DNA of 64,000 nt from Elusimicrobiota bacterium (GCA_029008615.1 JAQXJI010000004.1:1-64000); one strand, 5' to 3'. Shown: positions 1 through 64,000, counted from the first letter of the stretch. Numbers and translations are program-made. Notes: generated from the letters alone by a model not told the origin.

Positions 1-281
1 GTTTTTTAAGCCCAACCCTGCGGGCCGCGCCGCTTTTTGAGTGTATTTATATTTTTTTTGCTTCGGCTGTGTTTAACAGCCGTTCACTAAAAGAAACATA
101 AATCCACTTTAAAAAATCAGAGCGGCGCAAGGTGCAGTATAAGGCTTTGTTTAACCTATGGCTATGCCGCCGAAGGCGGCGAGGTATCCGAACTAAAGAA
201 AAGGGTAAAATCAGGCCAAATATAAAAGCAAATTGTAAGCATCCTTATTGGTTGTTTAGACGGAACCTTAAGGCGATATTA
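1..281. other. Intergenic stretch at window start
   Basis: I see no convincing gene on either strand; all frames carry early stops. A small GC hairpin (gccgcc gaa ggcggc, about 168-182) is the only clear structure. The stretch could be the tail of a repeat or leader belonging to a gene outside the window. Confidence 0.4.
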
Positions 282-330
282 CAAAACAGTTGACTTGTTT
301 TTTTTTTGATAAATTTTCCTCATAAATCGG
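282..330 (+). promoter_or_regulatory. T-tract promoter of Cys-rich protein gene
   Basis: AAAACAGTTGACTTG is followed by ten T residues, then GATAAATTTTCC and CTCATAAAT. TTGACT at 290-295 is a good -35 box. The same arrangement with twelve T residues lies before the second Cys-rich gene near 62680-62726. The T-tract sits where spacer length matters. GATAAA is only 12 nt and CATAAA 25 nt from the -35, so neither has the usual 17 nt spacing. Promoter status is inferred from conservation and position. Confidence 0.6.
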
Positions 331-405
331 CCCGCAAGGTGTGAGATGCCTTTGTTTTGCTCCAGGTTGGTTGAGGTCAGTCTTTTATGCGGGCGGGGAG
401 GAAAA

Positions 406-1263
406 ATGTATCAAAATAAATACTTGGAAAAAATCTTATTTTCTGCGTTATTTGTCTTTGCTTGTGTTTGCCCGGGCTATGCTTTTTGTGAAAGCGGCGC
501 GGACAATACCGCCAAATACGCTTTAAAAGACGGCAAATGTATGGCTTATTATTGCAAAGCGGTGAACGAGCCTTATTGGCTAGGCGGAGGCGGCAACAAC
601 TGCGAAGGGATGTGTTCTTCTTTGGGCGAAAAACAATATAAAGTAAACGGCGCTTGCGGAACGCTGGAAAGGACCTGCTGTTCAAACGGCTCTTGGAGCG
701 ATTGGGGGAAAGACTGCCCTGCGGTTCCCTCTTGTTCATCAAGCCAATGCTGGAACGGTTCAAGCTGTGAAAGTAAAGGAAGCGTATCCCGCAGTTGTTC
801 CGGCAACGTGGCTAATGCGACAAGCGGCACGCAAACAAGAACCGCCTCATGCTCAAGCGGCACAGGGTGGAATTACGGCAGTTGGAGCGGAACCTGCACT
901 TGTAAAAAAGGATACAAATGGGCCGGAAATGGTTTTGAATGTGTTGCTCCGCCCGATCCTGCTTATATAACTTGTTTAAATTCGGGAAGCACAGTCCGCG
1001 CATATATTATGCACAATAGTTCCAGTTTGATTGGCACGCCTTATAATGCTGATTATTATTATGTAATAAAAGTTCCGCTGACAAGAGATCCTTCCGCTTC
1101 TTACGGAAGTTGTTATTCGTCTTATGTTGAGGCAACCGTTAATGTTTCCTCCTATGTAAGCGGAGCGAAAGAATATTCCTTGTCGGCACAGGTTCCGTCC
1201 GGATGTAAAATGACTTGCACATACAGCTATTTGGATGTAGTGTCAAAAGGATGGAAATCTTAA
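406..1263 (+). CDS. Cys-rich secreted protein (paralogue of 62818-63597)
   Basis: Function unknown. The start at 406 has a GGGGAGG ribosome site just upstream and gives 285 residues with a hydrophobic signal sequence ending near GYAFC; the longer reading from 346 lacks both. The mature part is rich in paired Cys, Gly, Ser and Trp, with repeats of the type CSSSQCWNGSSC and WNYGSWSGTCTC that recall small disulfide-bonded EGF or thrombospondin-like modules. The last ~100 residues are less Cys-rich and Tyr/Ser-rich. Secretion and disulfide folding are inferred. It shares promoter layout, terminator and general design with the gene at 62818, so both belong to one family. A surface or secreted structural or adhesive role is possible but unproven. 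Confidence 0.75.
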   Translation: MYQNKYLEKILFSALFVFACVCPGYAFCESGADNTAKYALKDGKCMAYYCKAVNEPYWLGGGGNNCEGMCSSLGEKQYKVNGACGTLERTCCSNGSWSDWGKDCPAVPSCSSSQCWNGSSCESKGSVSRSCSGNVANATSGTQTRTASCSSGTGWNYGSWSGTCTCKKGYKWAGNGFECVAPPDPAYITCLNSGSTVRAYIMHNSSSLIGTPYNADYYYVIKVPLTRDPSASYGSCYSSYVEATVNVSSYVSGAKEYSLSAQVPSGCKMTCTYSYLDVVSKGWKS

Positions 1264-1301
1264 TTGATTTAGAGGTTCAAACCTCTCAACAAAACTAACC
1301 G

Positions 1302-1334
1302 CCCCGCCTTAGCTTAAGCCAAGGCGGGGTTTTT
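1302..1334 (+). terminator. Terminator of Cys-rich gene
   Basis: CCCCGCCTT and AAGGCGGGG form a near-perfect palindrome around GCTTAAGC, followed by TTTTT. A closely related terminator ends the paralogue at 63625. It may also serve guaC, which converges on it. Confidence 0.85.
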
Positions 1335-1343
1335 GTAATCTGT

Positions 1344-2447
1344 TTATTCCGCGCCGAAAATATTGTTAAGTTGCCTGTTTACGCGGTAGAAAGTGGCGCA
1401 TTTCGGCATATCTTTTATGCGTTTCGCGCCGATATATGTCATCGCGCTTCTTATTCCGCCCAATATGGAAAGTAAAGTATGCTCCAAAGGGCCGCGGAAA
1501 GGAATTTCAACTACTTTTCCCTCACTTGCGCGGTAATTTTTCATACCGCCGTAGAATTTTTCCTGAGCGTAGTCGGAGCTCATTCCGTAGAATTTTTTAA
1601 ATTGTTTTTCTTTTATTTCGTAGGATACTTCCCCGTTTTCTTCAAGAGTAACTTCGTCCGTTTTGAAGAATTTTGAAGAAAGTTCCCCGCCGCTTTCTTC
1701 GTGCCCGGCCAGCATTCCGCCCAGCATTACGAAATCCGCGCCCGCGCATAAGCTTTTGCATATATCGCCCGGTACGGTGCAGCCGCCGTCGGCGCAAATC
1801 ATACCGCCTACTCCGTGCGCCGCGTCAGCGCATTCTATAACGGTGGAAAACTGCGGCCTGCCCACGCCGGTAAGTTTGCGGGTCGTACAGACGGAGCCCG
1901 GGCCTATGCCCACTTTAACTATATCAACGCCGCTTAGGATTAAATCTTCCGTCATATCGCCCGTAACGACGTTACCCGCCATAATAAGGGCCTCGGGCCA
2001 AGCTTGCCTTACTTTTTTAACATATTGTATAAGATAGGGGGAATATCCGTTTGCTACGTCTATGCAGATATTGTTTATCAGTTTGCTTTGCATAACCTCT
2101 TCAAGCTTGGCGTAATCGGCCTGACCTACGCCGCTGCTGATGAAAATAAGGTCATTATTGCCGAACTGTTCTTTATTGTTTTTAAGAAAATTTATGAGTT
2201 CTTTTGCGTCGTAATGCTTGTGCAAGGCGGAAAATAAATTATGTTTTTGCAGTACGCGGGCCATTTCCATAGTGCCGGTGGTGGCCATATTGGCGGCGAT
2301 AATGCCCGTTCCTTTTACTGAAGCGGGGCTCCATTTAAAATTATATTCCCGTATAATGTCCACTTGGGATCGGGATGCTAAAGTAGAGCGTTTCGGCCTT
2401 AAAAGCACATCTTGGTAATCCAACTGGATATCGTCATAGATTCTCAT
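1344..2447 (-). CDS. guaC: GMP reductase
   Basis: Reduces GMP to IMP with NADPH in purine salvage in the cytosol. The 367-residue protein has the IMPDH/GMPR TIM-barrel signatures: the phosphate-binding and catalytic-Cys loop GIGPGSVCTTR, then CADGGCTVPGDI and VMLGGMLAGHEESGG. The absence of CBS domains and the RKLTGVG sequence after the Cys loop fit GMP reductase rather than IMP dehydrogenase. A GGAGAG ribosome site precedes the ATG. The gene stands alone on the minus strand, convergent with the Cys-rich gene and divergent from the Bat operon. Confidence 0.93.
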   Translation of the reverse strand: MRIYDDIQLDYQDVLLRPKRSTLASRSQVDIIREYNFKWSPASVKGTGIIAANMATTGTMEMARVLQKHNLFSALHKHYDAKELINFLKNNKEQFGNNDLIFISSGVGQADYAKLEEVMQSKLINNICIDVANGYSPYLIQYVKKVRQAWPEALIMAGNVVTGDMTEDLILSGVDIVKVGIGPGSVCTTRKLTGVGRPQFSTVIECADAAHGVGGMICADGGCTVPGDICKSLCAGADFVMLGGMLAGHEESGGELSSKFFKTDEVTLEENGEVSYEIKEKQFKKFYGMSSDYAQEKFYGGMKNYRASEGKVVEIPFRGPLEHTLLSILGGIRSAMTYIGAKRIKDMPKCATFYRVNRQLNNIFGAE

Positions 2448-2579
2448 AAACTCTCCGTTGTTTGGGTATTTGCCCTTTAAGGGCCATTTGATATCATATA
2501 AAATTTAAAGAAATATCGCCCAAAAGCTTGAAAAAAGGCGTTTGAGGCATATAATTAACATTGGTTCGCGCGTGTTTTT

Positions 2580-2609
2580 GTGTGGACAGAAACGGCAAAA
2601 TTCTATAAT
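2580..2609 (+). promoter_or_regulatory. Probable promoter of the Bat operon
   Basis: TATAAT at 2604-2609 lies 23 nt before the first start codon of the operon, which has its own GGAGG ribosome site. The -35 box is weak. Another TATAAT occurs near 2549. Confidence 0.45.
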
Positions 2610-2632
2610 ATATACGAAACGGAGGAATCTTT

Positions 2633-3301
2633 ATGAAATCATTTATAGTTTTGCTGTTAATCATCGGGGGGGGATATTATTGGTATACCCACGGGCTTGC
2701 CAAGGTTATAGCAAGAACCAATGTAAGTCCTAAAGAATTCGTACAGAACGGTAAATCCGCAAAGGCAGAGCTGCCGTCGATGGCCGGTCTGCCGGAAATC
2801 GCGCCGGAGCGTTCTTCCGGGCTTAAAATGAGTGCGCAGAATATGAACTTGGTGGAAACGACTGTATTCAATACTTATGATTCAAACGTCTGCTACGCTT
2901 ATACGGAGATGATTTACGCTTCAGGTTCGGCCAATGCGCCTAAAGTTATAAACAAATATCTTGCCACGTTTACTTTGCCCGAGGAAAAAAATAAAATTTT
3001 GCCTTTAATAACCAAGTATAAAGACAAGCAAAGCCTCAGAATTTTGGAAGATTTTATGAAGAGGGGCGTGTTTTCCAGAAAAATGCTCTTAAAGAAAATA
3101 TCGGAATATCATACCGACGCATCAACGGATGTAATTAAACGCACGGCGGAAAACAATCTTTCCCCGATACAAGAAGAAGCTAAAGAAATTTATAACGAAC
3201 TTATTAATTGGGATAAAGTTTCCACCGGGGATAAAGTCCCGGCCGCGCGCAGAATTGCGGGATTAATGAATAATCCCAACGCCAATCAGGGGGATATATA
3301 A
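2633..3301 (+). CDS. Membrane-anchored protein of unknown function, first gene of Bat operon
   Basis: 222 residues. An N-terminal hydrophobic segment (about residues 3-20, rich in Leu/Ile/Gly) acts as signal or anchor; the rest is predicted soluble and mostly alpha-helical with many Lys and Glu. I recognise no family. The stop codon lies one base before the GTG of moxR, so the two are surely co-transcribed. The protein may be an accessory of the MoxR/Bat system, which is inference from position. The start follows a good GGAGG. Confidence 0.8.
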   Translation: MKSFIVLLLIIGGGYYWYTHGLAKVIARTNVSPKEFVQNGKSAKAELPSMAGLPEIAPERSSGLKMSAQNMNLVETTVFNTYDSNVCYAYTEMIYASGSANAPKVINKYLATFTLPEEKNKILPLITKYKDKQSLRILEDFMKRGVFSRKMLLKKISEYHTDASTDVIKRTAENNLSPIQEEAKEIYNELINWDKVSTGDKVPAARRIAGLMNNPNANQGDI

Positions 3302-3302
3302 G

Positions 3303-4286
3303 GTGAACATCAGCGAAATAAACAAAAAAGTGCAGGAAGAAAGCCTTTTTTTGCAGGATTTAAGGCACGAAATCGCCAAAGTCATAGTGGGGCAGGAAGA
3401 GTTGGTGGAAAAGATGCTGGTGGCTTTAATAGCCGACGGCCATATCCTTATTGAAGGCGTGCCCGGCCTTGCCAAAACTTTGACGGTCAAAACCTTGGCG
3501 CAGGCTTTAAGCGCAAGCTTTCAGCGCATACAATTTACGCCGGATTTATTGCCGGCCGATATTACCGGCACTCTGATTTTTAATCCCAAAGAAGGCAGCT
3601 TTACGCCAAGAAAGGGGCCCGTCTTCGCCAATTTGGTTTTGGCTGATGAAATCAACCGCTCCCCGGCAAAAGTGCAAAGCGCGCTTTTGGAAGCTATGCA
3701 AGAACGCCAAGTTACGATAGGGGCGGAAACTTATAAACTGCCGGAACCTTTTATGGTTTTGGCGACTCAGAACCCTGTCGAGCAGGAAGGCACCTATCCT
3801 TTGCCGGAAGCGCAGGTTGACAGATTTATGCTTAAGCTTAAAGTCGATTATCCAAGTAAAGAAGACGAGAAAATCATTCTTGAACGTATGAGCCTTGCCC
3901 ATAAGCCGGAAGTTCATTCAACGGTAAAAGTTGAACAGATACTTAAAGCCAGAGAGGCGGCCGATTCCATTTACGTTGACGATAAAGTAAAAAATTATAT
4001 AGTCGATTTGGTTTTTGCAACAAGACGCCCGCAAGAGTATAAACTGGAAGATTTGGCTTCCTATATTCTTTACGGGGCCAGCCCGAGGGCTTCGATATTC
4101 CTTACGCAGGCGGCCAAAGCTTATGCATTCTTGGACGGCAGAGGCTATGTAACTCCCGAAGACGTAAAAGAAATGGGGCCGGACGTTTTGCGCCACAGAA
4201 TTTTGCTCAGCTACGAAGCTGAAGCGGAAAATGTTTCCACTGAAGATATTATAAAGAAGATATTTGCCACGGTTGAAGTGCCATAA
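3303..4286 (+). CDS. moxR: MoxR-family AAA+ ATPase
   Basis: 327 residues. The MoxR AAA+ core has Walker A GVPGLAKT near residue 51, Walker B LVLADEINRSP, and the sensor region ATQNPVEQEGTYPLPEAQVDRF. MoxR ATPases act as chaperone-like partners of VWA proteins, which follow in this operon. The start is GTG, one base after the previous stop. The stop overlaps the next ATG as TAATG, indicating translational coupling. Cytoplasmic. Confidence 0.95.
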   Translation: MNISEINKKVQEESLFLQDLRHEIAKVIVGQEELVEKMLVALIADGHILIEGVPGLAKTLTVKTLAQALSASFQRIQFTPDLLPADITGTLIFNPKEGSFTPRKGPVFANLVLADEINRSPAKVQSALLEAMQERQVTIGAETYKLPEPFMVLATQNPVEQEGTYPLPEAQVDRFMLKLKVDYPSKEDEKIILERMSLAHKPEVHSTVKVEQILKAREAADSIYVDDKVKNYIVDLVFATRRPQEYKLEDLASYILYGASPRASIFLTQAAKAYAFLDGRGYVTPEDVKEMGPDVLRHRILLSYEAEAENVSTEDIIKKIFATVEVP

Positions 4287-5167
4287 TGCAAACTTCGGAT
4301 ATTTTAAAACGTGTTCGCCGGATAGAGATTCAGACCGGGAAGCTGGTCAGCGAAACTTTCGCCGGCGAATACTTAAGCGTTTTTAAGGGGCAGGGTATAG
4401 AATTTGCCGAAGTCAGGCAGTATATACCCGGCGACGACGTGCGCTCAATAGATTGGAACGTTTCGGCCCGCACCGGCGGAACTTTCGTAAAAAAATTCAA
4501 CGAGGAGCGCGAACTCAGCCTTATAATAGCCTGTGACGTTTCCGCCTCTCAATACTTTGGCTCCACCGGCAAGTTTAAAAGCGACGTAGTTGCGGAACTA
4601 GGTGCGATATTCGCTTTTTCGGCAATAAAAAACAACGACAAAGTGGGGCTTTTGCTCTTTTCTGATAAAATTGAACTTTATATCCCGCCTAAAAAAGGCA
4701 AACGCCACGTTTTAAGAATAATAAGGGAACTTTTGGCGTTTAAACCCAAGAGCAAAGGTACAAATATATCCCTTTGTTTGGACAGTTTAAACCGTATGAT
4801 AAAACGCAAAGGCATATTGCTTTTGCTTTCCGATTTTTTGGCTTCCGGCTATGAAAAATCTTTCAAATTGGCGGCGCGAAAATTTGATTTGATACCCGTC
4901 GTAGTGCGCGACAGACTGGAATCCAAACTGCCGGCTCTGCCAGCTTTTATAGAACTTGAAGCCTTGGAAAACGGCAGCAGGACGATGGTCTATCTTGCTT
5001 CAAGGCAGGCCGGATATATCACCGCGGATAAACTTTACAATAATGACGCCGCAAGAAGGTTGTTCTATCTTACCGGGTGCCAATATATACAGGTGGAAGC
5101 CGACGGCGACGTTATAGAGCCGGTTGTAAAATTTTTTAAACAGCGCGCTAAAAAACTGAGGAAATAA
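4286..5167 (+). CDS. DUF58 domain protein
   Basis: 293 residues with the DUF58 signature near the N terminus (EFAEVRQYIPGDDVRSIDWN) and a degenerate VWA-like fold (ACDVSASQYFGS). DUF58 proteins almost always follow moxR and probably present substrates to it. Coupled by one-base overlaps to both neighbours. No signal peptide or membrane segment is visible, so cytosolic. Confidence 0.92.
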   Translation: MQTSDILKRVRRIEIQTGKLVSETFAGEYLSVFKGQGIEFAEVRQYIPGDDVRSIDWNVSARTGGTFVKKFNEERELSLIIACDVSASQYFGSTGKFKSDVVAELGAIFAFSAIKNNDKVGLLLFSDKIELYIPPKKGKRHVLRIIRELLAFKPKSKGTNISLCLDSLNRMIKRKGILLLLSDFLASGYEKSFKLAARKFDLIPVVVRDRLESKLPALPAFIELEALENGSRTMVYLASRQAGYITADKLYNNDAARRLFYLTGCQYIQVEADGDVIEPVVKFFKQRAKKLRK

Positions 5168-6111
5168 TGAAAAAGTTTGTTTTTTTCCTTTTACTTTCTT
5201 TTTTGACGTCCGCTTCACTTTTTGCGGAAGACTTCGCTTTGCCCGAAGATTCGCCCGAAATATCCCCGCAGGTCTTAAGTTTTTCATCATTTCCAAAGGA
5301 AGTTAATTTGGCGCAGGATTTTTCCGCCTTTGTAACTTTGCCCGAGCGCGCACAGTTGGATAAATATTCTTACGCCCAAAAAGATTTTGAAATTCTTTCG
5401 GCTTTGCCCGATGAAAGCGGGCTTAATGTTGAAATTAAGGCGGTTCCTTTCGCTTTGGGCATATCTACTTTTACCGCTCTCTCTTTTACCGGTTATGACG
5501 GCAAACATTTTGTAACCGGCCCGGTAACTACGGAAATCAAACCCGTTGACACCGGCGTAAAAGAAGAAAAACTTTTGGACATACGCGCGCCTTACAGGCC
5601 TTTTAATTATTGGTCTTTATTGTGGATTATCGCCGCAGCCGCGATTATTTTTGCGCTTTATGTTTTTTATCGCAAAAAACGCCCGGCGGATAAAGCGCGC
5701 ATTCTAAAAGCTTTTGAGGAGGATAAGCGCCCCTTGGACGTAATCGCTTTGGACAGGCTTGATCATCTTTTGGCGGGCGAACTTTGGAACGAGGGCCGTT
5801 ACAAAGCTTTTTATATTAATATGATAGATATTTTAAGGGATTATATTGCCCTGCGTTTTGCCGTAGACGCGCATAAATACACCAGCAGGGATTTAATCCG
5901 CGTACTTAAAAAAACTCCTGCTTTTAAAGGGGATTTAAAGCAGCTTTCCGATTTGCAGATTTCGGCCGATTATGTTAAGTTCGCCAAGGTTGAACCGACC
6001 GAAGCCCAGCGCGATGCCGATATAAGAAATATGCGCAATATAATTATTGATACGCGCCCTCCGCGCCTTGAAAGCGGCGCAAAGGACGGCGGCAACGGAA
6101 AAGAGGCTTAG
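5167..6111 (+). CDS. DUF4381-like membrane protein of the Bat operon
   Basis: 314 residues. There is a signal peptide (first ~20 residues, ending LFAED), an extracytoplasmic beta-rich N-terminal half, one membrane segment (about residues 150-170, WSLLWIIAAAAIIFALYVF) followed by basic residues, and a cytoplasmic helical tail. This layout matches the DUF4381/BatG-type protein between DUF58 and BatA in other bacteria. The assignment rests on layout and operon place more than on a clear motif. Confidence 0.75.
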   Translation: MKKFVFFLLLSFLTSASLFAEDFALPEDSPEISPQVLSFSSFPKEVNLAQDFSAFVTLPERAQLDKYSYAQKDFEILSALPDESGLNVEIKAVPFALGISTFTALSFTGYDGKHFVTGPVTTEIKPVDTGVKEEKLLDIRAPYRPFNYWSLLWIIAAAAIIFALYVFYRKKRPADKARILKAFEEDKRPLDVIALDRLDHLLAGELWNEGRYKAFYINMIDILRDYIALRFAVDAHKYTSRDLIRVLKKTPAFKGDLKQLSDLQISADYVKFAKVEPTEAQRDADIRNMRNIIIDTRPPRLESGAKDGGNGKEA

Positions 6112-6118
6112 TTGAATT

Positions 6119-7225
6119 ATGCAAAAAGACAAACTTTTATCCATAGCCTACAATGTTTTGGGCCTAATCGCGGCGGCGGTGGCTTTGTTTTTGCTCGCTT
6201 TGATATTTTTAAGCGGAAGCCGCTTGGCCAACCCGGCGTTTTTATTTTTGCTTATCATACTTTTTGGCGCGGCTTTCGGCGCGGTGCTGATAAGGAAGTT
6301 CTTTCCTCCGTCGGTAAAATATCCGCTCGGCCCCGGCGTCAAATTTGAAGATTCCCTGCCTGTAAAATTGGCCAAATGGCTTCCTATTGGCCTTTGCCTT
6401 ACGGCTTTATTTTTAAGCGTACTGGCTTTAAGCCGCCCTCAAAAAGACGGAAAACATATTCTTCCGCCGGCCAAAGGCGTTGACATTATGCTTACGATAG
6501 ACACTTCCGGCAGTATGGCCGCTTTGGATTTTAAGCCGGACAGAATGTCCGCCGCCAAGCAGACTGCTGCGGAGTTTGTGGATAAACGCGCCACGGACAG
6601 GATAGGCGTTGTCGTTTTTGCAGGTGCGGCTATGCTTCAATGCCCGCTTACTTTGGATTATTTCGCCGTAAAAGAATATATAAGTCTTATAAACATAGAG
6701 ATGTTGGCCGATCAGGTGGGTACGGCCATAGGGGATGCGATAGCGGTTTCCGCCACACATTTAAAAGATAGCGCTGCCAAAAGCAAAACAATAATTTTGC
6801 TTACCGACGGGGAAAATAATACGGGTATGGTGGATCCGATAGCCGCGGCAAAAGCCGCCGCCGCGCACGGTATAAAAATATATACCGTTTCCGTAGCCAG
6901 CGGAGAAGCGGCGGATATGAAGGTTAACGAAAGGAGCCTTTTCGGCCCAGTGAGCACTGTGACAAAGTTGCCTCCGCCTTCGCCGGAGTCTGAGGCGGTT
7001 TTAATGCAAATCGCCAAGGAAACGGGCGGTGATTTCTTCCGCGCCAAGAACAACGCCGAACTTCAAAATATTTATGCGCGCATAAATGAATTGGAAAAAA
7101 CTGAATTTGAAGGAGTTTTGCGCCTTAACTATACGGATAATTACAAGCCGGCTTTAATTGCGGCCATATTGTTGCTTATGGCGGCTTTTATCGCCGATAA
7201 ATTTATATTTATAAAAATACCTTAA
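6119..7225 (+). CDS. batA: VWA domain membrane protein BatA
   Basis: 368 residues. Two N-terminal membrane helices precede a von Willebrand A domain with an intact metal site (DTSGS near residue 126, LLTDGENN further on), and one C-terminal membrane helix closes it. BatA works with MoxR and the other Bat proteins at the inner membrane, in envelope stress or aerotolerance in the species studied. It starts 7 nt after the previous stop. Confidence 0.92.
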   Translation: MQKDKLLSIAYNVLGLIAAAVALFLLALIFLSGSRLANPAFLFLLIILFGAAFGAVLIRKFFPPSVKYPLGPGVKFEDSLPVKLAKWLPIGLCLTALFLSVLALSRPQKDGKHILPPAKGVDIMLTIDTSGSMAALDFKPDRMSAAKQTAAEFVDKRATDRIGVVVFAGAAMLQCPLTLDYFAVKEYISLINIEMLADQVGTAIGDAIAVSATHLKDSAAKSKTIILLTDGENNTGMVDPIAAAKAAAAHGIKIYTVSVASGEAADMKVNERSLFGPVSTVTKLPPPSPESEAVLMQIAKETGGDFFRAKNNAELQNIYARINELEKTEFEGVLRLNYTDNYKPALIAAILLLMAAFIADKFIFIKIP

Positions 7226-7229
7226 TATT

Positions 7230-8231
7230 ATGGAACTTTTTAATCAACCTTCAGTATTTATATATATGCTTTTGGCGGCGGCCCTTTTGGGTGCGCTGTG
7301 GTATTTTGGCGCGGTGCGGGCCGATAAAATAAAGAAACTCCTTTTCAGTACGGAAAATTACGCCAAGCTTGTTCCTCAGGAACTTAAATTAAGACGCAGA
7401 ATAAAAGATATTCTTTTTTTATCGGGATTGTTCTTTTTCTTTGCGGCGCTGGCAGCCCCTCAATGGGGCAGGCAGAAAATAGATGTTGAGGCTTCTTATT
7501 CTCAGGCCGTTATCGCGATGGACGTTTCCCTTTCTATGCAGGCCGAAGACGTAAAACCGAACCGTATGGAAGGAGCTAAGACTATGCTTTCTATGCTTAT
7601 AGACAGCTTTGCCCGCGAACGCGCCGGAATAGTGGCTTTTACCTCCCGCGCTTTTATGCAATGCCCGGTTACAAGCGACATCGGTGCGCTTAAGAGTTTG
7701 GCCCAGGGCTTAAACGTAAATATGCTGCCCGTACCCGGTACGGAGTTGGCCCCGGCCGTGAATCTTGCCGCCAAAATGCTCGCGCCTTATCCCGGCACAA
7801 AAGCTATGGTTCTTATTACCGACGGGGAAGACCACAATCCCAAAGATTTGCAGGCCGCTTTAAAAACCGCCAGGGAAAATGACATCAAAATAATAGCCGT
7901 AGGCATAGGAAGCGAAGAAGGGGAACTTATACCCGTACGCGAGAACGGCGTAAAAACTTATAAAAAAGATAAAGACGGGAAAACGGTTCTTACCAAACTT
8001 GACGAGAAGAGCCTTATCGGCCTAGCTTCGGCGACGGGCGGCGTTTATATAAAATTTTCCGGCGCGCAGCAAACCGCGGAAGAAATATACCGCCAAATGC
8101 TTATGCTGGATAAAAGTTCTTCCTTGGTAAACGGAAACGTACTTTACAAAAACAGATATCAAATACCGCTTTTTATAGGTTTTGTATTGGTGTTAAGCTC
8201 TATACTTATTGCTTTAAGAAAGGTAAAATAA
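7230..8231 (+). CDS. batB: VWA domain membrane protein BatB
   Basis: 333 residues with the same plan as BatA: N-terminal membrane helices, a VWA domain with DVSLS near residue 97 and LITDGEDHN, and a C-terminal membrane helix. A second VWA gene directly after batA is the classical batA-batB pair. The metal site reads DVSLS rather than DTSGS, still DxSxS, so metal binding is probably kept. Confidence 0.92.
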   Translation: MELFNQPSVFIYMLLAAALLGALWYFGAVRADKIKKLLFSTENYAKLVPQELKLRRRIKDILFLSGLFFFFAALAAPQWGRQKIDVEASYSQAVIAMDVSLSMQAEDVKPNRMEGAKTMLSMLIDSFARERAGIVAFTSRAFMQCPVTSDIGALKSLAQGLNVNMLPVPGTELAPAVNLAAKMLAPYPGTKAMVLITDGEDHNPKDLQAALKTARENDIKIIAVGIGSEEGELIPVRENGVKTYKKDKDGKTVLTKLDEKSLIGLASATGGVYIKFSGAQQTAEEIYRQMLMLDKSSSLVNGNVLYKNRYQIPLFIGFVLVLSSILIALRKVK

Positions 8232-8237
8232 AAATAT

Positions 8238-8921
8238 ATGCGTTCAGCCTTGATTTTTTTATTTGTCGTTTTGTCGGCCGCACCGCTTTTTGCCGGTGCG
8301 GACGCCGATTTGCGCAAAGGCAATAAAGCTTACGATAATGAAAAATACGGCCAGGCTTTTGAATTTTACAATAAAGCCGCTCAGGACGGCGCGAACGACA
8401 AAGGCTTTTACAATTCCGGCGCGGCTCTTTACAGGCTTCAGGATTATGATGCGGCTTTGCAGGCTTATGAAGCGGTGGAAGATTCTTCCGAATTTAAACA
8501 AAGTTCCTATTACAATGCGGCCAATGCCTATTACAATATGGGCAACAGCGAAGAAGCCATTAAAAATTTGCGCCGCGCTCTTTTAATAAAAAGGGACGAT
8601 AAAGAGGCTCTTCATAATTTACAGTTTGTTTTAAAACAGCAGCAAAACAACAAAAATAAGCAAGATAAGAACAATAATCAAGGCGAAAACAATAAACAGC
8701 AGGATAATCAAGATAATTCCGACAAGGAAAATCAAAGCGGGAATTCCGGCTCAAACGGAGAGGACGAGGAGCAGCAAAACCGGCCCGAAGACTCTCCCGA
8801 ACAGAAACAGCTTTCGCCAAATGAAGCCGACAATATTTTGCAAATGAGCAAAGAACATTCAAATAATAAGAAAAAGGATTTTTCGGCTTTGGGAGCAGGT
8901 ACAGTTGAGAAGGATTGGTAA
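8238..8921 (+). CDS. batC: TPR protein BatC
   Basis: 227 residues: signal peptide (ending LFAGAD), about three tetratricopeptide repeats up to residue ~135, then a low-complexity tail very rich in Asn, Gln, Lys, Glu and Asp. This combination is standard for BatC, a periplasmic TPR protein that probably scaffolds BatA/BatB. The tail reads like a flexible linker. Confidence 0.88.
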   Translation: MRSALIFLFVVLSAAPLFAGADADLRKGNKAYDNEKYGQAFEFYNKAAQDGANDKGFYNSGAALYRLQDYDAALQAYEAVEDSSEFKQSSYYNAANAYYNMGNSEEAIKNLRRALLIKRDDKEALHNLQFVLKQQQNNKNKQDKNNNQGENNKQQDNQDNSDKENQSGNSGSNGEDEEQQNRPEDSPEQKQLSPNEADNILQMSKEHSNNKKKDFSALGAGTVEKDW

Positions 8922-8922
8922 T

Positions 8923-10719
8923 ATGTTAAAAAGATTTTTTACTTTCGCTTTTTTTATCCTTTTTGCCGCGCTCGGCTTCTGCCAAGTCGATATCGACGTA
9001 TACGCCGACAAAACCAATATAGACCTTTCGGAAGAAATACAGCTTACAATAACGGTTAAATCATCTTCTACGGAAGTGGAAGTCTCCCAAATGCCGTCTT
9101 TGCCGAATTTTAATATTTATTCTTCCGGGCAGAGCCGCAATATCAGTATGATAAACGGCAAAATCAACGCAACCCAACAATTTAATTATATTTTGATACC
9201 GCGCTTTGCCGGCAAATCTTCCATAGACGCTTTTACCGTAACCGTTTCCGGCAAAGATTATTATACCGAACCTATTGAAGTGGAAGTTTCCCGTACCCAG
9301 ACGGGCAATGCGGAAGCTTCTTTGGTCAAGCAAAACAATTCCGCAAAAAGTTCTTCCGAAGTTAAATTAAAACCGACTGCGCCAAAGTCCGATAAAGACA
9401 CTCCGGCTTTCTTTATGACGGCTTCCGCGGATAAAACTACCGCTTATATAAACGAGCAAATAAACCTGAAAGTGCGTTTTTACCAATCTCAAAGCACCAA
9501 CGGCAGCCCGATGTACGACAGACCGAAAATGGAAGGCTTGGTTTTTGAGGAGCTAGGCTCCAAACAGGAATTTGAAGTAATCAACGGGCGTCAGTATGTA
9601 TATACCCAGTTTGATTTGGCCGTATTCGGCATTTTGCCCGGCAAAGCGACGATAGGCCCGGCCAATGTGGAATATCGCACCGCCGGCGATATTTTTGATC
9701 CCTTTTATTCTTTCTTTTCCGCTTCAAAAAGCGACGTAAAAAAAGTATCCAGCAAGCCTATAAGCGTAAATATATTGCCGCTTCCCAAAGCGGGCCGCAC
9801 TAAAACATTTTATAATGCGGTAGGCGGCGGATATTCCATAAAAGCTTCCGTTGACAATCAGACCCCGCAGGCGGGCGAGCCCGTTACTCTTTCCGTAACG
9901 GTAAAAGGCCAGGGCAATATGCGCGCTGTCGGGGAAGTGCCCGCACCGGAACTCGGCAAAAGTTTTAGGGTTTATGAAACGACGTCCTCCTTTACAAGTA
10001 AAGCCTCAAACGGCGTTTTGGGCGGCAGCAAAGTTTATAAAACGGTTATCGTTCCAAGGGCTTCGGGCCTGTTTACGATTCCTCCCGTGGAATTTACTTA
10101 TTTTGACGTTAAAGACAAAACTTATAAGACGGTTAAATCAAACCCGATAGATTTGGAAGTCAGCCCGTCTGATTCTTCTTCGGCCGCGCCTATATCTTTT
10201 TCTTCCGCGGCGAACGGTTCTTCTTCCGGCGGAGTGGTGGAGCAAATAGTTCAGGATATCCGCTATATCAAGGACGGAAAAACATCTAAGTTCAGCGGAT
10301 TTTTGACGGCTTTCGGCGCTTTGGGCGCTTGGCATTATCTTATTTTTGTACTGCTTGGTTTGGGCGGATTGGGTTATGTTCTTTTAAAAAGCCCTATACC
10401 GGTATTTTCCAAGAAAAAGGCTTTCCTCGGCGCGAAAAAGGCCCTTTTGAAAGCCAAAAGCGTGGCGGAAGTTTCCCAGATATTGACTAAATATATAGAA
10501 ACAAAACTCGGCCGCCCGATGGGGATAATGTCTATATCCGATTGTGCGGGTCAGCTGAAGCTTTCCTCGCAGACGGCCTACTCTTTGGAAACGCTTTGGC
10601 AGGAATTTGAAATGCTTAAATACGCGCCTTCAAGTGCGCTTAACAGTACGGTTGCGGCGGAAGAAGCCGCCCAAAAAACCTTGGCCGTAGTGCAGGATAT
10701 TGAAAAGGAGGTCAAATAA
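8923..10719 (+). CDS. batD: BatD-like protein
   Basis: About 598 residues from the ATG at 8923, which has a GAGAAGGA ribosome site; an upstream TTG at 8905 would overlap batC and add six residues without benefit. A signal peptide ends near GFCQV. Several Ig-like beta domains follow (QVDIDVYADKTNI, and a second similar start at DKTTAYINEQINL), then one membrane helix near residue 475 and a cytoplasmic helical domain. Matches the BatD (oxygen tolerance) family in length, layout and place. Confidence 0.9.
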   Translation: MLKRFFTFAFFILFAALGFCQVDIDVYADKTNIDLSEEIQLTITVKSSSTEVEVSQMPSLPNFNIYSSGQSRNISMINGKINATQQFNYILIPRFAGKSSIDAFTVTVSGKDYYTEPIEVEVSRTQTGNAEASLVKQNNSAKSSSEVKLKPTAPKSDKDTPAFFMTASADKTTAYINEQINLKVRFYQSQSTNGSPMYDRPKMEGLVFEELGSKQEFEVINGRQYVYTQFDLAVFGILPGKATIGPANVEYRTAGDIFDPFYSFFSASKSDVKKVSSKPISVNILPLPKAGRTKTFYNAVGGGYSIKASVDNQTPQAGEPVTLSVTVKGQGNMRAVGEVPAPELGKSFRVYETTSSFTSKASNGVLGGSKVYKTVIVPRASGLFTIPPVEFTYFDVKDKTYKTVKSNPIDLEVSPSDSSSAAPISFSSAANGSSSGGVVEQIVQDIRYIKDGKTSKFSGFLTAFGALGAWHYLIFVLLGLGGLGYVLLKSPIPVFSKKKAFLGAKKALLKAKSVAEVSQILTKYIETKLGRPMGIMSISDCAGQLKLSSQTAYSLETLWQEFEMLKYAPSSALNSTVAAEEAAQKTLAVVQDIEKEVK

Positions 10720-11444
10720 TGCGCGCGTTTATTTTGTCAATAATGCTTTTTGCGGCTTTCCCTCTTTTTGCGCAGGAAACTGAAAAAAACGCCGCGGAAA
10801 AATATAATTCCGGCGATTATTTGGGTGCGGCCGAAGAATATCAGCTTAAAGCCGAAGCCGAGCCAAATAATCCGTATATCCTTTACAATTTGGCCAACAG
10901 TTATTTTAAATCCGGCGACGGCGACAAAGCTTTGGTTTATTATTTGCGCGCTTTTAAACTGCTGCCCAGGGACGCAGATATAAGGCATAATTTGGCGTTT
11001 GCGCTTCAGGCGACGGGGCAGAAGCTTGTCCCGGACGGTATGCCCGATACGGTATTTAATCTTTATAATTATTATTCTTTGGCGGAGCTTAAAGGCCTCT
11101 GTGCTCTTTTTGTCTGGCTCTTGGCTTTTTCCGTTTTGGCGTATTTCTTTTTGGGCCGCGGCAAACGCATAAAGTTTGTTTGTTTCGCCGCGGGCGCGTT
11201 ATTTGTGTTTTTTGCCGTATGGTTTTCGCTGAGATATCCCGCCGGCTCTCAAAAGTTGGCGGTGGTTACTGTACCCAGAGCGGAACTGCGCAGCGGCCCG
11301 GGGGAAAACTTCCCCGTAGGCTTAAGCGTGCCGCGCGCGCATTTGCTTGTAATAGCCGATTCAAAAGGCGAATGGGATTACGTTAACATAAAAGATACGG
11401 ATTCTTCGGGTTGGGTGCTAAAAAAATCTTTGGAGGAAATTTAA
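10719..11444 (+). CDS. batE: TPR and SH3 protein BatE
   Basis: 241 residues: signal peptide (ending LFAQE), two or three TPRs up to residue ~105, two membrane helices (around residues 128-172) and a C-terminal bacterial SH3 domain with the RSGPGENFPV signature and a final GWV. Typical of BatE, the last Bat protein. The start overlaps the batD stop as TAATG. The SH3 domain may bind peptidoglycan; this is inference. Confidence 0.88.
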   Translation: MRAFILSIMLFAAFPLFAQETEKNAAEKYNSGDYLGAAEEYQLKAEAEPNNPYILYNLANSYFKSGDGDKALVYYLRAFKLLPRDADIRHNLAFALQATGQKLVPDGMPDTVFNLYNYYSLAELKGLCALFVWLLAFSVLAYFFLGRGKRIKFVCFAAGALFVFFAVWFSLRYPAGSQKLAVVTVPRAELRSGPGENFPVGLSVPRAHLLVIADSKGEWDYVNIKDTDSSGWVLKKSLEEI

Positions 11445-11447
11445 TCT

Positions 11448-12005
11448 ATGTTTACCAAAAACGAAAGCAATGAACTTATAGAAGTTTTAAAGTATGTGGG
11501 GGATAACCTCGGCCCGCAGATTAACGAGTTGGCTTTAAAGATAGTGGAAACTTTCAGAAACGGCGGCAAAGTGATTTTAATGGGCAACGGCGGCAGCGCG
11601 GGCGACGCGCAGCATATCGCGGCGGAGTTTGTGGGCCGTTATAAAAAAGAAAGACGCTCCTACCCCGCATTGGCTTTAAATACCAATACTTCCACCATTA
11701 CAGCCATAGGAAACGATTACGGATATGACGTAACATTTTCCCGTCAGGTGGAAGGCTTCGCCAATAAAGGGGATGTCGTTATCGGCATTTCAACTTCTGG
11801 CAACAGCGTAAATGTGCATAAAGCTATGGAAGTCGCCAAACTTAAAGGCTGCTATACGGCGGCTTTTCTTGGAAAAGACGGCGGCACTATCAAAAATGCC
11901 GTAGATTTGCCTATTATAGTAAAAAGCAACAATACTCCGCGCATACAGGAATGCCATATTTTTATCGGGCATACTTTGTGCGAACTTGTTGAAAAGGAAA
12001 TTTAA
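11448..12005 (+). CDS. gmhA: Sedoheptulose-7-phosphate isomerase
   Basis: 185 residues, SIS-domain family. GmhA converts sedoheptulose 7-phosphate to D-glycero-manno-heptose 7-phosphate, the first step toward LPS or S-layer heptose. Signatures seen: GNGGSAGDAQHIAAEFVGR with the metal-binding His and Glu, ISTSGNS, and a C-terminal QECHIFIGH with the second metal ligands. Starts three bases after batE, with GGAGG before it, so it shares the transcript. Implies a heptose-containing glycan. Confidence 0.93.
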   Translation: MFTKNESNELIEVLKYVGDNLGPQINELALKIVETFRNGGKVILMGNGGSAGDAQHIAAEFVGRYKKERRSYPALALNTNTSTITAIGNDYGYDVTFSRQVEGFANKGDVVIGISTSGNSVNVHKAMEVAKLKGCYTAAFLGKDGGTIKNAVDLPIIVKSNNTPRIQECHIFIGHTLCELVEKEI

Positions 12006-12007
12006 TT

Positions 12008-12472
12008 ATGATATTTGCTGTCGGATGCGATCACGCGGGCTATCCCGTAAAAGATTTGGTTATTAACTCCTTGCGCGCTTTGGGCCACGACGTTGTTGAC
12101 GAGGGCGTCTTTTCCTACGAAAGCGCGGATTATCCCGATTACGCCAAAAAAGTGGCTTTGGATATAGAAGAAGGACGCGCGCAAAGGGGAGTTTTAATTT
12201 GCGGAAGCGGCATAGGCGTTTGCATAGCCGCGTCCAAATTTAAAGGCGTGAGGCCGGCTATCGCGCATGACGTTTACAGCGCGGCGCAAGGCGTTGAACA
12301 CGACGATATGAACGTGCTTTGTTTGGGTGCGCGCGTTATCGGCGACAAAGCCCCTCAGCTTGTGCCGGAACTTGTTAAAGCTTTTGCACAGGCTTCCTTT
12401 TGCAAGGGGGAAGAACGCCACGAGAGAAGAACGGCCAAGGTCGCCGCTTTCGAAAAAGAGAATTTTAAATAA
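12008..12472 (+). CDS. rpiB: Ribose-5-phosphate isomerase B
   Basis: 154 residues, RpiB/LacAB family. Interconverts ribose 5-phosphate and ribulose 5-phosphate. The N-terminal GCDHAGYPVKD, the active-site CGSGIGVCIAA with its Cys, and the HDxxSAxxxxxHDDMNVLCLGARV region are all present. Two bases separate it from gmhA. Grouping with gmhA and pgi makes a sugar-phosphate isomerase set feeding heptose and pentose pathways. Confidence 0.94.
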   Translation: MIFAVGCDHAGYPVKDLVINSLRALGHDVVDEGVFSYESADYPDYAKKVALDIEEGRAQRGVLICGSGIGVCIAASKFKGVRPAIAHDVYSAAQGVEHDDMNVLCLGARVIGDKAPQLVPELVKAFAQASFCKGEERHERRTAKVAAFEKENFK

Positions 12473-12492
12473 ATTATTTAAAGAGGTATTAT

Positions 12493-14142
12493 ATGCAAGC
12501 CAGTTACAATAAATCAGCTGAAGGAATTATCAATAAAGGTTTAGCCAAACTTGAACAAGCGGATTTCACCGCCAGGCTTTACAAACACGACGCTACTTTA
12601 TGGAAAACCGAAGAAGCTCACACAAAAATCATCAATAATTCCCTCGGCTGGACGGAAGTATATAATTGGACTTTGGAAAGACTGCCGGAAATAAAGGCTT
12701 TCGCGTCCGAAGTAAAAAACGAATTTAAACACGTTGTTCTTATGGGTATGGGCGGCAGCAGCCTCGCGCCTGAAGTGCTTAGAGTCATTTTCGGCAAAAG
12801 CGAAGGCTGGCCGGAACTTTTGGTTTTGGACAGCACCAACCCCGATTGGGTTTCCTGCGTAAGAGGGAAAATCGACCCCGCAAAAACATTATTCATTTTC
12901 GCCAGCAAATCCGGCGGTACGGTTGAGCCTTCTTCCCAGTTTGCCTACTTCTTTGACGAAGTCGGCAAAGTTAAAGAAAATGCCGGGGAAAACTTTATCG
13001 CCATTACCGACCCGGGTACGGGGCTTGAAACTTTAGCCAAAGAAAAGAACTTTAGAAAAATTTTCATCAATAAATCCGATATCGGCGGCAGATTTTCCGC
13101 TTTGTCCTTTTTCGGTATGGTTCCGGCCGCGCTTTGCGGTATAGACGTTGAAAAAATACTCCTTTCCGCAAAAGAAGCCGGCGAAGAATTTAAAAACGAT
13201 AAAGCTTCCGCCGCGGCGAAACTCGGCTCTTTAATGGGCTGCGCTTTTGCCGAAGGCAAAGACAAACTTACCTTAGTTATGCCGGAAGGCGTAAAAGTGT
13301 TCGGCCTTTGGGTTGAACAGCTTGTCGCCGAATCTACCGGCAAAGAAGATAAAGGCGTTGTGCCAGTTGCCGGGGAGCAGCTGCATAAAGGTTTTGATTA
13401 TAAAAACGACAGAATTTTCGCCTGCATATCCTGCGACTGCGCCTGCAATAAAGCAATCTGTGCGGAAACCGAAGCTTTGAAAGCCTCTGACCACCCGTTC
13501 TTTGAAGTTAAAATGAAAGACAAATACGCAATCGGTTCAATGTTCCTTTTGTGGGAAGTCGCTACGGCCGCCTGCGGCGCGATTATGGAAATTGATCCTT
13601 TCGACCAGCCTAACGTACAGGCCGCAAAGACAATCGCCAAAAATCTTTTAAACGATTTAGCCGCCGGCAAAACCGATCCTCAGACTTATCTTGATATTAT
13701 CGTTTCCGACAATCTTAAAGGCAAAGTCAATCTTGAAACTTTAGGCCGCGATATAGTCGGAACCCTTAAAGGCAACGACTATTTGGCGGTATTGCCTTAT
13801 ATGCACAACTCGGCGGCAAACGACGAACTTTTTACCGCTTTGAGGGATAAACTTTTTACGCAGACCAAACACGCTGTTCTGTTCGGCTACGGTCCCAGAT
13901 ATTTACATTCCACTGGCCAGCTTCATAAAGGCGACGGCAACAACGGCGTGTTTTTGATTATCTCCGCAGACGCGGAAAATGACGTAAAGATACCCGGCGC
14001 GGCTTACGGCTTTAACGATTTGGTAAACGCTCAGGCTTTGGGCGATTTTAAAGCTCTTGCCGAAAAAGGCAGAAGAGTTATAAAAGTACACGTTAAAAAA
14101 CCGCTTGCGCAAGGGCTTAAGAAATTAGCTTCATTGTTCTAA
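12493..14142 (+). CDS. pgi: Glucose-6-phosphate isomerase (transaldolase-fusion type)
   Basis: 549 residues with two SIS domains. Interconverts glucose 6-phosphate and fructose 6-phosphate. Signatures include LMGMGGSSLAPEV, FASKSGGTVEPSS and the DPFDQPNVQAAK region near the C-terminal third. Closest in style to the Pgi half of bifunctional transaldolase/Pgi proteins, here without a transaldolase domain. A GAGG site precedes the ATG. Third isomerase gene in a row. Confidence 0.9.
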   Translation: MQASYNKSAEGIINKGLAKLEQADFTARLYKHDATLWKTEEAHTKIINNSLGWTEVYNWTLERLPEIKAFASEVKNEFKHVVLMGMGGSSLAPEVLRVIFGKSEGWPELLVLDSTNPDWVSCVRGKIDPAKTLFIFASKSGGTVEPSSQFAYFFDEVGKVKENAGENFIAITDPGTGLETLAKEKNFRKIFINKSDIGGRFSALSFFGMVPAALCGIDVEKILLSAKEAGEEFKNDKASAAAKLGSLMGCAFAEGKDKLTLVMPEGVKVFGLWVEQLVAESTGKEDKGVVPVAGEQLHKGFDYKNDRIFACISCDCACNKAICAETEALKASDHPFFEVKMKDKYAIGSMFLLWEVATAACGAIMEIDPFDQPNVQAAKTIAKNLLNDLAAGKTDPQTYLDIIVSDNLKGKVNLETLGRDIVGTLKGNDYLAVLPYMHNSAANDELFTALRDKLFTQTKHAVLFGYGPRYLHSTGQLHKGDGNNGVFLIISADAENDVKIPGAAYGFNDLVNAQALGDFKALAEKGRRVIKVHVKKPLAQGLKKLASLF

Positions 14143-14167
14143 GAGCTAATGAAGTAAGGGGAGTAAG

Positions 14168-14593
14168 ATGGTAATGGCAAAAACGAAGAAAATTATTAAG
14201 GAAACCATAGGCAAAGGCAAAACTCTTTTAAAAAAGAAAACTGCTAAAATAACGAAAAAGAGCTGCCCCGCTGTGGCTTCCAAAGCGGCCAAAGCCGTAC
14301 AAACGGCTGAGGAAAAAATCAAAATCAGTAAGGATATCTGCATAGATTATCCCTTGAACAACGACACCGTGTTCTGCGGGCATTATTGCTTCAGGCTCGG
14401 CAGTTTAAGGGAAGTCCCTTTTATGCGCGTATCCGTTAACGGCGGCCCTTGGCAGGATTGCAGAAGAGCCAACGGTTATTGGTGGTTTGATTGGTGGAAC
14501 TTTCAGACGGGTTCATTCACGCTTGAAGCCTGCTCCGAAGTTGACGGAAAACCCGTAAAAACCGCTAAACGCAAATTCAAAGTTACTTTATAG
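14168..14593 (+). CDS. Small protein with Lys-rich N terminus and C-terminal beta domain
   Basis: 141 residues, function unknown. The first ~55 residues are extremely rich in Lys, Ala and Thr, like histone H1 tails. The remaining part looks like a compact beta sandwich (GGPWQDC, WWFDWWNF, KRKFKVTL) as in Ig-like or carbohydrate-associated domains. No signal peptide. An AAGGGGAG ribosome site fits the start. Nucleic-acid or polyanion binding by the tail is a guess. The RsfS protein at 56648 carries a similar tail. Confidence 0.7.
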   Translation: MVMAKTKKIIKETIGKGKTLLKKKTAKITKKSCPAVASKAAKAVQTAEEKIKISKDICIDYPLNNDTVFCGHYCFRLGSLREVPFMRVSVNGGPWQDCRRANGYWWFDWWNFQTGSFTLEACSEVDGKPVKTAKRKFKVTL

Positions 14594-14601
14594 GATTGAC
14601 C

Positions 14602-15828
14602 TTGAAAACAGTATATATACAAACCTTTGGCTGCCAGATGAATACGGCCGATTCCGCAGAGATGATGCTGGCTCTGTCGGCCAGGGGTTGTATATCCTGC
14701 CAGGACGCTCAAAAAGCCGACGTTATGCTTATAAATACGTGCACCATAAGGGAACACGCCGAGCATAAGGCTTTGTCGCTTTTGGGGCGTCTTCGCAAGT
14801 GGAAAGAAGCCAAAGCGGGCCGCATAATAATTTTTACCGGATGCGCGGCGCAGCGTCTTGGCGGAGAAGTAAAAAAGAAGTTTCAGTATGTAGATATCGT
14901 ATGCGGGGCCAAAAGCATAGACGCTTTTGATAAAATTATAGAAGCTTCCGGCCTTTTCGGCGACGCGCCGGTTAAGACTGGGGCGGTTGCCGGGTCTTCC
15001 CCGATAGCTTTGGTAAACATAATGCGCGGATGCAGCTGCAAATGTTCTTACTGCATAGTGCCTTATGTGCGGGGGGAGGCTTCTTCTCTTGATTTTGACG
15101 AAGTCCTTAAAAATATTCAAGCCAAGCTTGCCGCCGGCGCGAAGGAAATAGTCCTTTTGGGCCAGACGGTCAACGCTTATAATTACAAAGGCAAGAACTT
15201 TGCGGCTTTGCTTAAGGAGGCCGTTAAATTAAACGGTTTGGATCGCCTTAGATATTTAAGCCCTCATCCTTTGTTTATCACGGAAGAAGTCGTCGAAGTT
15301 ATGGCGACGGAACCCAAGATGGCCAAGCATTTGCATTTGCCCGTTCAAAGCGGCAGCAGCAAAGTTTTAAAGGAGATGAAACGCGGCTATTCGCGGGAAG
15401 AGTTTTTGTCTAAAATAGCTCTTCTTAAAAAAGGCGGCATTTGGGTCAGTACGGATATAATAGTCGGCTATCCGACGGAAACGGAAGAAGATTTTAAAGA
15501 AACTTTAACTTTGGTCGACGAATGCAAATTCAGCGGGGCTTATTGTTTTAAGTTTTCGCCGCGTATGGGCACTCCGGCGTTTTCCCTTAAGGAATTGCCT
15601 ATAAATATTGTGGAAAAACGCCTTGATATTTTGTTAAATAAAGTTAAGCTTAACGCTAAGGCGGCTTATAAAGCGCAGGAAGGCACCGTTCAAAGGGTGC
15701 TTATGGAAAACCCTCATAACGGGCGTACGCTCAGCAATTTTTGGGTTAAGACTGAAAAGCCTTATAAAACCGGCGACACAGTGGATTTGACTGTTAAAAA
15801 GGCCGAGGAAAGTATACTTTTAGCTTAA
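14602..15828 (+). CDS. miaB: tRNA-2-methylthio-N6-dimethylallyladenosine synthase
   Basis: About 408 residues from a TTG at 14602, six bases after AGGA; another TTG at 14596 would add two residues. MiaB methylthiolates i6A37 of tRNAs reading UNN codons. The N-terminal UPF0004 domain has TFGCQMNTADS and NTCTIREHAE Cys, the radical SAM motif MRGCSCKCSYCIVP supplies CxxxCxxC, and a C-terminal TRAM domain follows. miaA lies 550 bp downstream, so both steps of ms2i6A formation sit together. Confidence 0.93.
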   Translation: MKTVYIQTFGCQMNTADSAEMMLALSARGCISCQDAQKADVMLINTCTIREHAEHKALSLLGRLRKWKEAKAGRIIIFTGCAAQRLGGEVKKKFQYVDIVCGAKSIDAFDKIIEASGLFGDAPVKTGAVAGSSPIALVNIMRGCSCKCSYCIVPYVRGEASSLDFDEVLKNIQAKLAAGAKEIVLLGQTVNAYNYKGKNFAALLKEAVKLNGLDRLRYLSPHPLFITEEVVEVMATEPKMAKHLHLPVQSGSSKVLKEMKRGYSREEFLSKIALLKKGGIWVSTDIIVGYPTETEEDFKETLTLVDECKFSGAYCFKFSPRMGTPAFSLKELPINIVEKRLDILLNKVKLNAKAAYKAQEGTVQRVLMENPHNGRTLSNFWVKTEKPYKTGDTVDLTVKKAEESILLA

Positions 15829-15838
15829 AGGGGGACGT

Positions 15839-16306
15839 ATGACGGCAGAAAAGAATTTTGTTGAACGCAGAAAGCACCAAAGGGTGCCGGTTATAAGCAA
15901 TATCGTAGAACCGATAGACCTGATTTATACCGACGAAACAACCGGGGAAAAAGTTGAAATCGCGGCCGTATTGGCGGATCTTTCTTCCACCGGTATGAGG
16001 ATAGTTTCCTTTTTAAAGGCCCCGATATCGGGCAGTATGTATATAAAAATGCAGCTTCCGTCCGTAGGTAAGTTTGAGGTGGAAGCCAAAACTTCTTGGA
16101 TACGCCAAAAAGGGCCGATTTATACTATCGGCATACAATTTTTGAAAATAGCCTCTTCCGTGGCTGCAAAAATAGAAGCTATGGCGGAAGATTACGCCGA
16201 TTGCAATACAAGAATATTGCTTAAACTGCCGGAAGTCTGCGTACCTAATTGCAAATGCGGACAGGTTTGCAGTAAGCTTCATAAGGATTTAACCGTACAT
16301 TCTTAG
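15839..16306 (+). CDS. PilZ domain protein
   Basis: 155 residues. The PilZ c-di-GMP-binding signature is complete: ERRKHQRVPV (RxxxR) near residue 9 and LADLSSTGMRI (D/NxSxxG) near residue 50. No other domain. A Cys-rich C terminus (CVPNCKCGQVC) could bind metal, which is unusual for a single-domain PilZ. Suggests c-di-GMP signalling in this organism. Sits between miaB and miaA, ahead of a terminator. Confidence 0.88.
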   Translation: MTAEKNFVERRKHQRVPVISNIVEPIDLIYTDETTGEKVEIAAVLADLSSTGMRIVSFLKAPISGSMYIKMQLPSVGKFEVEAKTSWIRQKGPIYTIGIQFLKIASSVAAKIEAMAEDYADCNTRILLKLPEVCVPNCKCGQVCSKLHKDLTVHS

Positions 16307-16332
16307 TGCGGCGATTTTTAAATCTTATTTTC

Positions 16333-16358
16333 AAAACACCGTTTAAAGACGGTGTTTT
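16333..16358 (+). terminator. Terminator after PilZ gene
   Basis: AAAACACCGT and ACGGTGTTTT pair around a six-base loop, 27 nt after the PilZ stop. The 3' arm is T-rich. It lies just before the miaA start, so it may attenuate rather than end transcription. Confidence 0.7.
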
Positions 16359-16375
16359 GTTTGATTGGAATTATT

Positions 16376-17320
16376 ATGGACAAAAACAATCTGCCTTTGA
16401 TAATAGCCGGCCCCACCGCAAGCGGAAAGACCGACGTGGCTTTGGCCTTGGCCGGGCTTATCGGCGGGGAGATAATTTCCGCCGATTCCAGGCAGATTTA
16501 TAAGTTGATAAACGCCGGCACGGCCGCGCCGCAAGGCGTATGGCAGGGGGGATTTTATAAAGTAGGCGGCGTAAATTATCACTTGGTTGATTTTTTGGAT
16601 TTAAACGAAACTTTTGACGTTTCCCGTTTTTGCGCCGCGGCGGAAAAGATTGTATCCTCAAATCCCGGCGGTAAATTTATATTTGCAGGCGGAACGGGAA
16701 TGTATATGCAGGGATATTTCTGCGGTATGGACGATTTGCCGCCCGCGGACAAAGCCGTCAGGGCCGAACTTTCTTTGTTGGCCGAGCAAAAAGGACGCGA
16801 ATATTTGCATTCTCTTTTGGCTTGCGTTGACGCGCCGAGTGCAGCTGCAATACCCGCGGGCAATATACACCGCGTAATCAGGGCTTTGGAACTTTATAAA
16901 TTGACGGGCAAGCCCGCTTCGGCTTTAAGAACCGGGAAATTCCGCGCGGAATTGCCCGGAGAAAAAGTTTTTTCCGTCTATTTGGACTGGGATAAAGCCG
17001 AACTTGAAAAACGTATTATAAGGCGAACGGAGCTTATTTTCGGCCCTATGGTAAAAGAGGCCGAACGCGCTCTTAAATTAGGATATGCAGAAGACTGCCC
17101 GGGTTTAAAAAGTTTGGGTTACAGAGAAGCGATATTTTACCTTAAAGGTGATTTAAACAAAGAAAAAGCTTTGGAAAGAATAACTGTTCTTACTCGCCAA
17201 TACGCAAAACGTCAGCGCACTTGGTTCCGACGTTACAAAAATATGAAAATAATAAATCCGGCTTTATATAAAAACGAAATTGAAATCGCTAAAGAGATAC
17301 TTTTATGGAAAGAGCGTTAA
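16376..17320 (+). CDS. miaA: tRNA dimethylallyltransferase
   Basis: 314 residues from the ATG at 16376; the upstream extension from 16352 would begin inside the terminator hairpin. Transfers dimethylallyl to A37 of tRNA. P-loop GPTASGKT near residue 12, ISADSRQIYK and FAGGTGMYM are present, and the C-terminal region has LTRQYAKRQRTWFRR. Ends overlapping hflX by 16 bases; miaA-hflX adjacency is widely conserved. Confidence 0.95.
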   Translation: MDKNNLPLIIAGPTASGKTDVALALAGLIGGEIISADSRQIYKLINAGTAAPQGVWQGGFYKVGGVNYHLVDFLDLNETFDVSRFCAAAEKIVSSNPGGKFIFAGGTGMYMQGYFCGMDDLPPADKAVRAELSLLAEQKGREYLHSLLACVDAPSAAAIPAGNIHRVIRALELYKLTGKPASALRTGKFRAELPGEKVFSVYLDWDKAELEKRIIRRTELIFGPMVKEAERALKLGYAEDCPGLKSLGYREAIFYLKGDLNKEKALERITVLTRQYAKRQRTWFRRYKNMKIINPALYKNEIEIAKEILLWKER

Positions 17321-18543
17321 CCGTAAGCGTAAAGCTTAAAACCGATTTTAAAAAAGATACTTCCGCGCAGGAACTTAAACGGTTGTGCAATACCGCCGGG
17401 TGCGAAGTCGCGGGGGAATTTGAAGTCCGTATGGAAAATTATAATCCCGCGCTTTTTATAGGCAGCGGCAAAGCCGCGGAAATAGCGCAGTTCGTTTCCG
17501 CGGAAAATATTGACGCGGTCGTTTTTAACGATGAAATCACTCCCGCCCAGCAAAAAAATTTGGAAGAAACAATCCCTTGTAAAATCATAGACAGAACACG
17601 CTTAATTTTGGATATATTTGCCGGGCGCGCCCGCACCAAAGAAGGCCGTTTGCAGGTGGAATTGGCTCAGCTTAATTACTTGCTTCCGCGTTTAAGCGGA
17701 AAGGGCGCTGCTATGATGCAGCAAAAAGGCGGTATAGGAATGCGCGGCCCGGGGGAAAGAAAACTTGAATACGACCGCCGCAAAATCCGCAAAAGAATAG
17801 CCAAACTGGAAGAAGATATTTCCGCCGTACGGCGCGAGCGTATGGTGCGCCGCAGTCAGCGCGCTTCCGTGCCCGTTCCGCAGGTGGCTTTGGCGGGATA
17901 TACAAACGCGGGGAAAAGCACCATATTAAACGCTTTAACCAAGAAAGATTCCGCTTACGCCGATGACAAGCTTTTTGCCACGCTCGACCCTACGACAAGG
18001 AGAGTTCGCTTCCCTAGCGGAATAACCGCGCTTTTTACCGATACAGTCGGCTTCATACAAAAACTTCCGCACAGTTTGGTATCGGCGTTTAGAGCGACGT
18101 TGGAAGAAACCAAATTCGCCGATTTGGTTTTGCACGTAGCCGATGCTTCCTCCGACGAACTGGAAGAACATTCCGCCACGGTAATGAGTATTTTAAACGA
18201 AATCAACCCGGAAAATTCCGGCGTTTTGAAAGTGTTTAATAAATGCGACGAACTTTCCCCGGTAAAATTACGCGCTTTAAAAAAACGCTTCCCGGATGCA
18301 GTTTTTATTTCCGCAAAAACCGGCGAAGGTTTTGACGATTTGTTTGAAAAAGTGGCAAGCGCGCTTTCTTTAAAATGGAAGAAGCGCACTTTAAAAGTGC
18401 CTTTTGCAAAAAGCTTTTTATTGAAGGAAATTTATTCCCGCGCTTTGGTTCTTTCCCGCAAAGAGGGGGAAGACTCTTTTGAAATAACCCTTATGGCTAC
18501 CGACGGCAACTATCTCGCCGTTGCCAAAAAATTATTGTTTTAG
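17305..18543 (+). CDS. hflX: GTPase HflX
   Basis: 412 residues. Ribosome-associated GTPase that rescues or splits stalled ribosomes under stress. The HflX domain (residues ~1-190, with GPGERKLEYDRR before it) precedes the G domain: G1 GYTNAGKST near residue 197, G3 DTVGFIQ, G4 NKCD. Overlaps miaA at the start and the protease gene by 12 bases at its convergent end. Confidence 0.95.
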   Translation: MERALTVSVKLKTDFKKDTSAQELKRLCNTAGCEVAGEFEVRMENYNPALFIGSGKAAEIAQFVSAENIDAVVFNDEITPAQQKNLEETIPCKIIDRTRLILDIFAGRARTKEGRLQVELAQLNYLLPRLSGKGAAMMQQKGGIGMRGPGERKLEYDRRKIRKRIAKLEEDISAVRRERMVRRSQRASVPVPQVALAGYTNAGKSTILNALTKKDSAYADDKLFATLDPTTRRVRFPSGITALFTDTVGFIQKLPHSLVSAFRATLEETKFADLVLHVADASSDELEEHSATVMSILNEINPENSGVLKVFNKCDELSPVKLRALKKRFPDAVFISAKTGEGFDDLFEKVASALSLKWKKRTLKVPFAKSFLLKEIYSRALVLSRKEGEDSFEITLMATDGNYLAVAKKLLF

Positions 18544-19494
18544 CAAGCCGATGCCGTCCATCGCTTTAAGAAATTCCTTTTGTTTTGCGTTGAGCTCTTG
18601 CAAATATTCCGGCCCTGCTTCTATGTAGCCGAAGCTTCCAGCGTGTTCGTGGATAAAATCTACTACGTCTTGGTCAAAAGCGCTTAAATATACGATATTT
18701 ACCGGGTCATATTTTTTTGTGGCGGGATTATAAAGGCCTATGCTGCCTATTGCGGAAACTATACCTGCCAATTCGCCGGTATTTGTCATCACGCCGGAAC
18801 CTGAAATTCCTTTTATTATCCCGAAATTCTTTGTAAAAAACAAACGCTGCTTGGGGGAATAAATAAGGTCTTCGGTATTGTTCATAACTTCGCGTTTGCC
18901 GTCCCATATTGAAATTACCGAGATTTTCCTGTCAAGTTTCTTGCCGGAATCTTCGTTCATAATAAGCAGATTGGGGATATTCGTTCCCTTTACAGCTTTA
19001 TAAAAAAGGGATTTGTTGGGGATTCTTTCCAAAAACTGTTCTTCCGTAAGGGCTCTTTTGATAAGCATATCTTTGTAAACGACTTTGCTTTCGGAGGGTT
19101 TAAAATAAAGCAAGGCCAAATCGTAGGAAGAGGATCTTTTGTCCAGCTTGGCTTTGGAATGCTTGAAAATTTTTGGCGATTTGGGCGTATGGGTTACGGT
19201 CATATCGGCTTCATAATTGGGGCCGACTATCAGCCTGGCCTGAAAACTGCAATTGTCGCGGCAGGCGTTTTCCACACAGTGCGCCGCCGTAATGAACCAA
19301 TGCTCCTTAAGCCTTACCGCTTGGCATTTGTTGATTTTCTTTTCGCCGTGGCGGTTAAAGTTAATCTCGTAAGTGTTGCTGAAATCTTCAACTTCTTCAT
19401 AGGCGGCTTCGTCGTTAACGGTGATGAAACTTACGTCCGCAAAAAGCGGGGCGGCCAAAGTTAAAAATAATGATAAGATTAAAAAGTTTTTCAT
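18532..19494 (-). CDS. Secreted trypsin-like serine protease (downstream copy)
   Basis: 320 residues: signal peptide (ending LFADV), then a chymotrypsin-like fold with catalytic His in WFITAAHCVENAC, Asp in SSYDLALLYF and probable Ser in KGISGSGVM. The usual GDSGG is replaced by GISGSG, so the Asp before the Ser is lost; substrate choice and activity may differ. A pair of Cys after AAHC suggests disulfides. Two bases downstream of its paralogue, in the same operon. Probably periplasmic or exported. Confidence 0.85.
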   Translation of the reverse strand: MKNFLILSLFLTLAAPLFADVSFITVNDEAAYEEVEDFSNTYEINFNRHGEKKINKCQAVRLKEHWFITAAHCVENACRDNCSFQARLIVGPNYEADMTVTHTPKSPKIFKHSKAKLDKRSSSYDLALLYFKPSESKVVYKDMLIKRALTEEQFLERIPNKSLFYKAVKGTNIPNLLIMNEDSGKKLDRKISVISIWDGKREVMNNTEDLIYSPKQRLFFTKNFGIIKGISGSGVMTNTGELAGIVSAIGSIGLYNPATKKYDPVNIVYLSAFDQDVVDFIHEHAGSFGYIEAGPEYLQELNAKQKEFLKAMDGIGLLKQ

Positions 19495-19496
19495 GT

Positions 19497-20429
19497 TTAC
19501 ATAGCCTCCACGTTTTCGGTCAAGGCGCGGTATTCGTCGGGCACAACCGCAAAATAATTAAATCCCGCTTGTTTTACAGGCAAGCCCGGAATATGACTTT
19601 TTAAAAATGAAAGGACGGAATCGTCAAAGGTTGAGAACATTGAAAAAGCCATATTTCTGTTTGTGCTACCGCCGTCGCTGAAAGTTATCACTCTTTGCGT
19701 GCTGGCTACGGCCGAAACTATCGCGGCCAACTCGCCGGAGCTGGTTATCACTCCTGAGCCGGAAATTCCCTGCCTTATGCCGAAATTGCTTGTATAAATA
19801 TAATTGTGTTTGGGGGAGAAAAAAACATAATCTTCGGAAGATAAAATTTCCGTTTTATAATCCCAAATGGAGGCCACCCCCAAAGAAACTCTAAGCACCT
19901 TCGGCGTTTGCGTTTTAAGGGATAGCACCGTCGGAAAGTTGACTCCCTGCATTGCCTGTGTAAAATCCGTTTTTTGTGAAGCGTTTAATTTGGAGAAGGC
20001 CTCTTCTTTCGTAACCAAATATCCGATTTTTTTGTCTTTAAAAAGATAGTCCGATTTTTCCGGCGGGAATCTTATCAATGCTATATCGTAAGAAACCTGC
20101 TCTTCTTTGGCTTTCGGATGCAAATAAACCGCTTGCGAAGCGGATGAATGTTTGGTTGAAATTTCCAATTCATAATCTTTGGCGTTGGACAGACGCGCGT
20201 TTATAGTGCAAGCCGCGTCGCAAACCGGCACCACGCAATGCGCGGCGGTAATAAACCAGTCTTTGCTTAATCTTACCGCTTGGCATTTAAACTGGGATTT
20301 GCCGTCGTTAATGGCAATTTCGTAAGTATTGTTGTATTGGCGCACGTCCATATTTTTCTGCGCGAAAGCCGCGCCCGAAATCGCGGAAGTTAAAATCAAA
20401 AACGATAAAAATTTTAATAATGTTTTCAT
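19497..20429 (-). CDS. Secreted trypsin-like serine protease (upstream copy)
   Basis: 310 residues, clear paralogue of the next gene: signal peptide ending AFAQK, WFITAAHCVVPVC, SYDIALIRFP, RQGISGSGVI. The triad is complete apart from the GDSGG to GISGSG change, shared by both copies. The tandem arrangement and divergence between copies suggest an old duplication with different substrates. Confidence 0.85.
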   Translation of the reverse strand: MKTLLKFLSFLILTSAISGAAFAQKNMDVRQYNNTYEIAINDGKSQFKCQAVRLSKDWFITAAHCVVPVCDAACTINARLSNAKDYELEISTKHSSASQAVYLHPKAKEEQVSYDIALIRFPPEKSDYLFKDKKIGYLVTKEEAFSKLNASQKTDFTQAMQGVNFPTVLSLKTQTPKVLRVSLGVASIWDYKTEILSSEDYVFFSPKHNYIYTSNFGIRQGISGSGVITSSGELAAIVSAVASTQRVITFSDGGSTNRNMAFSMFSTFDDSVLSFLKSHIPGLPVKQAGFNYFAVVPDEYRALTENVEAM

Positions 20430-20564
20430 AAAAATATAATAACAAATAGAACCGGGTTTTAGAAGAGCAAGATAATAAGCAATATAAACTAATTAATATC
20501 TTTGCTATATCCATATTGCCTTAGGGCATAATAAGCATTACGTAATATAAATAATAGCAAAAAA

Positions 20565-20594
20565 GAAACCCCCACCGTTAGGTGGGGGAGTTTC
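20565..20594 (-). terminator. Terminator for 20632-21816 gene
   Basis: Strong GC hairpin (CCCCCACC with GGTGGGGG, flanked by GAAA/TTTC) followed on the minus strand by TTTTTT. Confidence 0.85.
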
Positions 20595-20631
20595 ATAAGT
20601 GGCTATTTAAGAGGGAGTACAAATTTATTGA

Positions 20632-21816
20632 TTAATCCTTTTTATAAGCGCGAAGCAGTAATTCTTTATCAGCATTATCGGTGTTCTTCAGTTCCCTTAA
20701 AGCATCTTCTTTTAAATTTTGAATATGTTTATATTCAGTATCAACCCTATGCACCATTTCTGCATTAGCAGGGTCTTGCCTTATGGAATGTTCCTGTGTA
20801 TGATGCTTTTTAACATCATTGCCTATCTGCATAAATAATTTCTTTAAAGCAATGAAAGTATTTTCTTCATAATCTTCGTTTAAAATATGTTGGTTAAGGA
20901 GATTATTCATTATGATAGTATGGTCGGCAAGCAATTTATATGTACTCCATGCATCACCTGCCCCATATTTAGACATTTTTAGAAGAGAGTTCGTTTCATT
21001 CCTCAATCGTGGGTTTATATTTTCCAATTTATTCCTTAAATCAAAAAAAGTATGCATATTTTGGAAAAGGATTCCAAGCAAGCGGTCATCTTTCGTCCTG
21101 CCGTATTGCTTGAGAATTGCCATTTCTGTCCGTTCCAAAGTTGCATAAATATCATCGTCGATAGTTAAAAGTAAAAAAGGGTTTTTTGTAATAATAGCAA
21201 AGTATAAACCTTCCGGTGTGTATCTTACTTCCTTTTTAAGTTTACTATCCATTATAGAATATTGCAAAGCTTGAGTAAGCTTCTGTACGGAAGCATCCAG
21301 TGCAGCGTGCACTTCGTCATCAGATATTAAACTTGAAGGAATACCTATTGTAGCGACGGAAGGTATCGGCATAGATTTAGTTATTCTGCCGCATACAAAA
21401 GCTAATCTATCCCAAAAAGTTAAATCCTTGGCGGTAATATTGTAGCCTGTTTTCCAATTAACTGCCCTAATATCGCGGATCATATCTGATTTAATTTCAT
21501 CAAATTCATCAGGCAAATCGGCATTCGTAATGCTGCCGTCGGATATTCTTGCAAATGCGGCAGAACTTATAAACGGGATATTAGGGCCTATTTTCTGTTT
21601 AACTTCTTCATTATCAATAAATTGCTGATTGCCGGATTGAAGTTCCCGCATAACATCTTTATCTATTTCACCGGTAGCTTGTATAAATTGTTGTATTTCA
21701 CATTCGCTGTCGGCAGAAAGAACAATGTCATCCCCATCCATACGGAATGAAAACGCCGCAAAAACAGGCATATAGAATATAGCTATAAACAAAAGCGCAG
21801 CAAAAAGTTTTCTCAT
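20632..21816 (-). CDS. Secreted protein of unknown function
   Basis: 394 residues. Signal peptide of ~21 residues ending VFAAF. The remainder is largely alpha-helical with many charged residues, and the last ~90 residues (IGNDVKKHHTQEHS onward) look like long amphipathic helices. I recognise no family and see no catalytic motif. AAGGAG lies well placed before the ATG and a terminator follows. It forms part of a four-gene block of secreted proteins. Confidence 0.75.
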   Translation of the reverse strand: MRKLFAALLFIAIFYMPVFAAFSFRMDGDDIVLSADSECEIQQFIQATGEIDKDVMRELQSGNQQFIDNEEVKQKIGPNIPFISSAAFARISDGSITNADLPDEFDEIKSDMIRDIRAVNWKTGYNITAKDLTFWDRLAFVCGRITKSMPIPSVATIGIPSSLISDDEVHAALDASVQKLTQALQYSIMDSKLKKEVRYTPEGLYFAIITKNPFLLLTIDDDIYATLERTEMAILKQYGRTKDDRLLGILFQNMHTFFDLRNKLENINPRLRNETNSLLKMSKYGAGDAWSTYKLLADHTIIMNNLLNQHILNEDYEENTFIALKKLFMQIGNDVKKHHTQEHSIRQDPANAEMVHRVDTEYKHIQNLKEDALRELKNTDNADKELLLRAYKKD

Positions 21817-21934
21817 AAATAGTTTCTCCTTATATTAATATTATAATTATTATTTATTTAATTCCACAAGCGAGGCTGATCTTCTTACGGAATACTCCTG
21901 GCTTTAGCCCGGGTGTGGGAAAGTTCTTTATAAA

Positions 21935-21960
21935 AAAGCCGCTTGGTTAAAAGCGGCTTT
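21935..21960 (-). terminator. Terminator for lipoprotein gene
   Basis: AAAGCCGCTT pairs perfectly with AAGCGGCTTT around six bases, with a T-run on the minus strand. Related hairpins followed by CTAAATGG recur at 23470 and 46571. Confidence 0.85.
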
Positions 21961-21984
21961 CTAAATGGCTTGCGGCGTTATGGC

Positions 21985-22677
21985 TTATATATTGGAACCG
22001 TTGGAATTTATGTTATCATAGTCTTCTATACTGGGGTTGTCGTACCATATGTCTGATAATTCCAATGCTGCGGACAATGCTTTTTCCATTTGCTTGGCTT
22101 GTACCTGCGGATCATCCGTTAAATTCCAAGAATAGACTTTTTTAGTTTTTGCAATATCGCGGGTATTTACTACATAAACACTTGCGGTTGAAGGTTCTGA
22201 CGCCAGCGGGAGAAGCACATCCTTACAGGCGTTGTCCGAGCATACTGTAACCGCGTTCATGAAAAAATCTATATTGGAGAGCTCTTTGATCCAAGGTATA
22301 TCTTTATTGGATGAATCTTCATAGACGTCTAAAAATACCGGCACATAATTCATACCGTGAATTTTAGGGAGAATGCGCGTCGCCAATTCGTTAAGATACG
22401 GAGCCATTAACTTGGATTTTTCACAATCTTTCCCAAGGAGTACTACCGCTAAAAATTTTTGATTATAGTCCGGAGTCTGAATAATGATGCCGTTCCTGTC
22501 CTGAAAATTGCGGCTGACAGTTAAATTTTCTTTCCCCGTAAGGGTTTTAAAAGTAATATCCGTCCATTGGTCATACATCTGCGTGTTCGCTTCAGGAAGC
22601 TCGGGGAAGTTCTCTTCTATTATGACGCATCCCGTTAACGGCAATAAGACACAAAAAAATAAAAATAATTTTTTCAT
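21985..22677 (-). CDS. Lipoprotein, possible thioredoxin-like fold
   Basis: 230 residues with a clear lipobox (LPLTGC) at residues 13-18. After the lipid anchor comes a region with thioredoxin-like rhythm (KFLAVVLLGKDCEKSKLMAPYLNEL would be the beta strand and first helix; VPVFLDVYED the next strand), but it has one Cys, not CxxC, so redox activity is doubtful. Acidic C terminus. Role unknown. Confidence 0.75.
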   Translation of the reverse strand: MKKLFLFFCVLLPLTGCVIIEENFPELPEANTQMYDQWTDITFKTLTGKENLTVSRNFQDRNGIIIQTPDYNQKFLAVVLLGKDCEKSKLMAPYLNELATRILPKIHGMNYVPVFLDVYEDSSNKDIPWIKELSNIDFFMNAVTVCSDNACKDVLLPLASEPSTASVYVVNTRDIAKTKKVYSWNLTDDPQVQAKQMEKALSAALELSDIWYDNPSIEDYDNINSNGSNI

Positions 22678-22856
22678 ATTAGTATCCTTGGTATAGTATA
22701 ATATAACCTGCCTATCTTGATGCTATTAAATTTATCTGCCGCTGTCTATGTCATTTTGGGCATATGTTTAATATAGGCCTTTTGGGTAATAAAAACCGCC
22801 TGTTGCGCTTGAATGATATAATATGACTAACAGGTATTGTTTTTCTGAGATAATTT

Positions 22857-23099
22857 ATGAATCAATTTTATTTTTCAAATATCAAATTCGACTTGGTTGC
22901 GGAAGAAGCAATGATTTTGCCTGGAGTAAAGACTTCTATGTTCAGGGGTGGTTTTGGTCATATTTTTAAGAGTTTTAATTGTGCAAACCGATTGTCCAAA
23001 GATTGTACTTCTTGTCTTTTGAAAGAGACGTGTATTTATACCTATGTTTTTGCTGATAACGCAAAGGTTTTTCGTTCTAAACCTAATTTTATAGCATAA
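22857..23099 (+). pseudogene. Truncated Cas6 (N-terminal fragment)
   Basis: 80 residues resembling the N-terminal part of Cas6 CRISPR endoribonucleases: LPGVKTSMFRGGFGH (the loop and helix with the RGxFGH pattern) followed by a Cys cluster CTSCLLKETCIYTYVF typical of this family. Full Cas6 proteins have ~220-270 residues; here the frame closes after the N-terminal domain and the C-terminal glycine-rich RNA-binding loop is missing. CRISPR repeats follow 18 bases later. Decay of a former type I or III locus is the simplest reading. Family call rests on motif recognition. Confidence 0.7.
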
Positions 23100-23116
23100 T
23101 AAAAGCGTCCTCTTCC

Positions 23117-23225
23117 ATTTATATCTAAGACGTGATAACTAGCGGATTGAAACTCGTCTACTTCTTTGTTGCCAATAAAGTATGTCGTATTTACATTTAA
23201 GACGCGATAACTAGCGGATTGAAAC
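23117..23225 (+). CRISPR. Minimal degenerate CRISPR array (two repeats, one spacer)
   Basis: Two 37-base repeats at 23117-23153 and 23189-23225 differ at three positions and end in GATTGAAAC, the 3' end typical of type I-B/III repeats. They enclose a 35-base spacer. No other cas genes are in the window. A weaker match (about 23306-23332, with GATGTGATA and TAGCGG) may be a third decayed repeat. Confidence 0.75.
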
Positions 23226-23335
23226 TTGACACGAAAGAGTCATTAAAGCTAGTGTCCAATAGTGCGATGCGTTGAGTCAGTTGTTATCGCAACCGCCACA
23301 ACTGAGTATTTTAGATGTGATATAGCGGTCAAAGT

Positions 23336-23510
23336 GGATCCTTGCTTTTTGCCCATTAGAGAAAAAGGCCCGTTGGGGGCCTTTTTATGCGCCAATAAAA
23401 GTTATATAAAACCGGTAGGGAGATAATTAGACTCTAAACACCGACGAGAAAGGGGAAAATCAGCCAACAAAAAAGCCGCTTATTTAAAAGCAGCCTTCTA
23501 AATGGTCGGG
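23336..23510. repeat. Left imperfect direct repeat bounding the island
   Basis: From GGATCC to CTAAATGGTCGGG this matches 46433-46605 in order: GGATCC, TTTTGCCCA, AGAGAAAAAGGCCC, a terminator hairpin, AAAACCG, CGACGAGA, GGGGAAAAT, a second hairpin and a shared 13-base end. At the right copy the shared end runs into a tRNA-Pro gene; here only its last bases remain. Confidence 0.7.
23362..23386 (+). terminator. Terminator inside left repeat
   Basis: AAAAAGGCCC pairs with GGGCCTTTTT around GTTGG. The right repeat has an equivalent hairpin at 46459. Confidence 0.75.
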
Positions 23511-24044
23511 CTTGGAGCCGGGACTTGCGGCTACTGTAAGACCAGTATTTGTAATTCCCTGTTTATCAGGCAAGAAACAGGGTAAAAAGTAGTGTTTTTG
23601 ATATATTGATGGATTTTTCTAATTAATGATGTTGTATTTGTATTGGCTAATTAATATAATTTAGCTCTAATTCCCTAAGCTTTCAAACAGGGATTTAACA
23701 GGGAAAAGAAGAAAAGGACCATTACTATTCCTTAGTGTATCATTTATGGCAGTAGCCAATGGCAGCAAGTCGTTTTTTAAAGCATATGAACAGGTTTATA
23801 AGGAAACTATTCGGCACTTCCGAACAGTTGAATAGAAAGAGCTTCGGATTGTATATTGATATTGAGATATAGTTATAGTTTGAGGAAGATCAGCAGTATG
23901 TTCCATTTTGGAGCTAACAGTACAGATAGGCTGACATCCTATAAGTTGTAGTGATGTTATTAAAAAATGGTTTGTAAAACATCTAGTGAAAAAATAATGT
24001 ATATTTACTGTTATTAAGCTCTGAATATTTATGAGATATTAAAT
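23511..24044. other. Non-coding stretch at the left end of the island
   Basis: No gene supported. There is an inverted repeat CCCTGTTT/AAACAGGG near 23560-23582, and a short open frame of about 55 codons ending at 23834 (last part KAYEQVYKETIRHF) that may be the tail of a lost gene. The sequence turns strongly AT-rich toward the DUF2971 gene. Confidence 0.4.
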
Positions 24045-24890
24045 ATGGGGAAATGTTTTTATAAATATCGTCAATTAGCTGCTAGTGAGAACGCTACTGA
24101 GATTCATCCTTTTACATTAAGTCTTATACAAAAAGGGGAACTATATTTTCCGTCTCCTTTTGAATTTAATGATCCTTTCGATGGAGTTATTAACTATTCT
24201 AAGACTATAACTATAACAGATATCAAAAAATTGATGGATCGTCTCTCAATTTCTGAGGAACAAAAGAGTTCTTTATTGTTGCATTATCAGAATAATTTTT
24301 TACAGCTTCCCAAAATATATGCCAGTATGCGACAAAATTTACAGAAAAAGAGTGATTTAAGAATTTTTTGTTTCTCAAAAAACCCGTTAAATATTTTAAT
24401 GTGGTCACATTATGCGAATTCTCATACAGGCGTATGTATCGGTTTTAAGACTTACCAACTTGACGAACGCGCGTTTGGAATAAGAGTGCAAGAAAATTGT
24501 GTGAATAACAAATTATTAGAAGCTAATTTTCCTAATATGCTAATACCTATTCCGGTGAATTATACTTCACATGTGGCAGGAGAATATGATTTCGGAAAAG
24601 GAAATGCTGAAGTTTTGATAGAAGCTTTTTTGAATAAAGCTATTGATTGGCAATATGAGCAAGAGTATAGAGTTGTTGCAACAAGTGATACTTTGTTAAA
24701 AAATCCCGTAATGATTGATGTTAATGAAATAGAAGAGATAATATTTGGTCTTAGAGCTTCTTCTCTATTAATAGAGCAAGTAAAAGATATTGTTTTTAAA
24801 AGCCCATATAAACGGCCTGGACCGAAGTTGTATCAATGTCAAAGAATTTCAGGAACTTATGCGTTGAAAAAGGTTTTGTTGTCTGTGTAA
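24045..24890 (+). CDS. DUF2971 domain protein
   Basis: 281 residues. DUF2971 pattern: KYRQL at the start, LYFPSPFEFNDPFDG, CFSKNPLNILMWSHYANSHTGVCIGF, and QYEQEYRVV near residue 205. The biochemical function of DUF2971 is not established, but such genes often sit in defence islands. Only 19 bases separate it from the SIR2 gene, so it probably belongs to the same operon and may act with SIR2-HerA. AT-rich like the next two genes and unlike the backbone. Confidence 0.85.
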   Translation: MGKCFYKYRQLAASENATEIHPFTLSLIQKGELYFPSPFEFNDPFDGVINYSKTITITDIKKLMDRLSISEEQKSSLLLHYQNNFLQLPKIYASMRQNLQKKSDLRIFCFSKNPLNILMWSHYANSHTGVCIGFKTYQLDERAFGIRVQENCVNNKLLEANFPNMLIPIPVNYTSHVAGEYDFGKGNAEVLIEAFLNKAIDWQYEQEYRVVATSDTLLKNPVMIDVNEIEEIIFGLRASSLLIEQVKDIVFKSPYKRPGPKLYQCQRISGTYALKKVLLSV

Positions 24891-24909
24891 AAGGAGAGTT
24901 GATTTATTT

Positions 24910-25980
24910 ATGGCACAGGTATTTGAGTTACAAAAACAAAAGAAAGAAATTGATGATTTATTGGCAAAAGGAACTTCTTCCAGTAATTTAAATGTTCTTC
25001 TGGGGGCAGGTTGTTCGCAACCTGCTATTTCAAGCCTTGGTGTAACTGAGAAAGAAATAGATGCAGCAATGAAAGATGACGAGCCTTTGAAAGTAGAGCA
25101 ATTAACTTATAAATTTTTGTCATCTATTATTGAAGTCAACTCGAAGTTAATATCAGAAACTCAAGAGGAAACAATAGAAAATACACGAAAGACGTATAGT
25201 TCTTTTCTGCGTTGCCTACGCAATTTATTGCATAAGAGGAATACGGCGCTACACTTTAACTTAATTAATATCTTTACAACAAATTACGACTTATTTATTG
25301 AAGATGCTGCCTCTCGGTTGCCAGATCTATTTCTTAATGATGGATTTTGCAGAAATACTAATTTGCAAAATAAATTTTATTTTTCTCCCACAGAATTTTT
25401 TCACTATCGGGGGCATGCTGATTACCTATATGATTATAAAACAGATTTGCCTGTTTTTAACCTTATAAAACTTCATGGCTCTTTATCTTGGAAGTTGGAA
25501 CAAGGTCTCAATAGTCGTATATTGTTTAACAATGAACTTCCAAAGACTTTGACTACTGAACAGGAGACTGACATGTTATCGTTGAGAGTATACAATCAAA
25601 CTTGTGCCGTTGTATTGCCGAGTATGCAAAAGCATCAAACTTCTGTAATAACGGATGTTTATTATGATTTGATAAGGCTTTTTTCCTATGAGTTAGAGCG
25701 GCCAAATTCTTTATTTTTGGCTATGGGATTTTCTTTTAGAGATGAGCATCTTTGTAAAGTTATCACTAGAGGGTTGTCTAATCCTTCATTGCTCTTTTTT
25801 TCATTTGCCTATAGTAAGGAAGATTTGGGCTATTTGGAGCAAAAGTTTAAAGATTTTAATAATTTTATTATTGTCCACACTTCAGAAAAGGACGAGCAAG
25901 ATCAATCTCAATATAAAAAACTTGATTTTCAAAAAATAATTAATCATTGTCTTACTAATTTCCTGTCAAAAGATAAATAA
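24910..25980 (+). CDS. SIR2-like NADase, partner of HerA
   Basis: 356 residues with a SIR2 fold: NVLLGAGCS near residue 29 (NAD-binding GAGxS), FTTNYD near 122 and KLHGS near 185. In anti-phage systems such domains destroy NAD on infection. One base separates its stop from the start of the HerA gene, which identifies a SIR2-HerA defence pair (known as Nezha or SIR2-HerA in other bacteria). AAGGAGAG precedes the start. Confidence 0.9.
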   Translation: MAQVFELQKQKKEIDDLLAKGTSSSNLNVLLGAGCSQPAISSLGVTEKEIDAAMKDDEPLKVEQLTYKFLSSIIEVNSKLISETQEETIENTRKTYSSFLRCLRNLLHKRNTALHFNLINIFTTNYDLFIEDAASRLPDLFLNDGFCRNTNLQNKFYFSPTEFFHYRGHADYLYDYKTDLPVFNLIKLHGSLSWKLEQGLNSRILFNNELPKTLTTEQETDMLSLRVYNQTCAVVLPSMQKHQTSVITDVYYDLIRLFSYELERPNSLFLAMGFSFRDEHLCKVITRGLSNPSLLFFSFAYSKEDLGYLEQKFKDFNNFIIVHTSEKDEQDQSQYKKLDFQKIINHCLTNFLSKDK

Positions 25981-25981
25981 T

Positions 25982-27871
25982 ATGAAACATTTATTGAAAA
26001 AAGAGCCTATTTTATATGTAGGGAAAGTTTGTGGTATAAGCGGCATAAAAATATGGGTGGAAGTCGCAAAAAAGAAAAATGATTCTTTTTTGCTTTTTGA
26101 TGGGGATATCGTTCGTAACATAGGCATAAATAGTATTGTCGAAATCCGAAAGGGTTTTTTGAGTATTGTTGGTATGGTGGTCGGTGAAAAAGTCGAAGAA
26201 TCAAAAGACGTTCAAAAAGCTGTTACAAAAAACCAGATTCCCTTAGACCATAATAAACGTATAGTTGAAGTGGCATTACTGGGCTATTTTGATGAAAAAG
26301 GAAAGTTTTCTGGGGGGACTAAAGAGTTTCCTTTAATTTCGTCGGATGTGTTTATCTTGGTAGGAGATAAATTACAAAATCTATATAATACCTGTTCTCA
26401 AGATTGGTCTATTTCTGTTGCGAGATTGGAAAGTTCAGAAAAGATTTTTAGATTACCTATTGATGGTTTGTTTAATAGTCATATTGCTGTGTTTGGTAAT
26501 ACGGGGAGCGGAAAGTCCAATACTTTGGCAGCTTTGTATCATGCTTTGTTCAAAACATTGGAAAAGAAAGACGTAAATATATTTAAAAATAACACTCATT
26601 TTGCAATATTTGATTTCAATGGAGAGTATGGGGATTCTCATTGTATTACTGAAAAAAAGACTGTGTATAAGTTATCAACGCATGATGATAATGGTAATAA
26701 GATCCCAATTAAGCCAACTGATTTTTTAGATTTAGAATTTTTATCAGTTTTAAGTGACGCCACTGAAAAAACACAAAAACCATTTCTAAGGCGTGCATTA
26801 ACTTTATTGGATAAGATTAAAAAGGGGAATCCTTCTGTAGAGTCTGATCAATATTTCATAAATATTTTCCAGAAATATTTAAAAGAGACTTTATCGCTGT
26901 CCGATAAAGAAAAAGCAGATATATTATTAGAGTATTTTATTAATATTTATTCTATTTTTGAATATGACGCTTCTTCCGATCGTACCGTGCTCAAATGGCA
27001 AGGGAAAACCCAAACTTTTTATATTGAAAGATCTGGGAAATGTATATATTTAAATAGTAATCCACATGAAATTAAGAATTTGAAAATATATACAAAAATA
27101 CAAGAATTTTCATTCTCTAATCTTTTGTTAATGAACCAATTGTTTGTTGTTCTATATTTAAAACTTATATTGGATATTATAGATACTAGGGTAAATAATG
27201 AATTCGTTGGATATGTAATACATAGACTACAACGACATCAAAAATCAATTGAACGTGTTTTTATTTTTAATGATGATGGGTCCGTTTGGGGAACAGGTAA
27301 CTGTGTAGTATTTAATTTTAATCAAGTTAATTTATCGATGAAAAAAGTGCTGCCTCTCTTGCTAGCAAAGAAGTTGTATGAAGAACAAAAGAAGGAGGGC
27401 AAAAATAAAATATTAAATTTGATTATTGACGAAGCACATAATATCCTTTCAAAGACATCTATGCGCGAAACGGATTCTTGGAAAGATTATCGCTTGGAAA
27501 CTTTTGAAGAGATTATTAAAGAGGGAAGAAAGTTTGGCGTATTCTTGACGATAGCAAGTCAACGACCAAATGATATTTCAGAGACTATTATTTCTCAAGC
27601 TCATAATTATTTTATTCACAGATTGGTAAATGAAAAAGATTTATTGATGATGGCAAATACAATATCTTATTTAGATAAAATATCGGTAGATTCAATTCTA
27701 ACACTACCAGTAGGGACTTGTATATTTGGTGGGACTGCTACGCAAATGCCTGTAAAAATACATTTTGATGAATTACCAACCGAGCAACAACCGCAGAGTC
27801 ATACTCGTAAATATGCTGATTTGTTTTCAAAACAGAATGATGTATGCAACCGAAAAACCTTAAAAAATTAA
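25982..27871 (+). CDS. HerA-like ATPase of SIR2-HerA defence system
   Basis: 629 residues. An N-terminal beta-rich HAS-barrel region leads to a FtsK/HerA-type ATPase: Walker A FGNTGSGKSN near residue 172, Walker B NLIIDEAHN near 480, then TIASQRPNDISETI and a C-terminal PVGTCIFGG. HerA hexamers form large complexes with SIR2 partners that sense phage. The last 28 bases overlap the WYL gene, suggesting coupled expression. Confidence 0.9.
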   Translation: MKHLLKKEPILYVGKVCGISGIKIWVEVAKKKNDSFLLFDGDIVRNIGINSIVEIRKGFLSIVGMVVGEKVEESKDVQKAVTKNQIPLDHNKRIVEVALLGYFDEKGKFSGGTKEFPLISSDVFILVGDKLQNLYNTCSQDWSISVARLESSEKIFRLPIDGLFNSHIAVFGNTGSGKSNTLAALYHALFKTLEKKDVNIFKNNTHFAIFDFNGEYGDSHCITEKKTVYKLSTHDDNGNKIPIKPTDFLDLEFLSVLSDATEKTQKPFLRRALTLLDKIKKGNPSVESDQYFINIFQKYLKETLSLSDKEKADILLEYFINIYSIFEYDASSDRTVLKWQGKTQTFYIERSGKCIYLNSNPHEIKNLKIYTKIQEFSFSNLLLMNQLFVVLYLKLILDIIDTRVNNEFVGYVIHRLQRHQKSIERVFIFNDDGSVWGTGNCVVFNFNQVNLSMKKVLPLLLAKKLYEEQKKEGKNKILNLIIDEAHNILSKTSMRETDSWKDYRLETFEEIIKEGRKFGVFLTIASQRPNDISETIISQAHNYFIHRLVNEKDLLMMANTISYLDKISVDSILTLPVGTCIFGGTATQMPVKIHFDELPTEQQPQSHTRKYADLFSKQNDVCNRKTLKN

Positions 27872-28767
27872 ACCGTTTGTTGTGTCTGCTTAATATCTTG
27901 GACTCGGGGGAAATCCAAGTGCAGCGCGAAGCGCGAGAACTGGACGTTACCGAGCGTACTATCCAGCGGGATATCAATGATATTGACGCGGGCGGATTTC
28001 CTATTTATAAAGCGGCCCCGGGGATATATAAGTTTATAGAAGGCTTTTCTCTTAAAAAAATGAATTTGACAGAGGCCGAAGCGTCCCTTTTACTCGTTAT
28101 GCAGGATGTGATTTCCCCACTAGGCAAACCTTTCCAAGATACGTTGGCGTCGCTCCGCCAAAAAGTATTAAATGCGCCGGAAGAATCCCCGTTTTATATC
28201 AAAATGCCAACGGGCAATAAATACGAGGAAACCAAAATTACCCGCGTGTTGGAAAAAGGTATTCGTACGCATACGGAAGTGTTAATGTCGTTGGCGGCCG
28301 ATCCCTCCCGCAAATTAACCTATGATTTAAAACCCCTAAAAATAATGAATTATGACGGGTTTTGGTACTTATTGGGTATCAATGCTTATAAACAGGTGCG
28401 AAAGTTCCGTTTAGACCGCATTTTGGACGCTGTTAATACGGATAAATCATTCAAACCCACTAAAAATATCCAAAAAATACTGCAAGAAAGCCAAAATATC
28501 TGGTTTGGGGAAAAACGGGACAAAAAAGTAACTTTTTGGGTTCCGGCAGAGTTCGCCGCGTATTTTGAGAAAAAAGCTTATTTCCCGTTGCAAAAAATAC
28601 TCAAAAAACAGAAAAACGGGGATATTTTGGTGGAAACGTGCGTATCCAACTACCGCGAGATTATCCCCACTATCCTCAGTTGGCTGGAACATATTACGCT
28701 TGTGGAACCGGCAGATTTTAAGGCGCTTATCAAAGATATTCTGAGCAAGGCTATCCAAAAGTTATAA
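27844..28767 (+). CDS. WYL domain transcription regulator
   Basis: 307 residues. An N-terminal winged helix-turn-helix (REARELDVTERTIQRDIND) precedes a WYL domain near residues 155-205 (NYDGFWYLLGINAYKQ, KFRLDRI). WYL regulators such as BrxR and CapW sense nucleotides or nucleic acid and repress defence genes. Base composition is less AT-rich than in the HerA gene, so it may have a separate origin. It overlaps HerA by 28 bases. Confidence 0.88.
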   Translation: MQPKNLKKLNRLLCLLNILDSGEIQVQREARELDVTERTIQRDINDIDAGGFPIYKAAPGIYKFIEGFSLKKMNLTEAEASLLLVMQDVISPLGKPFQDTLASLRQKVLNAPEESPFYIKMPTGNKYEETKITRVLEKGIRTHTEVLMSLAADPSRKLTYDLKPLKIMNYDGFWYLLGINAYKQVRKFRLDRILDAVNTDKSFKPTKNIQKILQESQNIWFGEKRDKKVTFWVPAEFAAYFEKKAYFPLQKILKKQKNGDILVETCVSNYREIIPTILSWLEHITLVEPADFKALIKDILSKAIQKL

Positions 28768-28952
28768 GAGACTTTCGCCATGCTTATTTTACCGTCACAA
28801 GTAACCGTCTCTAACAGGAGCTTTTTGCTTAATAAGCTGTTCAATGTCTACTTTTGGGCCCCAATGTCTACTTTTAAAAGACCAATGCGTATTTCTTTCT
28901 AATGAATGGGACCTTTGTGTACGCCTATTTATGTTTCTCATAAAGAAGAGAA

Positions 28953-28991
28953 ATCAAAGATATTCTGAATAAGGTTATCCAAAAATTGTAA
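28953..28991 (+). repeat. Duplicated 3' tail of the WYL gene
   Basis: 39 bases match the last 39 bases of the WYL gene (28729-28767) at about 34 positions, stop codon included. It looks like the remnant of a second WYL gene otherwise lost. The bases between (28768-28952) hold no supported gene. Confidence 0.8.
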
Positions 28992-29001
28992 ACCTATAAA
29001 A

Positions 29002-29052
29002 ATAATCTCCGCATAAAGTCCGCAAAATATGCGGATTTTATGCGGAGATTAT
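29002..29052 (+). promoter_or_regulatory. Phased operator/hairpin upstream of fic
   Basis: A perfect 16-bp inverted repeat (29002-29017 with 29037-29052) encloses a second pair TCCGCA/TGCGGA. The four half-sites TCCGCA, TCCGCA, TGCGGA, TGCGGA begin at 29008, 29019, 29030 and 29041, exactly 11 bases apart. A TTATAAT lies immediately downstream. This is what a cooperative repressor operator looks like. Confidence 0.75.
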
Positions 29053-29061
29053 GTTATAATA

Positions 29062-29081
29062 AAAATCACAGGAGTGATTTT
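29062..29081 (+). promoter_or_regulatory. Hairpin holding the fic ribosome site
   Basis: AAAATCAC and GTGATTTT pair perfectly around AGGA, so the AGGAG ribosome site falls in the loop and first stem pair, directly before the ATG at 29082. It could limit translation or be a second operator. Confidence 0.6.
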
Positions 29082-30179
29082 ATGTATATTTATCAAAATA
29101 CACATTGGCCCCATTTTATATGGGATAAAACGAAAGTTTTGGATATTTTAGCTAAAGTGAAATGGTCGCAGGGGCTTCTTTTGGGCAAAATGCAACATTT
29201 GGGATTTGCCTTAAAAGATAATGCCCTATTACAATCTCTTACGGAAGAAATTTTGAAATCAAACGAAATTGAGGGGAACCGTTTAGATATCCGCCAAGTT
29301 CGTTCTTCTATTGCTCGGAAGTTGGGAATTCCCTCTGAAGAAACTACGGCATCTTCCCGAGATGTTGATGGTACGGTGGAGATGATGCTGGATGCCATTG
29401 GTCATTATGATGATCCTGTTACAAAAAGCCGTTTGTGTGCTTGGCATAAACATATGTTCCCGACAGGGAAAAGCGGGTGGTATGCTATTCAAACGGGATG
29501 TTACCGGGATGATAAACTTGGTCCTATGCAAGTGGTATCTGGGCCAATGGGGGCCGAACGCGTCCACTATCAAGCACCGGCGGCAGATGTGTTAGATGCA
29601 GAAATGAATAAACTGTTTAAGTTTATCAACGAAGATCCGCTAGATAATCTTATTAAGGCGGGTATAGCCCATTTATGGTTCGTTATTTTACATCCTTTTG
29701 ATGACGGAAATGGCCGGATTGCCCGGGCGTTAACGGAATTGTTACTCGCGCGGAGTGAGGGCTCTTCCAAGCGTTTTTATTCTATGTCATCCGCTATTGA
29801 AAAAGATCGTAAAGGCTATTATCAACAGTTGAGAATTACGCGTGCAGAAGATTTGGATATAACCAATTGGCTGGAATGGTTCTTAAATACACTCCATACG
29901 GCGATAAATAATTCGGAGAGTCTATTGAAAACAACTTTGGAAAAAGCCAATTTTTGGAATAAGCATGTGGGAGAAAGTTTTAATGAACGTCAGACCAAAA
30001 TGCTCAATAGACTATTTGACGGATTTAAAGGGCATTTAACAAGTACAAAATGGGCACTTTTGTGCAAATGCTCGCAAGATACGGCTAGCCGTGATATTGC
30101 CGATTTACAAAAACGCAATATTCTGATGCAGATAGGAGCGGGACGAAACACGCATTATATGCTGTGCCAAGATAAATAA
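29082..30179 (+). CDS. Fic family protein with N-terminal DUF4172-like domain
   Basis: 365 residues from the ATG at 29082; the longer frame from 29040 starts inside the operator. The Fic motif HPFDDGNGR near residue 203 is intact, so AMPylation of a target protein is likely. An inhibitory SNEIEGN near residue 59 matches the S/TxxxE(G/N) pattern of class II Fic proteins, which self-inhibit without a separate antitoxin. The C-terminal ~70 residues look like a winged helix. The target is unknown. Confidence 0.92.
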   Translation: MYIYQNTHWPHFIWDKTKVLDILAKVKWSQGLLLGKMQHLGFALKDNALLQSLTEEILKSNEIEGNRLDIRQVRSSIARKLGIPSEETTASSRDVDGTVEMMLDAIGHYDDPVTKSRLCAWHKHMFPTGKSGWYAIQTGCYRDDKLGPMQVVSGPMGAERVHYQAPAADVLDAEMNKLFKFINEDPLDNLIKAGIAHLWFVILHPFDDGNGRIARALTELLLARSEGSSKRFYSMSSAIEKDRKGYYQQLRITRAEDLDITNWLEWFLNTLHTAINNSESLLKTTLEKANFWNKHVGESFNERQTKMLNRLFDGFKGHLTSTKWALLCKCSQDTASRDIADLQKRNILMQIGAGRNTHYMLCQDK

Positions 30180-30216
30180 AGTGAAGCTTTGGGCCGCACT
30201 TTATGATCCTAGAAAG

Positions 30217-30241
30217 AATGCGGAGTTTTTTACTCCGCATT
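30217..30241. terminator. Inverted repeat between fic and the GIY-YIG gene
   Basis: AATGCGGAGT and ACTCCGCATT are perfect arms around TTTTT, in the gap between two convergent genes. The stem reuses the TGCGGA/TCCGCA unit of the fic operator. Confidence 0.65.
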
Positions 30242-30246
30242 CCAAT

Positions 30247-31107
30247 TTAGTTGTCATTGTAGCCTTTGGCTCTTGTGTTCAGGCAATTTTTCCAATAGTT
30301 CTCTCTTATTTTGATTTTTTCAGGATCATAATGCAGTCCAAAATATTCAAGCAGTGTGAATGTAAAATATTTTTTGAAGTAAATGTCCTTTTTTTCGTCA
30401 TATAGTTTTTTTAATTCTATATTTCCGCCATGTTTAGAGTCTATATAGTTTCCCCAACGTTGTGCGACTCCTTCCTCTCCTGTAGCCGAGCCGATATATA
30501 ATTTCCCTGTCTTTTTATCAGTTAAACAATATATTCCAGTAATTTTTCTGAGTGCCTCATAATAAGTTGGCATGATTTTTCTATTTAAAATATCTTCTAA
30601 TTTTTGATAGGACAAATGCACTTTATCATATCCTTCAAATTTTTCTCCTGTATAGACCCTAGGAAGGATCTCTTTAACAGAACATTTATCTAAAAATGTG
30701 TTTAATTTGAATGTATATAATGAAAATTTATTTCCTTTATTACATTCAATGATTAGTCGTCCGAACAGAGGTGAAAATTTATCGAGGATTCTAACTTTGG
30801 CCCATGAGTTTTTTGGAACTTCTATAATTTCTGCTGCAGATATAAATAACCATTCATTAGACGATAATCGGGCAAAGCTAAACACCCAATTCCCTTGACG
30901 AAAATTAGGTCTACTATGGCCATACCAACCCCAAAAAGAACAATCCCAGTCAGTACCATATCCCATTGTTTTTTCTGTTTCGCTTCGGCGTAGCCACCTA
31001 TCCAGAAAAGATTCGCCATCTCTTCCAGCTTTCATATTAAGTTCGATTTTGCTGTTTTTAATTTCTGTATCGGTTAAATTAAAAATTTTATTTAATGCAA
31101 TGGTCAT
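30247..31107 (-). CDS. GIY-YIG nuclease-domain protein
   Basis: 286 residues from the ATG at 31107, which has GAGGG placed before it; a start at 31122 adds five residues. The C-terminal third has the GIY-YIG signature GIYCLTDKKTGKLYIGSA followed by RWGNY and an HGGN element. The N-terminal ~180 residues are a separate domain I do not recognise, including GWYGHSRPNF. This combination occurs in phage- and defence-linked genes; the target is unknown. AT-rich. Confidence 0.85.
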   Translation of the reverse strand: MTIALNKIFNLTDTEIKNSKIELNMKAGRDGESFLDRWLRRSETEKTMGYGTDWDCSFWGWYGHSRPNFRQGNWVFSFARLSSNEWLFISAAEIIEVPKNSWAKVRILDKFSPLFGRLIIECNKGNKFSLYTFKLNTFLDKCSVKEILPRVYTGEKFEGYDKVHLSYQKLEDILNRKIMPTYYEALRKITGIYCLTDKKTGKLYIGSATGEEGVAQRWGNYIDSKHGGNIELKKLYDEKKDIYFKKYFTFTLLEYFGLHYDPEKIKIRENYWKNCLNTRAKGYNDN

Positions 31108-31155
31108 AATGAAAACCCTCATTTTAATATTATTTAGTATACTGCTCTACATAAA

Positions 31156-31611
31156 TTATTTGAATATTTCCTTAAAGTCCTCTCTTTTTACTTCAAATTT
31201 TTTGTATTTTTCAACAGTAGACCCGCTGTCATTAAGCAAAATAACCCAGGTTTTATTCATGTTTTTGCCGGATTTCTGCCGGGAACAGGTGGCTAGGTAC
31301 TCTTCCGAAGAGAATAGCCACATAATATCTTGGGTTTACGCATAGAACAGATAGTAATAATTGTGCCGCAATTCGGGATTTTTTACTTCAAAACGGCCTA
31401 TGCCTTTTTTCCCAACTTCACCTTTGCGAGCCTTGATTTGAATTTCAAAAAATTGCTCGCCGGGAGTTTTTATCACGCAGTCTGTTCCATCGTCATCTAC
31501 CCAAGGCTCAAAGCATTTAAATCCCTGGGACATTAGGCGGCTTTCCATTAAATATTCGATTCGTTTTGCATATTGGGCGCTGCGACCATCAAAAAATTCT
31601 TCAAGTACCAT
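31156..31611 (-). pseudogene. PD-(D/E)xK nuclease-like gene with in-frame stop
   Basis: A good ribosome site (AGGAG) and ATG at 31611 open a 91-residue frame ending LFYA at a TAA (31336-31338). The same frame continues past it for another 59 sense codons (QDIMWLFSSEEYL..., ending DFKEIFK) to a TAA at 31156. Together they make a sensible ~150-residue protein with GTDCVIK and EIQIKARK, which fit the D and ExK-like (QxK) parts of a PD-(D/E)xK nuclease. So the gene is broken by one nonsense codon, or that base is an error. Confidence 0.75.
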
Positions 31612-31620
31612 ATATTTCTC

Positions 31621-32046
31621 CTATTTGTTATTTCGTTGCCATTCTTGAATTTCCCGTTGGCAGTCTTTAATTTGATTTTTTAAGCGTTCTTCTGTGTACT
31701 GGTCGGCCCGTAACAGCGATTCTGTTTCCCGTTTATAACGGGCAGAAATTTCTTCGGCCTTCCGTTTGTACTGGCGGGTTAATTCGTCTATTTCCCGTTG
31801 CCAACGCTGTTCAATTTGGCGTTTATGTTGCTGGAAGGAATCTTTTTCCCGTCTTTCCTCTTGTTCTTGCTGGCGTAAAAGGGCCGTTTTCTTTTCATAT
31901 CGGCGCAGTTGCAGCGTTTTTAAGTCGTCGGCGGTCCGGGTAATTTTGTTTTTTAGTTCATAGGGCAGCTGATAGGGTAAATTCCCAATACAGTTGCGGT
32001 ACTCTCGTTCAATTTCTGATTTTTCTGAATTAGAGAAGAAAAACAT
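31621..32046 (-). CDS. Coiled-coil protein upstream of the nuclease-like gene
   Basis: 141 residues, dominated by Glu, Arg, Gln and Lys; from residue ~40 it is one long coiled coil (QRWQREIDELTRQYKRKAEE). Function unknown. AGGAGG precedes the ATG. Nine bases separate it from the broken nuclease gene, so they formed an operon, under a copy of the island's shared upstream element. Confidence 0.75.
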   Translation of the reverse strand: MFFFSNSEKSEIEREYRNCIGNLPYQLPYELKNKITRTADDLKTLQLRRYEKKTALLRQQEQEERREKDSFQQHKRQIEQRWQREIDELTRQYKRKAEEISARYKRETESLLRADQYTEERLKNQIKDCQREIQEWQRNNK

Positions 32047-32062
32047 ATTGCCTCCTTGGTGT

Positions 32063-32093
32063 TATTTAGCCTTACAATGGGTCTATACATCAA
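32063..32093 (-). promoter_or_regulatory. Shared island promoter element, copy 5
   Basis: On the minus strand TTGATG, 17 bases with ACCCATTGTAAG, then GCTAAATAA. This matches the layout of the four better copies (TTGAC, CCC, TAGTAAG). Confidence 0.55.
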
Positions 32094-32095
32094 GT

Positions 32096-32130
32096 AAATG
32101 TTAAAAAACATTTCCGACAAACGTTTGTCG
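32096..32130. promoter_or_regulatory. Twin palindromes in a divergent promoter region
   Basis: AAATGTT/AACATTT (32096-32113, four-base loop) is followed directly by the perfect 16-base palindrome CGACAAACGTTTGTCG (32115-32130). They lie between the divergent coiled-coil gene and the structured region at 32159. TTGTCG of the second palindrome could be a -35, with TAAACT at 32147 as -10. Operator role is inferred. Confidence 0.6.
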
Positions 32131-32158
32131 CTTTTAATTGGTAAGATAAACTAGGCAA

Positions 32159-32310
32159 GAAAAAAGCGGCAATCTTTCCGGGTAGCTGAGAACCGACCCA
32201 AAACGATATGCCGCCAGCACGCTCCCGTAAGGGGGCGTGCTAAAAGACGTCTTCGTTTTCGTTTCTCAGCTCGCCGGAGTATTCCGGCGGGGCTATGCCA
32301 GACGCATAAC
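32159..32310 (+). ncRNA. Candidate structured RNA with a pseudoknot
   Basis: Read on the + strand it folds into several helices: GCGGCA (32166) with TGCCGC (32209); AGCTGAGAA (32184) with TTCTCAGCT (32263), which crosses the first helix and so makes a pseudoknot; an 11-pair hairpin 32216-32241 capped by a GTAA (GNRA) tetraloop; CGCCGGA/TCCGGCG (32272-32289); and TATGC/GCATA (32294-32308). No reading frame is convincing here. A GNRA loop on this strand supports + transcription. It may be a free RNA or the leader of the gene at 32442. I match it to no known class. Confidence 0.5.
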
Positions 32311-32441
32311 GCCAAAAACAAGCCTAAAAGCAAATTGTACCGACAACAACTCTTATATTATAACCTTTTTTCTCCCAAACAGCAGGTATTTAAGACAGAC
32401 GTCCTCGTTTAAATTTGCTATATAGGGGAAAAGGAGGTTTT

Positions 32442-33281
32442 ATGGTTCAATTAGGCTTTTTAGTTTCCAAAGTAGTTCCGAATTATCGCCCGTCTAAGCG
32501 GCTTAAAATGCAGAATGTAATGCGGGTAAAATATAAAATAGTTTTTTCTTGGGAAGAATTAAAAAGATTTGCAAACAGGCCATATTCCCGAGAAGCTTTC
32601 CGGTTTGTAAAGATGTTATCTCAAAATAGCGTTCTTATAAAAGCCATCGAAGAATTCCGCCGCATATTTTGTTTACCACCTGAGGGGGTGTATTTTGTTA
32701 GGAAGCACAGAACTATTCGTAATAAACAGTGCGGGGCCCACAAACCCATATGGTGTTATGAAAACTTGTTACCGAAAGAAGTTCGTCCACAAGCTCAAAA
32801 ATATATTGCAGATTTTATCGAACACCATAATATCCATGCTCCGCTTAAATATCAAATGGATAGTTTATTTTATTGCGGTTTTGTGGATAGCCGGATAAAT
32901 GATATTTGGGTGCCGTTGGGAATTCATATCCCAGCGCAGCAAGATATTAAACAGCGGGCGTGGGGGTATCGCATACCTGTATCTATTTCCTTAAATTCAG
33001 CTAATTTGACGAAAAAAGAAGTAAAACAATTCATTGATGAAAATTGGGACGATATACAGGGGTATTTTAAGAAAAATCCTGCTGTAATGGATATTTCTTT
33101 TTCGGATCATGAAGAAATTATTGTTTCCTATAAAAATATGGGGTTCACTTGTTCTGAAACTTTGGAGGAACTATCTCCGGCCTCTTCAGAGGATGCTAGC
33201 GGGACTGTTGAACAAATTACCGAACAACATTATAGAATTCGTAAGAAAGTTAATAAAATTATCTCTCCTAAAACACCATAA
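32442..33281 (+). CDS. Unknown protein preceding the packaging genes
   Basis: 280 residues from the ATG at 32442 after AAGGAGG; the frame upstream is non-coding. I recognise no family. Features: basic N terminus, a Trp/Cys/His-containing centre (CGAHKPIWCYEN, FYCGFVDSRINDIWVP) and a Lys-rich end. Codon style fits the phage-like genes that follow. Possibly a phage or satellite DNA-binding protein; unproven. Confidence 0.65.
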   Translation: MVQLGFLVSKVVPNYRPSKRLKMQNVMRVKYKIVFSWEELKRFANRPYSREAFRFVKMLSQNSVLIKAIEEFRRIFCLPPEGVYFVRKHRTIRNKQCGAHKPIWCYENLLPKEVRPQAQKYIADFIEHHNIHAPLKYQMDSLFYCGFVDSRINDIWVPLGIHIPAQQDIKQRAWGYRIPVSISLNSANLTKKEVKQFIDENWDDIQGYFKKNPAVMDISFSDHEEIIVSYKNMGFTCSETLEELSPASSEDASGTVEQITEQHYRIRKKVNKIISPKTP

Positions 33282-33336
33282 CAAAAAAATAAAATTTCCT
33301 GTTATGGGGAATTTTCTGATAGTTTTTTAAAATAAT

Positions 33337-33368
33337 CCTTGCCCGATGTAACTAGATTATGGGCAAGG
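33337..33368 (+). promoter_or_regulatory. Hairpin overlapping the ribosome site of the ParB-methylase gene
   Basis: CCTTGCCC (33337-33344) and GGGCAAGG (33361-33368) are perfect arms with a 16-base loop. The 3' arm includes AAGG of the AAGGAG ribosome site for the GTG at 33380, so folding would block initiation. Confidence 0.5.
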
Positions 33369-33379
33369 AGTATTTTTTT

Positions 33380-34630
33380 GTGAAAACAGTAAAAATTACA
33401 GAGTTGAAGCCATACCCTAAAAACGCGCGGACACACAGTCCTAAGCAAATCTGTCAAATTGCCAAAAGTATTAAAACCTTTGGTTTTACCAACCCGGTCC
33501 TCGTGGATAAAGATAACTGCATTTTAGCAGGGCATGGACGGGTGGAAGCCGCCAAGTTGGCGGGGCTTACTGAAGTGCCTGTGGTTTGTATCACACATTT
33601 GACCCCGGCCCAAAAGAAGGCTTATATCCTGGCAGATAACCGCTTGGCGGAGCTTTCCGGTTGGGATAAAGACATCCTCAAAGTGGAGTTAGAAGAAATT
33701 CAAAGCATTGAGTGCGATTTCGACCTCACATCAACGGGTTTTGCGGCTCCGGAAATAGATGTTCTTCTCGCGCCGGAAGCCCCGGCTACCGAAGAAAAAG
33801 CCGATTTCCTGGGCAACACGGTTCCCTCCCGTGTAAAAGTTGGCGACCTTTGGCAGTTGGGGAAACATAAACTGTTATGTGCGGATTGCACCCAAGAGTC
33901 TGCTTTTAAGCGGCTTTTGGGCGCGGAAAAGGCCGACCTTATCGTAACGGACCCACCGTATAACGTAAAAATTTCCGGCCATGTACGGAGCGGGGATAAT
34001 TACCGCGAGTTTGCTATGGCTTCTGGCGAAATGTCCCAAAATGAATTTTCCCAGTTTTTAAAGGGCGTTTTTAGCTTGCTGTCCGAATATAGCCAACAAG
34101 GCAGTTTGCACTATGCTTTTATGGATTGGCGCCATATAGGGGAGATTCTAACGGCCGGAATGTCGGTTTATACGAGCCTCAAAAATGTTTGTGTATGGAA
34201 TAAATTAAGCGGCGGAATGGGCAGTTTGTACCGCAGCCAGCACGAACTGGTTTTTGTGTTCAAAAACGGCGATGCCCCGCATACCAATAACATTGAGTTG
34301 GGAGTCCACGGCCGCTACCGGACAAATGTTTGGGACTACCCCGGTATTTTTATCAAAAACAAGGTGAATAAAGCCAACATCCGCCTTCACCCAACGGTGA
34401 AACCTGTGGGTTTGCTGGCGGACATATTATTAGATGCCAGTCCCCGCAAAGGGCTCGTGTTGGACCCTTTTGGCGGTAGTGGCAGTACTCTCTTGGCTGC
34501 CGAACGAACGGGGCGGCGTGCGCGGATTATAGAGATAGACCCACACTATTGCGATGTAATCATCTATCGTTGGGAACAGCAAACGGCTAAAAAAGCCGTG
34601 CGCTTGGAGGAGAAAAATTATGAAAATTAA
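33380..34630 (+). CDS. ParB-domain DNA methyltransferase
   Basis: 416 residues from the GTG at 33380, ten bases after AAGGAG; the ATG at 33359 lacks a ribosome site. N-terminal ParB/sulfiredoxin-like domain (residues ~1-100, NPVLVDKDNCILAGHGRVEAA), then a beta-class N6/N4 methylase: DPPY near residue 192, and DPFGGSGST near 363. Such two-domain proteins are common next to phage terminase genes and modify phage DNA. Followed by an 11-base overlap. Confidence 0.92.
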   Translation: MKTVKITELKPYPKNARTHSPKQICQIAKSIKTFGFTNPVLVDKDNCILAGHGRVEAAKLAGLTEVPVVCITHLTPAQKKAYILADNRLAELSGWDKDILKVELEEIQSIECDFDLTSTGFAAPEIDVLLAPEAPATEEKADFLGNTVPSRVKVGDLWQLGKHKLLCADCTQESAFKRLLGAEKADLIVTDPPYNVKISGHVRSGDNYREFAMASGEMSQNEFSQFLKGVFSLLSEYSQQGSLHYAFMDWRHIGEILTAGMSVYTSLKNVCVWNKLSGGMGSLYRSQHELVFVFKNGDAPHTNNIELGVHGRYRTNVWDYPGIFIKNKVNKANIRLHPTVKPVGLLADILLDASPRKGLVLDPFGGSGSTLLAAERTGRRARIIEIDPHYCDVIIYRWEQQTAKKAVRLEEKNYEN

Positions 34631-35012
34631 ACGCAAAGAACAAAAGACAACCGAAGAATACAAGAAACCCGATTATGTGGGGTATAAACACCCGCCGGTT
34701 AAGTACCGTTGGCAGAAGGGGCAGACGGGCAATCCCCACGGAAGGCCTAAAAAAGATGAGTCCTTTCGCGCAATTGCCGAGCGCGAGTTAAAAAAGGAAG
34801 TCTCCCTAAAGGAGAACGGCCACATCCGGCGTGTGTCCTTGAAGGTGGCTATCGTTAAACGGTGTTTAGCGGATGCGGCGCAAGGTAAAATCCGCAATTT
34901 GGAGTTTATTCTTAAAGTGCTAAACCAAAGCTCCCCTGTCCCGGTGGCTGAAGAATTAACCGCACAGGAACAAGAAGTATGGAATAGTTATTTTAAGGAG
35001 GGAGAGAAATGA
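34620..35012 (+). CDS. DUF5681 protein, possible small terminase role
   Basis: 130 residues with the DUF5681 signature YRWQKGQTGNPHGRPKK near residue 25. Genes of this family lie directly before large terminase genes, so a small-subunit or DNA-binding role is likely. It overlaps both neighbours (11 and 4 bases). Confidence 0.85.
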   Translation: MKIKRKEQKTTEEYKKPDYVGYKHPPVKYRWQKGQTGNPHGRPKKDESFRAIAERELKKEVSLKENGHIRRVSLKVAIVKRCLADAAQGKIRNLEFILKVLNQSSPVPVAEELTAQEQEVWNSYFKEGEK

Positions 35013-36424
35013 ATCCTGAACAAAAGCGCAAATTCTTGGCGAAAGCCGTATGGGAAAATTTTTTAATTTTTCTGCATCGGACTTTTTTAGAAATAGACAA
35101 TAGCCAAAGTTTTACCCCAAACTGGCATTTGGAAGTAATTGCCGATAAATTATTGTCGGTGCAGCGGGGGGATATCCGGCGGTTGGTGATTGCACAACCG
35201 CCCCGGAGCCTAAAATCAGTTTGTGCCAGTGTGGCGTTCCCTGCGTGGATTTTAGGGCATAATCCAAAGGCGCGTATTATTTGTATTAGTTATAGTCAGG
35301 ATTTGGCGGACAAATTCGGCCGCCAGACCCGTCAAGTAATGGAAAGCCCTTGGTATAAGGCGGCGTCCCCTGCGGCCCGCATAAACACGGCCAAACGGGC
35401 CGACAGCGAGTTCGAAACGACTGCGCGGGGATTTAGACTGGCCACTTCTATCGGTGGGCGTTTAACCGGAATGGGAGGCCAGTATTTAATTATTGATGAT
35501 CCCATAAAACCGGGGGATGTGCTATCCCGTGTACAGCGGCAAAATGTAAATGACTGGTTTCACAATACCCTGTATACCCGTTTAGATAATAAAAACACAG
35601 GGTCTATTTTGCTCGTGATGCAGCGGGTGCACGAAGAAGACTTGGTCGCCCATGTGCAAAAATGGGACCAGTGGGATGTTTTAAGTTTGCCCGCCATTGC
35701 CTCGCAGGATGAAAGTTATCACCTTCATAGCGGTAAGGTATTGACGCGTAAACAGGGCGAGGCTTTAAATCCCCGTTTGGAAAGTCTGGAAAGGCTGAAA
35801 GAGATACAAAATACGCTGGGAAACTATAATTTCCAAGCCCAATACCAGCAGAGCCCTATCCCCGAAAAAGGAAATGTCATTAATTTTGACTGGTTTCAAC
35901 GGTATACGGAGCTTCCTACAAATGAGAGCGGTCGGCTTCGCATTATTCAAAGCTGGGATACGGCTATGACAGAGCACGACGGGAGTGATTATTCTGTTTG
36001 TATTACTGCCCAAGTGATTAACAAGCAGTATTACATACGGGATGTGTTTCGCAAAAAGTTGCTATTTCCTGATTTGGTTAAAGAGGTCAAGCGCCTAAAA
36101 TTACACTATAACGCCCATGAGGTGTTTATAGAAGATAAGGCTTCCGGGGTAGAGCTAATCCAGTTGTTGCACCGGCAGGGTGTTCCGGGGATTCAAGCTA
36201 TTAAACCGGAGGGAAGCAAAGAGGACCGGATTGCCGCCCAATCTACGTTGATTGAAAACGGCAGGGTATTTATTCCGCAGTCGGCCCCGTGGATTGAGGA
36301 TTTTAAACGGGAAGTAAATGCTTTCCCCCGAGGGGCGCATGACGACCAGCTGGATGCCTTGGCGCAGCTGTTAAAGCGTGAGGAAGAAGTGGGGGATAGG
36401 TTGGGGTGGTTGCAGTATGTATAG
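35009..36424 (+). CDS. terL: Phage terminase large subunit
   Basis: 471 residues. ATPase half: PPRSLKS near residue 65 (a variant Walker A), YLIIDDPI as Walker B. Nuclease half: SWDTAMTEHDGSDYSV, VFIEDKASG and HDDQLDALAQLL, the RNase H-like acidic residues. Packages DNA into procapsids. No portal, protease or capsid gene follows, so this is not a complete prophage. Confidence 0.93.
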   Translation: MNPEQKRKFLAKAVWENFLIFLHRTFLEIDNSQSFTPNWHLEVIADKLLSVQRGDIRRLVIAQPPRSLKSVCASVAFPAWILGHNPKARIICISYSQDLADKFGRQTRQVMESPWYKAASPAARINTAKRADSEFETTARGFRLATSIGGRLTGMGGQYLIIDDPIKPGDVLSRVQRQNVNDWFHNTLYTRLDNKNTGSILLVMQRVHEEDLVAHVQKWDQWDVLSLPAIASQDESYHLHSGKVLTRKQGEALNPRLESLERLKEIQNTLGNYNFQAQYQQSPIPEKGNVINFDWFQRYTELPTNESGRLRIIQSWDTAMTEHDGSDYSVCITAQVINKQYYIRDVFRKKLLFPDLVKEVKRLKLHYNAHEVFIEDKASGVELIQLLHRQGVPGIQAIKPEGSKEDRIAAQSTLIENGRVFIPQSAPWIEDFKREVNAFPRGAHDDQLDALAQLLKREEEVGDRLGWLQYV

Positions 36425-36432
36425 CTTATTGC

Positions 36433-36463
36433 TTGACTTATCTTCTCATAGTAAGCGGTAATG
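36433..36463 (+). promoter_or_regulatory. Shared island promoter element, copy 1
   Basis: TTGACT, then TATCTTCTCATAGTAAG, then CGGTAATGG. Lies 32 bases before the gene at 36495. Same pattern at 36759, 41072 and 42764. Confidence 0.65.
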
Positions 36464-36494
36464 GAATGCAGGACAATTTAAAAAGGAGAAATTT

Positions 36495-36707
36495 ATGGGA
36501 AAAGAAGAAAAATTAGTCATACTAAAAAGTTGCGTCGGGATGTTGTTTTCTCTTGCGCAAGAGATGAAACAGAAACTGGAATACGCCAAAGAGGGCGTTG
36601 AAGAAAACAATATCAATCTGGTGATTGGTGGTGTATGCGGGCTGGAACAGGTAAACCAGCGTATAAAATCTATTTATGACATGATGGTGTTTGTCCAGCG
36701 GTTATAA
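36495..36707 (+). CDS. Small helical protein of unknown function
   Basis: 70 residues with AAGGAG before the ATG, a shared-type promoter and a terminator, so very probably real. Predicted mostly alpha-helical (LAQEMKQKLEYAKEGVEE). No family recognised. Confidence 0.65.
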   Translation: MGKEEKLVILKSCVGMLFSLAQEMKQKLEYAKEGVEENNINLVIGGVCGLEQVNQRIKSIYDMMVFVQRL

Positions 36708-36720
36708 ATAAATTTTCCGG

Positions 36721-36750
36721 ATACCCCGCTGTTCTGGCGGGGTATTTTTT
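36721..36750 (+). terminator. Terminator after the small gene
   Basis: ATACCCCGC and GCGGGGTAT form a perfect stem with seven-base loop, then TTTTT. Confidence 0.9.
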
Positions 36751-36758
36751 AAAATTGC

Positions 36759-36792
36759 TTGACTTATTACCCCTTAGTAAGCGTATATATTT
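36759..36792 (+). promoter_or_regulatory. Shared island promoter element, copy 2 (vsr)
   Basis: TTGACT, TATTACCCCTTAGTAAG, then CGTATATATT. Precedes vsr by about 23 bases. Confidence 0.65.
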
Positions 36793-36814
36793 AGTAGAGG
36801 TATTTGAGGTGTCT

Positions 36815-37261
36815 ATGGACTGTTTAACAAGAGAACAACGCCGAAAAAACATGCAGGCTATCCGGTCATCCGGTACAAAAATTGAAATATCTTTAGCAAA
36901 AGCCTTATGGCATAAGGGATACCGTTACAGGAAAAATTGTAAAAATATTCTGGGAAAGCCGGATATTGTCTTGCGTAAATATAAAATTGCAGTTTTTTGT
37001 GACAGTGAATTTTGGCATGGCAAAGATTTTCCGTCTATTGTTAAGCGTATTGGAACAAATAAAGAATTTTGGAAAAGTAAAATCCAGCGTAATATGAAAA
37101 GAGACCTCGAAGTAACCCGCCAATTGGAATCCGCAGGGTGGACTGTTTTGCGGTTTTGGGAGACAGGGATCAAGAAGGAATTGGCAGAATGCATTTTTGA
37201 AATTGAAAAAAATATAGAAGAGGCCAAACTGCGGTTTGAGACTAAAAATATCCAAATATGA
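36815..37261 (+). CDS. vsr: Very short patch repair endonuclease
   Basis: 148 residues from the ATG at 36815; the reading from 36755 starts inside the promoter element. Vsr nicks T:G mismatches produced by deamination of 5-methylcytosine. Signature MQAIRSSGTKIE, then GKPDIVLRKYKIAVFCDSEFWHG with catalytic Asp and His. Lies next to a C5 methyltransferase as expected. Confidence 0.93.
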   Translation: MDCLTREQRRKNMQAIRSSGTKIEISLAKALWHKGYRYRKNCKNILGKPDIVLRKYKIAVFCDSEFWHGKDFPSIVKRIGTNKEFWKSKIQRNMKRDLEVTRQLESAGWTVLRFWETGIKKELAECIFEIEKNIEEAKLRFETKNIQI

Positions 37262-37296
37262 CTTGTAAAAGGTATAATTTACATTAAGGATTTATT

Positions 37297-38430
37297 ATGA
37301 AGGCACCACAGATTTTTTCATTTTTTTCAGGTATTGGGTTTCTGGATTTAGGATTTGAAAAAGCTGGTTATATATCTGCTTTTGTTAACGAATTTGACCC
37401 CGATTTTTTATCTGCCTACCAATATGCCCGTAAGCAGATGAAAGTGAAACAACCAGTATATGGTTATTTACAAGGTTCGGCGGAAGCTGTTTTGGCTGGA
37501 GCTTACCAGAATGATTTTAAGAAAATTTTGGTCCAGGCAAAGCAAAGTGGGCATCCTATTGGTTTTATCGGGGGGCCGCCTTGTCCTGACTTTTCTGTCG
37601 GAGGGAAAAACAGGGGAAAAACAGGTTCTAATGGCCGTTTGACCCAGGTTTATGCTGATATTATCTGTAAATACCAGCCGGATTTCTTTGTGTTTGAAAA
37701 TGTGAAAGGCTTGTGGCGTACAAAAGTACACAGAGCTTTTTATGAAGATATTAAAAAGCAATTTTCTAATAGTGGTTATATTTTGTTTGACCGGTTAATT
37801 AATGCTATGGAGTTTGGGGCCCCCCAGGACCGGGAACGTATTATTTTAATAGGCTTTTTTAAGAAATCGCTATATTTTAAATCTTTACCTAAAGAAATGC
37901 CTTGGGAAACGCACATGGCATTCTCCTTAGAAAAAATTAAAAAACTGAATTGGCCAGAGGCTGAAACTCCTTCGCCTGTCCGTATCCGTCCAGCCAAAAT
38001 TATTCCGCAGCTAACAGTCCAATATTGGTTTGATAAAAATAAAGTTACACAACATCCAAACCAACAACATTGCTTTCGTCCCCGTTCCGCTTTGGTTAAG
38101 TTCCAAACTATTCCGGAAGGGGATGTCGCTAAAAAATCTTTTAAAAGATTACACCGTTGGCGTTATTCTCCTACTGCCGCTTATGGTAACAATGAAGTTC
38201 ATATTCATCCATATGAGCCCCGCCGGATTTCTGCGGCGGAAGCTTTGGCTATACAGTCTTTACCTAAAGAGTTTGTTTTGCCTCCATGGATGTCGTTGTC
38301 TGATATGTTTAAAACAATAGGAAACGGAGTGCCTTATAAAGCTGCATATGGTATTGCCAAAACCATATTAAAATTTATAAGTTATAAGAATGAGGATAAC
38401 TCCGGAAAATATTGTAAAAATAATAAATAA
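37297..38430 (+). CDS. DNA (cytosine-5) methyltransferase
   Basis: 377 residues. Motif I FSFFSGIGFLDLGFEKAGY, catalytic Cys motif GGPPCPDFSVGG near residue 94 (PCP rather than the common PCQ), ENVKGL near 133, QDRERIILIGF, and motif X near the end (IGNGVPYKAAYGIAK). Methylates cytosine to protect against the nuclease next door. AAGGA lies before the ATG. Its end overlaps the next gene by 41 bases. Confidence 0.93.
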   Translation: MKAPQIFSFFSGIGFLDLGFEKAGYISAFVNEFDPDFLSAYQYARKQMKVKQPVYGYLQGSAEAVLAGAYQNDFKKILVQAKQSGHPIGFIGGPPCPDFSVGGKNRGKTGSNGRLTQVYADIICKYQPDFFVFENVKGLWRTKVHRAFYEDIKKQFSNSGYILFDRLINAMEFGAPQDRERIILIGFFKKSLYFKSLPKEMPWETHMAFSLEKIKKLNWPEAETPSPVRIRPAKIIPQLTVQYWFDKNKVTQHPNQQHCFRPRSALVKFQTIPEGDVAKKSFKRLHRWRYSPTAAYGNNEVHIHPYEPRRISAAEALAIQSLPKEFVLPPWMSLSDMFKTIGNGVPYKAAYGIAKTILKFISYKNEDNSGKYCKNNK

Positions 38431-39469
38431 TTTACCCAAATACCAATGGTTTGATTACATTGGTGAGCATTCTAAGACCAAAATACAGGTCGTGGCTGCC
38501 CGTTTACCGGAAGGCCCTATTGTTATTAAGAGATATGATGTTTCTAAAGGCCAAACAGCCAATGATGCTAAAGAAGCAAATATTTCGGGTAATATGTTGT
38601 GGCGGGTAGCAAATGCTATCCGTCCGGGAGTTCCTGTAAATATTGACCGTGTTCTCGGCGCCAGTTATAATACACGTTCTGCCTTGGAAACACTATTAGC
38701 CCATACGCCAGAATTCTACTGGTGCTTGCCGGGCCGTATTGAGTTAGTTGACTCTACTTCCCAGATTAAACGGGGCCATAAACATTTGGTTTGGATGCCG
38801 GATATGCCTCACCGTAATGGTATAGCAGAAAAGTATGATACAGATGTTACCATATCAGAAATTCCTACTTCAACAGCTATTTACGAAGCTGTTTCTCTTC
38901 CGGATGCTCCGTTAGATAATTCTGTCGATATTGAAGTCCGCCGCCGTCATTTACAGATACAAATTGCTCTGGTAATTATTGGCCGTCATTTTGGTTTTAG
39001 AACTTGGGTTGCCCGTAACGACCAGGGACTGACATATGGCGATAAAAAGGTTGGCGAATTAGAAGGGGTAATTAACCGTTTGGAAGACGAAAAATTATTA
39101 CAGTCCTATAGTGATGCCGTCCACGCAGCTTTGCTGGTTGATTGCATTTGGTTTCAAGGAGACCGTTTTATGCCTGCGGTTATTGAAGTGGAACATTCTA
39201 CTGGGGTAACCAGTGGTTTGAGCAGGATGAAAAACGTCCAGGACCGTATTCCGCCTTTTCCTACCCGGTGGATTATTGTTGCTCCGGATGAAGACCGGGA
39301 TAAAGTATACCGGGAAGCAAATAAACCCCAGTTTAAGTCTTTAGATGCCCGTTATATGCCGTATTCTGCTGTGGATGAGTTGTATTCTCTTCTCCAGAGG
39401 AGGAATGTTACTCCGGAGATGTTACATGATAAATTTTTAGATTGTTATTTGGAAAAGATTATACATTGA
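38390..39469 (+). CDS. Probable type II restriction endonuclease
   Basis: 359 residues, sequence family not recognised with certainty. Called from position directly after the C5 methylase and from an acidic core AVIEVEHSTGVTSGLSRM near residue 262, which resembles nuclease active-site strands (E, ExE). The long overlap with the methylase gene suggests tight co-expression of modification and restriction. Confidence 0.65.
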   Translation: MRITPENIVKIINNLPKYQWFDYIGEHSKTKIQVVAARLPEGPIVIKRYDVSKGQTANDAKEANISGNMLWRVANAIRPGVPVNIDRVLGASYNTRSALETLLAHTPEFYWCLPGRIELVDSTSQIKRGHKHLVWMPDMPHRNGIAEKYDTDVTISEIPTSTAIYEAVSLPDAPLDNSVDIEVRRRHLQIQIALVIIGRHFGFRTWVARNDQGLTYGDKKVGELEGVINRLEDEKLLQSYSDAVHAALLVDCIWFQGDRFMPAVIEVEHSTGVTSGLSRMKNVQDRIPPFPTRWIIVAPDEDRDKVYREANKPQFKSLDARYMPYSAVDELYSLLQRRNVTPEMLHDKFLDCYLEKIIH

Positions 39470-39478
39470 GGATTCGGA

Positions 39479-40579
39479 ATGGAAATAGATTTAGATTTAC
39501 AGACAAGTTTAGCCCAAGAAGAAGAAGCTCTTGAACAAGAAGAACCATCGAATGTTGTCCCTCCTGACAATATTTTTACATATAGTGAGTCTCGTTCGTG
39601 TGCAGATATTACCCGTATGGTGTCAGAAGGTGATTTAAAAAAAGATCCTTTTTTTCAACGGCATGATGTGTGGAGTAATGCTGATAAAACTCGGTTTATT
39701 GATTCTTTATTGAAAAGAATGCCGATTCCCAGTATGTGTTTTAGTGTTGATGCGCATGAAAAATATAATGTTATTGATGGCCGTCAACGTACTTCGACGA
39801 TTGTTGAATTTGTAAACTCTTTGCAAGATATAAATTCTGCACAAAAGTATGTTTTTTCGGATTTGCAAGATGTAGATCCCCGCATCTCTGGAAAGAATCT
39901 TTTAGCAGTTAAAGAAAATACACCAGAGGTCCTTACTATAATCAAGAATGCTACGATTCCTATCAATATGTTAAAGTGTGATTATAATAAAGAAAATAAT
40001 ATGCAGTATATATTTAAAATATTTCATCGGCTTAACTCTGGTGGCGTCAAACTTAATAATCAGGAAATCCGAAACTGCATTTATTCAGGAGAATTTAACC
40101 AACTGTTAAATAATTTAAATAATCGCGATTTATGGAAAAATTGGATTCCCAGAATAGCGAATAATGAACGGTTAAAAGGGGCTGAAAGAATTTTGACTTT
40201 TTTTGCCTTTTTTTATTTTTTTGAAGAATACAGTGGTTCAATGGCTTCTTTTTTAAATAGAAAAATGGAGATCTTTTCCTCAAAAGATATGAATTGGATC
40301 TCTGCACAAAAATCTTTCTTTGATAGACTCCTTAGGAGTGTGTCCCAGATTGAAATGCTTGATTATCAAAAAAATGTATATGTAGATGCTGTCTTATATG
40401 GTGTTTCTAAAAATTTGGATTTTTGTTTAACTCTTTCCAAAGAAAATATGAATGATAAATTTAGGAGTCTATTACAACAGTCTTCTTTTTCTAAAGAAAA
40501 TTTGAAAGAAGGTATGACGAAAACTGAGGGACTGAAACGACGTTTAGCAGATGCAAAAATAGTTTTTTCCCAACAATAA
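39479..40579 (+). CDS. DUF262 domain protein
   Basis: 366 residues. DUF262 (ParB-like, GmrSD family) motif YNVIDGRQRTSTIVEF near residue 97, after DPFFQRHDVWSNADKTRFIDSLL. GmrSD-type proteins cleave or sense modified DNA; here there is no HNH domain, so it may act through its HEPN neighbour one base downstream. Much more AT-rich than the methylase. Confidence 0.85.
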   Translation: MEIDLDLQTSLAQEEEALEQEEPSNVVPPDNIFTYSESRSCADITRMVSEGDLKKDPFFQRHDVWSNADKTRFIDSLLKRMPIPSMCFSVDAHEKYNVIDGRQRTSTIVEFVNSLQDINSAQKYVFSDLQDVDPRISGKNLLAVKENTPEVLTIIKNATIPINMLKCDYNKENNMQYIFKIFHRLNSGGVKLNNQEIRNCIYSGEFNQLLNNLNNRDLWKNWIPRIANNERLKGAERILTFFAFFYFFEEYSGSMASFLNRKMEIFSSKDMNWISAQKSFFDRLLRSVSQIEMLDYQKNVYVDAVLYGVSKNLDFCLTLSKENMNDKFRSLLQQSSFSKENLKEGMTKTEGLKRRLADAKIVFSQQ

Positions 40580-40580
40580 T

Positions 40581-41048
40581 ATGAAAAGAGCTTGTCGTTT
40601 TCTTGATACATATGAAACTTTGTATAGGTCTTCTTCCGATAATACAATCCAATTTTTATTAATGAAATTGGCTTTATTGGAGACTGCGGCGTGGATTGAA
40701 ATTGTTTTTGATGAGTTATATTTATCTTGTAGTAAGTCTGAAGCAGCAAGAGAACAAATTGATAAACATATAAAAAGAATTTACTCGTTTTCTTACCAAA
40801 ACTTACATGATACTCTGGTTTTTTGTCTTGGAATAAATACAGTGTATTCTTTGGAAGAAAAATATACAGGGGAAAAACTTAGTATTTTTCAGTCTAAACT
40901 TGCTGAGATTAAGAATATTCGCGATGCTCTAGCACATAATTATGAACATACTACACAAAAACTGATGTCTTTTGAGGATCTAAAAAAAACTGTCAGGGGC
41001 GTATATCTGGCAGTATTATTAATTAAACGTTATGTAAAAATTAAGTAA
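40581..41048 (+). CDS. HEPN domain protein
   Basis: 155 residues, all alpha. The HEPN active-site motif IRDALAHNY (R followed by four residues and H) near residue 114 is intact, so RNase activity is likely. Resembles RiboL-PSP-HEPN proteins that pair with DUF262 proteins near restriction systems. One base after the DUF262 stop. Likely the effector of the pair; inference. Confidence 0.75.
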   Translation: MKRACRFLDTYETLYRSSSDNTIQFLLMKLALLETAAWIEIVFDELYLSCSKSEAAREQIDKHIKRIYSFSYQNLHDTLVFCLGINTVYSLEEKYTGEKLSIFQSKLAEIKNIRDALAHNYEHTTQKLMSFEDLKKTVRGVYLAVLLIKRYVKIK

Positions 41049-41071
41049 TAATTTTTAGGCTAATTAGTTTC

Positions 41072-41104
41072 TTGACATATCTCCCAATAGTAAGCGGTAA
41101 TAGT
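41072..41104 (+). promoter_or_regulatory. Shared island promoter element, copy 3
   Basis: TTGACA, TATCTCCCAATAGTAAG, CGGTAATAG; precedes the DUF2924 gene at 41153 by about 50 bases. Confidence 0.65.
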
Positions 41105-41152
41105 GATGGGTTAAAAACCCCTACTAAAACTAAATGCTATCGGGAGTTTTTT

Positions 41153-41422
41153 ATGAAGAGAAAAGTTAAACAACCTGCTGTAAAAATTGCCAAACACAAT
41201 GCTGTTGATTTGGCCGTTGCGACGTCCAAAGAACGCGACAGCCGCTTGCCCGCGGTTGGCACAGTTATCACCAAAACTTATCACGGGCAAACACTTGAAA
41301 TAAAAGTGCTTGAAAACGGCTTTGAATACCAAGGGAAAACCTACAAAAGTATCTCCCGCGTGGCTATGGATATAGTCAAACGGCCTATCAGCGGTTATGT
41401 ATTCTTTGGATTGTCCAAATGA
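41153..41422 (+). CDS. Short DUF2924 protein
   Basis: 89 residues from the ATG at 41153, preceded by GGGAG; the upstream frame overlaps the promoter element. The pattern LPAVGTVITKTYHGQ, then FEYQGKTYKSISRVA and FFGL is the C-terminal DUF2924 module. DUF2924 genes usually accompany large serine recombinases of mobile elements. Overlaps the next start by four bases. Confidence 0.85.
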   Translation: MKRKVKQPAVKIAKHNAVDLAVATSKERDSRLPAVGTVITKTYHGQTLEIKVLENGFEYQGKTYKSISRVAMDIVKRPISGYVFFGLSK

Positions 41423-41625
41423 AGCCGCGTATATTACCACCCGTTAAAAACCAGTTTGTAAAGGGGCGTTCGGGCAATCCACTCGGGCGGCCCAAGAAAA
41501 TGCGCGAAGCGGAACTCTTACAAACTGCTATCAGGTTTTTTGACGAACTGGCCAAAGCCTATTATCTCAAAGGAAACTCGGCTCGCAAGATAAACCGTAT
41601 CCGGAAGGTGCTAAATGAGAAATAA
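41419..41625 (+). CDS. Short DUF5681-like protein
   Basis: 68 residues beginning with the DUF5681 pattern QFVKGRSGNPLGRPKK, as in the gene at 34620, then a helical tail. Overlaps both neighbours (4 and 11 bases). Function unknown; DNA binding plausible. Confidence 0.7.
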   Translation: MKPRILPPVKNQFVKGRSGNPLGRPKKMREAELLQTAIRFFDELAKAYYLKGNSARKINRIRKVLNEK

Positions 41626-42055
41626 GTGTTATTTACCCAAAAAATTTGATGAACTCAAAACTTTGCCCGACGAAAAACTCCAATTCTATTGGGATATTTT
41701 CTACCGTTACCCATTAAGAGGAAGGAAAGCTAAATACCGTCCTCTTTGGTATGCGATCCAGTGCGAGTTGTATAGCTGTAAACTGGCAGAAAAGTATATC
41801 ACTCGGCTGGATAAATACGCCAGTAACCCAGAGAAATATATCCAGCGGGCAAATAAGAATAAGTATTCCTTGGCAATAGGGACTATCCTAACCAAGAAGT
41901 ATAAGGGGAAAATATATCAAGTTACTGTAAAAGGGGAGAAAGAATACGAGTGGGAGAATAATAGCTATCCTAATTTGACGGCAATAGCGCAGAAGATAAC
42001 ACGGGGCCACGTTAGTGGCCCCAAATTTTTTGGATTGACTAATTCTCAGCTCTGA
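41615..42055 (+). CDS. Full-length DUF2924 protein
   Basis: 146 residues: a helical N-terminal part (LPDEKLQFYWDIFYRYPLRG) then the module AIGTILTKKYKGKIYQVTVK ... SGPKFFGLT. It is the longer relative of the gene at 41153. Its end overlaps the convergent membrane protein gene by 17 bases. Confidence 0.85.
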   Translation: MRNKCYLPKKFDELKTLPDEKLQFYWDIFYRYPLRGRKAKYRPLWYAIQCELYSCKLAEKYITRLDKYASNPEKYIQRANKNKYSLAIGTILTKKYKGKIYQVTVKGEKEYEWENNSYPNLTAIAQKITRGHVSGPKFFGLTNSQL

Positions 42056-42761
42056 GTAAAGGTAATAAGATTTTTTCCATATTTGATATAATTTTTTTCA
42101 TGAAGTTATCATGTATAGATAAATTCCAGATCTGCATACTGAAACCATCTGTTTTATGATCAAGAGAACTTTGCCCCGTTAGAAGCATTTGAATATTTAC
42201 ATATATTTTTTTGTGAATATTTTCTCTTACTTGATCAAATAAACGATTCAACGGTTCTCCAAAATAAATTTTAGCCTGTATTTTTAGAGTCATAAAATGA
42301 TTTATTGTATTTAACTCTTTTTCAAAACGATAGAAAAATACGACTCCTTCTTCTATCGGTTTTTGTGTTTTAGAAGAAACATCTTTTCTTTTTTTTATGA
42401 CTTCTTGTGCTTTTTGTATTTCTTCCTGTGAAGTGAATGGATTGCTAATTCTTAAGATGGCCTGTTCTACCTCATAACAAGCGGTCATAATTTCTTCAGC
42501 CAATTTAATTTTTTTGTCATGAAGTCTTTCTTTGCTTTGTTTGCTAATATCTTCTTGTATAGCTTTTTGTTTATTTCCCCAAGAGGCAACACTGTTAATA
42601 CTTAAAATGACTCCTAAGAATGCTGCTATTGAAGCTAAATTGCCGGAATAACTATCTAATTTGATATGGTACTTTGCATATAAGACAATTTCTAAAATTA
42701 CCAATAAAATTATCAGTATTATTATTCCTAATGACTGACGGTTTTCTTTTGCAAATTTCAT
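42039..42761 (-). CDS. Two-helix membrane protein of unknown function
   Basis: 240 residues. Two membrane helices (about residues 11-29 and 40-58) lead to a cytoplasmic helical domain with coiled-coil character (KQKAIQEDISKQSKERLHDKK). It is antisense to all surrounding genes and AT-rich, like a cargo gene. Its start lies 3 bases from the recombinase promoter, so the two regulatory regions overlap. Effector-type membrane protein is a guess. Confidence 0.7.
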   Translation of the reverse strand: MKFAKENRQSLGIIILIILLVILEIVLYAKYHIKLDSYSGNLASIAAFLGVILSINSVASWGNKQKAIQEDISKQSKERLHDKKIKLAEEIMTACYEVEQAILRISNPFTSQEEIQKAQEVIKKRKDVSSKTQKPIEEGVVFFYRFEKELNTINHFMTLKIQAKIYFGEPLNRLFDQVRENIHKKIYVNIQMLLTGQSSLDHKTDGFSMQIWNLSIHDNFMKKIISNMEKILLPLLRAEN

Positions 42762-42763
42762 TC

Positions 42764-42796
42764 TTGACTTATCTCCCGATAGTAAGCGTTACTGTG
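42764..42796 (+). promoter_or_regulatory. Shared island promoter element, copy 4 (recombinase)
   Basis: TTGACT, TATCTCCCGATAGTAAG, CGTTACTG; 22 bases before the recombinase start. Confidence 0.65.
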
Positions 42797-42817
42797 TATA
42801 GGAGAATTGTACCAAAT

Positions 42818-44422
42818 ATGCCAAAAATTAACTGTGCCATCTATACGCGTAAATCAACCGAACACGGCCTGGATATGGAGTTTAACTCGCTCCAAAATCA
42901 GGAGGAGGCGTGTAGGGCCTATATCCTGTCCCAAGCGTTCAACGGTTGGGAATATACCAAAACCTACTCAGACGGCGGTATCAGCGGGGGAACTATGGAA
43001 CGCCCGGGTTTACAAGCCTTGCTTAACGATATCCGTGCGGGCCATATCCAAGTAGTGGTGGTCTATAAAGTGGATCGTTTGTCGCGCTCTATTATAGACT
43101 TCCACAAAATGATGCAGGAGTTTGATAAATACGGGTGTAACTTTGTGTCTATCACGCAATCGTTTGATACCAGCAATTCTATGGGGAAACTGACGCTTAA
43201 TATGCTTTTATCTTTCGCCCAGTTTGAACGGGAGGTATCAGCGGAGCGCGTGCGGGATAAAATTGCTGCCAGTAAAGCCAAGGGATTATGGATGGGCGGA
43301 ACCCCGCCACTAGGCTATGACCTAAAAGACAAGCAGTTAATCCCGAACCCGCAGGAAACGGAACTCGTCAATCTGATTTTTAGTAAGTATTTAGAACTGG
43401 GAAATATACAAGCCACAGCCGATTGGATGAATCAGCAAGGCTACCGCAGTAAATGCTGGCAAACTGCGTCAGGGGATAAACGTGGCGGACATTTGTTCCG
43501 GCACGGGTCTATACAGCGAATCCTCGGGAATCCTGTCTATATAGGCAAAATCGCGCATTTAGCACTTAAAAAGGTGTATCCCGGGACACAAAAAGGGATT
43601 ATCCCGCAAGAGGTTTTTGAGAACGTACAGGCCAAGCTCGGCGCCAATAAAAATGGACTGCGGGAACACCGTAGGAATATCCGTGCTGATACCTTACTCG
43701 GGGATGTGTTAGTGGATGAGCGGGGGAGGGCCTATAAACTATCTTCGGGGCGTCAAGGTGGCAAAGTGTTTAAATACTATGTCATACGCAATGGGGCACA
43801 TTTATCGGTGGGGCAGCTAGACGACTTGGTGTTGCGGACGATTCAAAATGCGGATGACGGGGATATTTGTCTGCGCACAACGGCATTGGAATTGAGTAAA
43901 AACGAGGCTAAAACCTATTTAGAACGGGTTGTTTGCCAAAAGATAGGTAAGGAGTGCTATGTTGCAATATATTTGAAAAAACAGGCATTTGAAGCGTTTT
44001 TGGAGAAGCATATTACGGAGAATCCACCCAGTGGTGGGGTACGGGCGCAGATAAAGGGGGATAGTATGATCCTAAAAGACACATTCTACATAGATAATGT
44101 AACTAGTACCCGCTTGCAGAATGGCACTGCCAACAATATTTTGACGGTGCGCCAGCTAAACGAAAGCCTTGTTCGTGGGCTATCCCGCGCGTGGCAGTTG
44201 AAGAAGTTAATAGAGAAGGGGCAAACTACCCGAGAATGGGAAAAGGCAAGTGGAATGAATAAACGCACTTTTGCCCGGTATTTAAATTTGTGTTATCTCT
44301 CGCCAAAGATAGTAGCGGATATTTTGGAGTATAAAAACCCGCGAAATATGAGTTTGAAGGAACTTATGAATTTGGCGGAGGGGGAAACAGGGTTTAGTGG
44401 GCAAGAAAAGGCGTGGGGGTAG
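42818..44422 (+). CDS. Large serine recombinase
   Basis: 534 residues from the ATG at 42818 (AGGAG upstream); the frame before it is antisense to the membrane protein. The resolvase domain has AIYTRKSTEHG with catalytic Ser near residue 12, YKVDRLSRS and QFEREVSAERVRDK; the PF07508 recombinase domain follows (RILGNPVYIGKIAHLA). The zinc-ribbon Cys residues of many relatives are missing, as in other DUF2924-linked enzymes. Probably integrates and excises the element. Confidence 0.94.
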   Translation: MPKINCAIYTRKSTEHGLDMEFNSLQNQEEACRAYILSQAFNGWEYTKTYSDGGISGGTMERPGLQALLNDIRAGHIQVVVVYKVDRLSRSIIDFHKMMQEFDKYGCNFVSITQSFDTSNSMGKLTLNMLLSFAQFEREVSAERVRDKIAASKAKGLWMGGTPPLGYDLKDKQLIPNPQETELVNLIFSKYLELGNIQATADWMNQQGYRSKCWQTASGDKRGGHLFRHGSIQRILGNPVYIGKIAHLALKKVYPGTQKGIIPQEVFENVQAKLGANKNGLREHRRNIRADTLLGDVLVDERGRAYKLSSGRQGGKVFKYYVIRNGAHLSVGQLDDLVLRTIQNADDGDICLRTTALELSKNEAKTYLERVVCQKIGKECYVAIYLKKQAFEAFLEKHITENPPSGGVRAQIKGDSMILKDTFYIDNVTSTRLQNGTANNILTVRQLNESLVRGLSRAWQLKKLIEKGQTTREWEKASGMNKRTFARYLNLCYLSPKIVADILEYKNPRNMSLKELMNLAEGETGFSGQEKAWG

Positions 44423-44430
44423 AGAGAATG

Positions 44431-44446
44431 TGATAAAATATCTTTA
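44431..44446 (+). promoter_or_regulatory. Near-leaderless promoter of the zinc-ribbon gene
   Basis: TGATAAAATATCTTTA is identical to the 16 bases before era at 63720. TAAAAT as -10 would place the transcript start within a few bases of the ATG; there is no ribosome site. Confidence 0.5.
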
Positions 44447-44449
44447 CCT

Positions 44450-46426
44450 ATGAAATTAACTGATAATCCGCGATTGATGGCAGAATGGGACTATGAGAAA
44501 AACACGTTAGATCCAGCCCACTTAACTTTTGGTAGTAATAAGAAGGCTTGGTGGAAGTGTTCTATTTGCGGATATAGTTGGGAAACAAAGATTATATATA
44601 GAGCTGGAAAAGATCATACGGGTTGTCCTGCCTGCGCTAATAAAGTATTAGTTCAAGGATTCAATGATTTAGAAATAAAGTTTCCAAGAATAGCCAAAGA
44701 ATGGCATCCAACAAAAAATGGAGATCTTACTCCCAAAAACGTGAAAGCGTCTTCTCATAAAAAAGCATGGTGGATTTGTTCTCATAAGCACGAGTATGAA
44801 CAGTTGATAATGTTAAGAACAACTCGCGGTATGGGGTGTCCTTATTGTGCTGGCCACAAAGTTTGGGCAGGGTTTAACGATTTAACTACCACTCATCCTA
44901 AAATTGCTCAAGAGTGGCATCCTGTTAAGAATGGGAATTTAACTCCAAAGGATGTATTTGCAGGAAGTAAAAAAAAGGTTTGGTGGCGTTGTCCGAAAGG
45001 ACATGAATATGAACAAAGTCTTATAAAAAGAACTTCCCGAGGATACTCTTGCCCTATTTGTTCTGGACATCAAGCATTGGCTGGTTATAATGATTGTGCT
45101 ACTAAGTTTCCTTACCTTGCCAAAGAGTGGCATCCTATAAAAAATGGTACGTTAAAACCTTCAGATGTAACTTTTGGAAGTGGAAAGAAAGTGTGGTGGA
45201 TCTGCCCGATAGGTCATGAATACAAAGCCAGTGTACATGACAGAGGAACAGGTGGAACCACTTGTCCAATTTGTAGTTCTAGAAAATTTACATCATTTCC
45301 AGAACAAGCCATTTTTTATTACATAAAGCAAGTTTTTCCTAATACTCTTAACCGATATAGTAAGATTTTTGGCACTTGTATGGAATTTGATATTTATATT
45401 CCTTCGGCTAAAGTAGCCATTGAATATGATGGGGCTAATTGGCATCACACAGAAGAAGAACATAAAAGAGAACTTAAAAAATACGCTCTTTGTAAGGAAC
45501 ACAATGTTTTATTGATTAGAGTAAAAGAGATTTCTAACCAGACTTGGGAAAACGTCGCAGATAAAGTTTATTATCTTAAAAAGGTAAAAAGAACAGATTT
45601 TTTGCAATTGGAAAAGATTATATTTTCTATTTTGAATGATATTAGATCTTATTTGGGAAAAAATACAGTAACAACACACATAGATATCGATATTTTAAGA
45701 GATAAAAACGAAATACAGGAATATCTTTGTAGAATAGAAAATTCTCTAGAAAAGGAGCGACCCAATGTCGCTGGCAAGTGGAATTATGATAAAAATAGAA
45801 ATCTAACTCCAAATATGTTTTCTGTTGGATCCAATGAAATTGTATGGTGGAAATGTTCAGTATGTGGACATGAATGGCAGTCTAGTATCAACAGTATGAC
45901 ACGTCCCGGTAGATTTGGATGTGCTATATGTGCACAAGTCCATAGAGGGAAAACGTTTACAAAAGGTGTAGTTCGTAAAGTCGGCTCTTTGTTAGAAACA
46001 ATGCCGGAATTGGCCGTAGAGTGGCATCCTAATAAAAATGGAACACTTACTCCAGCAGATATTACAGCTGGTAGATTTAAACCAGTTTGGTGGCAATGTA
46101 AAAAATGTGGGTATGAGTGGAAAGCTAGTCCAAGTAATCGAAAAAAAGGGGCTGGTTGCCCCTGTTGTAGTGGTCGGGTTCCGAAGCCAGGTGTTAATGA
46201 TCTGGCAACAGTATATCCTCAACTTTTGTTAGAGTGGAACTATGCAAAAAATAAAGAAATAGTGCCTTCTGAATGCTTACCAGGCAGTGGTAAGAAAGTT
46301 TGGTGGAAGTGTAAACAATGTGGATATGAGTGGAAAACAGAAATTCGAGTAAGGACTCTAAAAAATCATGGGTGTCCTTTATGTTCCCGTAAGAAAAATA
46401 AAGAGCAATTATATTTTAAATTTTAA
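44450..46426 (+). CDS. Zinc-ribbon repeat protein with embedded nuclease domain
   Basis: 658 residues. Seven repeats of ~60 residues, each with EW(H/D/N)xxKN, a WWxC or WW-C-xx-C pair and a closing CPxC: four before and three after a central domain. The central domain (about residues 283-365) reads FPEQAIFYY, EFDIYIPSAKVAIEYDGANWH and LLIRVKE, a PD-(D/E)xK pattern as in Vsr/DUF559 proteins. Probably a DNA-binding nuclease carried as cargo; several defence-linked proteins have this treble-clef repeat type. Target unknown. Confidence 0.85.
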   Translation: MKLTDNPRLMAEWDYEKNTLDPAHLTFGSNKKAWWKCSICGYSWETKIIYRAGKDHTGCPACANKVLVQGFNDLEIKFPRIAKEWHPTKNGDLTPKNVKASSHKKAWWICSHKHEYEQLIMLRTTRGMGCPYCAGHKVWAGFNDLTTTHPKIAQEWHPVKNGNLTPKDVFAGSKKKVWWRCPKGHEYEQSLIKRTSRGYSCPICSGHQALAGYNDCATKFPYLAKEWHPIKNGTLKPSDVTFGSGKKVWWICPIGHEYKASVHDRGTGGTTCPICSSRKFTSFPEQAIFYYIKQVFPNTLNRYSKIFGTCMEFDIYIPSAKVAIEYDGANWHHTEEEHKRELKKYALCKEHNVLLIRVKEISNQTWENVADKVYYLKKVKRTDFLQLEKIIFSILNDIRSYLGKNTVTTHIDIDILRDKNEIQEYLCRIENSLEKERPNVAGKWNYDKNRNLTPNMFSVGSNEIVWWKCSVCGHEWQSSINSMTRPGRFGCAICAQVHRGKTFTKGVVRKVGSLLETMPELAVEWHPNKNGTLTPADITAGRFKPVWWQCKKCGYEWKASPSNRKKGAGCPCCSGRVPKPGVNDLATVYPQLLLEWNYAKNKEIVPSECLPGSGKKVWWKCKQCGYEWKTEIRVRTLKNHGCPLCSRKKNKEQLYFKF

Positions 46427-46458
46427 GTATTCGGATCCTCTCATTTTGCCCACCAGAG

Positions 46459-46484
46459 AAAAAGGCCCCAAACGGGCCTTTTTT
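46459..46484 (+). terminator. Terminator after the zinc-ribbon gene
   Basis: AAAAAGGCCC and GGGCCTTTTTT pair around CAAAC. Confidence 0.85.
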
Positions 46485-46562
46485 GCACTCCACTAAAAGG
46501 TCTCTAAAACCGTATGGATATACTTTGCCCCAAAACTTCGACGAGAGGGGGAAAATAAGAAA

Positions 46563-46590
46563 ATAAAAAAGACACTTCGTAAGAAGTGTC
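46563..46590 (-). terminator. Terminator of the tRNA-Pro transcript
   Basis: GACACTTC and GAAGTGTC pair around four bases, with a T-run on the minus strand, just beyond the tRNA 3' end. Confidence 0.8.
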
Positions 46591-46597
46591 TGCTAAA

Positions 46598-46673
46598 TGG
46601 TCGGGGCGACTGGATTTGAACCAGCGACCTCACGGTCCCGAACCGTGCGCGCTACCAACTGCGCTACGCCCCG
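46598..46673 (-). tRNA. tRNA-Pro (CGG)
   Basis: 76 bases including an encoded CCA. Acceptor CGGGGCG/CGCCCCG, D arm GCGC/GCGC, anticodon stem CACGG/CCGTG with loop TTCGGGA (anticodon CGG), T arm GCTGG/CCAGT with TTCAAAT. Possible integration target of the island. Confidence 0.95.
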
Positions 46674-46698
46674 TATATGATTGTATTCTAATTTAAAA

Positions 46699-46773
46699 TG
46701 GTCGGGGAGCCGAGAATCGAACTCGGGACCTCTCGCACCCCAAGCGAGCGCTATACCACTAAGCCACTCCCCG
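46699..46773 (-). tRNA. tRNA-Pro (GGG)
   Basis: 75 bases with encoded CCA. Acceptor CGGGGAG/CTCCCCG, anticodon stem CTCGC/GCGAG with loop TTGGGGT (anticodon GGG), T arm CCGAG/CTCGG. Second proline tRNA in tandem, upstream of the first. Confidence 0.95.
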
Positions 46774-46832
46774 ATAGTCACAACTTTATGTAAGGTGTTG
46801 GGTGCTTTAATTTTCCTTACACATATATTTTA

Positions 46833-47186
46833 TCATTCTTTTATGATTTGTGAAAGAGTTTCTTTAATTTCTTTTAAAAAATTTACATCTTTCACAGTGT
46901 AGCCGGTTTTTGAATCTTTGGGTTTTGCGCCCAAAGCCATATACCTGCTAAGATGTTTTTTTGCGCCTTCAAGCGTCATTTTATGGCGCTGGGTAAGTTC
47001 TTTTATCTTAAGTATGGTATTTATATCCGCCTTGGTGTATCTTCTGTGTTTGCTTTCTTTACGTATCGGGCGGATTAGGTTAAAAGTTTTTTCCCAATAT
47101 CTTATTGTATATTCTGGAACCGAGCAAAGCTTGGCCGCTTCGCCTATGGTAAAATATTCTTTACTTTGCAGTTCCTCAATATTCAT
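46833..47186 (-). CDS. MerR-family transcription regulator
   Basis: 117 residues. The N-terminal MerR helix-turn-helix reads FTIGEAAKLCSVPEYTIRYWEK with HRRYTKADI; the C-terminal part is a helical linker without Cys metal ligands. MerR genes next to HU/IHF genes of this type are common. Four bases after the HU gene, same operon. Confidence 0.9.
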   Translation of the reverse strand: MNIEELQSKEYFTIGEAAKLCSVPEYTIRYWEKTFNLIRPIRKESKHRRYTKADINTILKIKELTQRHKMTLEGAKKHLSRYMALGAKPKDSKTGYTVKDVNFLKEIKETLSQIIKE

Positions 47187-47189
47187 ATT

Positions 47190-47450
47190 TTATTTTAAAA
47201 TATTTTCCGACGCTTTAAATCTTATGCGCGTTTTTGCCGGTACTGGTATGGCTTTGCCGGTTTTAGGGTTTTTAAGGCTTATGGGGCGGCTTTCCTTCGT
47301 CTTAAAAGTGCCGAAGTTCGAAAGCACCACCTTATCGCCTTTTTTAAGCGCATCTTTCATTATCTGAATGGTATGTTCTACGGCGGCTTTGGCCTGTTTT
47401 TTGTCAAAAAGATGTTTGGAGAGTTCTTGTATAATGTCTTCCTTATTCAT
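47190..47450 (-). CDS. HU/IHF family DNA-binding protein
   Basis: 86 residues. Nucleoid protein: LSNFGTFKTKESRP and the beta-arm GRxP-like region NPKTGKAIPVPA, ending RIRFKAS. Cannot be split between HU and IHF from sequence alone. Precedes merR on the minus strand. Confidence 0.93.
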   Translation of the reverse strand: MNKEDIIQELSKHLFDKKQAKAAVEHTIQIMKDALKKGDKVVLSNFGTFKTKESRPISLKNPKTGKAIPVPAKTRIRFKASENILK

Positions 47451-47481
47451 GTGAGTCTTCCTCCGAGTGTCGTAAATCGTT

Positions 47482-48468
47482 TTAAAAACCCAGCGCGCGG
47501 ATGAGAACGGAGGGCTTTTCGCCTTTAATTACTATTTTCCAAATAGCCGTAATCACGGGGCAGTTGAGTTTGTTTTTCTGTATTAAATCATAGACGCTTT
47601 GCACAGAGTTTGCGCCTTCGGCTATGGTGCCGACTTGTTCTTTGGCTTGCTGCAGGGAGAGGCCCTGGCCCAACTTTTCGCCCAGTCTTCTGTTCCTGGA
47701 AATGGCGGACATACCCGTCAATACCGCGTCGCCGAGCCCGCAAAGTCCGTATACTGCTTCGGTAGTGCAGCCTTGGCTTAGCATTATTGCGTTAAGTTCC
47801 TGCATAGCTTGGGTTAAAAGTGCGGCTTTGGTGTTTGCGCCGTCGCCTATGCCGTCAAGCAGACCGCAGCCTATTGCCACCACATTTTTTATGGCTCCAC
47901 CGAATTCCGCTCCGCGGCGGTCGAAAGAGGTTTCCAATATTATCGGCGGGAAGCTTAGCTTTTGTTTAAGTTCGTCCATTAAAACGCCGTTATGGCCGGC
48001 TAAAATTATTTTTGTTGGGATATTCCTTGCCACTTCCAAAGCAAAGCTAGGCCCACTGAAAGCGAAAACGTAATCTTTAAGCTGGGGGAGTTCTTCTTCA
48101 ATAATCTCGCACATAGTTTTAAAGGTTTTGTCTTCAAGCCCTTTTGAGGCGCTTATCGCAGGTATAACCCTGCCGTTGAGCAGCGGTTTTATTTTGGCGC
48201 AGAACGAGCGTACCGCTTTTGAGGATATTACAAAAACCAACATATCGGTATCTTTTACTGCTTCTTCTTCGCTGCCGGTAAGGGTAATATTGTTATGAAA
48301 TTTAAAATCCGGGATATTGGGATGCCCGCCGCCGTTGGCGTTTATAGCGTCAAGCAGCTGTTTTGAGTATTCCCATACCGTTACTTTAAAGCCTATCCGT
48401 GCGATATGCTGGGCTATAACGCTGCCCCATACGCCTGCGCCTAAAACAGTTATTTTATTTATTTGCAT
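47482..48468 (-). CDS. gpsA: Glycerol-3-phosphate dehydrogenase [NAD(P)+]
   Basis: 328 residues from the ATG at 48468; a TTG at 48489 would extend it into plsY. Makes sn-glycerol 3-phosphate for phospholipids. Rossmann motif LGAGVWGSVIA, SASKGLE, GPSFALEVA, and the catalytic Lys region GGAIKNVVAIGCG. Overlaps plsY by 14 bases; the product is the plsY substrate. Confidence 0.95.
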   Translation of the reverse strand: MQINKITVLGAGVWGSVIAQHIARIGFKVTVWEYSKQLLDAINANGGGHPNIPDFKFHNNITLTGSEEEAVKDTDMLVFVISSKAVRSFCAKIKPLLNGRVIPAISASKGLEDKTFKTMCEIIEEELPQLKDYVFAFSGPSFALEVARNIPTKIILAGHNGVLMDELKQKLSFPPIILETSFDRRGAEFGGAIKNVVAIGCGLLDGIGDGANTKAALLTQAMQELNAIMLSQGCTTEAVYGLCGLGDAVLTGMSAISRNRRLGEKLGQGLSLQQAKEQVGTIAEGANSVQSVYDLIQKNKLNCPVITAIWKIVIKGEKPSVLIRALGF

Positions 48469-49069
48469 TTTTTTTGGAACCGTCTTCAAAAGCGAGTTCG
48501 CTTTTGTTAAGCATACGCTTAATATTGGGTATATGTTTGTAAATTACTATAATACCGACCACAGTACAAACCAGACTGTAACCTATGGGGTGATTGGCTA
48601 TAAAGAAGCTCGTCAGCGGCAGTACTACGGCCGCCAAGATTGAACCGGGGGATATTCTGCCGGTTTTCCAGACAACTATGACGAATGAGGCAAAGGCTAT
48701 TGCCGTAGGTATAGGCAGCAGCGCGCCGAATACTCCTGCGGAGGTCGCCACGCCTTTGCCGCCGCGGAATTTTAAATAAACCGTCCACATATGCCCGCAA
48801 ATAGCGATAAATCCGCAGATAAGCGGCATATATTGGGAAGACGGCGCAAAATATTTTGCCAGTTCCACGGCCAACGCGCCTTTAAAAGCGTCGCATAAAA
48901 ATGTGCTTATTCCGGCCCATTTGCCTACGGTTCTGTATACGTTGGCGGCGCCGGGATTGCCGGAACCGTAATTTCTTATATCAAATCCTTTTAATTTCTT
49001 AGTTATCAAATAGCCGGAAGGTATGCCGCCTATCAGATAGCTTGCAAGTATGAGTATTAAATTCGTCAT
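48455..49069 (-). CDS. plsY: Glycerol-3-phosphate acyltransferase
   Basis: 204 residues, about five membrane helices. Adds an acyl group from acyl phosphate to glycerol 3-phosphate. Motifs: GGIPSGYLI, YGSGNPGAANVYR and KFRGGKGVATSAG. Pairs with gpsA as the first two steps of phospholipid synthesis. Confidence 0.95.
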   Translation of the reverse strand: MTNLILILASYLIGGIPSGYLITKKLKGFDIRNYGSGNPGAANVYRTVGKWAGISTFLCDAFKGALAVELAKYFAPSSQYMPLICGFIAICGHMWTVYLKFRGGKGVATSAGVFGALLPIPTAIAFASFVIVVWKTGRISPGSILAAVVLPLTSFFIANHPIGYSLVCTVVGIIVIYKHIPNIKRMLNKSELAFEDGSKKNANK

Positions 49070-49276
49070 ATATCTTATTATATTAAATTTTATGGAGTTA
49101 CAATAATTATTTGACTTTGGGATAAAAGCGTTCTCGGTGATTAATCCGCTTAGGAGTATATTTATTAGCGCCGTATTTTAATGTGATTTTTTAAGACGCC
49201 CCTTAATCCCGTCCTTAATAGAAACCCGCCTTAAAATAATAAAATTTCCGCCCGATATCTTTTAGGCCAAATAAAA

Positions 49277-49299
49277 ACCGCCCGCTGTTTGCGGGCGGT
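49277..49299 (-). terminator. Terminator of the alpha-2-macroglobulin operon
   Basis: ACCGCCCGC pairs with GCGGGCGGT around TGTTT, with TTTTTA on the minus strand. Confidence 0.9.
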
Positions 49300-49320
49300 C
49301 TTAAGAGAACTGTCAGGCTT

Positions 49321-52300
49321 TTATTTTACTTTCACTTTAAAGCCTGCGCTGTGCGCCGTAACTTCCGGCATATACATACTTTGAATCGTCGCCGCGCCGG
49401 AGGTAAATGTCCCGGCGGAGGTGGGCCTTATTGTGTATTTAAGTTCATAAGAGCCTCTGGGCAGATTTTGCAGGAAGAAGTTTGTTACGTTTGATTTAAG
49501 TTCTTCATACCTAGGCAGCTGCCCGTCGTATTTCCAGCCGGAAAGAAGCTCATCTGCTTCAAAAGCGGCCGGTTTGGGATCGCTTAACACCACGAAGTCA
49601 AACGCGGACTGGCTCTTTAAAGTCAATCTGACTTCCACCTGATCGCCGGCGGCGAGGGCTTCGCCTTCTTTTATTTTGCGGGCTTTGCCGTCTTTGATAA
49701 GATAGTATTCTTTATCTGCCGTAATCAATCCCTCTTTGGAGGAAGCCAAAGGCGTATCTGTGGTGAAGAGTGCGCTTATGGTTGCGTAATCGTCAAAGTC
49801 CTGAGCGGGAGTTTCCATAGTCAGTACCGCCTTGTTGATTGAGGCTTTAAAGACGTTCGGCGTTATTTCGTCCCCATAGGCGCTAAGCGTCAGGCCGGAA
49901 GGATTCACGTCATAAGGCTGTACGGTAACTTTTGTGGTTTTGCTGTTCCATTCGGTTGTGAATATCTTTGTCTGTTCAAGAGCATTGGCGTTAATCATTA
50001 TGCCCATAAGCGCATAAACCGCTTTTGCCGCACTTTGAGGATTGCCCCAAGCTTCGGCCTTTTCATTGAAGATGAGCCACTTGGCAAGGCCGTTAATGCG
50101 CTCGTCTTGCGGGTCAAACTCGTTTAAGGCTTGTAAGGCCGCCGCGTGGAGGGTTATACCGTCTTCGAACCACTGCCAAGTGCGGTCTTCCAAAGTCCAG
50201 GCTATGCCGGTTATGTCGGATTCCGTGGACATATCAAACAAGCGGTCTATTTGCAGTTTGGCCTTTTCCGTATTGCCTAAGCGTTTATATACGGAAGCTG
50301 CGTAAGCGTAGGCCAAAGGCGTTTGCAGGGGGTGTTTTTCAAATTCCTGCATAGTTTTAACCGCAAGCTGATAAGCTTTTGCGTCCCATTCTTTGGGGAA
50401 GGACGTCAAGACGTAAGCCATATATACGCCGACCGTAGAATCTTTGGAGTCAAATTTAGACGTAATATAATTTAAGGCTTTTTTTGCGGCTTTTTCGTCA
50501 ATTTTTACCCCGTAGCGGTAAGCCTGAGCGAAGCTTTCCAGTACGTTTAAAGTAATAAATATCGTACTGCGTCCGCCTTTTACCCAAGCATAACCGCCGT
50601 CGCCGTTTTGGAAGCGGGCCAAATCTCTTTCGGCTTGGGCTTTTTGTTGTTCTACTGTTTGAGCGTCAAACAAGTCTATAACCGCTTGTTCTTTATTAAA
50701 GCCTTTGCTCAAAAGATACCACGGGCTTTGCGCGACGTCGTTCAGCAGAAGTTCCTCGTTTGCGCTCCAAGCGGGTATTACGCTTTCGCGTTTGGGCAGT
50801 TTTGCCGCGGCTTCTTTAAGCTGCGGGTAATCGTTGTAAAGCTTGCTGAAGATAGCCAAAGGCAAATAAGAATTTGCCGCATAAGTGGCGGAAGTCCTGT
50901 TTGCTTTGACAAGCAGCGGCATCGCGTTGAGCACCGGCATAAGCAAGGAGGGGGAAACCGTTATGTGTACGGCTTCTATTTTGGCGTTTTTATCTACGCC
51001 GCCCAAGAACAGTTTGTTTACGCCTTTCTTTAATGCCACGGTTCTGCTTGAAGTAAGCTGCTGCAAGCTGGGCAGTAAAGCCACGGTTTTGATTTCGCCG
51101 TCGCTTAAAGCCGCGCTTTTGGCCGTTGCGGAGAACATTATATCCGCGCCTTCCTGCGGGGCTTTGAAAGCCCATTTTACTATGCTTTGGCTTTTTGCCG
51201 CTACGGTTACGTTTTGCGCGGGGTATTCAACTGCTTTGCACGCCCCCGCTTCTTCGGAGCAATCGTAATTTGCCGTAAGATTTACCTCCGCCGTAATCGG
51301 TCTGTCCGTAGTATTGCTTACCAAAGCTTGAAGTTCTATTTCATCGCCTGTTCTTAAGAAACGCGGGGCTTCGAGGCTTATCATAAGGTCTTTCCTGGTG
51401 ACGAAAGAAAAGTCCGTCTTGCCTGTTTTTACGTTTTTTGTAAATGCCGCGGCAAGTATATTCCATTGACCTATGCTCTGCGGAAGAGTAAAAGTAAATT
51501 CCGAAAATCCGTTTTTTACGTCTAAATTCGGCAGCCATAAAGCGTTGGGGGAGAAATCCGAACGCAAAGAGTCTGCGCCGTTTTCAGCGGCTGCGTCGTC
51601 AATTTCGCGCGTTTGGGCAACAGCGATTTCATAGTCTTCCAATGCGCTTTCCTCAACGGCGTCTGCCGCGTCATAGGCAAGCGCCGCTTTCTTAACCGAA
51701 GCGGAGCGTACTGTTGCGTTTCTTACACCGCGTTCCAATCCGGCGGCAGCCGCAGAATAGAACATAGGCATAGGGGCTTCATAATTTCCGCCTTCAAGGG
51801 AGGAGACAAAGGGATTATAGGCGTAACCTTTTTCGTAAGCTTGCAGGGTGTTTAAGGAATGCGGCCTGTAATAATCCAATGATTTATCGTAAACCGTTAT
51901 CAGGGCCTTGGCGTCTACGGGTTTTTTGTCCTCGTCAAGAACGGAAAGGCTTACGGTTTTGTTCGCCCCGGGGAAAGAAAATTCCGTGGCCGAAAGTTCC
52001 AAATTTAGTTTGGAATTTACATAAGGCACAGTTATATCCGTCTGACCGTCAAACATTTCATAATCATATACGGAGAACCACCTTAAGCTTACTCCGCCCT
52101 GATAAGCTTTGCTTATGGGCAGCTGCATTATGGCCGGGCCGCTCTGCGTGAGAGTATGTTTGGAAACTAAAAATTGGTCTTTGTAAACCTCAATATATTT
52201 ATTGCCTTTTGTTTTTGAAGAACCGATTAGAATTAATGCTTTTTCCCCGGGATAGTAGGTTTTGAACTCCGCAACCGCGGGGTGGTTGCCCGGCAGGGAA

Positions 52301-54987
52301 AGAGCCGGTTTTTCCGTATTTACCACCATAAACGCAAATGAGGCGTCTTCCGGGGCTTCGTTTTCTCCTTCTGGGGTAAATTCAAGCATATACCAGCCTT
52401 CTTTAAGCGGCGGTACTGCAAAGTGTAAAGGTCCTTCGGTTGTAAATTCAACTTTGTCTATGCGGGCCAGCTTGTCTTTTTTGAAACCGTCGGCGCAGTA
52501 ATTGTCACTGCAGTCATAGTCGTCAAAATTTTCAAGAACTTTTGCCGTATAAAGCCTTGCGGCAGCTTTGCCCGCCAAAAGTTCCCCGTTTATGTTCATC
52601 ATTTTTACTTCTAAAGTATTTTGCGTGGCCTGACGGAAGAAGTTTTTGTTGCTGTCCGCGGAGAAAAACTTTTCTTTGCCGCTTACAATATACTCGGTTT
52701 GAGAGTTAATCGTATTGCCGGCTTTATCCGTTACGGAAGCGGAAATAATATATTTTGCAGGGAGGGCTTTGCTCAGCTCCTCTTCCGTTTCCGGCGTAAA
52801 GGTTATTTTAAACTCGCCGTTTTTATCGGTTGAAGTTTCCCCGCGTTTTACGACTTCATCATCAATATAATATTTTGATCCGCGCCAAAAGAACGGGAAG
52901 AAAGAAGTCTTGATTACGTCGTAAGAAACTTTCGCGTCCGCCGTATTAAGCCCGTAATAATATTTGGCGTTGCCTTTTGCTTCAATTGGTTTGTTAAATT
53001 GCAGAGCGTCTTTGTTTTTAAGGAATTTTACTTCAAATTCCGGCGCTTTAAAAGCTTCAATATTTATATTGGCGGAGCCGTAAGCGTTATCAAGCCGCGC
53101 GGTTATATTATAACGTCCGAGCATGGCGTTTTTGTCGGTTTTATATTCATACGTCGCCGAGCCCATGGAGTCAAGCTTAAGGGTTGTTTCTGCCAATGTA
53201 TTATAATTGGGGCCCCTTACCGTAAGTTTTACGTTTTTCCCTTCCGTCAAAACATAGCCTTGCGCGCCTTTAAATTCCGCCGCCGTCAGCTGTATTCTTA
53301 TGGGGGAGCCGGCTTTATAAACCGCCATATCCGTGTTTAAAGCAAGGATATATTTGGCTTGTTCGTTCTTGTTAAAATGCAGATCGTTTAACAAAGCGTA
53401 ATTCCCGTTTTTGGAGGCGAACAAGTGTAAAACTTTGTCTTCTTCATGCGCCAAAACGGTTTGGCCGTCTTTATCTGTATATGCCGTTTTTGCGGCGCCG
53501 TATTCAAGCTTTACACCCGCTTTGGCAATGCCTGTTTTAGGGTCAAGAGAGTATACATTGTAAAAATTTCCGGCGCTAGTTTTGGCTTCCAAATTTTTAG
53601 CTTTTGCATAAGCCGTGCCCGCTACGGCGATGTCCGTCAAGTTCACAAGGAGAAGCGGATTATCCCATGCATAATGTTCCGTTTGTTTGTATTCTTTGTC
53701 TTGGCTTAATGTTATTGCATAAAAACCGCTTTTTTCTTTAGGCAGAACCACATTGCTTGTATAATAGGCGTATTTTTTATCGTAAGCGACGGAAATGCCC
53801 AAAGTGCGGGAGGGTTTGCTAAGGTTAAGGTTGTATCTGCCGTGTTCGGAGTTTTTAAATTTTGAAGGATCTATTTTAAAAATATGGATATAAAACTTTT
53901 CCAGATTTCTGGTGCTGACCTTCAAATTGTATTCCTTATTGGGGGCGGCGGTCATTCTGTTTCCTTCACCGAAAGACACCCTCGGCCTCGTTATTTCCTG
54001 TTTGAAGTTTTTGCATTGATCGGTTATAACGTTTAAATCCAAAGAGATGCAGTAGTCAAGCGTTTTTACGGCGTCTTCATACATTTCAAATTTGTTGAAA
54101 GTTTGTGCGGCGTTATAGGCGGCTGCGGCTTTCGCAAGCGTTTCCTGTGCTTGAAATATGTATTCTTTTACTCCGTACAGCTCTTTATAATTGTCGGTCA
54201 TTCCGGCGATATATTGCATCCAGCCGGCATTTGTTATGTCGCCCTCGGAGCCTTCCGTTTCTATCAAATTAACGCGGTCTATATGCCAAAGTTCGGCTGA
54301 GGTTGCGCGGTCTTTGCCTTTTATTTTGTAGGCTTCTTCATAAAGTTCCTCGCGGCTTTTCATGTCATTTATGGCCATATATAATATTAATTTGTCAAAT
54401 AAAGACGTATATTTGGCCGAATCGGGTATCCTTAAGTCAGGAGAGTCGCCGGTCCACCCGTAAGCGGCAGGATATTCGGAGGGGAGATACTCTTCGCTGT
54501 CTTCGGCCTGCATATCCGCCAAACTTTTACGCATATCCCAAAGTTTTAAAAGAGTTTCTTTTCTGACTTCGTTTTTTTGTTCTTCTGTAAATTTAGTGGC
54601 ATCTTTGGCGGTTTCTTGATATCGCGGCGCAATATAGGGCGTTTCACCGAGCAGATTATAACGTATGAAGTAATATCTGGCTTTCCAAAGATTGTCCTTG
54701 GGCAGTTTATAGGAATAAAGCTGATTTAAAGCCGTGTCGAATTTACCCTGGTAATAATAAGAAAGAACCGTTTTAAGTTCGGCTTCATACTTTAAATTAC
54801 CGTTTTTGGAATTTAAAAACGGCTTGTAAGCTTCTGCGGCTTTGGAATACAAGCGGTCTTTAAAATACTGATTGGCCTTTTCTATCCCCTGTGCGCCTTC
54901 CTGCGTTTGAGCTTCCGCAGATGGCGTCAATACGAAAAAGACCGCCGCCGCTATAAGGGCGGTAAAAAGAACTAGATATTTATTCAT
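49321..54987 (-). CDS. Alpha-2-macroglobulin-like protein without thioester
   Basis: 1888 residues. The signal peptide ends near AEAQT with no lipobox Cys. TPR-like repeats fill residues ~30-320, then MG-type beta domains, a flexible Ala-rich stretch near 1080-1150 that could be the bait region, the A2M signature (LWLPNLDVKNGFSEFTF), and a helical complement-like domain. The CxEQ thioester motif is absent; the corresponding region reads AANSYLPLAIFSKL. Bacterial A2Ms protect the envelope from proteases. AAGGAG before the ATG. Last gene of the minus operon. Confidence 0.88.
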   Translation of the reverse strand: MNKYLVLFTALIAAAVFFVLTPSAEAQTQEGAQGIEKANQYFKDRLYSKAAEAYKPFLNSKNGNLKYEAELKTVLSYYYQGKFDTALNQLYSYKLPKDNLWKARYYFIRYNLLGETPYIAPRYQETAKDATKFTEEQKNEVRKETLLKLWDMRKSLADMQAEDSEEYLPSEYPAAYGWTGDSPDLRIPDSAKYTSLFDKLILYMAINDMKSREELYEEAYKIKGKDRATSAELWHIDRVNLIETEGSEGDITNAGWMQYIAGMTDNYKELYGVKEYIFQAQETLAKAAAAYNAAQTFNKFEMYEDAVKTLDYCISLDLNVITDQCKNFKQEITRPRVSFGEGNRMTAAPNKEYNLKVSTRNLEKFYIHIFKIDPSKFKNSEHGRYNLNLSKPSRTLGISVAYDKKYAYYTSNVVLPKEKSGFYAITLSQDKEYKQTEHYAWDNPLLLVNLTDIAVAGTAYAKAKNLEAKTSAGNFYNVYSLDPKTGIAKAGVKLEYGAAKTAYTDKDGQTVLAHEEDKVLHLFASKNGNYALLNDLHFNKNEQAKYILALNTDMAVYKAGSPIRIQLTAAEFKGAQGYVLTEGKNVKLTVRGPNYNTLAETTLKLDSMGSATYEYKTDKNAMLGRYNITARLDNAYGSANINIEAFKAPEFEVKFLKNKDALQFNKPIEAKGNAKYYYGLNTADAKVSYDVIKTSFFPFFWRGSKYYIDDEVVKRGETSTDKNGEFKITFTPETEEELSKALPAKYIISASVTDKAGNTINSQTEYIVSGKEKFFSADSNKNFFRQATQNTLEVKMMNINGELLAGKAAARLYTAKVLENFDDYDCSDNYCADGFKKDKLARIDKVEFTTEGPLHFAVPPLKEGWYMLEFTPEGENEAPEDASFAFMVVNTEKPALSLPGNHPAVAEFKTYYPGEKALILIGSSKTKGNKYIEVYKDQFLVSKHTLTQSGPAIMQLPISKAYQGGVSLRWFSVYDYEMFDGQTDITVPYVNSKLNLELSATEFSFPGANKTVSLSVLDEDKKPVDAKALITVYDKSLDYYRPHSLNTLQAYEKGYAYNPFVSSLEGGNYEAPMPMFYSAAAAGLERGVRNATVRSASVKKAALAYDAADAVEESALEDYEIAVAQTREIDDAAAENGADSLRSDFSPNALWLPNLDVKNGFSEFTFTLPQSIGQWNILAAAFTKNVKTGKTDFSFVTRKDLMISLEAPRFLRTGDEIELQALVSNTTDRPITAEVNLTANYDCSEEAGACKAVEYPAQNVTVAAKSQSIVKWAFKAPQEGADIMFSATAKSAALSDGEIKTVALLPSLQQLTSSRTVALKKGVNKLFLGGVDKNAKIEAVHITVSPSLLMPVLNAMPLLVKANRTSATYAANSYLPLAIFSKLYNDYPQLKEAAAKLPKRESVIPAWSANEELLLNDVAQSPWYLLSKGFNKEQAVIDLFDAQTVEQQKAQAERDLARFQNGDGGYAWVKGGRSTIFITLNVLESFAQAYRYGVKIDEKAAKKALNYITSKFDSKDSTVGVYMAYVLTSFPKEWDAKAYQLAVKTMQEFEKHPLQTPLAYAYAASVYKRLGNTEKAKLQIDRLFDMSTESDITGIAWTLEDRTWQWFEDGITLHAAALQALNEFDPQDERINGLAKWLIFNEKAEAWGNPQSAAKAVYALMGIMINANALEQTKIFTTEWNSKTTKVTVQPYDVNPSGLTLSAYGDEITPNVFKASINKAVLTMETPAQDFDDYATISALFTTDTPLASSKEGLITADKEYYLIKDGKARKIKEGEALAAGDQVEVRLTLKSQSAFDFVVLSDPKPAAFEADELLSGWKYDGQLPRYEELKSNVTNFFLQNLPRGSYELKYTIRPTSAGTFTSGAATIQSMYMPEVTAHSAGFKVKVK

Positions 54988-55039
54988 TATCTCTCCTTTA
55001 ATAATTTAAAATACAACAAAATTTAAGCGTGCCCGGAGC

Positions 55040-56635
55040 TTACATATGTTCCGGCGCGCTTACGCCTATAAGTTCAAGCCCTTTGGCTATCCTTTCCTGA
55101 ACCAGCCTGCACGTAAACAAACGCGAACGCGTGGTTTGCGGGTCGGCTTCGTCTATAACTCTGCACGCGTCGTAAAAAGCGTGGAACAGAGAGGCCAGTT
55201 CCGTAAGGTACGAAGTAAGATGATGCGGGCTTAAATCTTTTATACAGGTTTCAAGCGTTTTCCTGAACCAGAGAAGTTTGCTTAGCAAAAGCCTTTCCTG
55301 CGGGGAAAGATTCTCGCTGGAGGTCATCGGCAGCGGTTCAAGGCCTTTTTCCTGCGCGGCTTTGAAAATCGAGCATATTCTTGCGTGTACGTATTGTACA
55401 TAGAATACGGGGTTTTCGTTGCTGCGTTTTTTTGCTACGTTTAAATCAAAATTCAAATGCGCGTTGGGCGTTCTGCTTGCGAAGAAAAATCTGCAGGCGT
55501 CGCGGCCTACGTCTTCGGTAAGTTCGCGCAGGGTTATAAACGTCCCGGCGCGTTTGGACATTTTTACTTTTTCTCCGTTTTCTATAAGATGCACCAACTG
55601 ATGTATTATTGCTTTAAACGCTTCGGGTTCTTTGCCCAAAGCTTTAACGGCGGCTTCCATACGCGGTACGTAACCGTGATGATCCGCGCCCAAAATATCT
55701 ATCAGCTTGGTGTAGCCCCTTTCATATTTGTTTTTATGGTAGGCTATATCGGCCAAGAAGTAAGTAGGGCGGCCGTCGGCGCGCACCAAAACGCGGTCTT
55801 TGTCGTCGTGGTCAGCCGTAGTGCCCAGCCATACCGCTCCGTCTTTTTCATAGACTTTGTTCTGCTCTTTAAGCATTTGCAGGATTTTGTCCAGGGCCTT
55901 TTCTTTGTGGAGTTCGCTTTCGCGGAACCAACGTGTAAATTCGACGTCAAAAGCTTTCATATCGTCCTGCTGGGTCTTTATGATTTCTTCCATAGCGAAG
56001 CGTCCGTATTCGCTTTCGGGCAGGCCGGCGGGGATTTTCTTCGCCAAATCTATAAGATATTCGCCGTGATAACCGTTCTCGGGCGGCTCTTTGCCTTGCG
56101 CTCTTGCTTTTAATGATTCTCCCAAAAGCTGGGCTTGGTTGCCGGCGTCGTTAATGTAATATTCCGCGTCGCAGGCTATGCCTAACGCGCGGTGTATTTT
56201 TACAAGGCTGTCGCCGAGGCTCGCCCCGCGTCCGCTGGCCACGTGAAGCGGCCCCGTAGGGTTGGCGGATACGAACTCTATCAAAATCTTCTCGTTGCTG
56301 CAAGTGCCGGCGGCTTCTCTGTCTTTAAGGCGTCTGTCGCGCGCGGCTTCCACCAAAAAAGAATCTTTCAGTTTTATATTTATAAAACCCGGCGCCAAAA
56401 ATCCGCATTCCGCAACCTCTTCAAGCTGCTCAATAATTTTAGCGGCTTTTTTGGCTATGTCCAAAGGGTTTTTCCTTATTTGTTTTGCCGAAGACATCGC
56501 CCAAACCAAGGATATGTCCGCATCTATATGTGAAGGCGGCGGCGCAAATTCTACTTGCGGCAAAGCTTCAAACTCGGAGAAATATTGATCTTTAAAAAGT
56601 CTGTCTTGTATTTTTGTTTTTAAACTGTTGAGCAT
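55040..56635 (-). CDS. argS: Arginyl-tRNA synthetase
   Basis: 531 residues, class I. The HIGH motif is HVASGRG in VSANPTGPLHVASGRG; KMSK appears as VKMSKRAG near residue 350; the C-terminal DALR domain ends with ERIAKGLELIGV. Slightly short for the family (~550-590). Follows rsfS by 12 bases and precedes the A2M gene by 52. Confidence 0.95.
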   Translation of the reverse strand: MLNSLKTKIQDRLFKDQYFSEFEALPQVEFAPPPSHIDADISLVWAMSSAKQIRKNPLDIAKKAAKIIEQLEEVAECGFLAPGFINIKLKDSFLVEAARDRRLKDREAAGTCSNEKILIEFVSANPTGPLHVASGRGASLGDSLVKIHRALGIACDAEYYINDAGNQAQLLGESLKARAQGKEPPENGYHGEYLIDLAKKIPAGLPESEYGRFAMEEIIKTQQDDMKAFDVEFTRWFRESELHKEKALDKILQMLKEQNKVYEKDGAVWLGTTADHDDKDRVLVRADGRPTYFLADIAYHKNKYERGYTKLIDILGADHHGYVPRMEAAVKALGKEPEAFKAIIHQLVHLIENGEKVKMSKRAGTFITLRELTEDVGRDACRFFFASRTPNAHLNFDLNVAKKRSNENPVFYVQYVHARICSIFKAAQEKGLEPLPMTSSENLSPQERLLLSKLLWFRKTLETCIKDLSPHHLTSYLTELASLFHAFYDACRVIDEADPQTTRSRLFTCRLVQERIAKGLELIGVSAPEHM

Positions 56636-56647
56636 TCTCTTTCCCTT

Positions 56648-57178
56648 TTACTTGGTGGATTTTTTTGATGTTTTCTTTACCGTCTTTTTTGCGGTTTTAG
56701 TTGTCGTTTTGGCATTTTTTGCAGACGTCTTCGTCGGTTTTTTTGCCGTTTTGGCGGAAGCTTTTTTAACGGTTTTTTTTGCCGTGGCCGCGGTTTTCTT
56801 CGACGAGGCTGTTTTCTTCGGCGCGGTCTTCTGCCACTTTACGTTTTTGCCGAAACTGAAAATTTTATCAAGCGCATAGAATTCCCTGGCGGCTTGCGTC
56901 ATAATGTGCATCATAAACGCTCCGTAGTCCGAAACGCGCCAAGTGCCGGTTTGCCCGCCGTCGCGGTTTGTTTTGTAAACGCCGTCTTTTTTAAGTTCGG
57001 TGCCGGCGTCAAGATCCAAAGCTTCAAGGTGGGGGGCGGAGATGGCCGTGCCTATTACGATATAATCGCACAGGCTGGAAAGACCGCATAAATCGTAAAC
57101 TTTTACGTCCTCCGCTTTTTTGTCGTCTATGAAACGGGCTGTTTTTATTACCAATTCTCTGGCTTGTTTTTTATCCAT
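56648..57178 (-). CDS. rsfS: Ribosomal silencing factor with histone H1-like tail
   Basis: 176 residues. The first ~110 are RsfS/Iojap: CDYIVIGTAISAPHLEAL, TWRVSDYGAFMMHIM. RsfS blocks joining of 50S and 30S subunits in starvation. The remaining ~65 residues are almost only Lys, Ala and Thr with some Ser (repeats like KKTAATAKKTVKKAS), absent from usual RsfS. The tail may bind rRNA or DNA. Confidence 0.92.
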   Translation of the reverse strand: MDKKQARELVIKTARFIDDKKAEDVKVYDLCGLSSLCDYIVIGTAISAPHLEALDLDAGTELKKDGVYKTNRDGGQTGTWRVSDYGAFMMHIMTQAAREFYALDKIFSFGKNVKWQKTAPKKTASSKKTAATAKKTVKKASAKTAKKPTKTSAKNAKTTTKTAKKTVKKTSKKSTK

Positions 57179-57225
57179 ATATAAGTTTACCTCATTATAA
57201 AAGTCTACATTTTAGAGTTTATCAT

Positions 57226-58131
57226 TTATTTAGAGCGTTTTGGCAATACAAAGTCTTTGCCCAAAATTATTTTTACGTCCGATATGGCGTTTTTGTCGCG
57301 TTGGGAATATATTTCCCGGCTTTCAAGGCCCAACTGATAGGCCGTTTGCTGTATCTCCAAAAGTCTGGCGGTATTATCCAAAATTTTGGTCTTTTCCAAA
57401 AGTTCGGGGTAACTGGCGTAGTTGATTACGTCTATATTTATTACGCCGCGATTGTTTAAATCCCGTAAAAATTTTGTAACGTCACCCGCCAAACCGTTGC
57501 GGCCCGAAGCGTTGAAAACTTCTATAACAAGCGGCCCCTGCGCGGTTTGATTGGGTTTTATGTCGGTTGTTATTTTTATGGGAGTTTCTTTTTGCTTTTT
57601 GCCTTTTATTATCTTATCCACCAACGGGTTTTGAACCGCGAAATCGGAAGTCTTTAAGGTGGAAAGTTCCGCGCTTATCAAAATAAAATCGCCAAAGGAT
57701 AAATCGGTCTTGCCTTGCCATTTAAGTTTTATATAGGAATACAAATAAGAAAATATTATATAAGGTTTATATCTCCAGTTCTGAAGATTGTTTTTAAAAC
57801 CGTCCCAAAATTCTATTCTTTTTTGAGGGCGCAAATCCACGGTGATTACTTTATCATCTTCTATTTTTGCTTTTTGCAAAATTTCTTCCGCCGACAAAGC
57901 TTTTTTTGAGTTCGGCAGATTATTAACAACCGCTTTTTTAAATTTAGGATTATAAGCTATGAATATCGGCGGATTTGAAAGCAGCAATACATTGACGGGT
58001 TCGTCCGTCCTTTTTATAAGGCTTGGGGCCAAAGAATGATACTGGGCTGCCGCTCCGTAAAGCAAAATCGCCGCCGCGCAGTAAATTACTAGCCTTAAAG
58101 TTAATTGCTTTTTGAGATAATTTCGTTCCAT
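57226..58131 (-). CDS. Membrane protein with LytR C-terminal domain
   Basis: 301 residues. One N-terminal membrane helix (residues ~11-30), then an extracytoplasmic region, and a LytR_C (PF13399-type) domain near residues 200-295 (VIEVFNASGRNGLAGDVTKFLR). The LCP catalytic domain is absent or too divergent to recognise. Overlaps nadD-yqeK by 31 bases; in other bacteria LytR_C/LCP genes also lie between nadD-yqeK and rsfS. Cell-wall role likely. Confidence 0.85.
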   Translation of the reverse strand: MERNYLKKQLTLRLVIYCAAAILLYGAAAQYHSLAPSLIKRTDEPVNVLLLSNPPIFIAYNPKFKKAVVNNLPNSKKALSAEEILQKAKIEDDKVITVDLRPQKRIEFWDGFKNNLQNWRYKPYIIFSYLYSYIKLKWQGKTDLSFGDFILISAELSTLKTSDFAVQNPLVDKIIKGKKQKETPIKITTDIKPNQTAQGPLVIEVFNASGRNGLAGDVTKFLRDLNNRGVINIDVINYASYPELLEKTKILDNTARLLEIQQTAYQLGLESREIYSQRDKNAISDVKIILGKDFVLPKRSK

Positions 58132-59231
58132 AATTTAATGCCGGCCCCGGCTAGCCATTTGCCCGTTTGTACGGTAAAAAGAAGTTTTACGCGCAAAGCG
58201 GCTTTCATTCCTTCGTCCAAAGATTTTAACGCTTCCTGATACACTTTGCGCGCTTCGGCGTAACGCCTGTCTTTGCTGGACATATCCGCCACAAAAAGTA
58301 TTTTGTCTTCCAAAGTCATATTAAGGCGGCCCAAAGTGTGATATTTGATGGCGTTTAAAATTTTTTCGTTCTTGACTTTAAACAGTTTCTTCGCCAAATC
58401 CGCCGAAACATCCGCGTGCAGCAATGCGGGGCTGTATTTACATATTTCTTCAAATTCGTCAGGTTTGATTTTGTGTTTTACGCAATAATTAGCAAGCTGT
58501 TCTCCGCTCATACATTTTGCGCTGTCGTGAAGTATTGCGGCAAGGACGATGCTTTCAACGTGTGCGCCGTATATTTGTGCCAGTTCCGCCGCCCTCTGCG
58601 CCACAAGTTTGACGTGCAGATATCTGTTCGGCCTTAAATTTTCCTGAAGCCATTTGTGTATGTTAAGGCCGTAAATTTGTTTTTCTTCTATTGTTTTGGC
58701 AGTCTGCGGCATAATGTTGTTTGGCAGAAGACCGTTGCAAATTACGGCGGTTCTTATTTGGGTGGAAGAAACCAGCGGGAAGGCGCCCTCAAGCAGTAAA
58801 TATTTGAAATCTCTGGTTTTAAACTCAAAGCCTTTGCGTTTGCCCGCGGCGATAGTTGCGTTTTCGAAAATATAGCGGCTGTTCTTCCAATTATGCAAAT
58901 CGTTAAGGCAGTCCGTGCCTACCAGTAAATAAACTTCCGCGCCGGGGTAAAGGTCTTTTACTCTTTTGATTGTTTCCCAGGTAAAAGTTACGCGGGCGTT
59001 TTTGTTTTCGAAATCGTCAAAAATTATATTTTTGCCCAAACCGCCCAGAACGTCTTTAGCCATTTTCATTCTTAATTTAAACGGTTGAGCCGGCGCGACT
59101 TTAAACGGCGATTGATAAGCCGTAAAAATATGCGTTTTATCGGGTTTGATTTGCTTTATTGCAGCTTTTAAAAGCGCGTAATGGCCTTTGTGGACGGGGT
59201 CGAAACTTCCGCCGTATATAAGAATCTTCAT
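58101..59231 (-). CDS. nadD: NadD-YqeK fusion
   Basis: 376 residues in two domains. Residues ~1-190 are nicotinate-mononucleotide adenylyltransferase (YGGSFDPVHKGHYALLKAA, SSTQIR). Residues ~198-376 are a YqeK HD hydrolase (RYLHVKLVAQRAAELA, LAAILHDSAK near 235), which cleaves diadenosine tetraphosphate in relatives. The genes are usually separate but adjacent. Overlaps its upstream neighbour by four bases. Confidence 0.92.
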   Translation of the reverse strand: MKILIYGGSFDPVHKGHYALLKAAIKQIKPDKTHIFTAYQSPFKVAPAQPFKLRMKMAKDVLGGLGKNIIFDDFENKNARVTFTWETIKRVKDLYPGAEVYLLVGTDCLNDLHNWKNSRYIFENATIAAGKRKGFEFKTRDFKYLLLEGAFPLVSSTQIRTAVICNGLLPNNIMPQTAKTIEEKQIYGLNIHKWLQENLRPNRYLHVKLVAQRAAELAQIYGAHVESIVLAAILHDSAKCMSGEQLANYCVKHKIKPDEFEEICKYSPALLHADVSADLAKKLFKVKNEKILNAIKYHTLGRLNMTLEDKILFVADMSSKDRRYAEARKVYQEALKSLDEGMKAALRVKLLFTVQTGKWLAGAGIKLWNEIISKSN

Positions 59232-60529
59232 AACTTTACCTTTGCTAATGTCTTGGCGAGGGAGGCGGCGTCAAGCAGGGATTTTTCCATAAAAGAATAC
59301 TCCCAAGCGCCGTACCTGCCAAGTAAGTATATATCTTGTTTAGCCATATAATCAAGGATTTCGGCCCTGGCTTTGGCGTAGTCTTTATCGTAAATCGGAT
59401 AGCCGAAACGGATATAAATCCATTTTTCGGTTAAAATTTTGCTTTCCTCTTTTATAAAGCCGAGTTTTTTTAAAGAGTCAAGTGCGGCGGCCTTTAATTT
59501 TTTTAAGTCAGCGCGTTTATTTTGCTTAACGGAAAATTCTATATAAAGGCTGAAAGTACCTTTAGGGGCGGAATTTTTTGAGAAAGCCGACTGCACTCCC
59601 ACCCTGTAAAAAGGATATTCTTTTTCGGGAAAGTAAAACCAATGGCCTTTTGGGGCTTTGCCATCAAAAGCTATATTAAGGACATAAAGACTGTTATGCT
59701 TTAGTTTTTTAAAAGCGTTTCGTATATTTAACGGCAGCTCTTTTGCGGCTTTGCCGAGTTCCGGCAGTGGCATAGTGCTGACGAGTTTGTCATAACTTAT
59801 TTTTTTGCCGCCCGCCGTACAAGTTTTGTTTTTTAAATCAATGTTCTTTATAGGCGAATTTAATTTTATATTCGTCAAATTTTGAGCCAAAGCTTCGCAT
59901 ATTGCCGCACAGCCGCCTTTCTTGGGATAATCAAAAACGCTGTTATATCCGAATGCCTTTTTCCTTTTGGCGTAAGCTCCTTTTATGATGTCTTCAAGTG
60001 CGGAAGCCGGTATAAATTTGCCGCACCACGCCGAAGACATTTTGTTAAGCGGATAATTCCACAGTTTTGAGTTATAGGGGAACATAAAAGCTTCGCAAAT
60101 GCCTTTGCCGTATAAGGACATAGCCCAATCCTTAAAAAAAGCGGTGTTCTTGGAGGGTTTGGCATAGGCTTTTATGGCCCCGCTTACGAAGGCGGAAACT
60201 TCTTTAGGGTTAAGGGCGTAAAGATTGTTTTGGAAAGGAAAATCAATTTTCTTCCCTTTATAAAAAACATAAGCTTGGCGGCTGAGAGTATTTTTATTAC
60301 CGCCGAGAAGTTCCTGCGTCAGCTTCTTGCCGGCTTTTTTTGATGTATGCAGCAAATGCCCGCTGTAATCAAAAGTAAAGCCCTTTTCCGTATAAGAACC
60401 GCAAAGCCCGCCGATTTTATCCTGCGCTTCGTAAACAGTCGTTTCGGCTTTTGAGCGGTATTTTTTAAGATGATACGCGCAGGAAAGTCCGCTTATTCCC
60501 GCGCCGATTATGGCTATTTTAAGAGGCAT
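59228..60529 (-). CDS. FAD-dependent oxidoreductase, UDP-galactopyranose mutase-like
   Basis: 433 residues. FAD-binding Rossmann motif IIGAGISGLSCAYHLKK at the N terminus, then EAQDKIGGLCGSY. The family covers amine oxidases, protoporphyrinogen oxidase and UDP-galactopyranose mutase; the FDYSGHLLHTS and FPFQNNLY segments favour the last type of sugar-linked enzyme. Its neighbour is a sugar-phosphate transferase, so a role in surface glycan synthesis is likely. Confidence 0.8.
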   Translation of the reverse strand: MPLKIAIIGAGISGLSCAYHLKKYRSKAETTVYEAQDKIGGLCGSYTEKGFTFDYSGHLLHTSKKAGKKLTQELLGGNKNTLSRQAYVFYKGKKIDFPFQNNLYALNPKEVSAFVSGAIKAYAKPSKNTAFFKDWAMSLYGKGICEAFMFPYNSKLWNYPLNKMSSAWCGKFIPASALEDIIKGAYAKRKKAFGYNSVFDYPKKGGCAAICEALAQNLTNIKLNSPIKNIDLKNKTCTAGGKKISYDKLVSTMPLPELGKAAKELPLNIRNAFKKLKHNSLYVLNIAFDGKAPKGHWFYFPEKEYPFYRVGVQSAFSKNSAPKGTFSLYIEFSVKQNKRADLKKLKAAALDSLKKLGFIKEESKILTEKWIYIRFGYPIYDKDYAKARAEILDYMAKQDIYLLGRYGAWEYSFMEKSLLDAASLAKTLAKVKL

Positions 60530-61544
60530 TTTTTATCCTCGCCAAGAAGAACGCCGCCGCGCCCAAAATAAGCGCGCTGAAAGCGTAAATCAGTAAAGAA
60601 GAGTACGCCCCGCTTACGGTTATGTAAAGTGCGGCGGCGTCAAAGATTATTGCGGCCAAAGCGGAAATAAGCACAACCGCCGCCGTTGATAATCCCAAAG
60701 TTTTAAGGCGAAGGGGGAAATGATCGGGCGTTGCGGTAAGGGGGCTTATTCCCTTTGAAATTCTTATTACGGAAACGAAAGCCGTATTAAAAACTGGCAC
60801 CGCCAATATAAGCAAAGGAACGTATACGGCCAAAGGGTTATGTGCGGAATAGCTGGTTCCCAAAGAAACCGCCGCCAATAAAAAACCCAGCAGAGTGCTG
60901 CCGCTGTCGCCCAAAAAAGTTTTCAATTTTTTTGAGTGGTTGTACGGCAAAAATCCTATCGCCGCGCCCAAAAGCGCGCAAGCGGCAAAGTTGACGTAAA
61001 TATATTCCGACGGAAGCGATATCACCGCAAAAGCCAAAGCGGCCAAAACGGCCTGCGTGGCGGCGAGGCCGTCCATAATATCTATAAGATTAAAAGCGTT
61101 TGTCAGCCCGACCACCCATAAAACAGTCAGAATAATGCCGAAAGGCTGAGGAGTAAATTGTATATAAATGCCGTAATGTATCAAAGCGGCGGCGGCGCAG
61201 GCTTGTATTATAAGGCGCAGGATTGGGCTTAGACCGCGGGGTTTTTTTACGTCATCTGCCAAGCCCAAAAGGTATATTATCGCCCCGCCTATGAATATTC
61301 CCCTTAAATTACGCAAAGTGCCGGAGGGGAAATCCGTCAAAAATCTTACGCCCGCCAAACTGGCGAAGAAGCCCAAAGCCAAAGCTGTTCCGCCCGCGGT
61401 TGAAACCACTCCTTTATGATTTTTGACTTCGGTAGGCTCGTCTTTCAAGATTTTTGCGCTGGCTTTCCTTACAATCGGCAAAGAAAACGCCGTTATTAAA
61501 GCGGCGCATATAAAATCCAAAAGATAAAGCCTTAAACTTTGCAT
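60519..61544 (-). CDS. MraY/WecA-type sugar-phosphate transferase
   Basis: 341 residues, about ten membrane helices. Transfers a sugar phosphate from UDP-sugar to undecaprenyl phosphate. Motifs: LADDVKKPRGLSP with the catalytic Asp pair, NLIDIMDGLAA and FLGDSGSTLLGF. More like WecA/TagO than MraY in the N-terminal part. First gene of the seven-gene minus operon. Confidence 0.88.
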   Translation of the reverse strand: MQSLRLYLLDFICAALITAFSLPIVRKASAKILKDEPTEVKNHKGVVSTAGGTALALGFFASLAGVRFLTDFPSGTLRNLRGIFIGGAIIYLLGLADDVKKPRGLSPILRLIIQACAAAALIHYGIYIQFTPQPFGIILTVLWVVGLTNAFNLIDIMDGLAATQAVLAALAFAVISLPSEYIYVNFAACALLGAAIGFLPYNHSKKLKTFLGDSGSTLLGFLLAAVSLGTSYSAHNPLAVYVPLLILAVPVFNTAFVSVIRISKGISPLTATPDHFPLRLKTLGLSTAAVVLISALAAIIFDAAALYITVSGAYSSLLIYAFSALILGAAAFFLARIKNAS

Positions 61545-61574
61545 ATATTAATATAATATAAAAAAGGACTTGGT

Positions 61575-62201
61575 ATGAGCAAAATTAAATTTTTTATTTT
61601 ACCTTTATTTGTTTTACTCTTTGCGTGTGCACCGAAGCTTAACCTTATTAAAGGGGATGAGCCCGTACGCAATTACCCGGTGTTTTTGACCGGGTGGGAA
61701 TCTTCCGCCGTATTTAAGGCTGAATTCAAAACGGGAAATTATAAAAATAACTTTCTCTTGATTATAAATAAGAGGAAATACGCGGACTTTCAAATAAAAA
61801 TAACCGGTGATTACGCTTCCGTATTGCTGAATGCCGATTTTAAAGGGGGGAGCTTCAGCTATAATTATGTTCTTAAAAGTTTGTTTAATAAGACGGCCCG
61901 CGGCGTTTTTGAAGATATGGTAAAAATTCTGCTTGTAAAACCTTCCGGCTATCAGGGCTATTCTTATGAGGACGAAATCGGCCTTATAGTTTTTAAGGAA
62001 GGGAAGTTTATAAATTCCTACTTTTTTAAGCGCGGTTTAAGCTATCCTTACGCTATGAAGCAGAGCCAAGGCAAAATAAACAAAAACGTTGAATTTAACG
62101 ATTACCAAGTGTTTGGGGAGAGGCCTTTGCCTCATCAGATAATTTTTACGGAAGAGAAGGGCCGCGCGGAGATAGTTTTGACTTTGCTCAGTTTGAAATA
62201 G
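61575..62201 (+). CDS. Lipoprotein of unknown function
   Basis: 208 residues with lipobox LLFAC at residues 14-18. The rest is predicted beta-rich, with alternating aromatic and basic residues. No family recognised. AAGGA lies before the ATG. Confidence 0.75.
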   Translation: MSKIKFFILPLFVLLFACAPKLNLIKGDEPVRNYPVFLTGWESSAVFKAEFKTGNYKNNFLLIINKRKYADFQIKITGDYASVLLNADFKGGSFSYNYVLKSLFNKTARGVFEDMVKILLVKPSGYQGYSYEDEIGLIVFKEGKFINSYFFKRGLSYPYAMKQSQGKINKNVEFNDYQVFGERPLPHQIIFTEEKGRAEIVLTLLSLK

Positions 62202-62679
62202 TTTTCATCTTCGCAGGCAGGATTCTTACTCGGTCTAACTTCCGTCTTGTCAGCTAACAAACTTTAATATTTAGGCAATTTTTAAATTTTTCCTTGCTTG
62301 GGTACTGCGCCAGCTTTGCCGGTATCACACTCAGTACACCGCGCGCGGAACAAAATTAAAACTTGCTCTAAATCCAAAAGCCCACGCAGGTTGAGCCCTC
62401 GCATAGTTTTAACTCGGGCTAAATTAAGCAATCTCGCCTAACAGTTTCCATAAAATCTGAAAAAACATACCGGTTATATTATCGCACGGTTTTAGTCTTC
62501 ATAGCTAGTATTTCTCCCAAATCTTAAAAACATATCATAGTATAACATCCTTTTAGAAACAGATTCTTTCTTATATTCCGATATATAAACTTATCCAGTC
62601 GCAAAATTGTTCCATAACTTTTTACCTATTTGCCTCTGTTCCTGCGGTGTCGTACGTCGTGGCGGTTTGTTAAAAAGCG
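62202..62679. other. Long intergenic region
   Basis: No reading frame is supported on either strand and I see no tRNA or clear terminator. The sequence is ordinary in composition, with a weak inverted repeat AGCCC/GGGCT near 62393-62425. Confidence 0.4.
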
Positions 62680-62726
62680 AAAACAGTTGACTTGTTTTTT
62701 TTTTTTGATACAGTAGCCTCATAATT
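62680..62726 (+). promoter_or_regulatory. T-tract promoter of second Cys-rich gene
   Basis: AAAACAGTTGACTTG, twelve T residues, GATACAGTAGCCTCATAAT. Same as 282-330 but with two more T residues. TTGACT is at 62687-62692 and CATAAT at 62720-62725, too far apart for a normal promoter. Confidence 0.6.
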
Positions 62727-62817
62727 TCAGGCTGTCAATCATACATTGTTGCTTGCTTTTCCGTAATTGTTCTATATCGGTATAATCAGCCTGAAAGGTT
62801 AAAAAGAGAGGTTGCTT

Positions 62818-63597
62818 ATGAAAAATAAATTAAAGTCAATTTGTGCGGTTTCAATATTTGGGCTTTTGCTTTTTTCCGTGTTTTTGCCTGTAAACGCTTC
62901 GTGCGTTTACGGCGGGAAAACACTTAATGAGCAAGCCCCCGTATATAGTACATACGATGAATGCGAAACCTGCGTAAGATATTGCTGCCCCAACGGGGAA
63001 ATGAGCGATGAAGACTGTACTGATGCGGCAAGTTTGTGGAGTTATTCTTCCGCCTGTGCAAATAAAATGAGTAAATGTAAAAGCGGCTATACCGAGGGTT
63101 CCGACGGGACCTGTTGCGCCAATTCTTCCAAACCGAGCAAAACAACCGCTTACCTTGGCTATGATTATAGCGGAAGCGGTTGGGTAACGACTTCCGGCAC
63201 AATAAAATATAAGGCCGTTTTAAATGTTTCTTCTCCTTATTGCCGCTCGGGGAACTGGTATGTTAAAGTAAACAGTTATACTTGCACTTCCCCTTTAAGC
63301 AAAACTTCCGACGGTTGTAAAATGTACCCGTACTGGAGTTGTTTCAGAAGGAACTATCCAACAATTTATAACGGATTGTCAAGTTGCTCCGGCTCTGCCG
63401 CTAATGTAGGGGCATTGCTTGATTCAAATCCTTCGGTAAATAATGTTTACGGGCCGGGCTCTTATTCCGATTGTTCTTATGAATGCAGTTATAAAGATAA
63501 TAACAGAAAATATCACGAGTGCGAATGCGATATAGCTCTTGAAGACTTTGAAGTTACGGTAGAGTCCGAATATCGGGCGAGTGAACTTAAATTTTGA
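62818..63597 (+). CDS. Cys-rich secreted protein (paralogue of 406-1263)
   Basis: 259 residues from the ATG at 62818, with GAGAGG upstream; a TTG at 62812 is less likely. The signal peptide ends near VNASC. The mature part has many Cys in short spacing (CETCVRYCC, CDIALEDFE region with CECD), Ser, Gly and Tyr, and no recognisable domain. Same promoter, terminator and layout as the gene at 406, which makes these members of one secreted family. Confidence 0.78.
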   Translation: MKNKLKSICAVSIFGLLLFSVFLPVNASCVYGGKTLNEQAPVYSTYDECETCVRYCCPNGEMSDEDCTDAASLWSYSSACANKMSKCKSGYTEGSDGTCCANSSKPSKTTAYLGYDYSGSGWVTTSGTIKYKAVLNVSSPYCRSGNWYVKVNSYTCTSPLSKTSDGCKMYPYWSCFRRNYPTIYNGLSSCSGSAANVGALLDSNPSVNNVYGPGSYSDCSYECSYKDNNRKYHECECDIALEDFEVTVESEYRASELKF

Positions 63598-63624
63598 GGC
63601 GTGTCCTCTCAACTAAACTAACCG

Positions 63625-63657
63625 CCCCGTTTTGGCTTAGGCCAAGACGGGGTTTTT
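63625..63657 (+). terminator. Terminator of second Cys-rich gene
   Basis: CCCCGTTTTGGC and GCCAAGACGGGG around TTAG, then TTTTT. Variant of the terminator at 1302, preceded by a similar CTCAACTAAACTAACCG. Confidence 0.9.
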
Positions 63658-63719
63658 GCCGGGAAATTTTGCCCGGCGGCTTAAATAAAACAAAGCGGTG
63701 CGATATTCTCATTTTAAAT

Positions 63720-63735
63720 TGATAAAATATCTTTA
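63720..63735 (+). promoter_or_regulatory. Near-leaderless promoter of era
   Basis: TGATAAAATATCTTTA; identical to 44431-44446. No ribosome site stands before the ATG at 63737. Confidence 0.5.
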
Positions 63736-63736
63736 T

Positions 63737-64000
63737 ATGGAAAATAACGCCGAATATAAATTTAAAAGCGGTTTCGCCGTAATGGCCGGGCTTGCAAATG
63801 CCGGCAAATCAACTTTGCTTAATCAGTTTGCGGGGGTGGCGCTTTCGCCCGTTACGCATAAACCGCAGACGACGAGGCAGAACATTCTCGCCATAAGCGA
63901 GGGCGACGACTACCAAATAGTTTTCGTAGATACGCCCGGTTTCCTGCACGCGGAATATAAACTCCAGCAGATTATGCTTAATTCTTTGAATCAAGCCATA
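63737..64000 (+). CDS. era: GTPase Era (partial, runs off the window)
   Basis: First 88 residues of an open frame. G1 GLANAGKSTLLN near residue 18, G2 KPQTTRQNI and G3 DTPGF are exactly those of Era, the GTPase that assists 16S rRNA and 30S maturation. The C-terminal KH domain lies beyond the edge. Confidence 0.93.
   Translation, partial: MENNAEYKFKSGFAVMAGLANAGKSTLLNQFAGVALSPVTHKPQTTRQNILAISEGDDYQIVFVDTPGFLHAEYKLQQIMLNSLNQAI

Follow-up and report, generated by a model that had tools for sequence, protein, structure and literature searches.

A SIR2-HerA pair and a DUF2971 gene in a probable cargo slot of a tRNA-Pro island, bounded by a WYL regulator gene

The four-gene segment at positions 24045 to 28767 of the window (the whole 64,000-nucleotide stretch of Elusimicrobiota DNA analyzed here) is likely the cargo slot of an island at a tRNA-Pro gene, carrying a SIR2-HerA pair, a DUF2971 gene as separate cargo, and a WYL-domain gene as the slot's own regulator. 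Such a slot would extend from the inverted repeats at the left end of the island to the start codon of the island-owned WYL gene. The SIR2-HerA pair itself is ordinary, and the exchangeable slot between the signature end and the resident WYL gene is the more interesting feature.

Gene content of the segment

The four genes and their families were found, by ORF calls and by Pfam and PADLOC matches, where a sequence-only reading of the window had placed them (Table 1), and the tight spacing that it described was likewise recovered. DUF2971 and SIR2 are separated by 19 bp, with AAAGGAGAG ahead of the SIR2 start, SIR2 and HerA are 1 bp apart, and HerA shares a 28-bp overlap with WYL. The first three genes share the AT-rich composition attributed to them, with GC3 values of 24, 28, and 25% for DUF2971, SIR2, and HerA, respectively, versus 48% for WYL. 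Promoter and terminator scans performed no better than shuffle level and were not relied upon; transcription is discussed below as predicted.

TABLE 1 Features of the segment and of its carrier island (positions counted from the first letter of the window)
Feature	Position	Strand	Evidence or content
Left 13-bp direct repeat CTAAATGGTCGGG (8 nt of tRNA 3' end, CCCGACCA, plus flank), island left end	23498-23510		Exact match to 46593-46605
Island-end signature: inverted repeats ATTCCCTGTTTATCAGGCAAGAAACAGGG and ATTCCCTA...CAGGGA...CAGGGAA	23554-23705		Aligned in 8 loci, including G040
DUF2971 gene (PDC-S31/phrog_1762 family)	24045-24890	+	281 aa; PF11185, 44.3 bits (cutoff, 22); PADLOC PDC-S31, 147 bits, full length
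SIR2-like NADase subunit (predicted)	24910-25980	+	356 aa; SIR2_2, 28.6 (cutoff, 24.5); PADLOC SIR2, 246 bits
HerA-like ATPase subunit	25982-27871	+	629 aa; DUF87, 69.9 (cutoff, 23.2); PADLOC HerA, 602 bits over 9-619
WYL-domain regulator (HTH_11 + WYL + WCX), fixed right edge of cargo slot	27844-28767	+	307 aa; domain matches
Island backbone	32415-36424	+	288-aa gene; ParB/DNA methylase, 33359-34630; 130-aa gene, 34620-35012; terminase, 35009-36424
Serine recombinase of island	42674-44422	+	PF00239, 139 bits; PF07508; phrog_95 integrase, 322 bits
Right direct repeat (46593-46605), overlapping 3' end of intact tRNA-Pro(CGG) (46598-46673)	46593-46673	-	Exact repeat match

Judged from its sequence, the SIR2-HerA pair is clearly a standard member of the anti-phage pair known as Sir2-HerA (also called Nezha), and the identity proposed for it earlier was thus borne out. 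The two genes are adjacent and match the respective families, the SIR2 motifs (GAGCS at residue 32, TTNYD at 123, and LHGS at 188) and the Walker motifs of HerA (GNTGSGKS at 172 and IIDEAH at 481) are intact, and relatives with solved structures exist for both SIR2 (8yhx, 8j4u, and 8w9l) and HerA (8yho, 8wiv, and 8j4u). However, the pair differs from the known system in having DUF2971 ahead of SIR2, and its scores are far under the NCBIfam equivalog cutoffs (82 versus 500 bits for SIR2_antiphage and 138 versus 800 bits for HerA_antiphage), which places it in another subfamily. In the characterized complex, the NAD+ pocket of SIR2 becomes open once HerA is bound, and nuclease and ATPase activities are present (PMC12198126). 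By homology to the solved complexes, the SIR2 and HerA proteins of the window would also assemble into one complex in which HerA binding would open the NAD+ pocket, and upon infection this complex would destroy NAD+, and possibly phage DNA, so that phage growth stops; the biochemistry and the protection are thus both predicted. SIR2-HerA pairs of other phyla (loci L025, L031, L040, L079, L089, and others) often lie within or beside type I restriction-modification (RM) genes.

The carrier island and its end signature

By its sequence features, the region from ~23.5 to ~46.6 kb is probably a mobile island of ~23 kb that integrated at a tRNA-Pro gene, at its 3' end. As in other tRNA-integrated islands, a direct repeat is found both at the tRNA 3' end and at the far island end, and a recombinase gene lies inside. 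The 13-bp repeat by itself is marginal (E = 0.08). The island-end block, in which a tRNA 3' remnant is followed by the inverted repeats, is conserved across all 8 aligned loci, and the gene order of the backbone is the same in two other genomes (G065 and G016).

The core pattern of this end signature recurs at ~70 listed sites in 42 of the 90 genomes of the family, and the reversed pattern was found at none. A tRNA-end sequence lies no more than 75 nt upstream of the signature at 37 of the 44 sites examined, versus 1.1% expected by chance. Genes found directly after signature copies include those for Cas9-Cas1-Cas2, IetAS, TIR PDC-S60, an AbiLi-like ATPase, HerA-like proteins, type I RM, and SoFic. 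Some copies precede nondefense genes (DUF4424 and others), and therefore the slot is not for defense alone. Several signature sites follow one another in tandem, and no integrase is recognizable in some of the cassettes between them. At four loci (L295, L296, L315, and L319), Cas9-Cas1-Cas2 genes start ~300 bp past the tRNA-end signature, which suggests that the CRISPR-Cas9 loci of the family move as cassettes.

This organization resembles the defense hotspots on tRNA-integrated phage-like islands and satellites in its tRNA 3'-end site, its recombinase and terminase genes, and its exchangeable defense cargo. It differs from them in that a specific inverted-repeat end delimits the slot on one side and the start codon of WYL delimits it on the other, an arrangement seen here in one bacterial family.

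The island carries further genes of note. Behind WYL (29040-31611) are more defense genes, namely, those for a SoFic-like Fic protein (166 bits) and a UzuA-like GIY-YIG protein (154 bits) and a weak Mrr-like fragment. The stretch at 36755-41048 encodes a Vsr endonuclease (36755-37261), a probable cytosine methyltransferase as judged from sequence (37297-38430), a GmrSD_N protein (39479-40579), and a 359-aa protein with no Pfam match. Beside the serine recombinase gene (44450-46426) is a gene for a 658-aa protein with repeated zinc-ribbon-like CxxC units and no PADLOC match. Just outside the left island end (22857-23225), an N-terminal Cas6 fragment (PADLOC, 61 bits) is followed by two CRISPR-like repeats ending in GATAACTAGCGGATTGAAAC; together these are a decayed CRISPR remnant.

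Exchange of SIR2-HerA and Gabija

The slot is seen with other cargo in a genome of another genus (G137), in which the gene order is lipoprotein, DUF2971, GajA-GajB, WYL, a relative of ORF32415, and ParB/methylase. The Gabija genes of this genome are well matched (PADLOC, 516 and 394 bits for GajA and GajB, respectively), and its WYL gene, which a frameshift or stop interrupts in the assembly, is 89% identical to that of the window. DNA homology between the two islands covers window positions 23466-24902 (71% identity) and then 27855-28766 (87%), skipping SIR2-HerA. As the homology ends at the end of DUF2971 and restarts at the WYL start codon, SIR2-HerA and Gabija have been exchanged within one frame that holds the former in one species and the latter in the other. 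Gabija thus fills the slot position corresponding to that of SIR2-HerA in the window, although its proteins are unrelated to SIR2-HerA and it is seen here only as exchanged cargo.

The WYL regulator gene

WYL relatives with at least 74% identity occur in 8 genomes. The gene that lies 9 to 20 bp upstream of WYL encodes GajB in G137, Fic/PDC-S04 in G073 and G016, a 1061-aa protein in G057, and a 613-aa AAA protein in G265, and in two genomes (G053 and G065) only opposite-strand genes lie upstream. In all pairs compared, DNA homology begins at the WYL start codon (27840-27856) with 72 to 87% identity, despite the different cargo upstream. Because the slot of these relatives holds other defense systems, the WYL gene is a part of the slot rather than of SIR2-HerA. 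The 1061-aa protein of G057 (L155, 6050-9235), encoded directly ahead of WYL, has no Pfam or PADLOC match and is, from its slot position, a candidate new defense gene product.

That the overlap with HerA signals self-regulated expression, as the sequence-only reading suggested, did not hold up. The last residues of the window HerA have no counterpart in its relatives and correspond to the WYL 5' end read in another frame. The two genes overlap because the last codons of HerA enter the fixed WYL 5' end at the cassette junction; hence, the overlap is a junction effect and gives no indication of self-regulation. More distant WYL genes (43 to 44% identity), one of them elsewhere in the genome of the window, overlap PD-(D/E)XK genes by 23 bp, and one at this distance follows RtcB.

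WYL repressors control diverse defense loci (PMC9122601 and PMC9122588), and the window protein shares with BrxR and CapW the HTH + WYL + WCX layout and the link to many defense systems (PMC9122601); no solved WYL regulator was matched by its sequence. It would be in keeping with these precedents, and with the position of WYL on the same strand as HerA and overlapping it, if WYL were a dedicated autoregulator of SIR2-HerA. We nevertheless consider this very improbable, as the gene is missing from the second DUF2971-SIR2-HerA locus (G040, described below), adjoins five or more unrelated kinds of cargo in relatives, and differs in GC3 from the genes ahead of it (48% versus 24 to 28%). Further, BrxR and CapW are described upstream (5') of the genes that they control, whereas WYL lies 3' of the cargo both here and in those relatives that carry cargo and, in the window, is a fixed island gene. 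By analogy with BrxR and CapW, WYL as the slot's own regulator most likely adjusts, from an unusual downstream position, the expression of whatever cargo occupies the slot. The inverted repeats of the island end were also considered as a WYL operator; this idea was dropped, since G040 has the repeats but no WYL at this locus and they also lie next to WYL-less cassettes.

The DUF2971 gene

The segment had been proposed to represent a three-component version of the SIR2-HerA system, to be checked by whether DUF2971 recurs within one gene of such pairs. Scanning viral and genome contigs with the single HerA sequence gave no relatives; an alignment query did recover them. At E ≤ 1e-20, HerA relatives were found in 6 of the 295 genomes of the phylum, including that of the window. 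One of these, G040, belongs to another species of the window's genus. Its DUF2971, SIR2, and HerA genes (52, 63, and 72% identity, respectively) are ordered as in the window, with a 22-bp gap followed by a 4-bp overlap, and no WYL gene lies near these three genes. The kept order and tight spacing are beyond chance, one contiguous DNA match runs from DUF2971 through HerA between the two loci, and the suggestion that the first three genes moved together is borne out by this second copy. Behind the trio of G040 (L008, 11040-15727) are genes for an ADP-ribosylglycohydrolase, an McrC-like protein, and an AAA_5 ATPase (probably McrB) on the other strand.

The other four genomes of the phylum with a HerA relative have SIR2-HerA without DUF2971. 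In other genomes, SIR2 lies directly upstream of HerA at 74 of 80 HerA-subfamily loci (36 to 50% identity), and DUF2971 was found near none of the 80 with two profiles, the first applied at E ≤ 10 and the second at E ≤ 1. When 82 upstream neighbors of HerA-subfamily loci were scanned with Pfam, the 25 most frequent families were mainly those of type I RM and HTH genes, and the closest plasmid relatives examined consist of the two SIR2-HerA genes only. Conversely, the flanks of 80 DUF2971 loci on viral contigs contained neither SIR2 nor HerA, and those DUF2971 genes that were examined on plasmids are solo. Beyond the window, then, DUF2971 was found next to SIR2-HerA in one sister copy (G040) and in no independent lineage. 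As the two trio copies are mutually closest, the association is effectively a single event. The link between DUF2971 and SIR2-HerA is thus real in one lineage and not general, and the proposal of a general three-component system is not sustained by these searches, in which the neighbors of DUF2971 were surveyed on viral contigs, on plasmids, and in the genomes of the family.

A close DUF2971 is present in only 4 of the 90 family genomes. The window protein is 62% identical to the Gabija-linked copy (G137) versus 52% to the SIR2-HerA-linked copy of G040, and another copy (G178) is solo, downstream of a tRNA-Asn gene. The family, common in phages and plasmids, has the invariant motifs FND, W-x-H-Y, and Y-E-x-E-x-R. 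To our knowledge, no tested function has been assigned to the PADLOC candidate defense family PDC-S31, which the window protein matches over its full length (Table 1) and from which it differs in adjoining SIR2-HerA; none of the papers searched describes DUF2971 as a defense gene. AlphaFold models of the window protein (pLDDT of 84) and of a phage-plasmid relative (pLDDT of 94) gave no significant fold match, and a profile sequence search of the PDB yielded no solved relative. The top four hits of each fold search of the PDB included proteins with an ADP-ribosyltransferase fold (TreX, TreTu, and CteC; Tpt1 and DarT), all at E ~0.5 or worse. These hits and the Y-E-x-E-x-R motif suggest that DUF2971 possibly has an ADP-ribosyltransferase-like fold, which we offer as a lead only.

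Two readings would bind DUF2971 more closely to its neighbors. It may be a genuine third component in the SIR2-HerA lineage seen here, for instance as a sensor, a safety factor, or an accessory effector, with its translation tied to that of SIR2. The same order and 19- to 22-bp spacing persist in two species whose proteins are 28 to 48% apart, DUF2971 has stayed intact despite divergence to 52% identity, the AT-rich composition matches across the trio, the DNA match is contiguous from DUF2971 through HerA, and the gap to Gabija is larger (>110 bp). However, we regard this as unlikely, given that both cases are sister copies of effectively one event, that none of the 80 other HerA-subfamily loci carries DUF2971, that the closest DUF2971 accompanies Gabija (62% versus 52%), and that the gene stands alone in G178, as it does in the plasmid and phage-plasmid records inspected. 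The Gabija-linked copy invites another reading, namely, that DUF2971 is a general accessory to several two-gene ATPase-effector systems, chosen by the island family, as it precedes SIR2-HerA in two genomes and GajA-GajB in a third and is always first past the island end. This seems quite improbable to us, as there are three cases only, the gap before GajA is 116 to 155 bp, and most signature sites with other defense systems have no DUF2971. DUF2971 is probably separate slot cargo, a defense-associated or phage-competition gene in its own right and no required subunit of SIR2-HerA.

Implications

The host is a gut-type bacterium that carries SIR2-HerA and an extra DUF2971 gene in a mobile-island slot. 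A wider interpretation, which we put forward tentatively and with considerable doubt, is that of family-wide cassette exchange at tRNA genes, in which one end signature and one WYL regulator residing there would frame whichever unrelated defense (SIR2-HerA, Gabija, Fic, IetAS, Cas9, TIR, or RM) is inserted. DUF2971 would then be a leading module, present in some cases only, that cooperates with two or more of these systems.

The analysis parts a defense system from its carrier, in that WYL marks the slot rather than SIR2-HerA and DUF2971 is probably separate cargo. Further, a short DNA signature flags defense cargo in a poorly studied phylum, which allows new defense genes, such as that for the 1061-aa protein of G057, to be cataloged and put to the test. 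Should a single regulator indeed serve swappable defenses, this would be a simple answer to how newly gained and potentially toxic systems are controlled.
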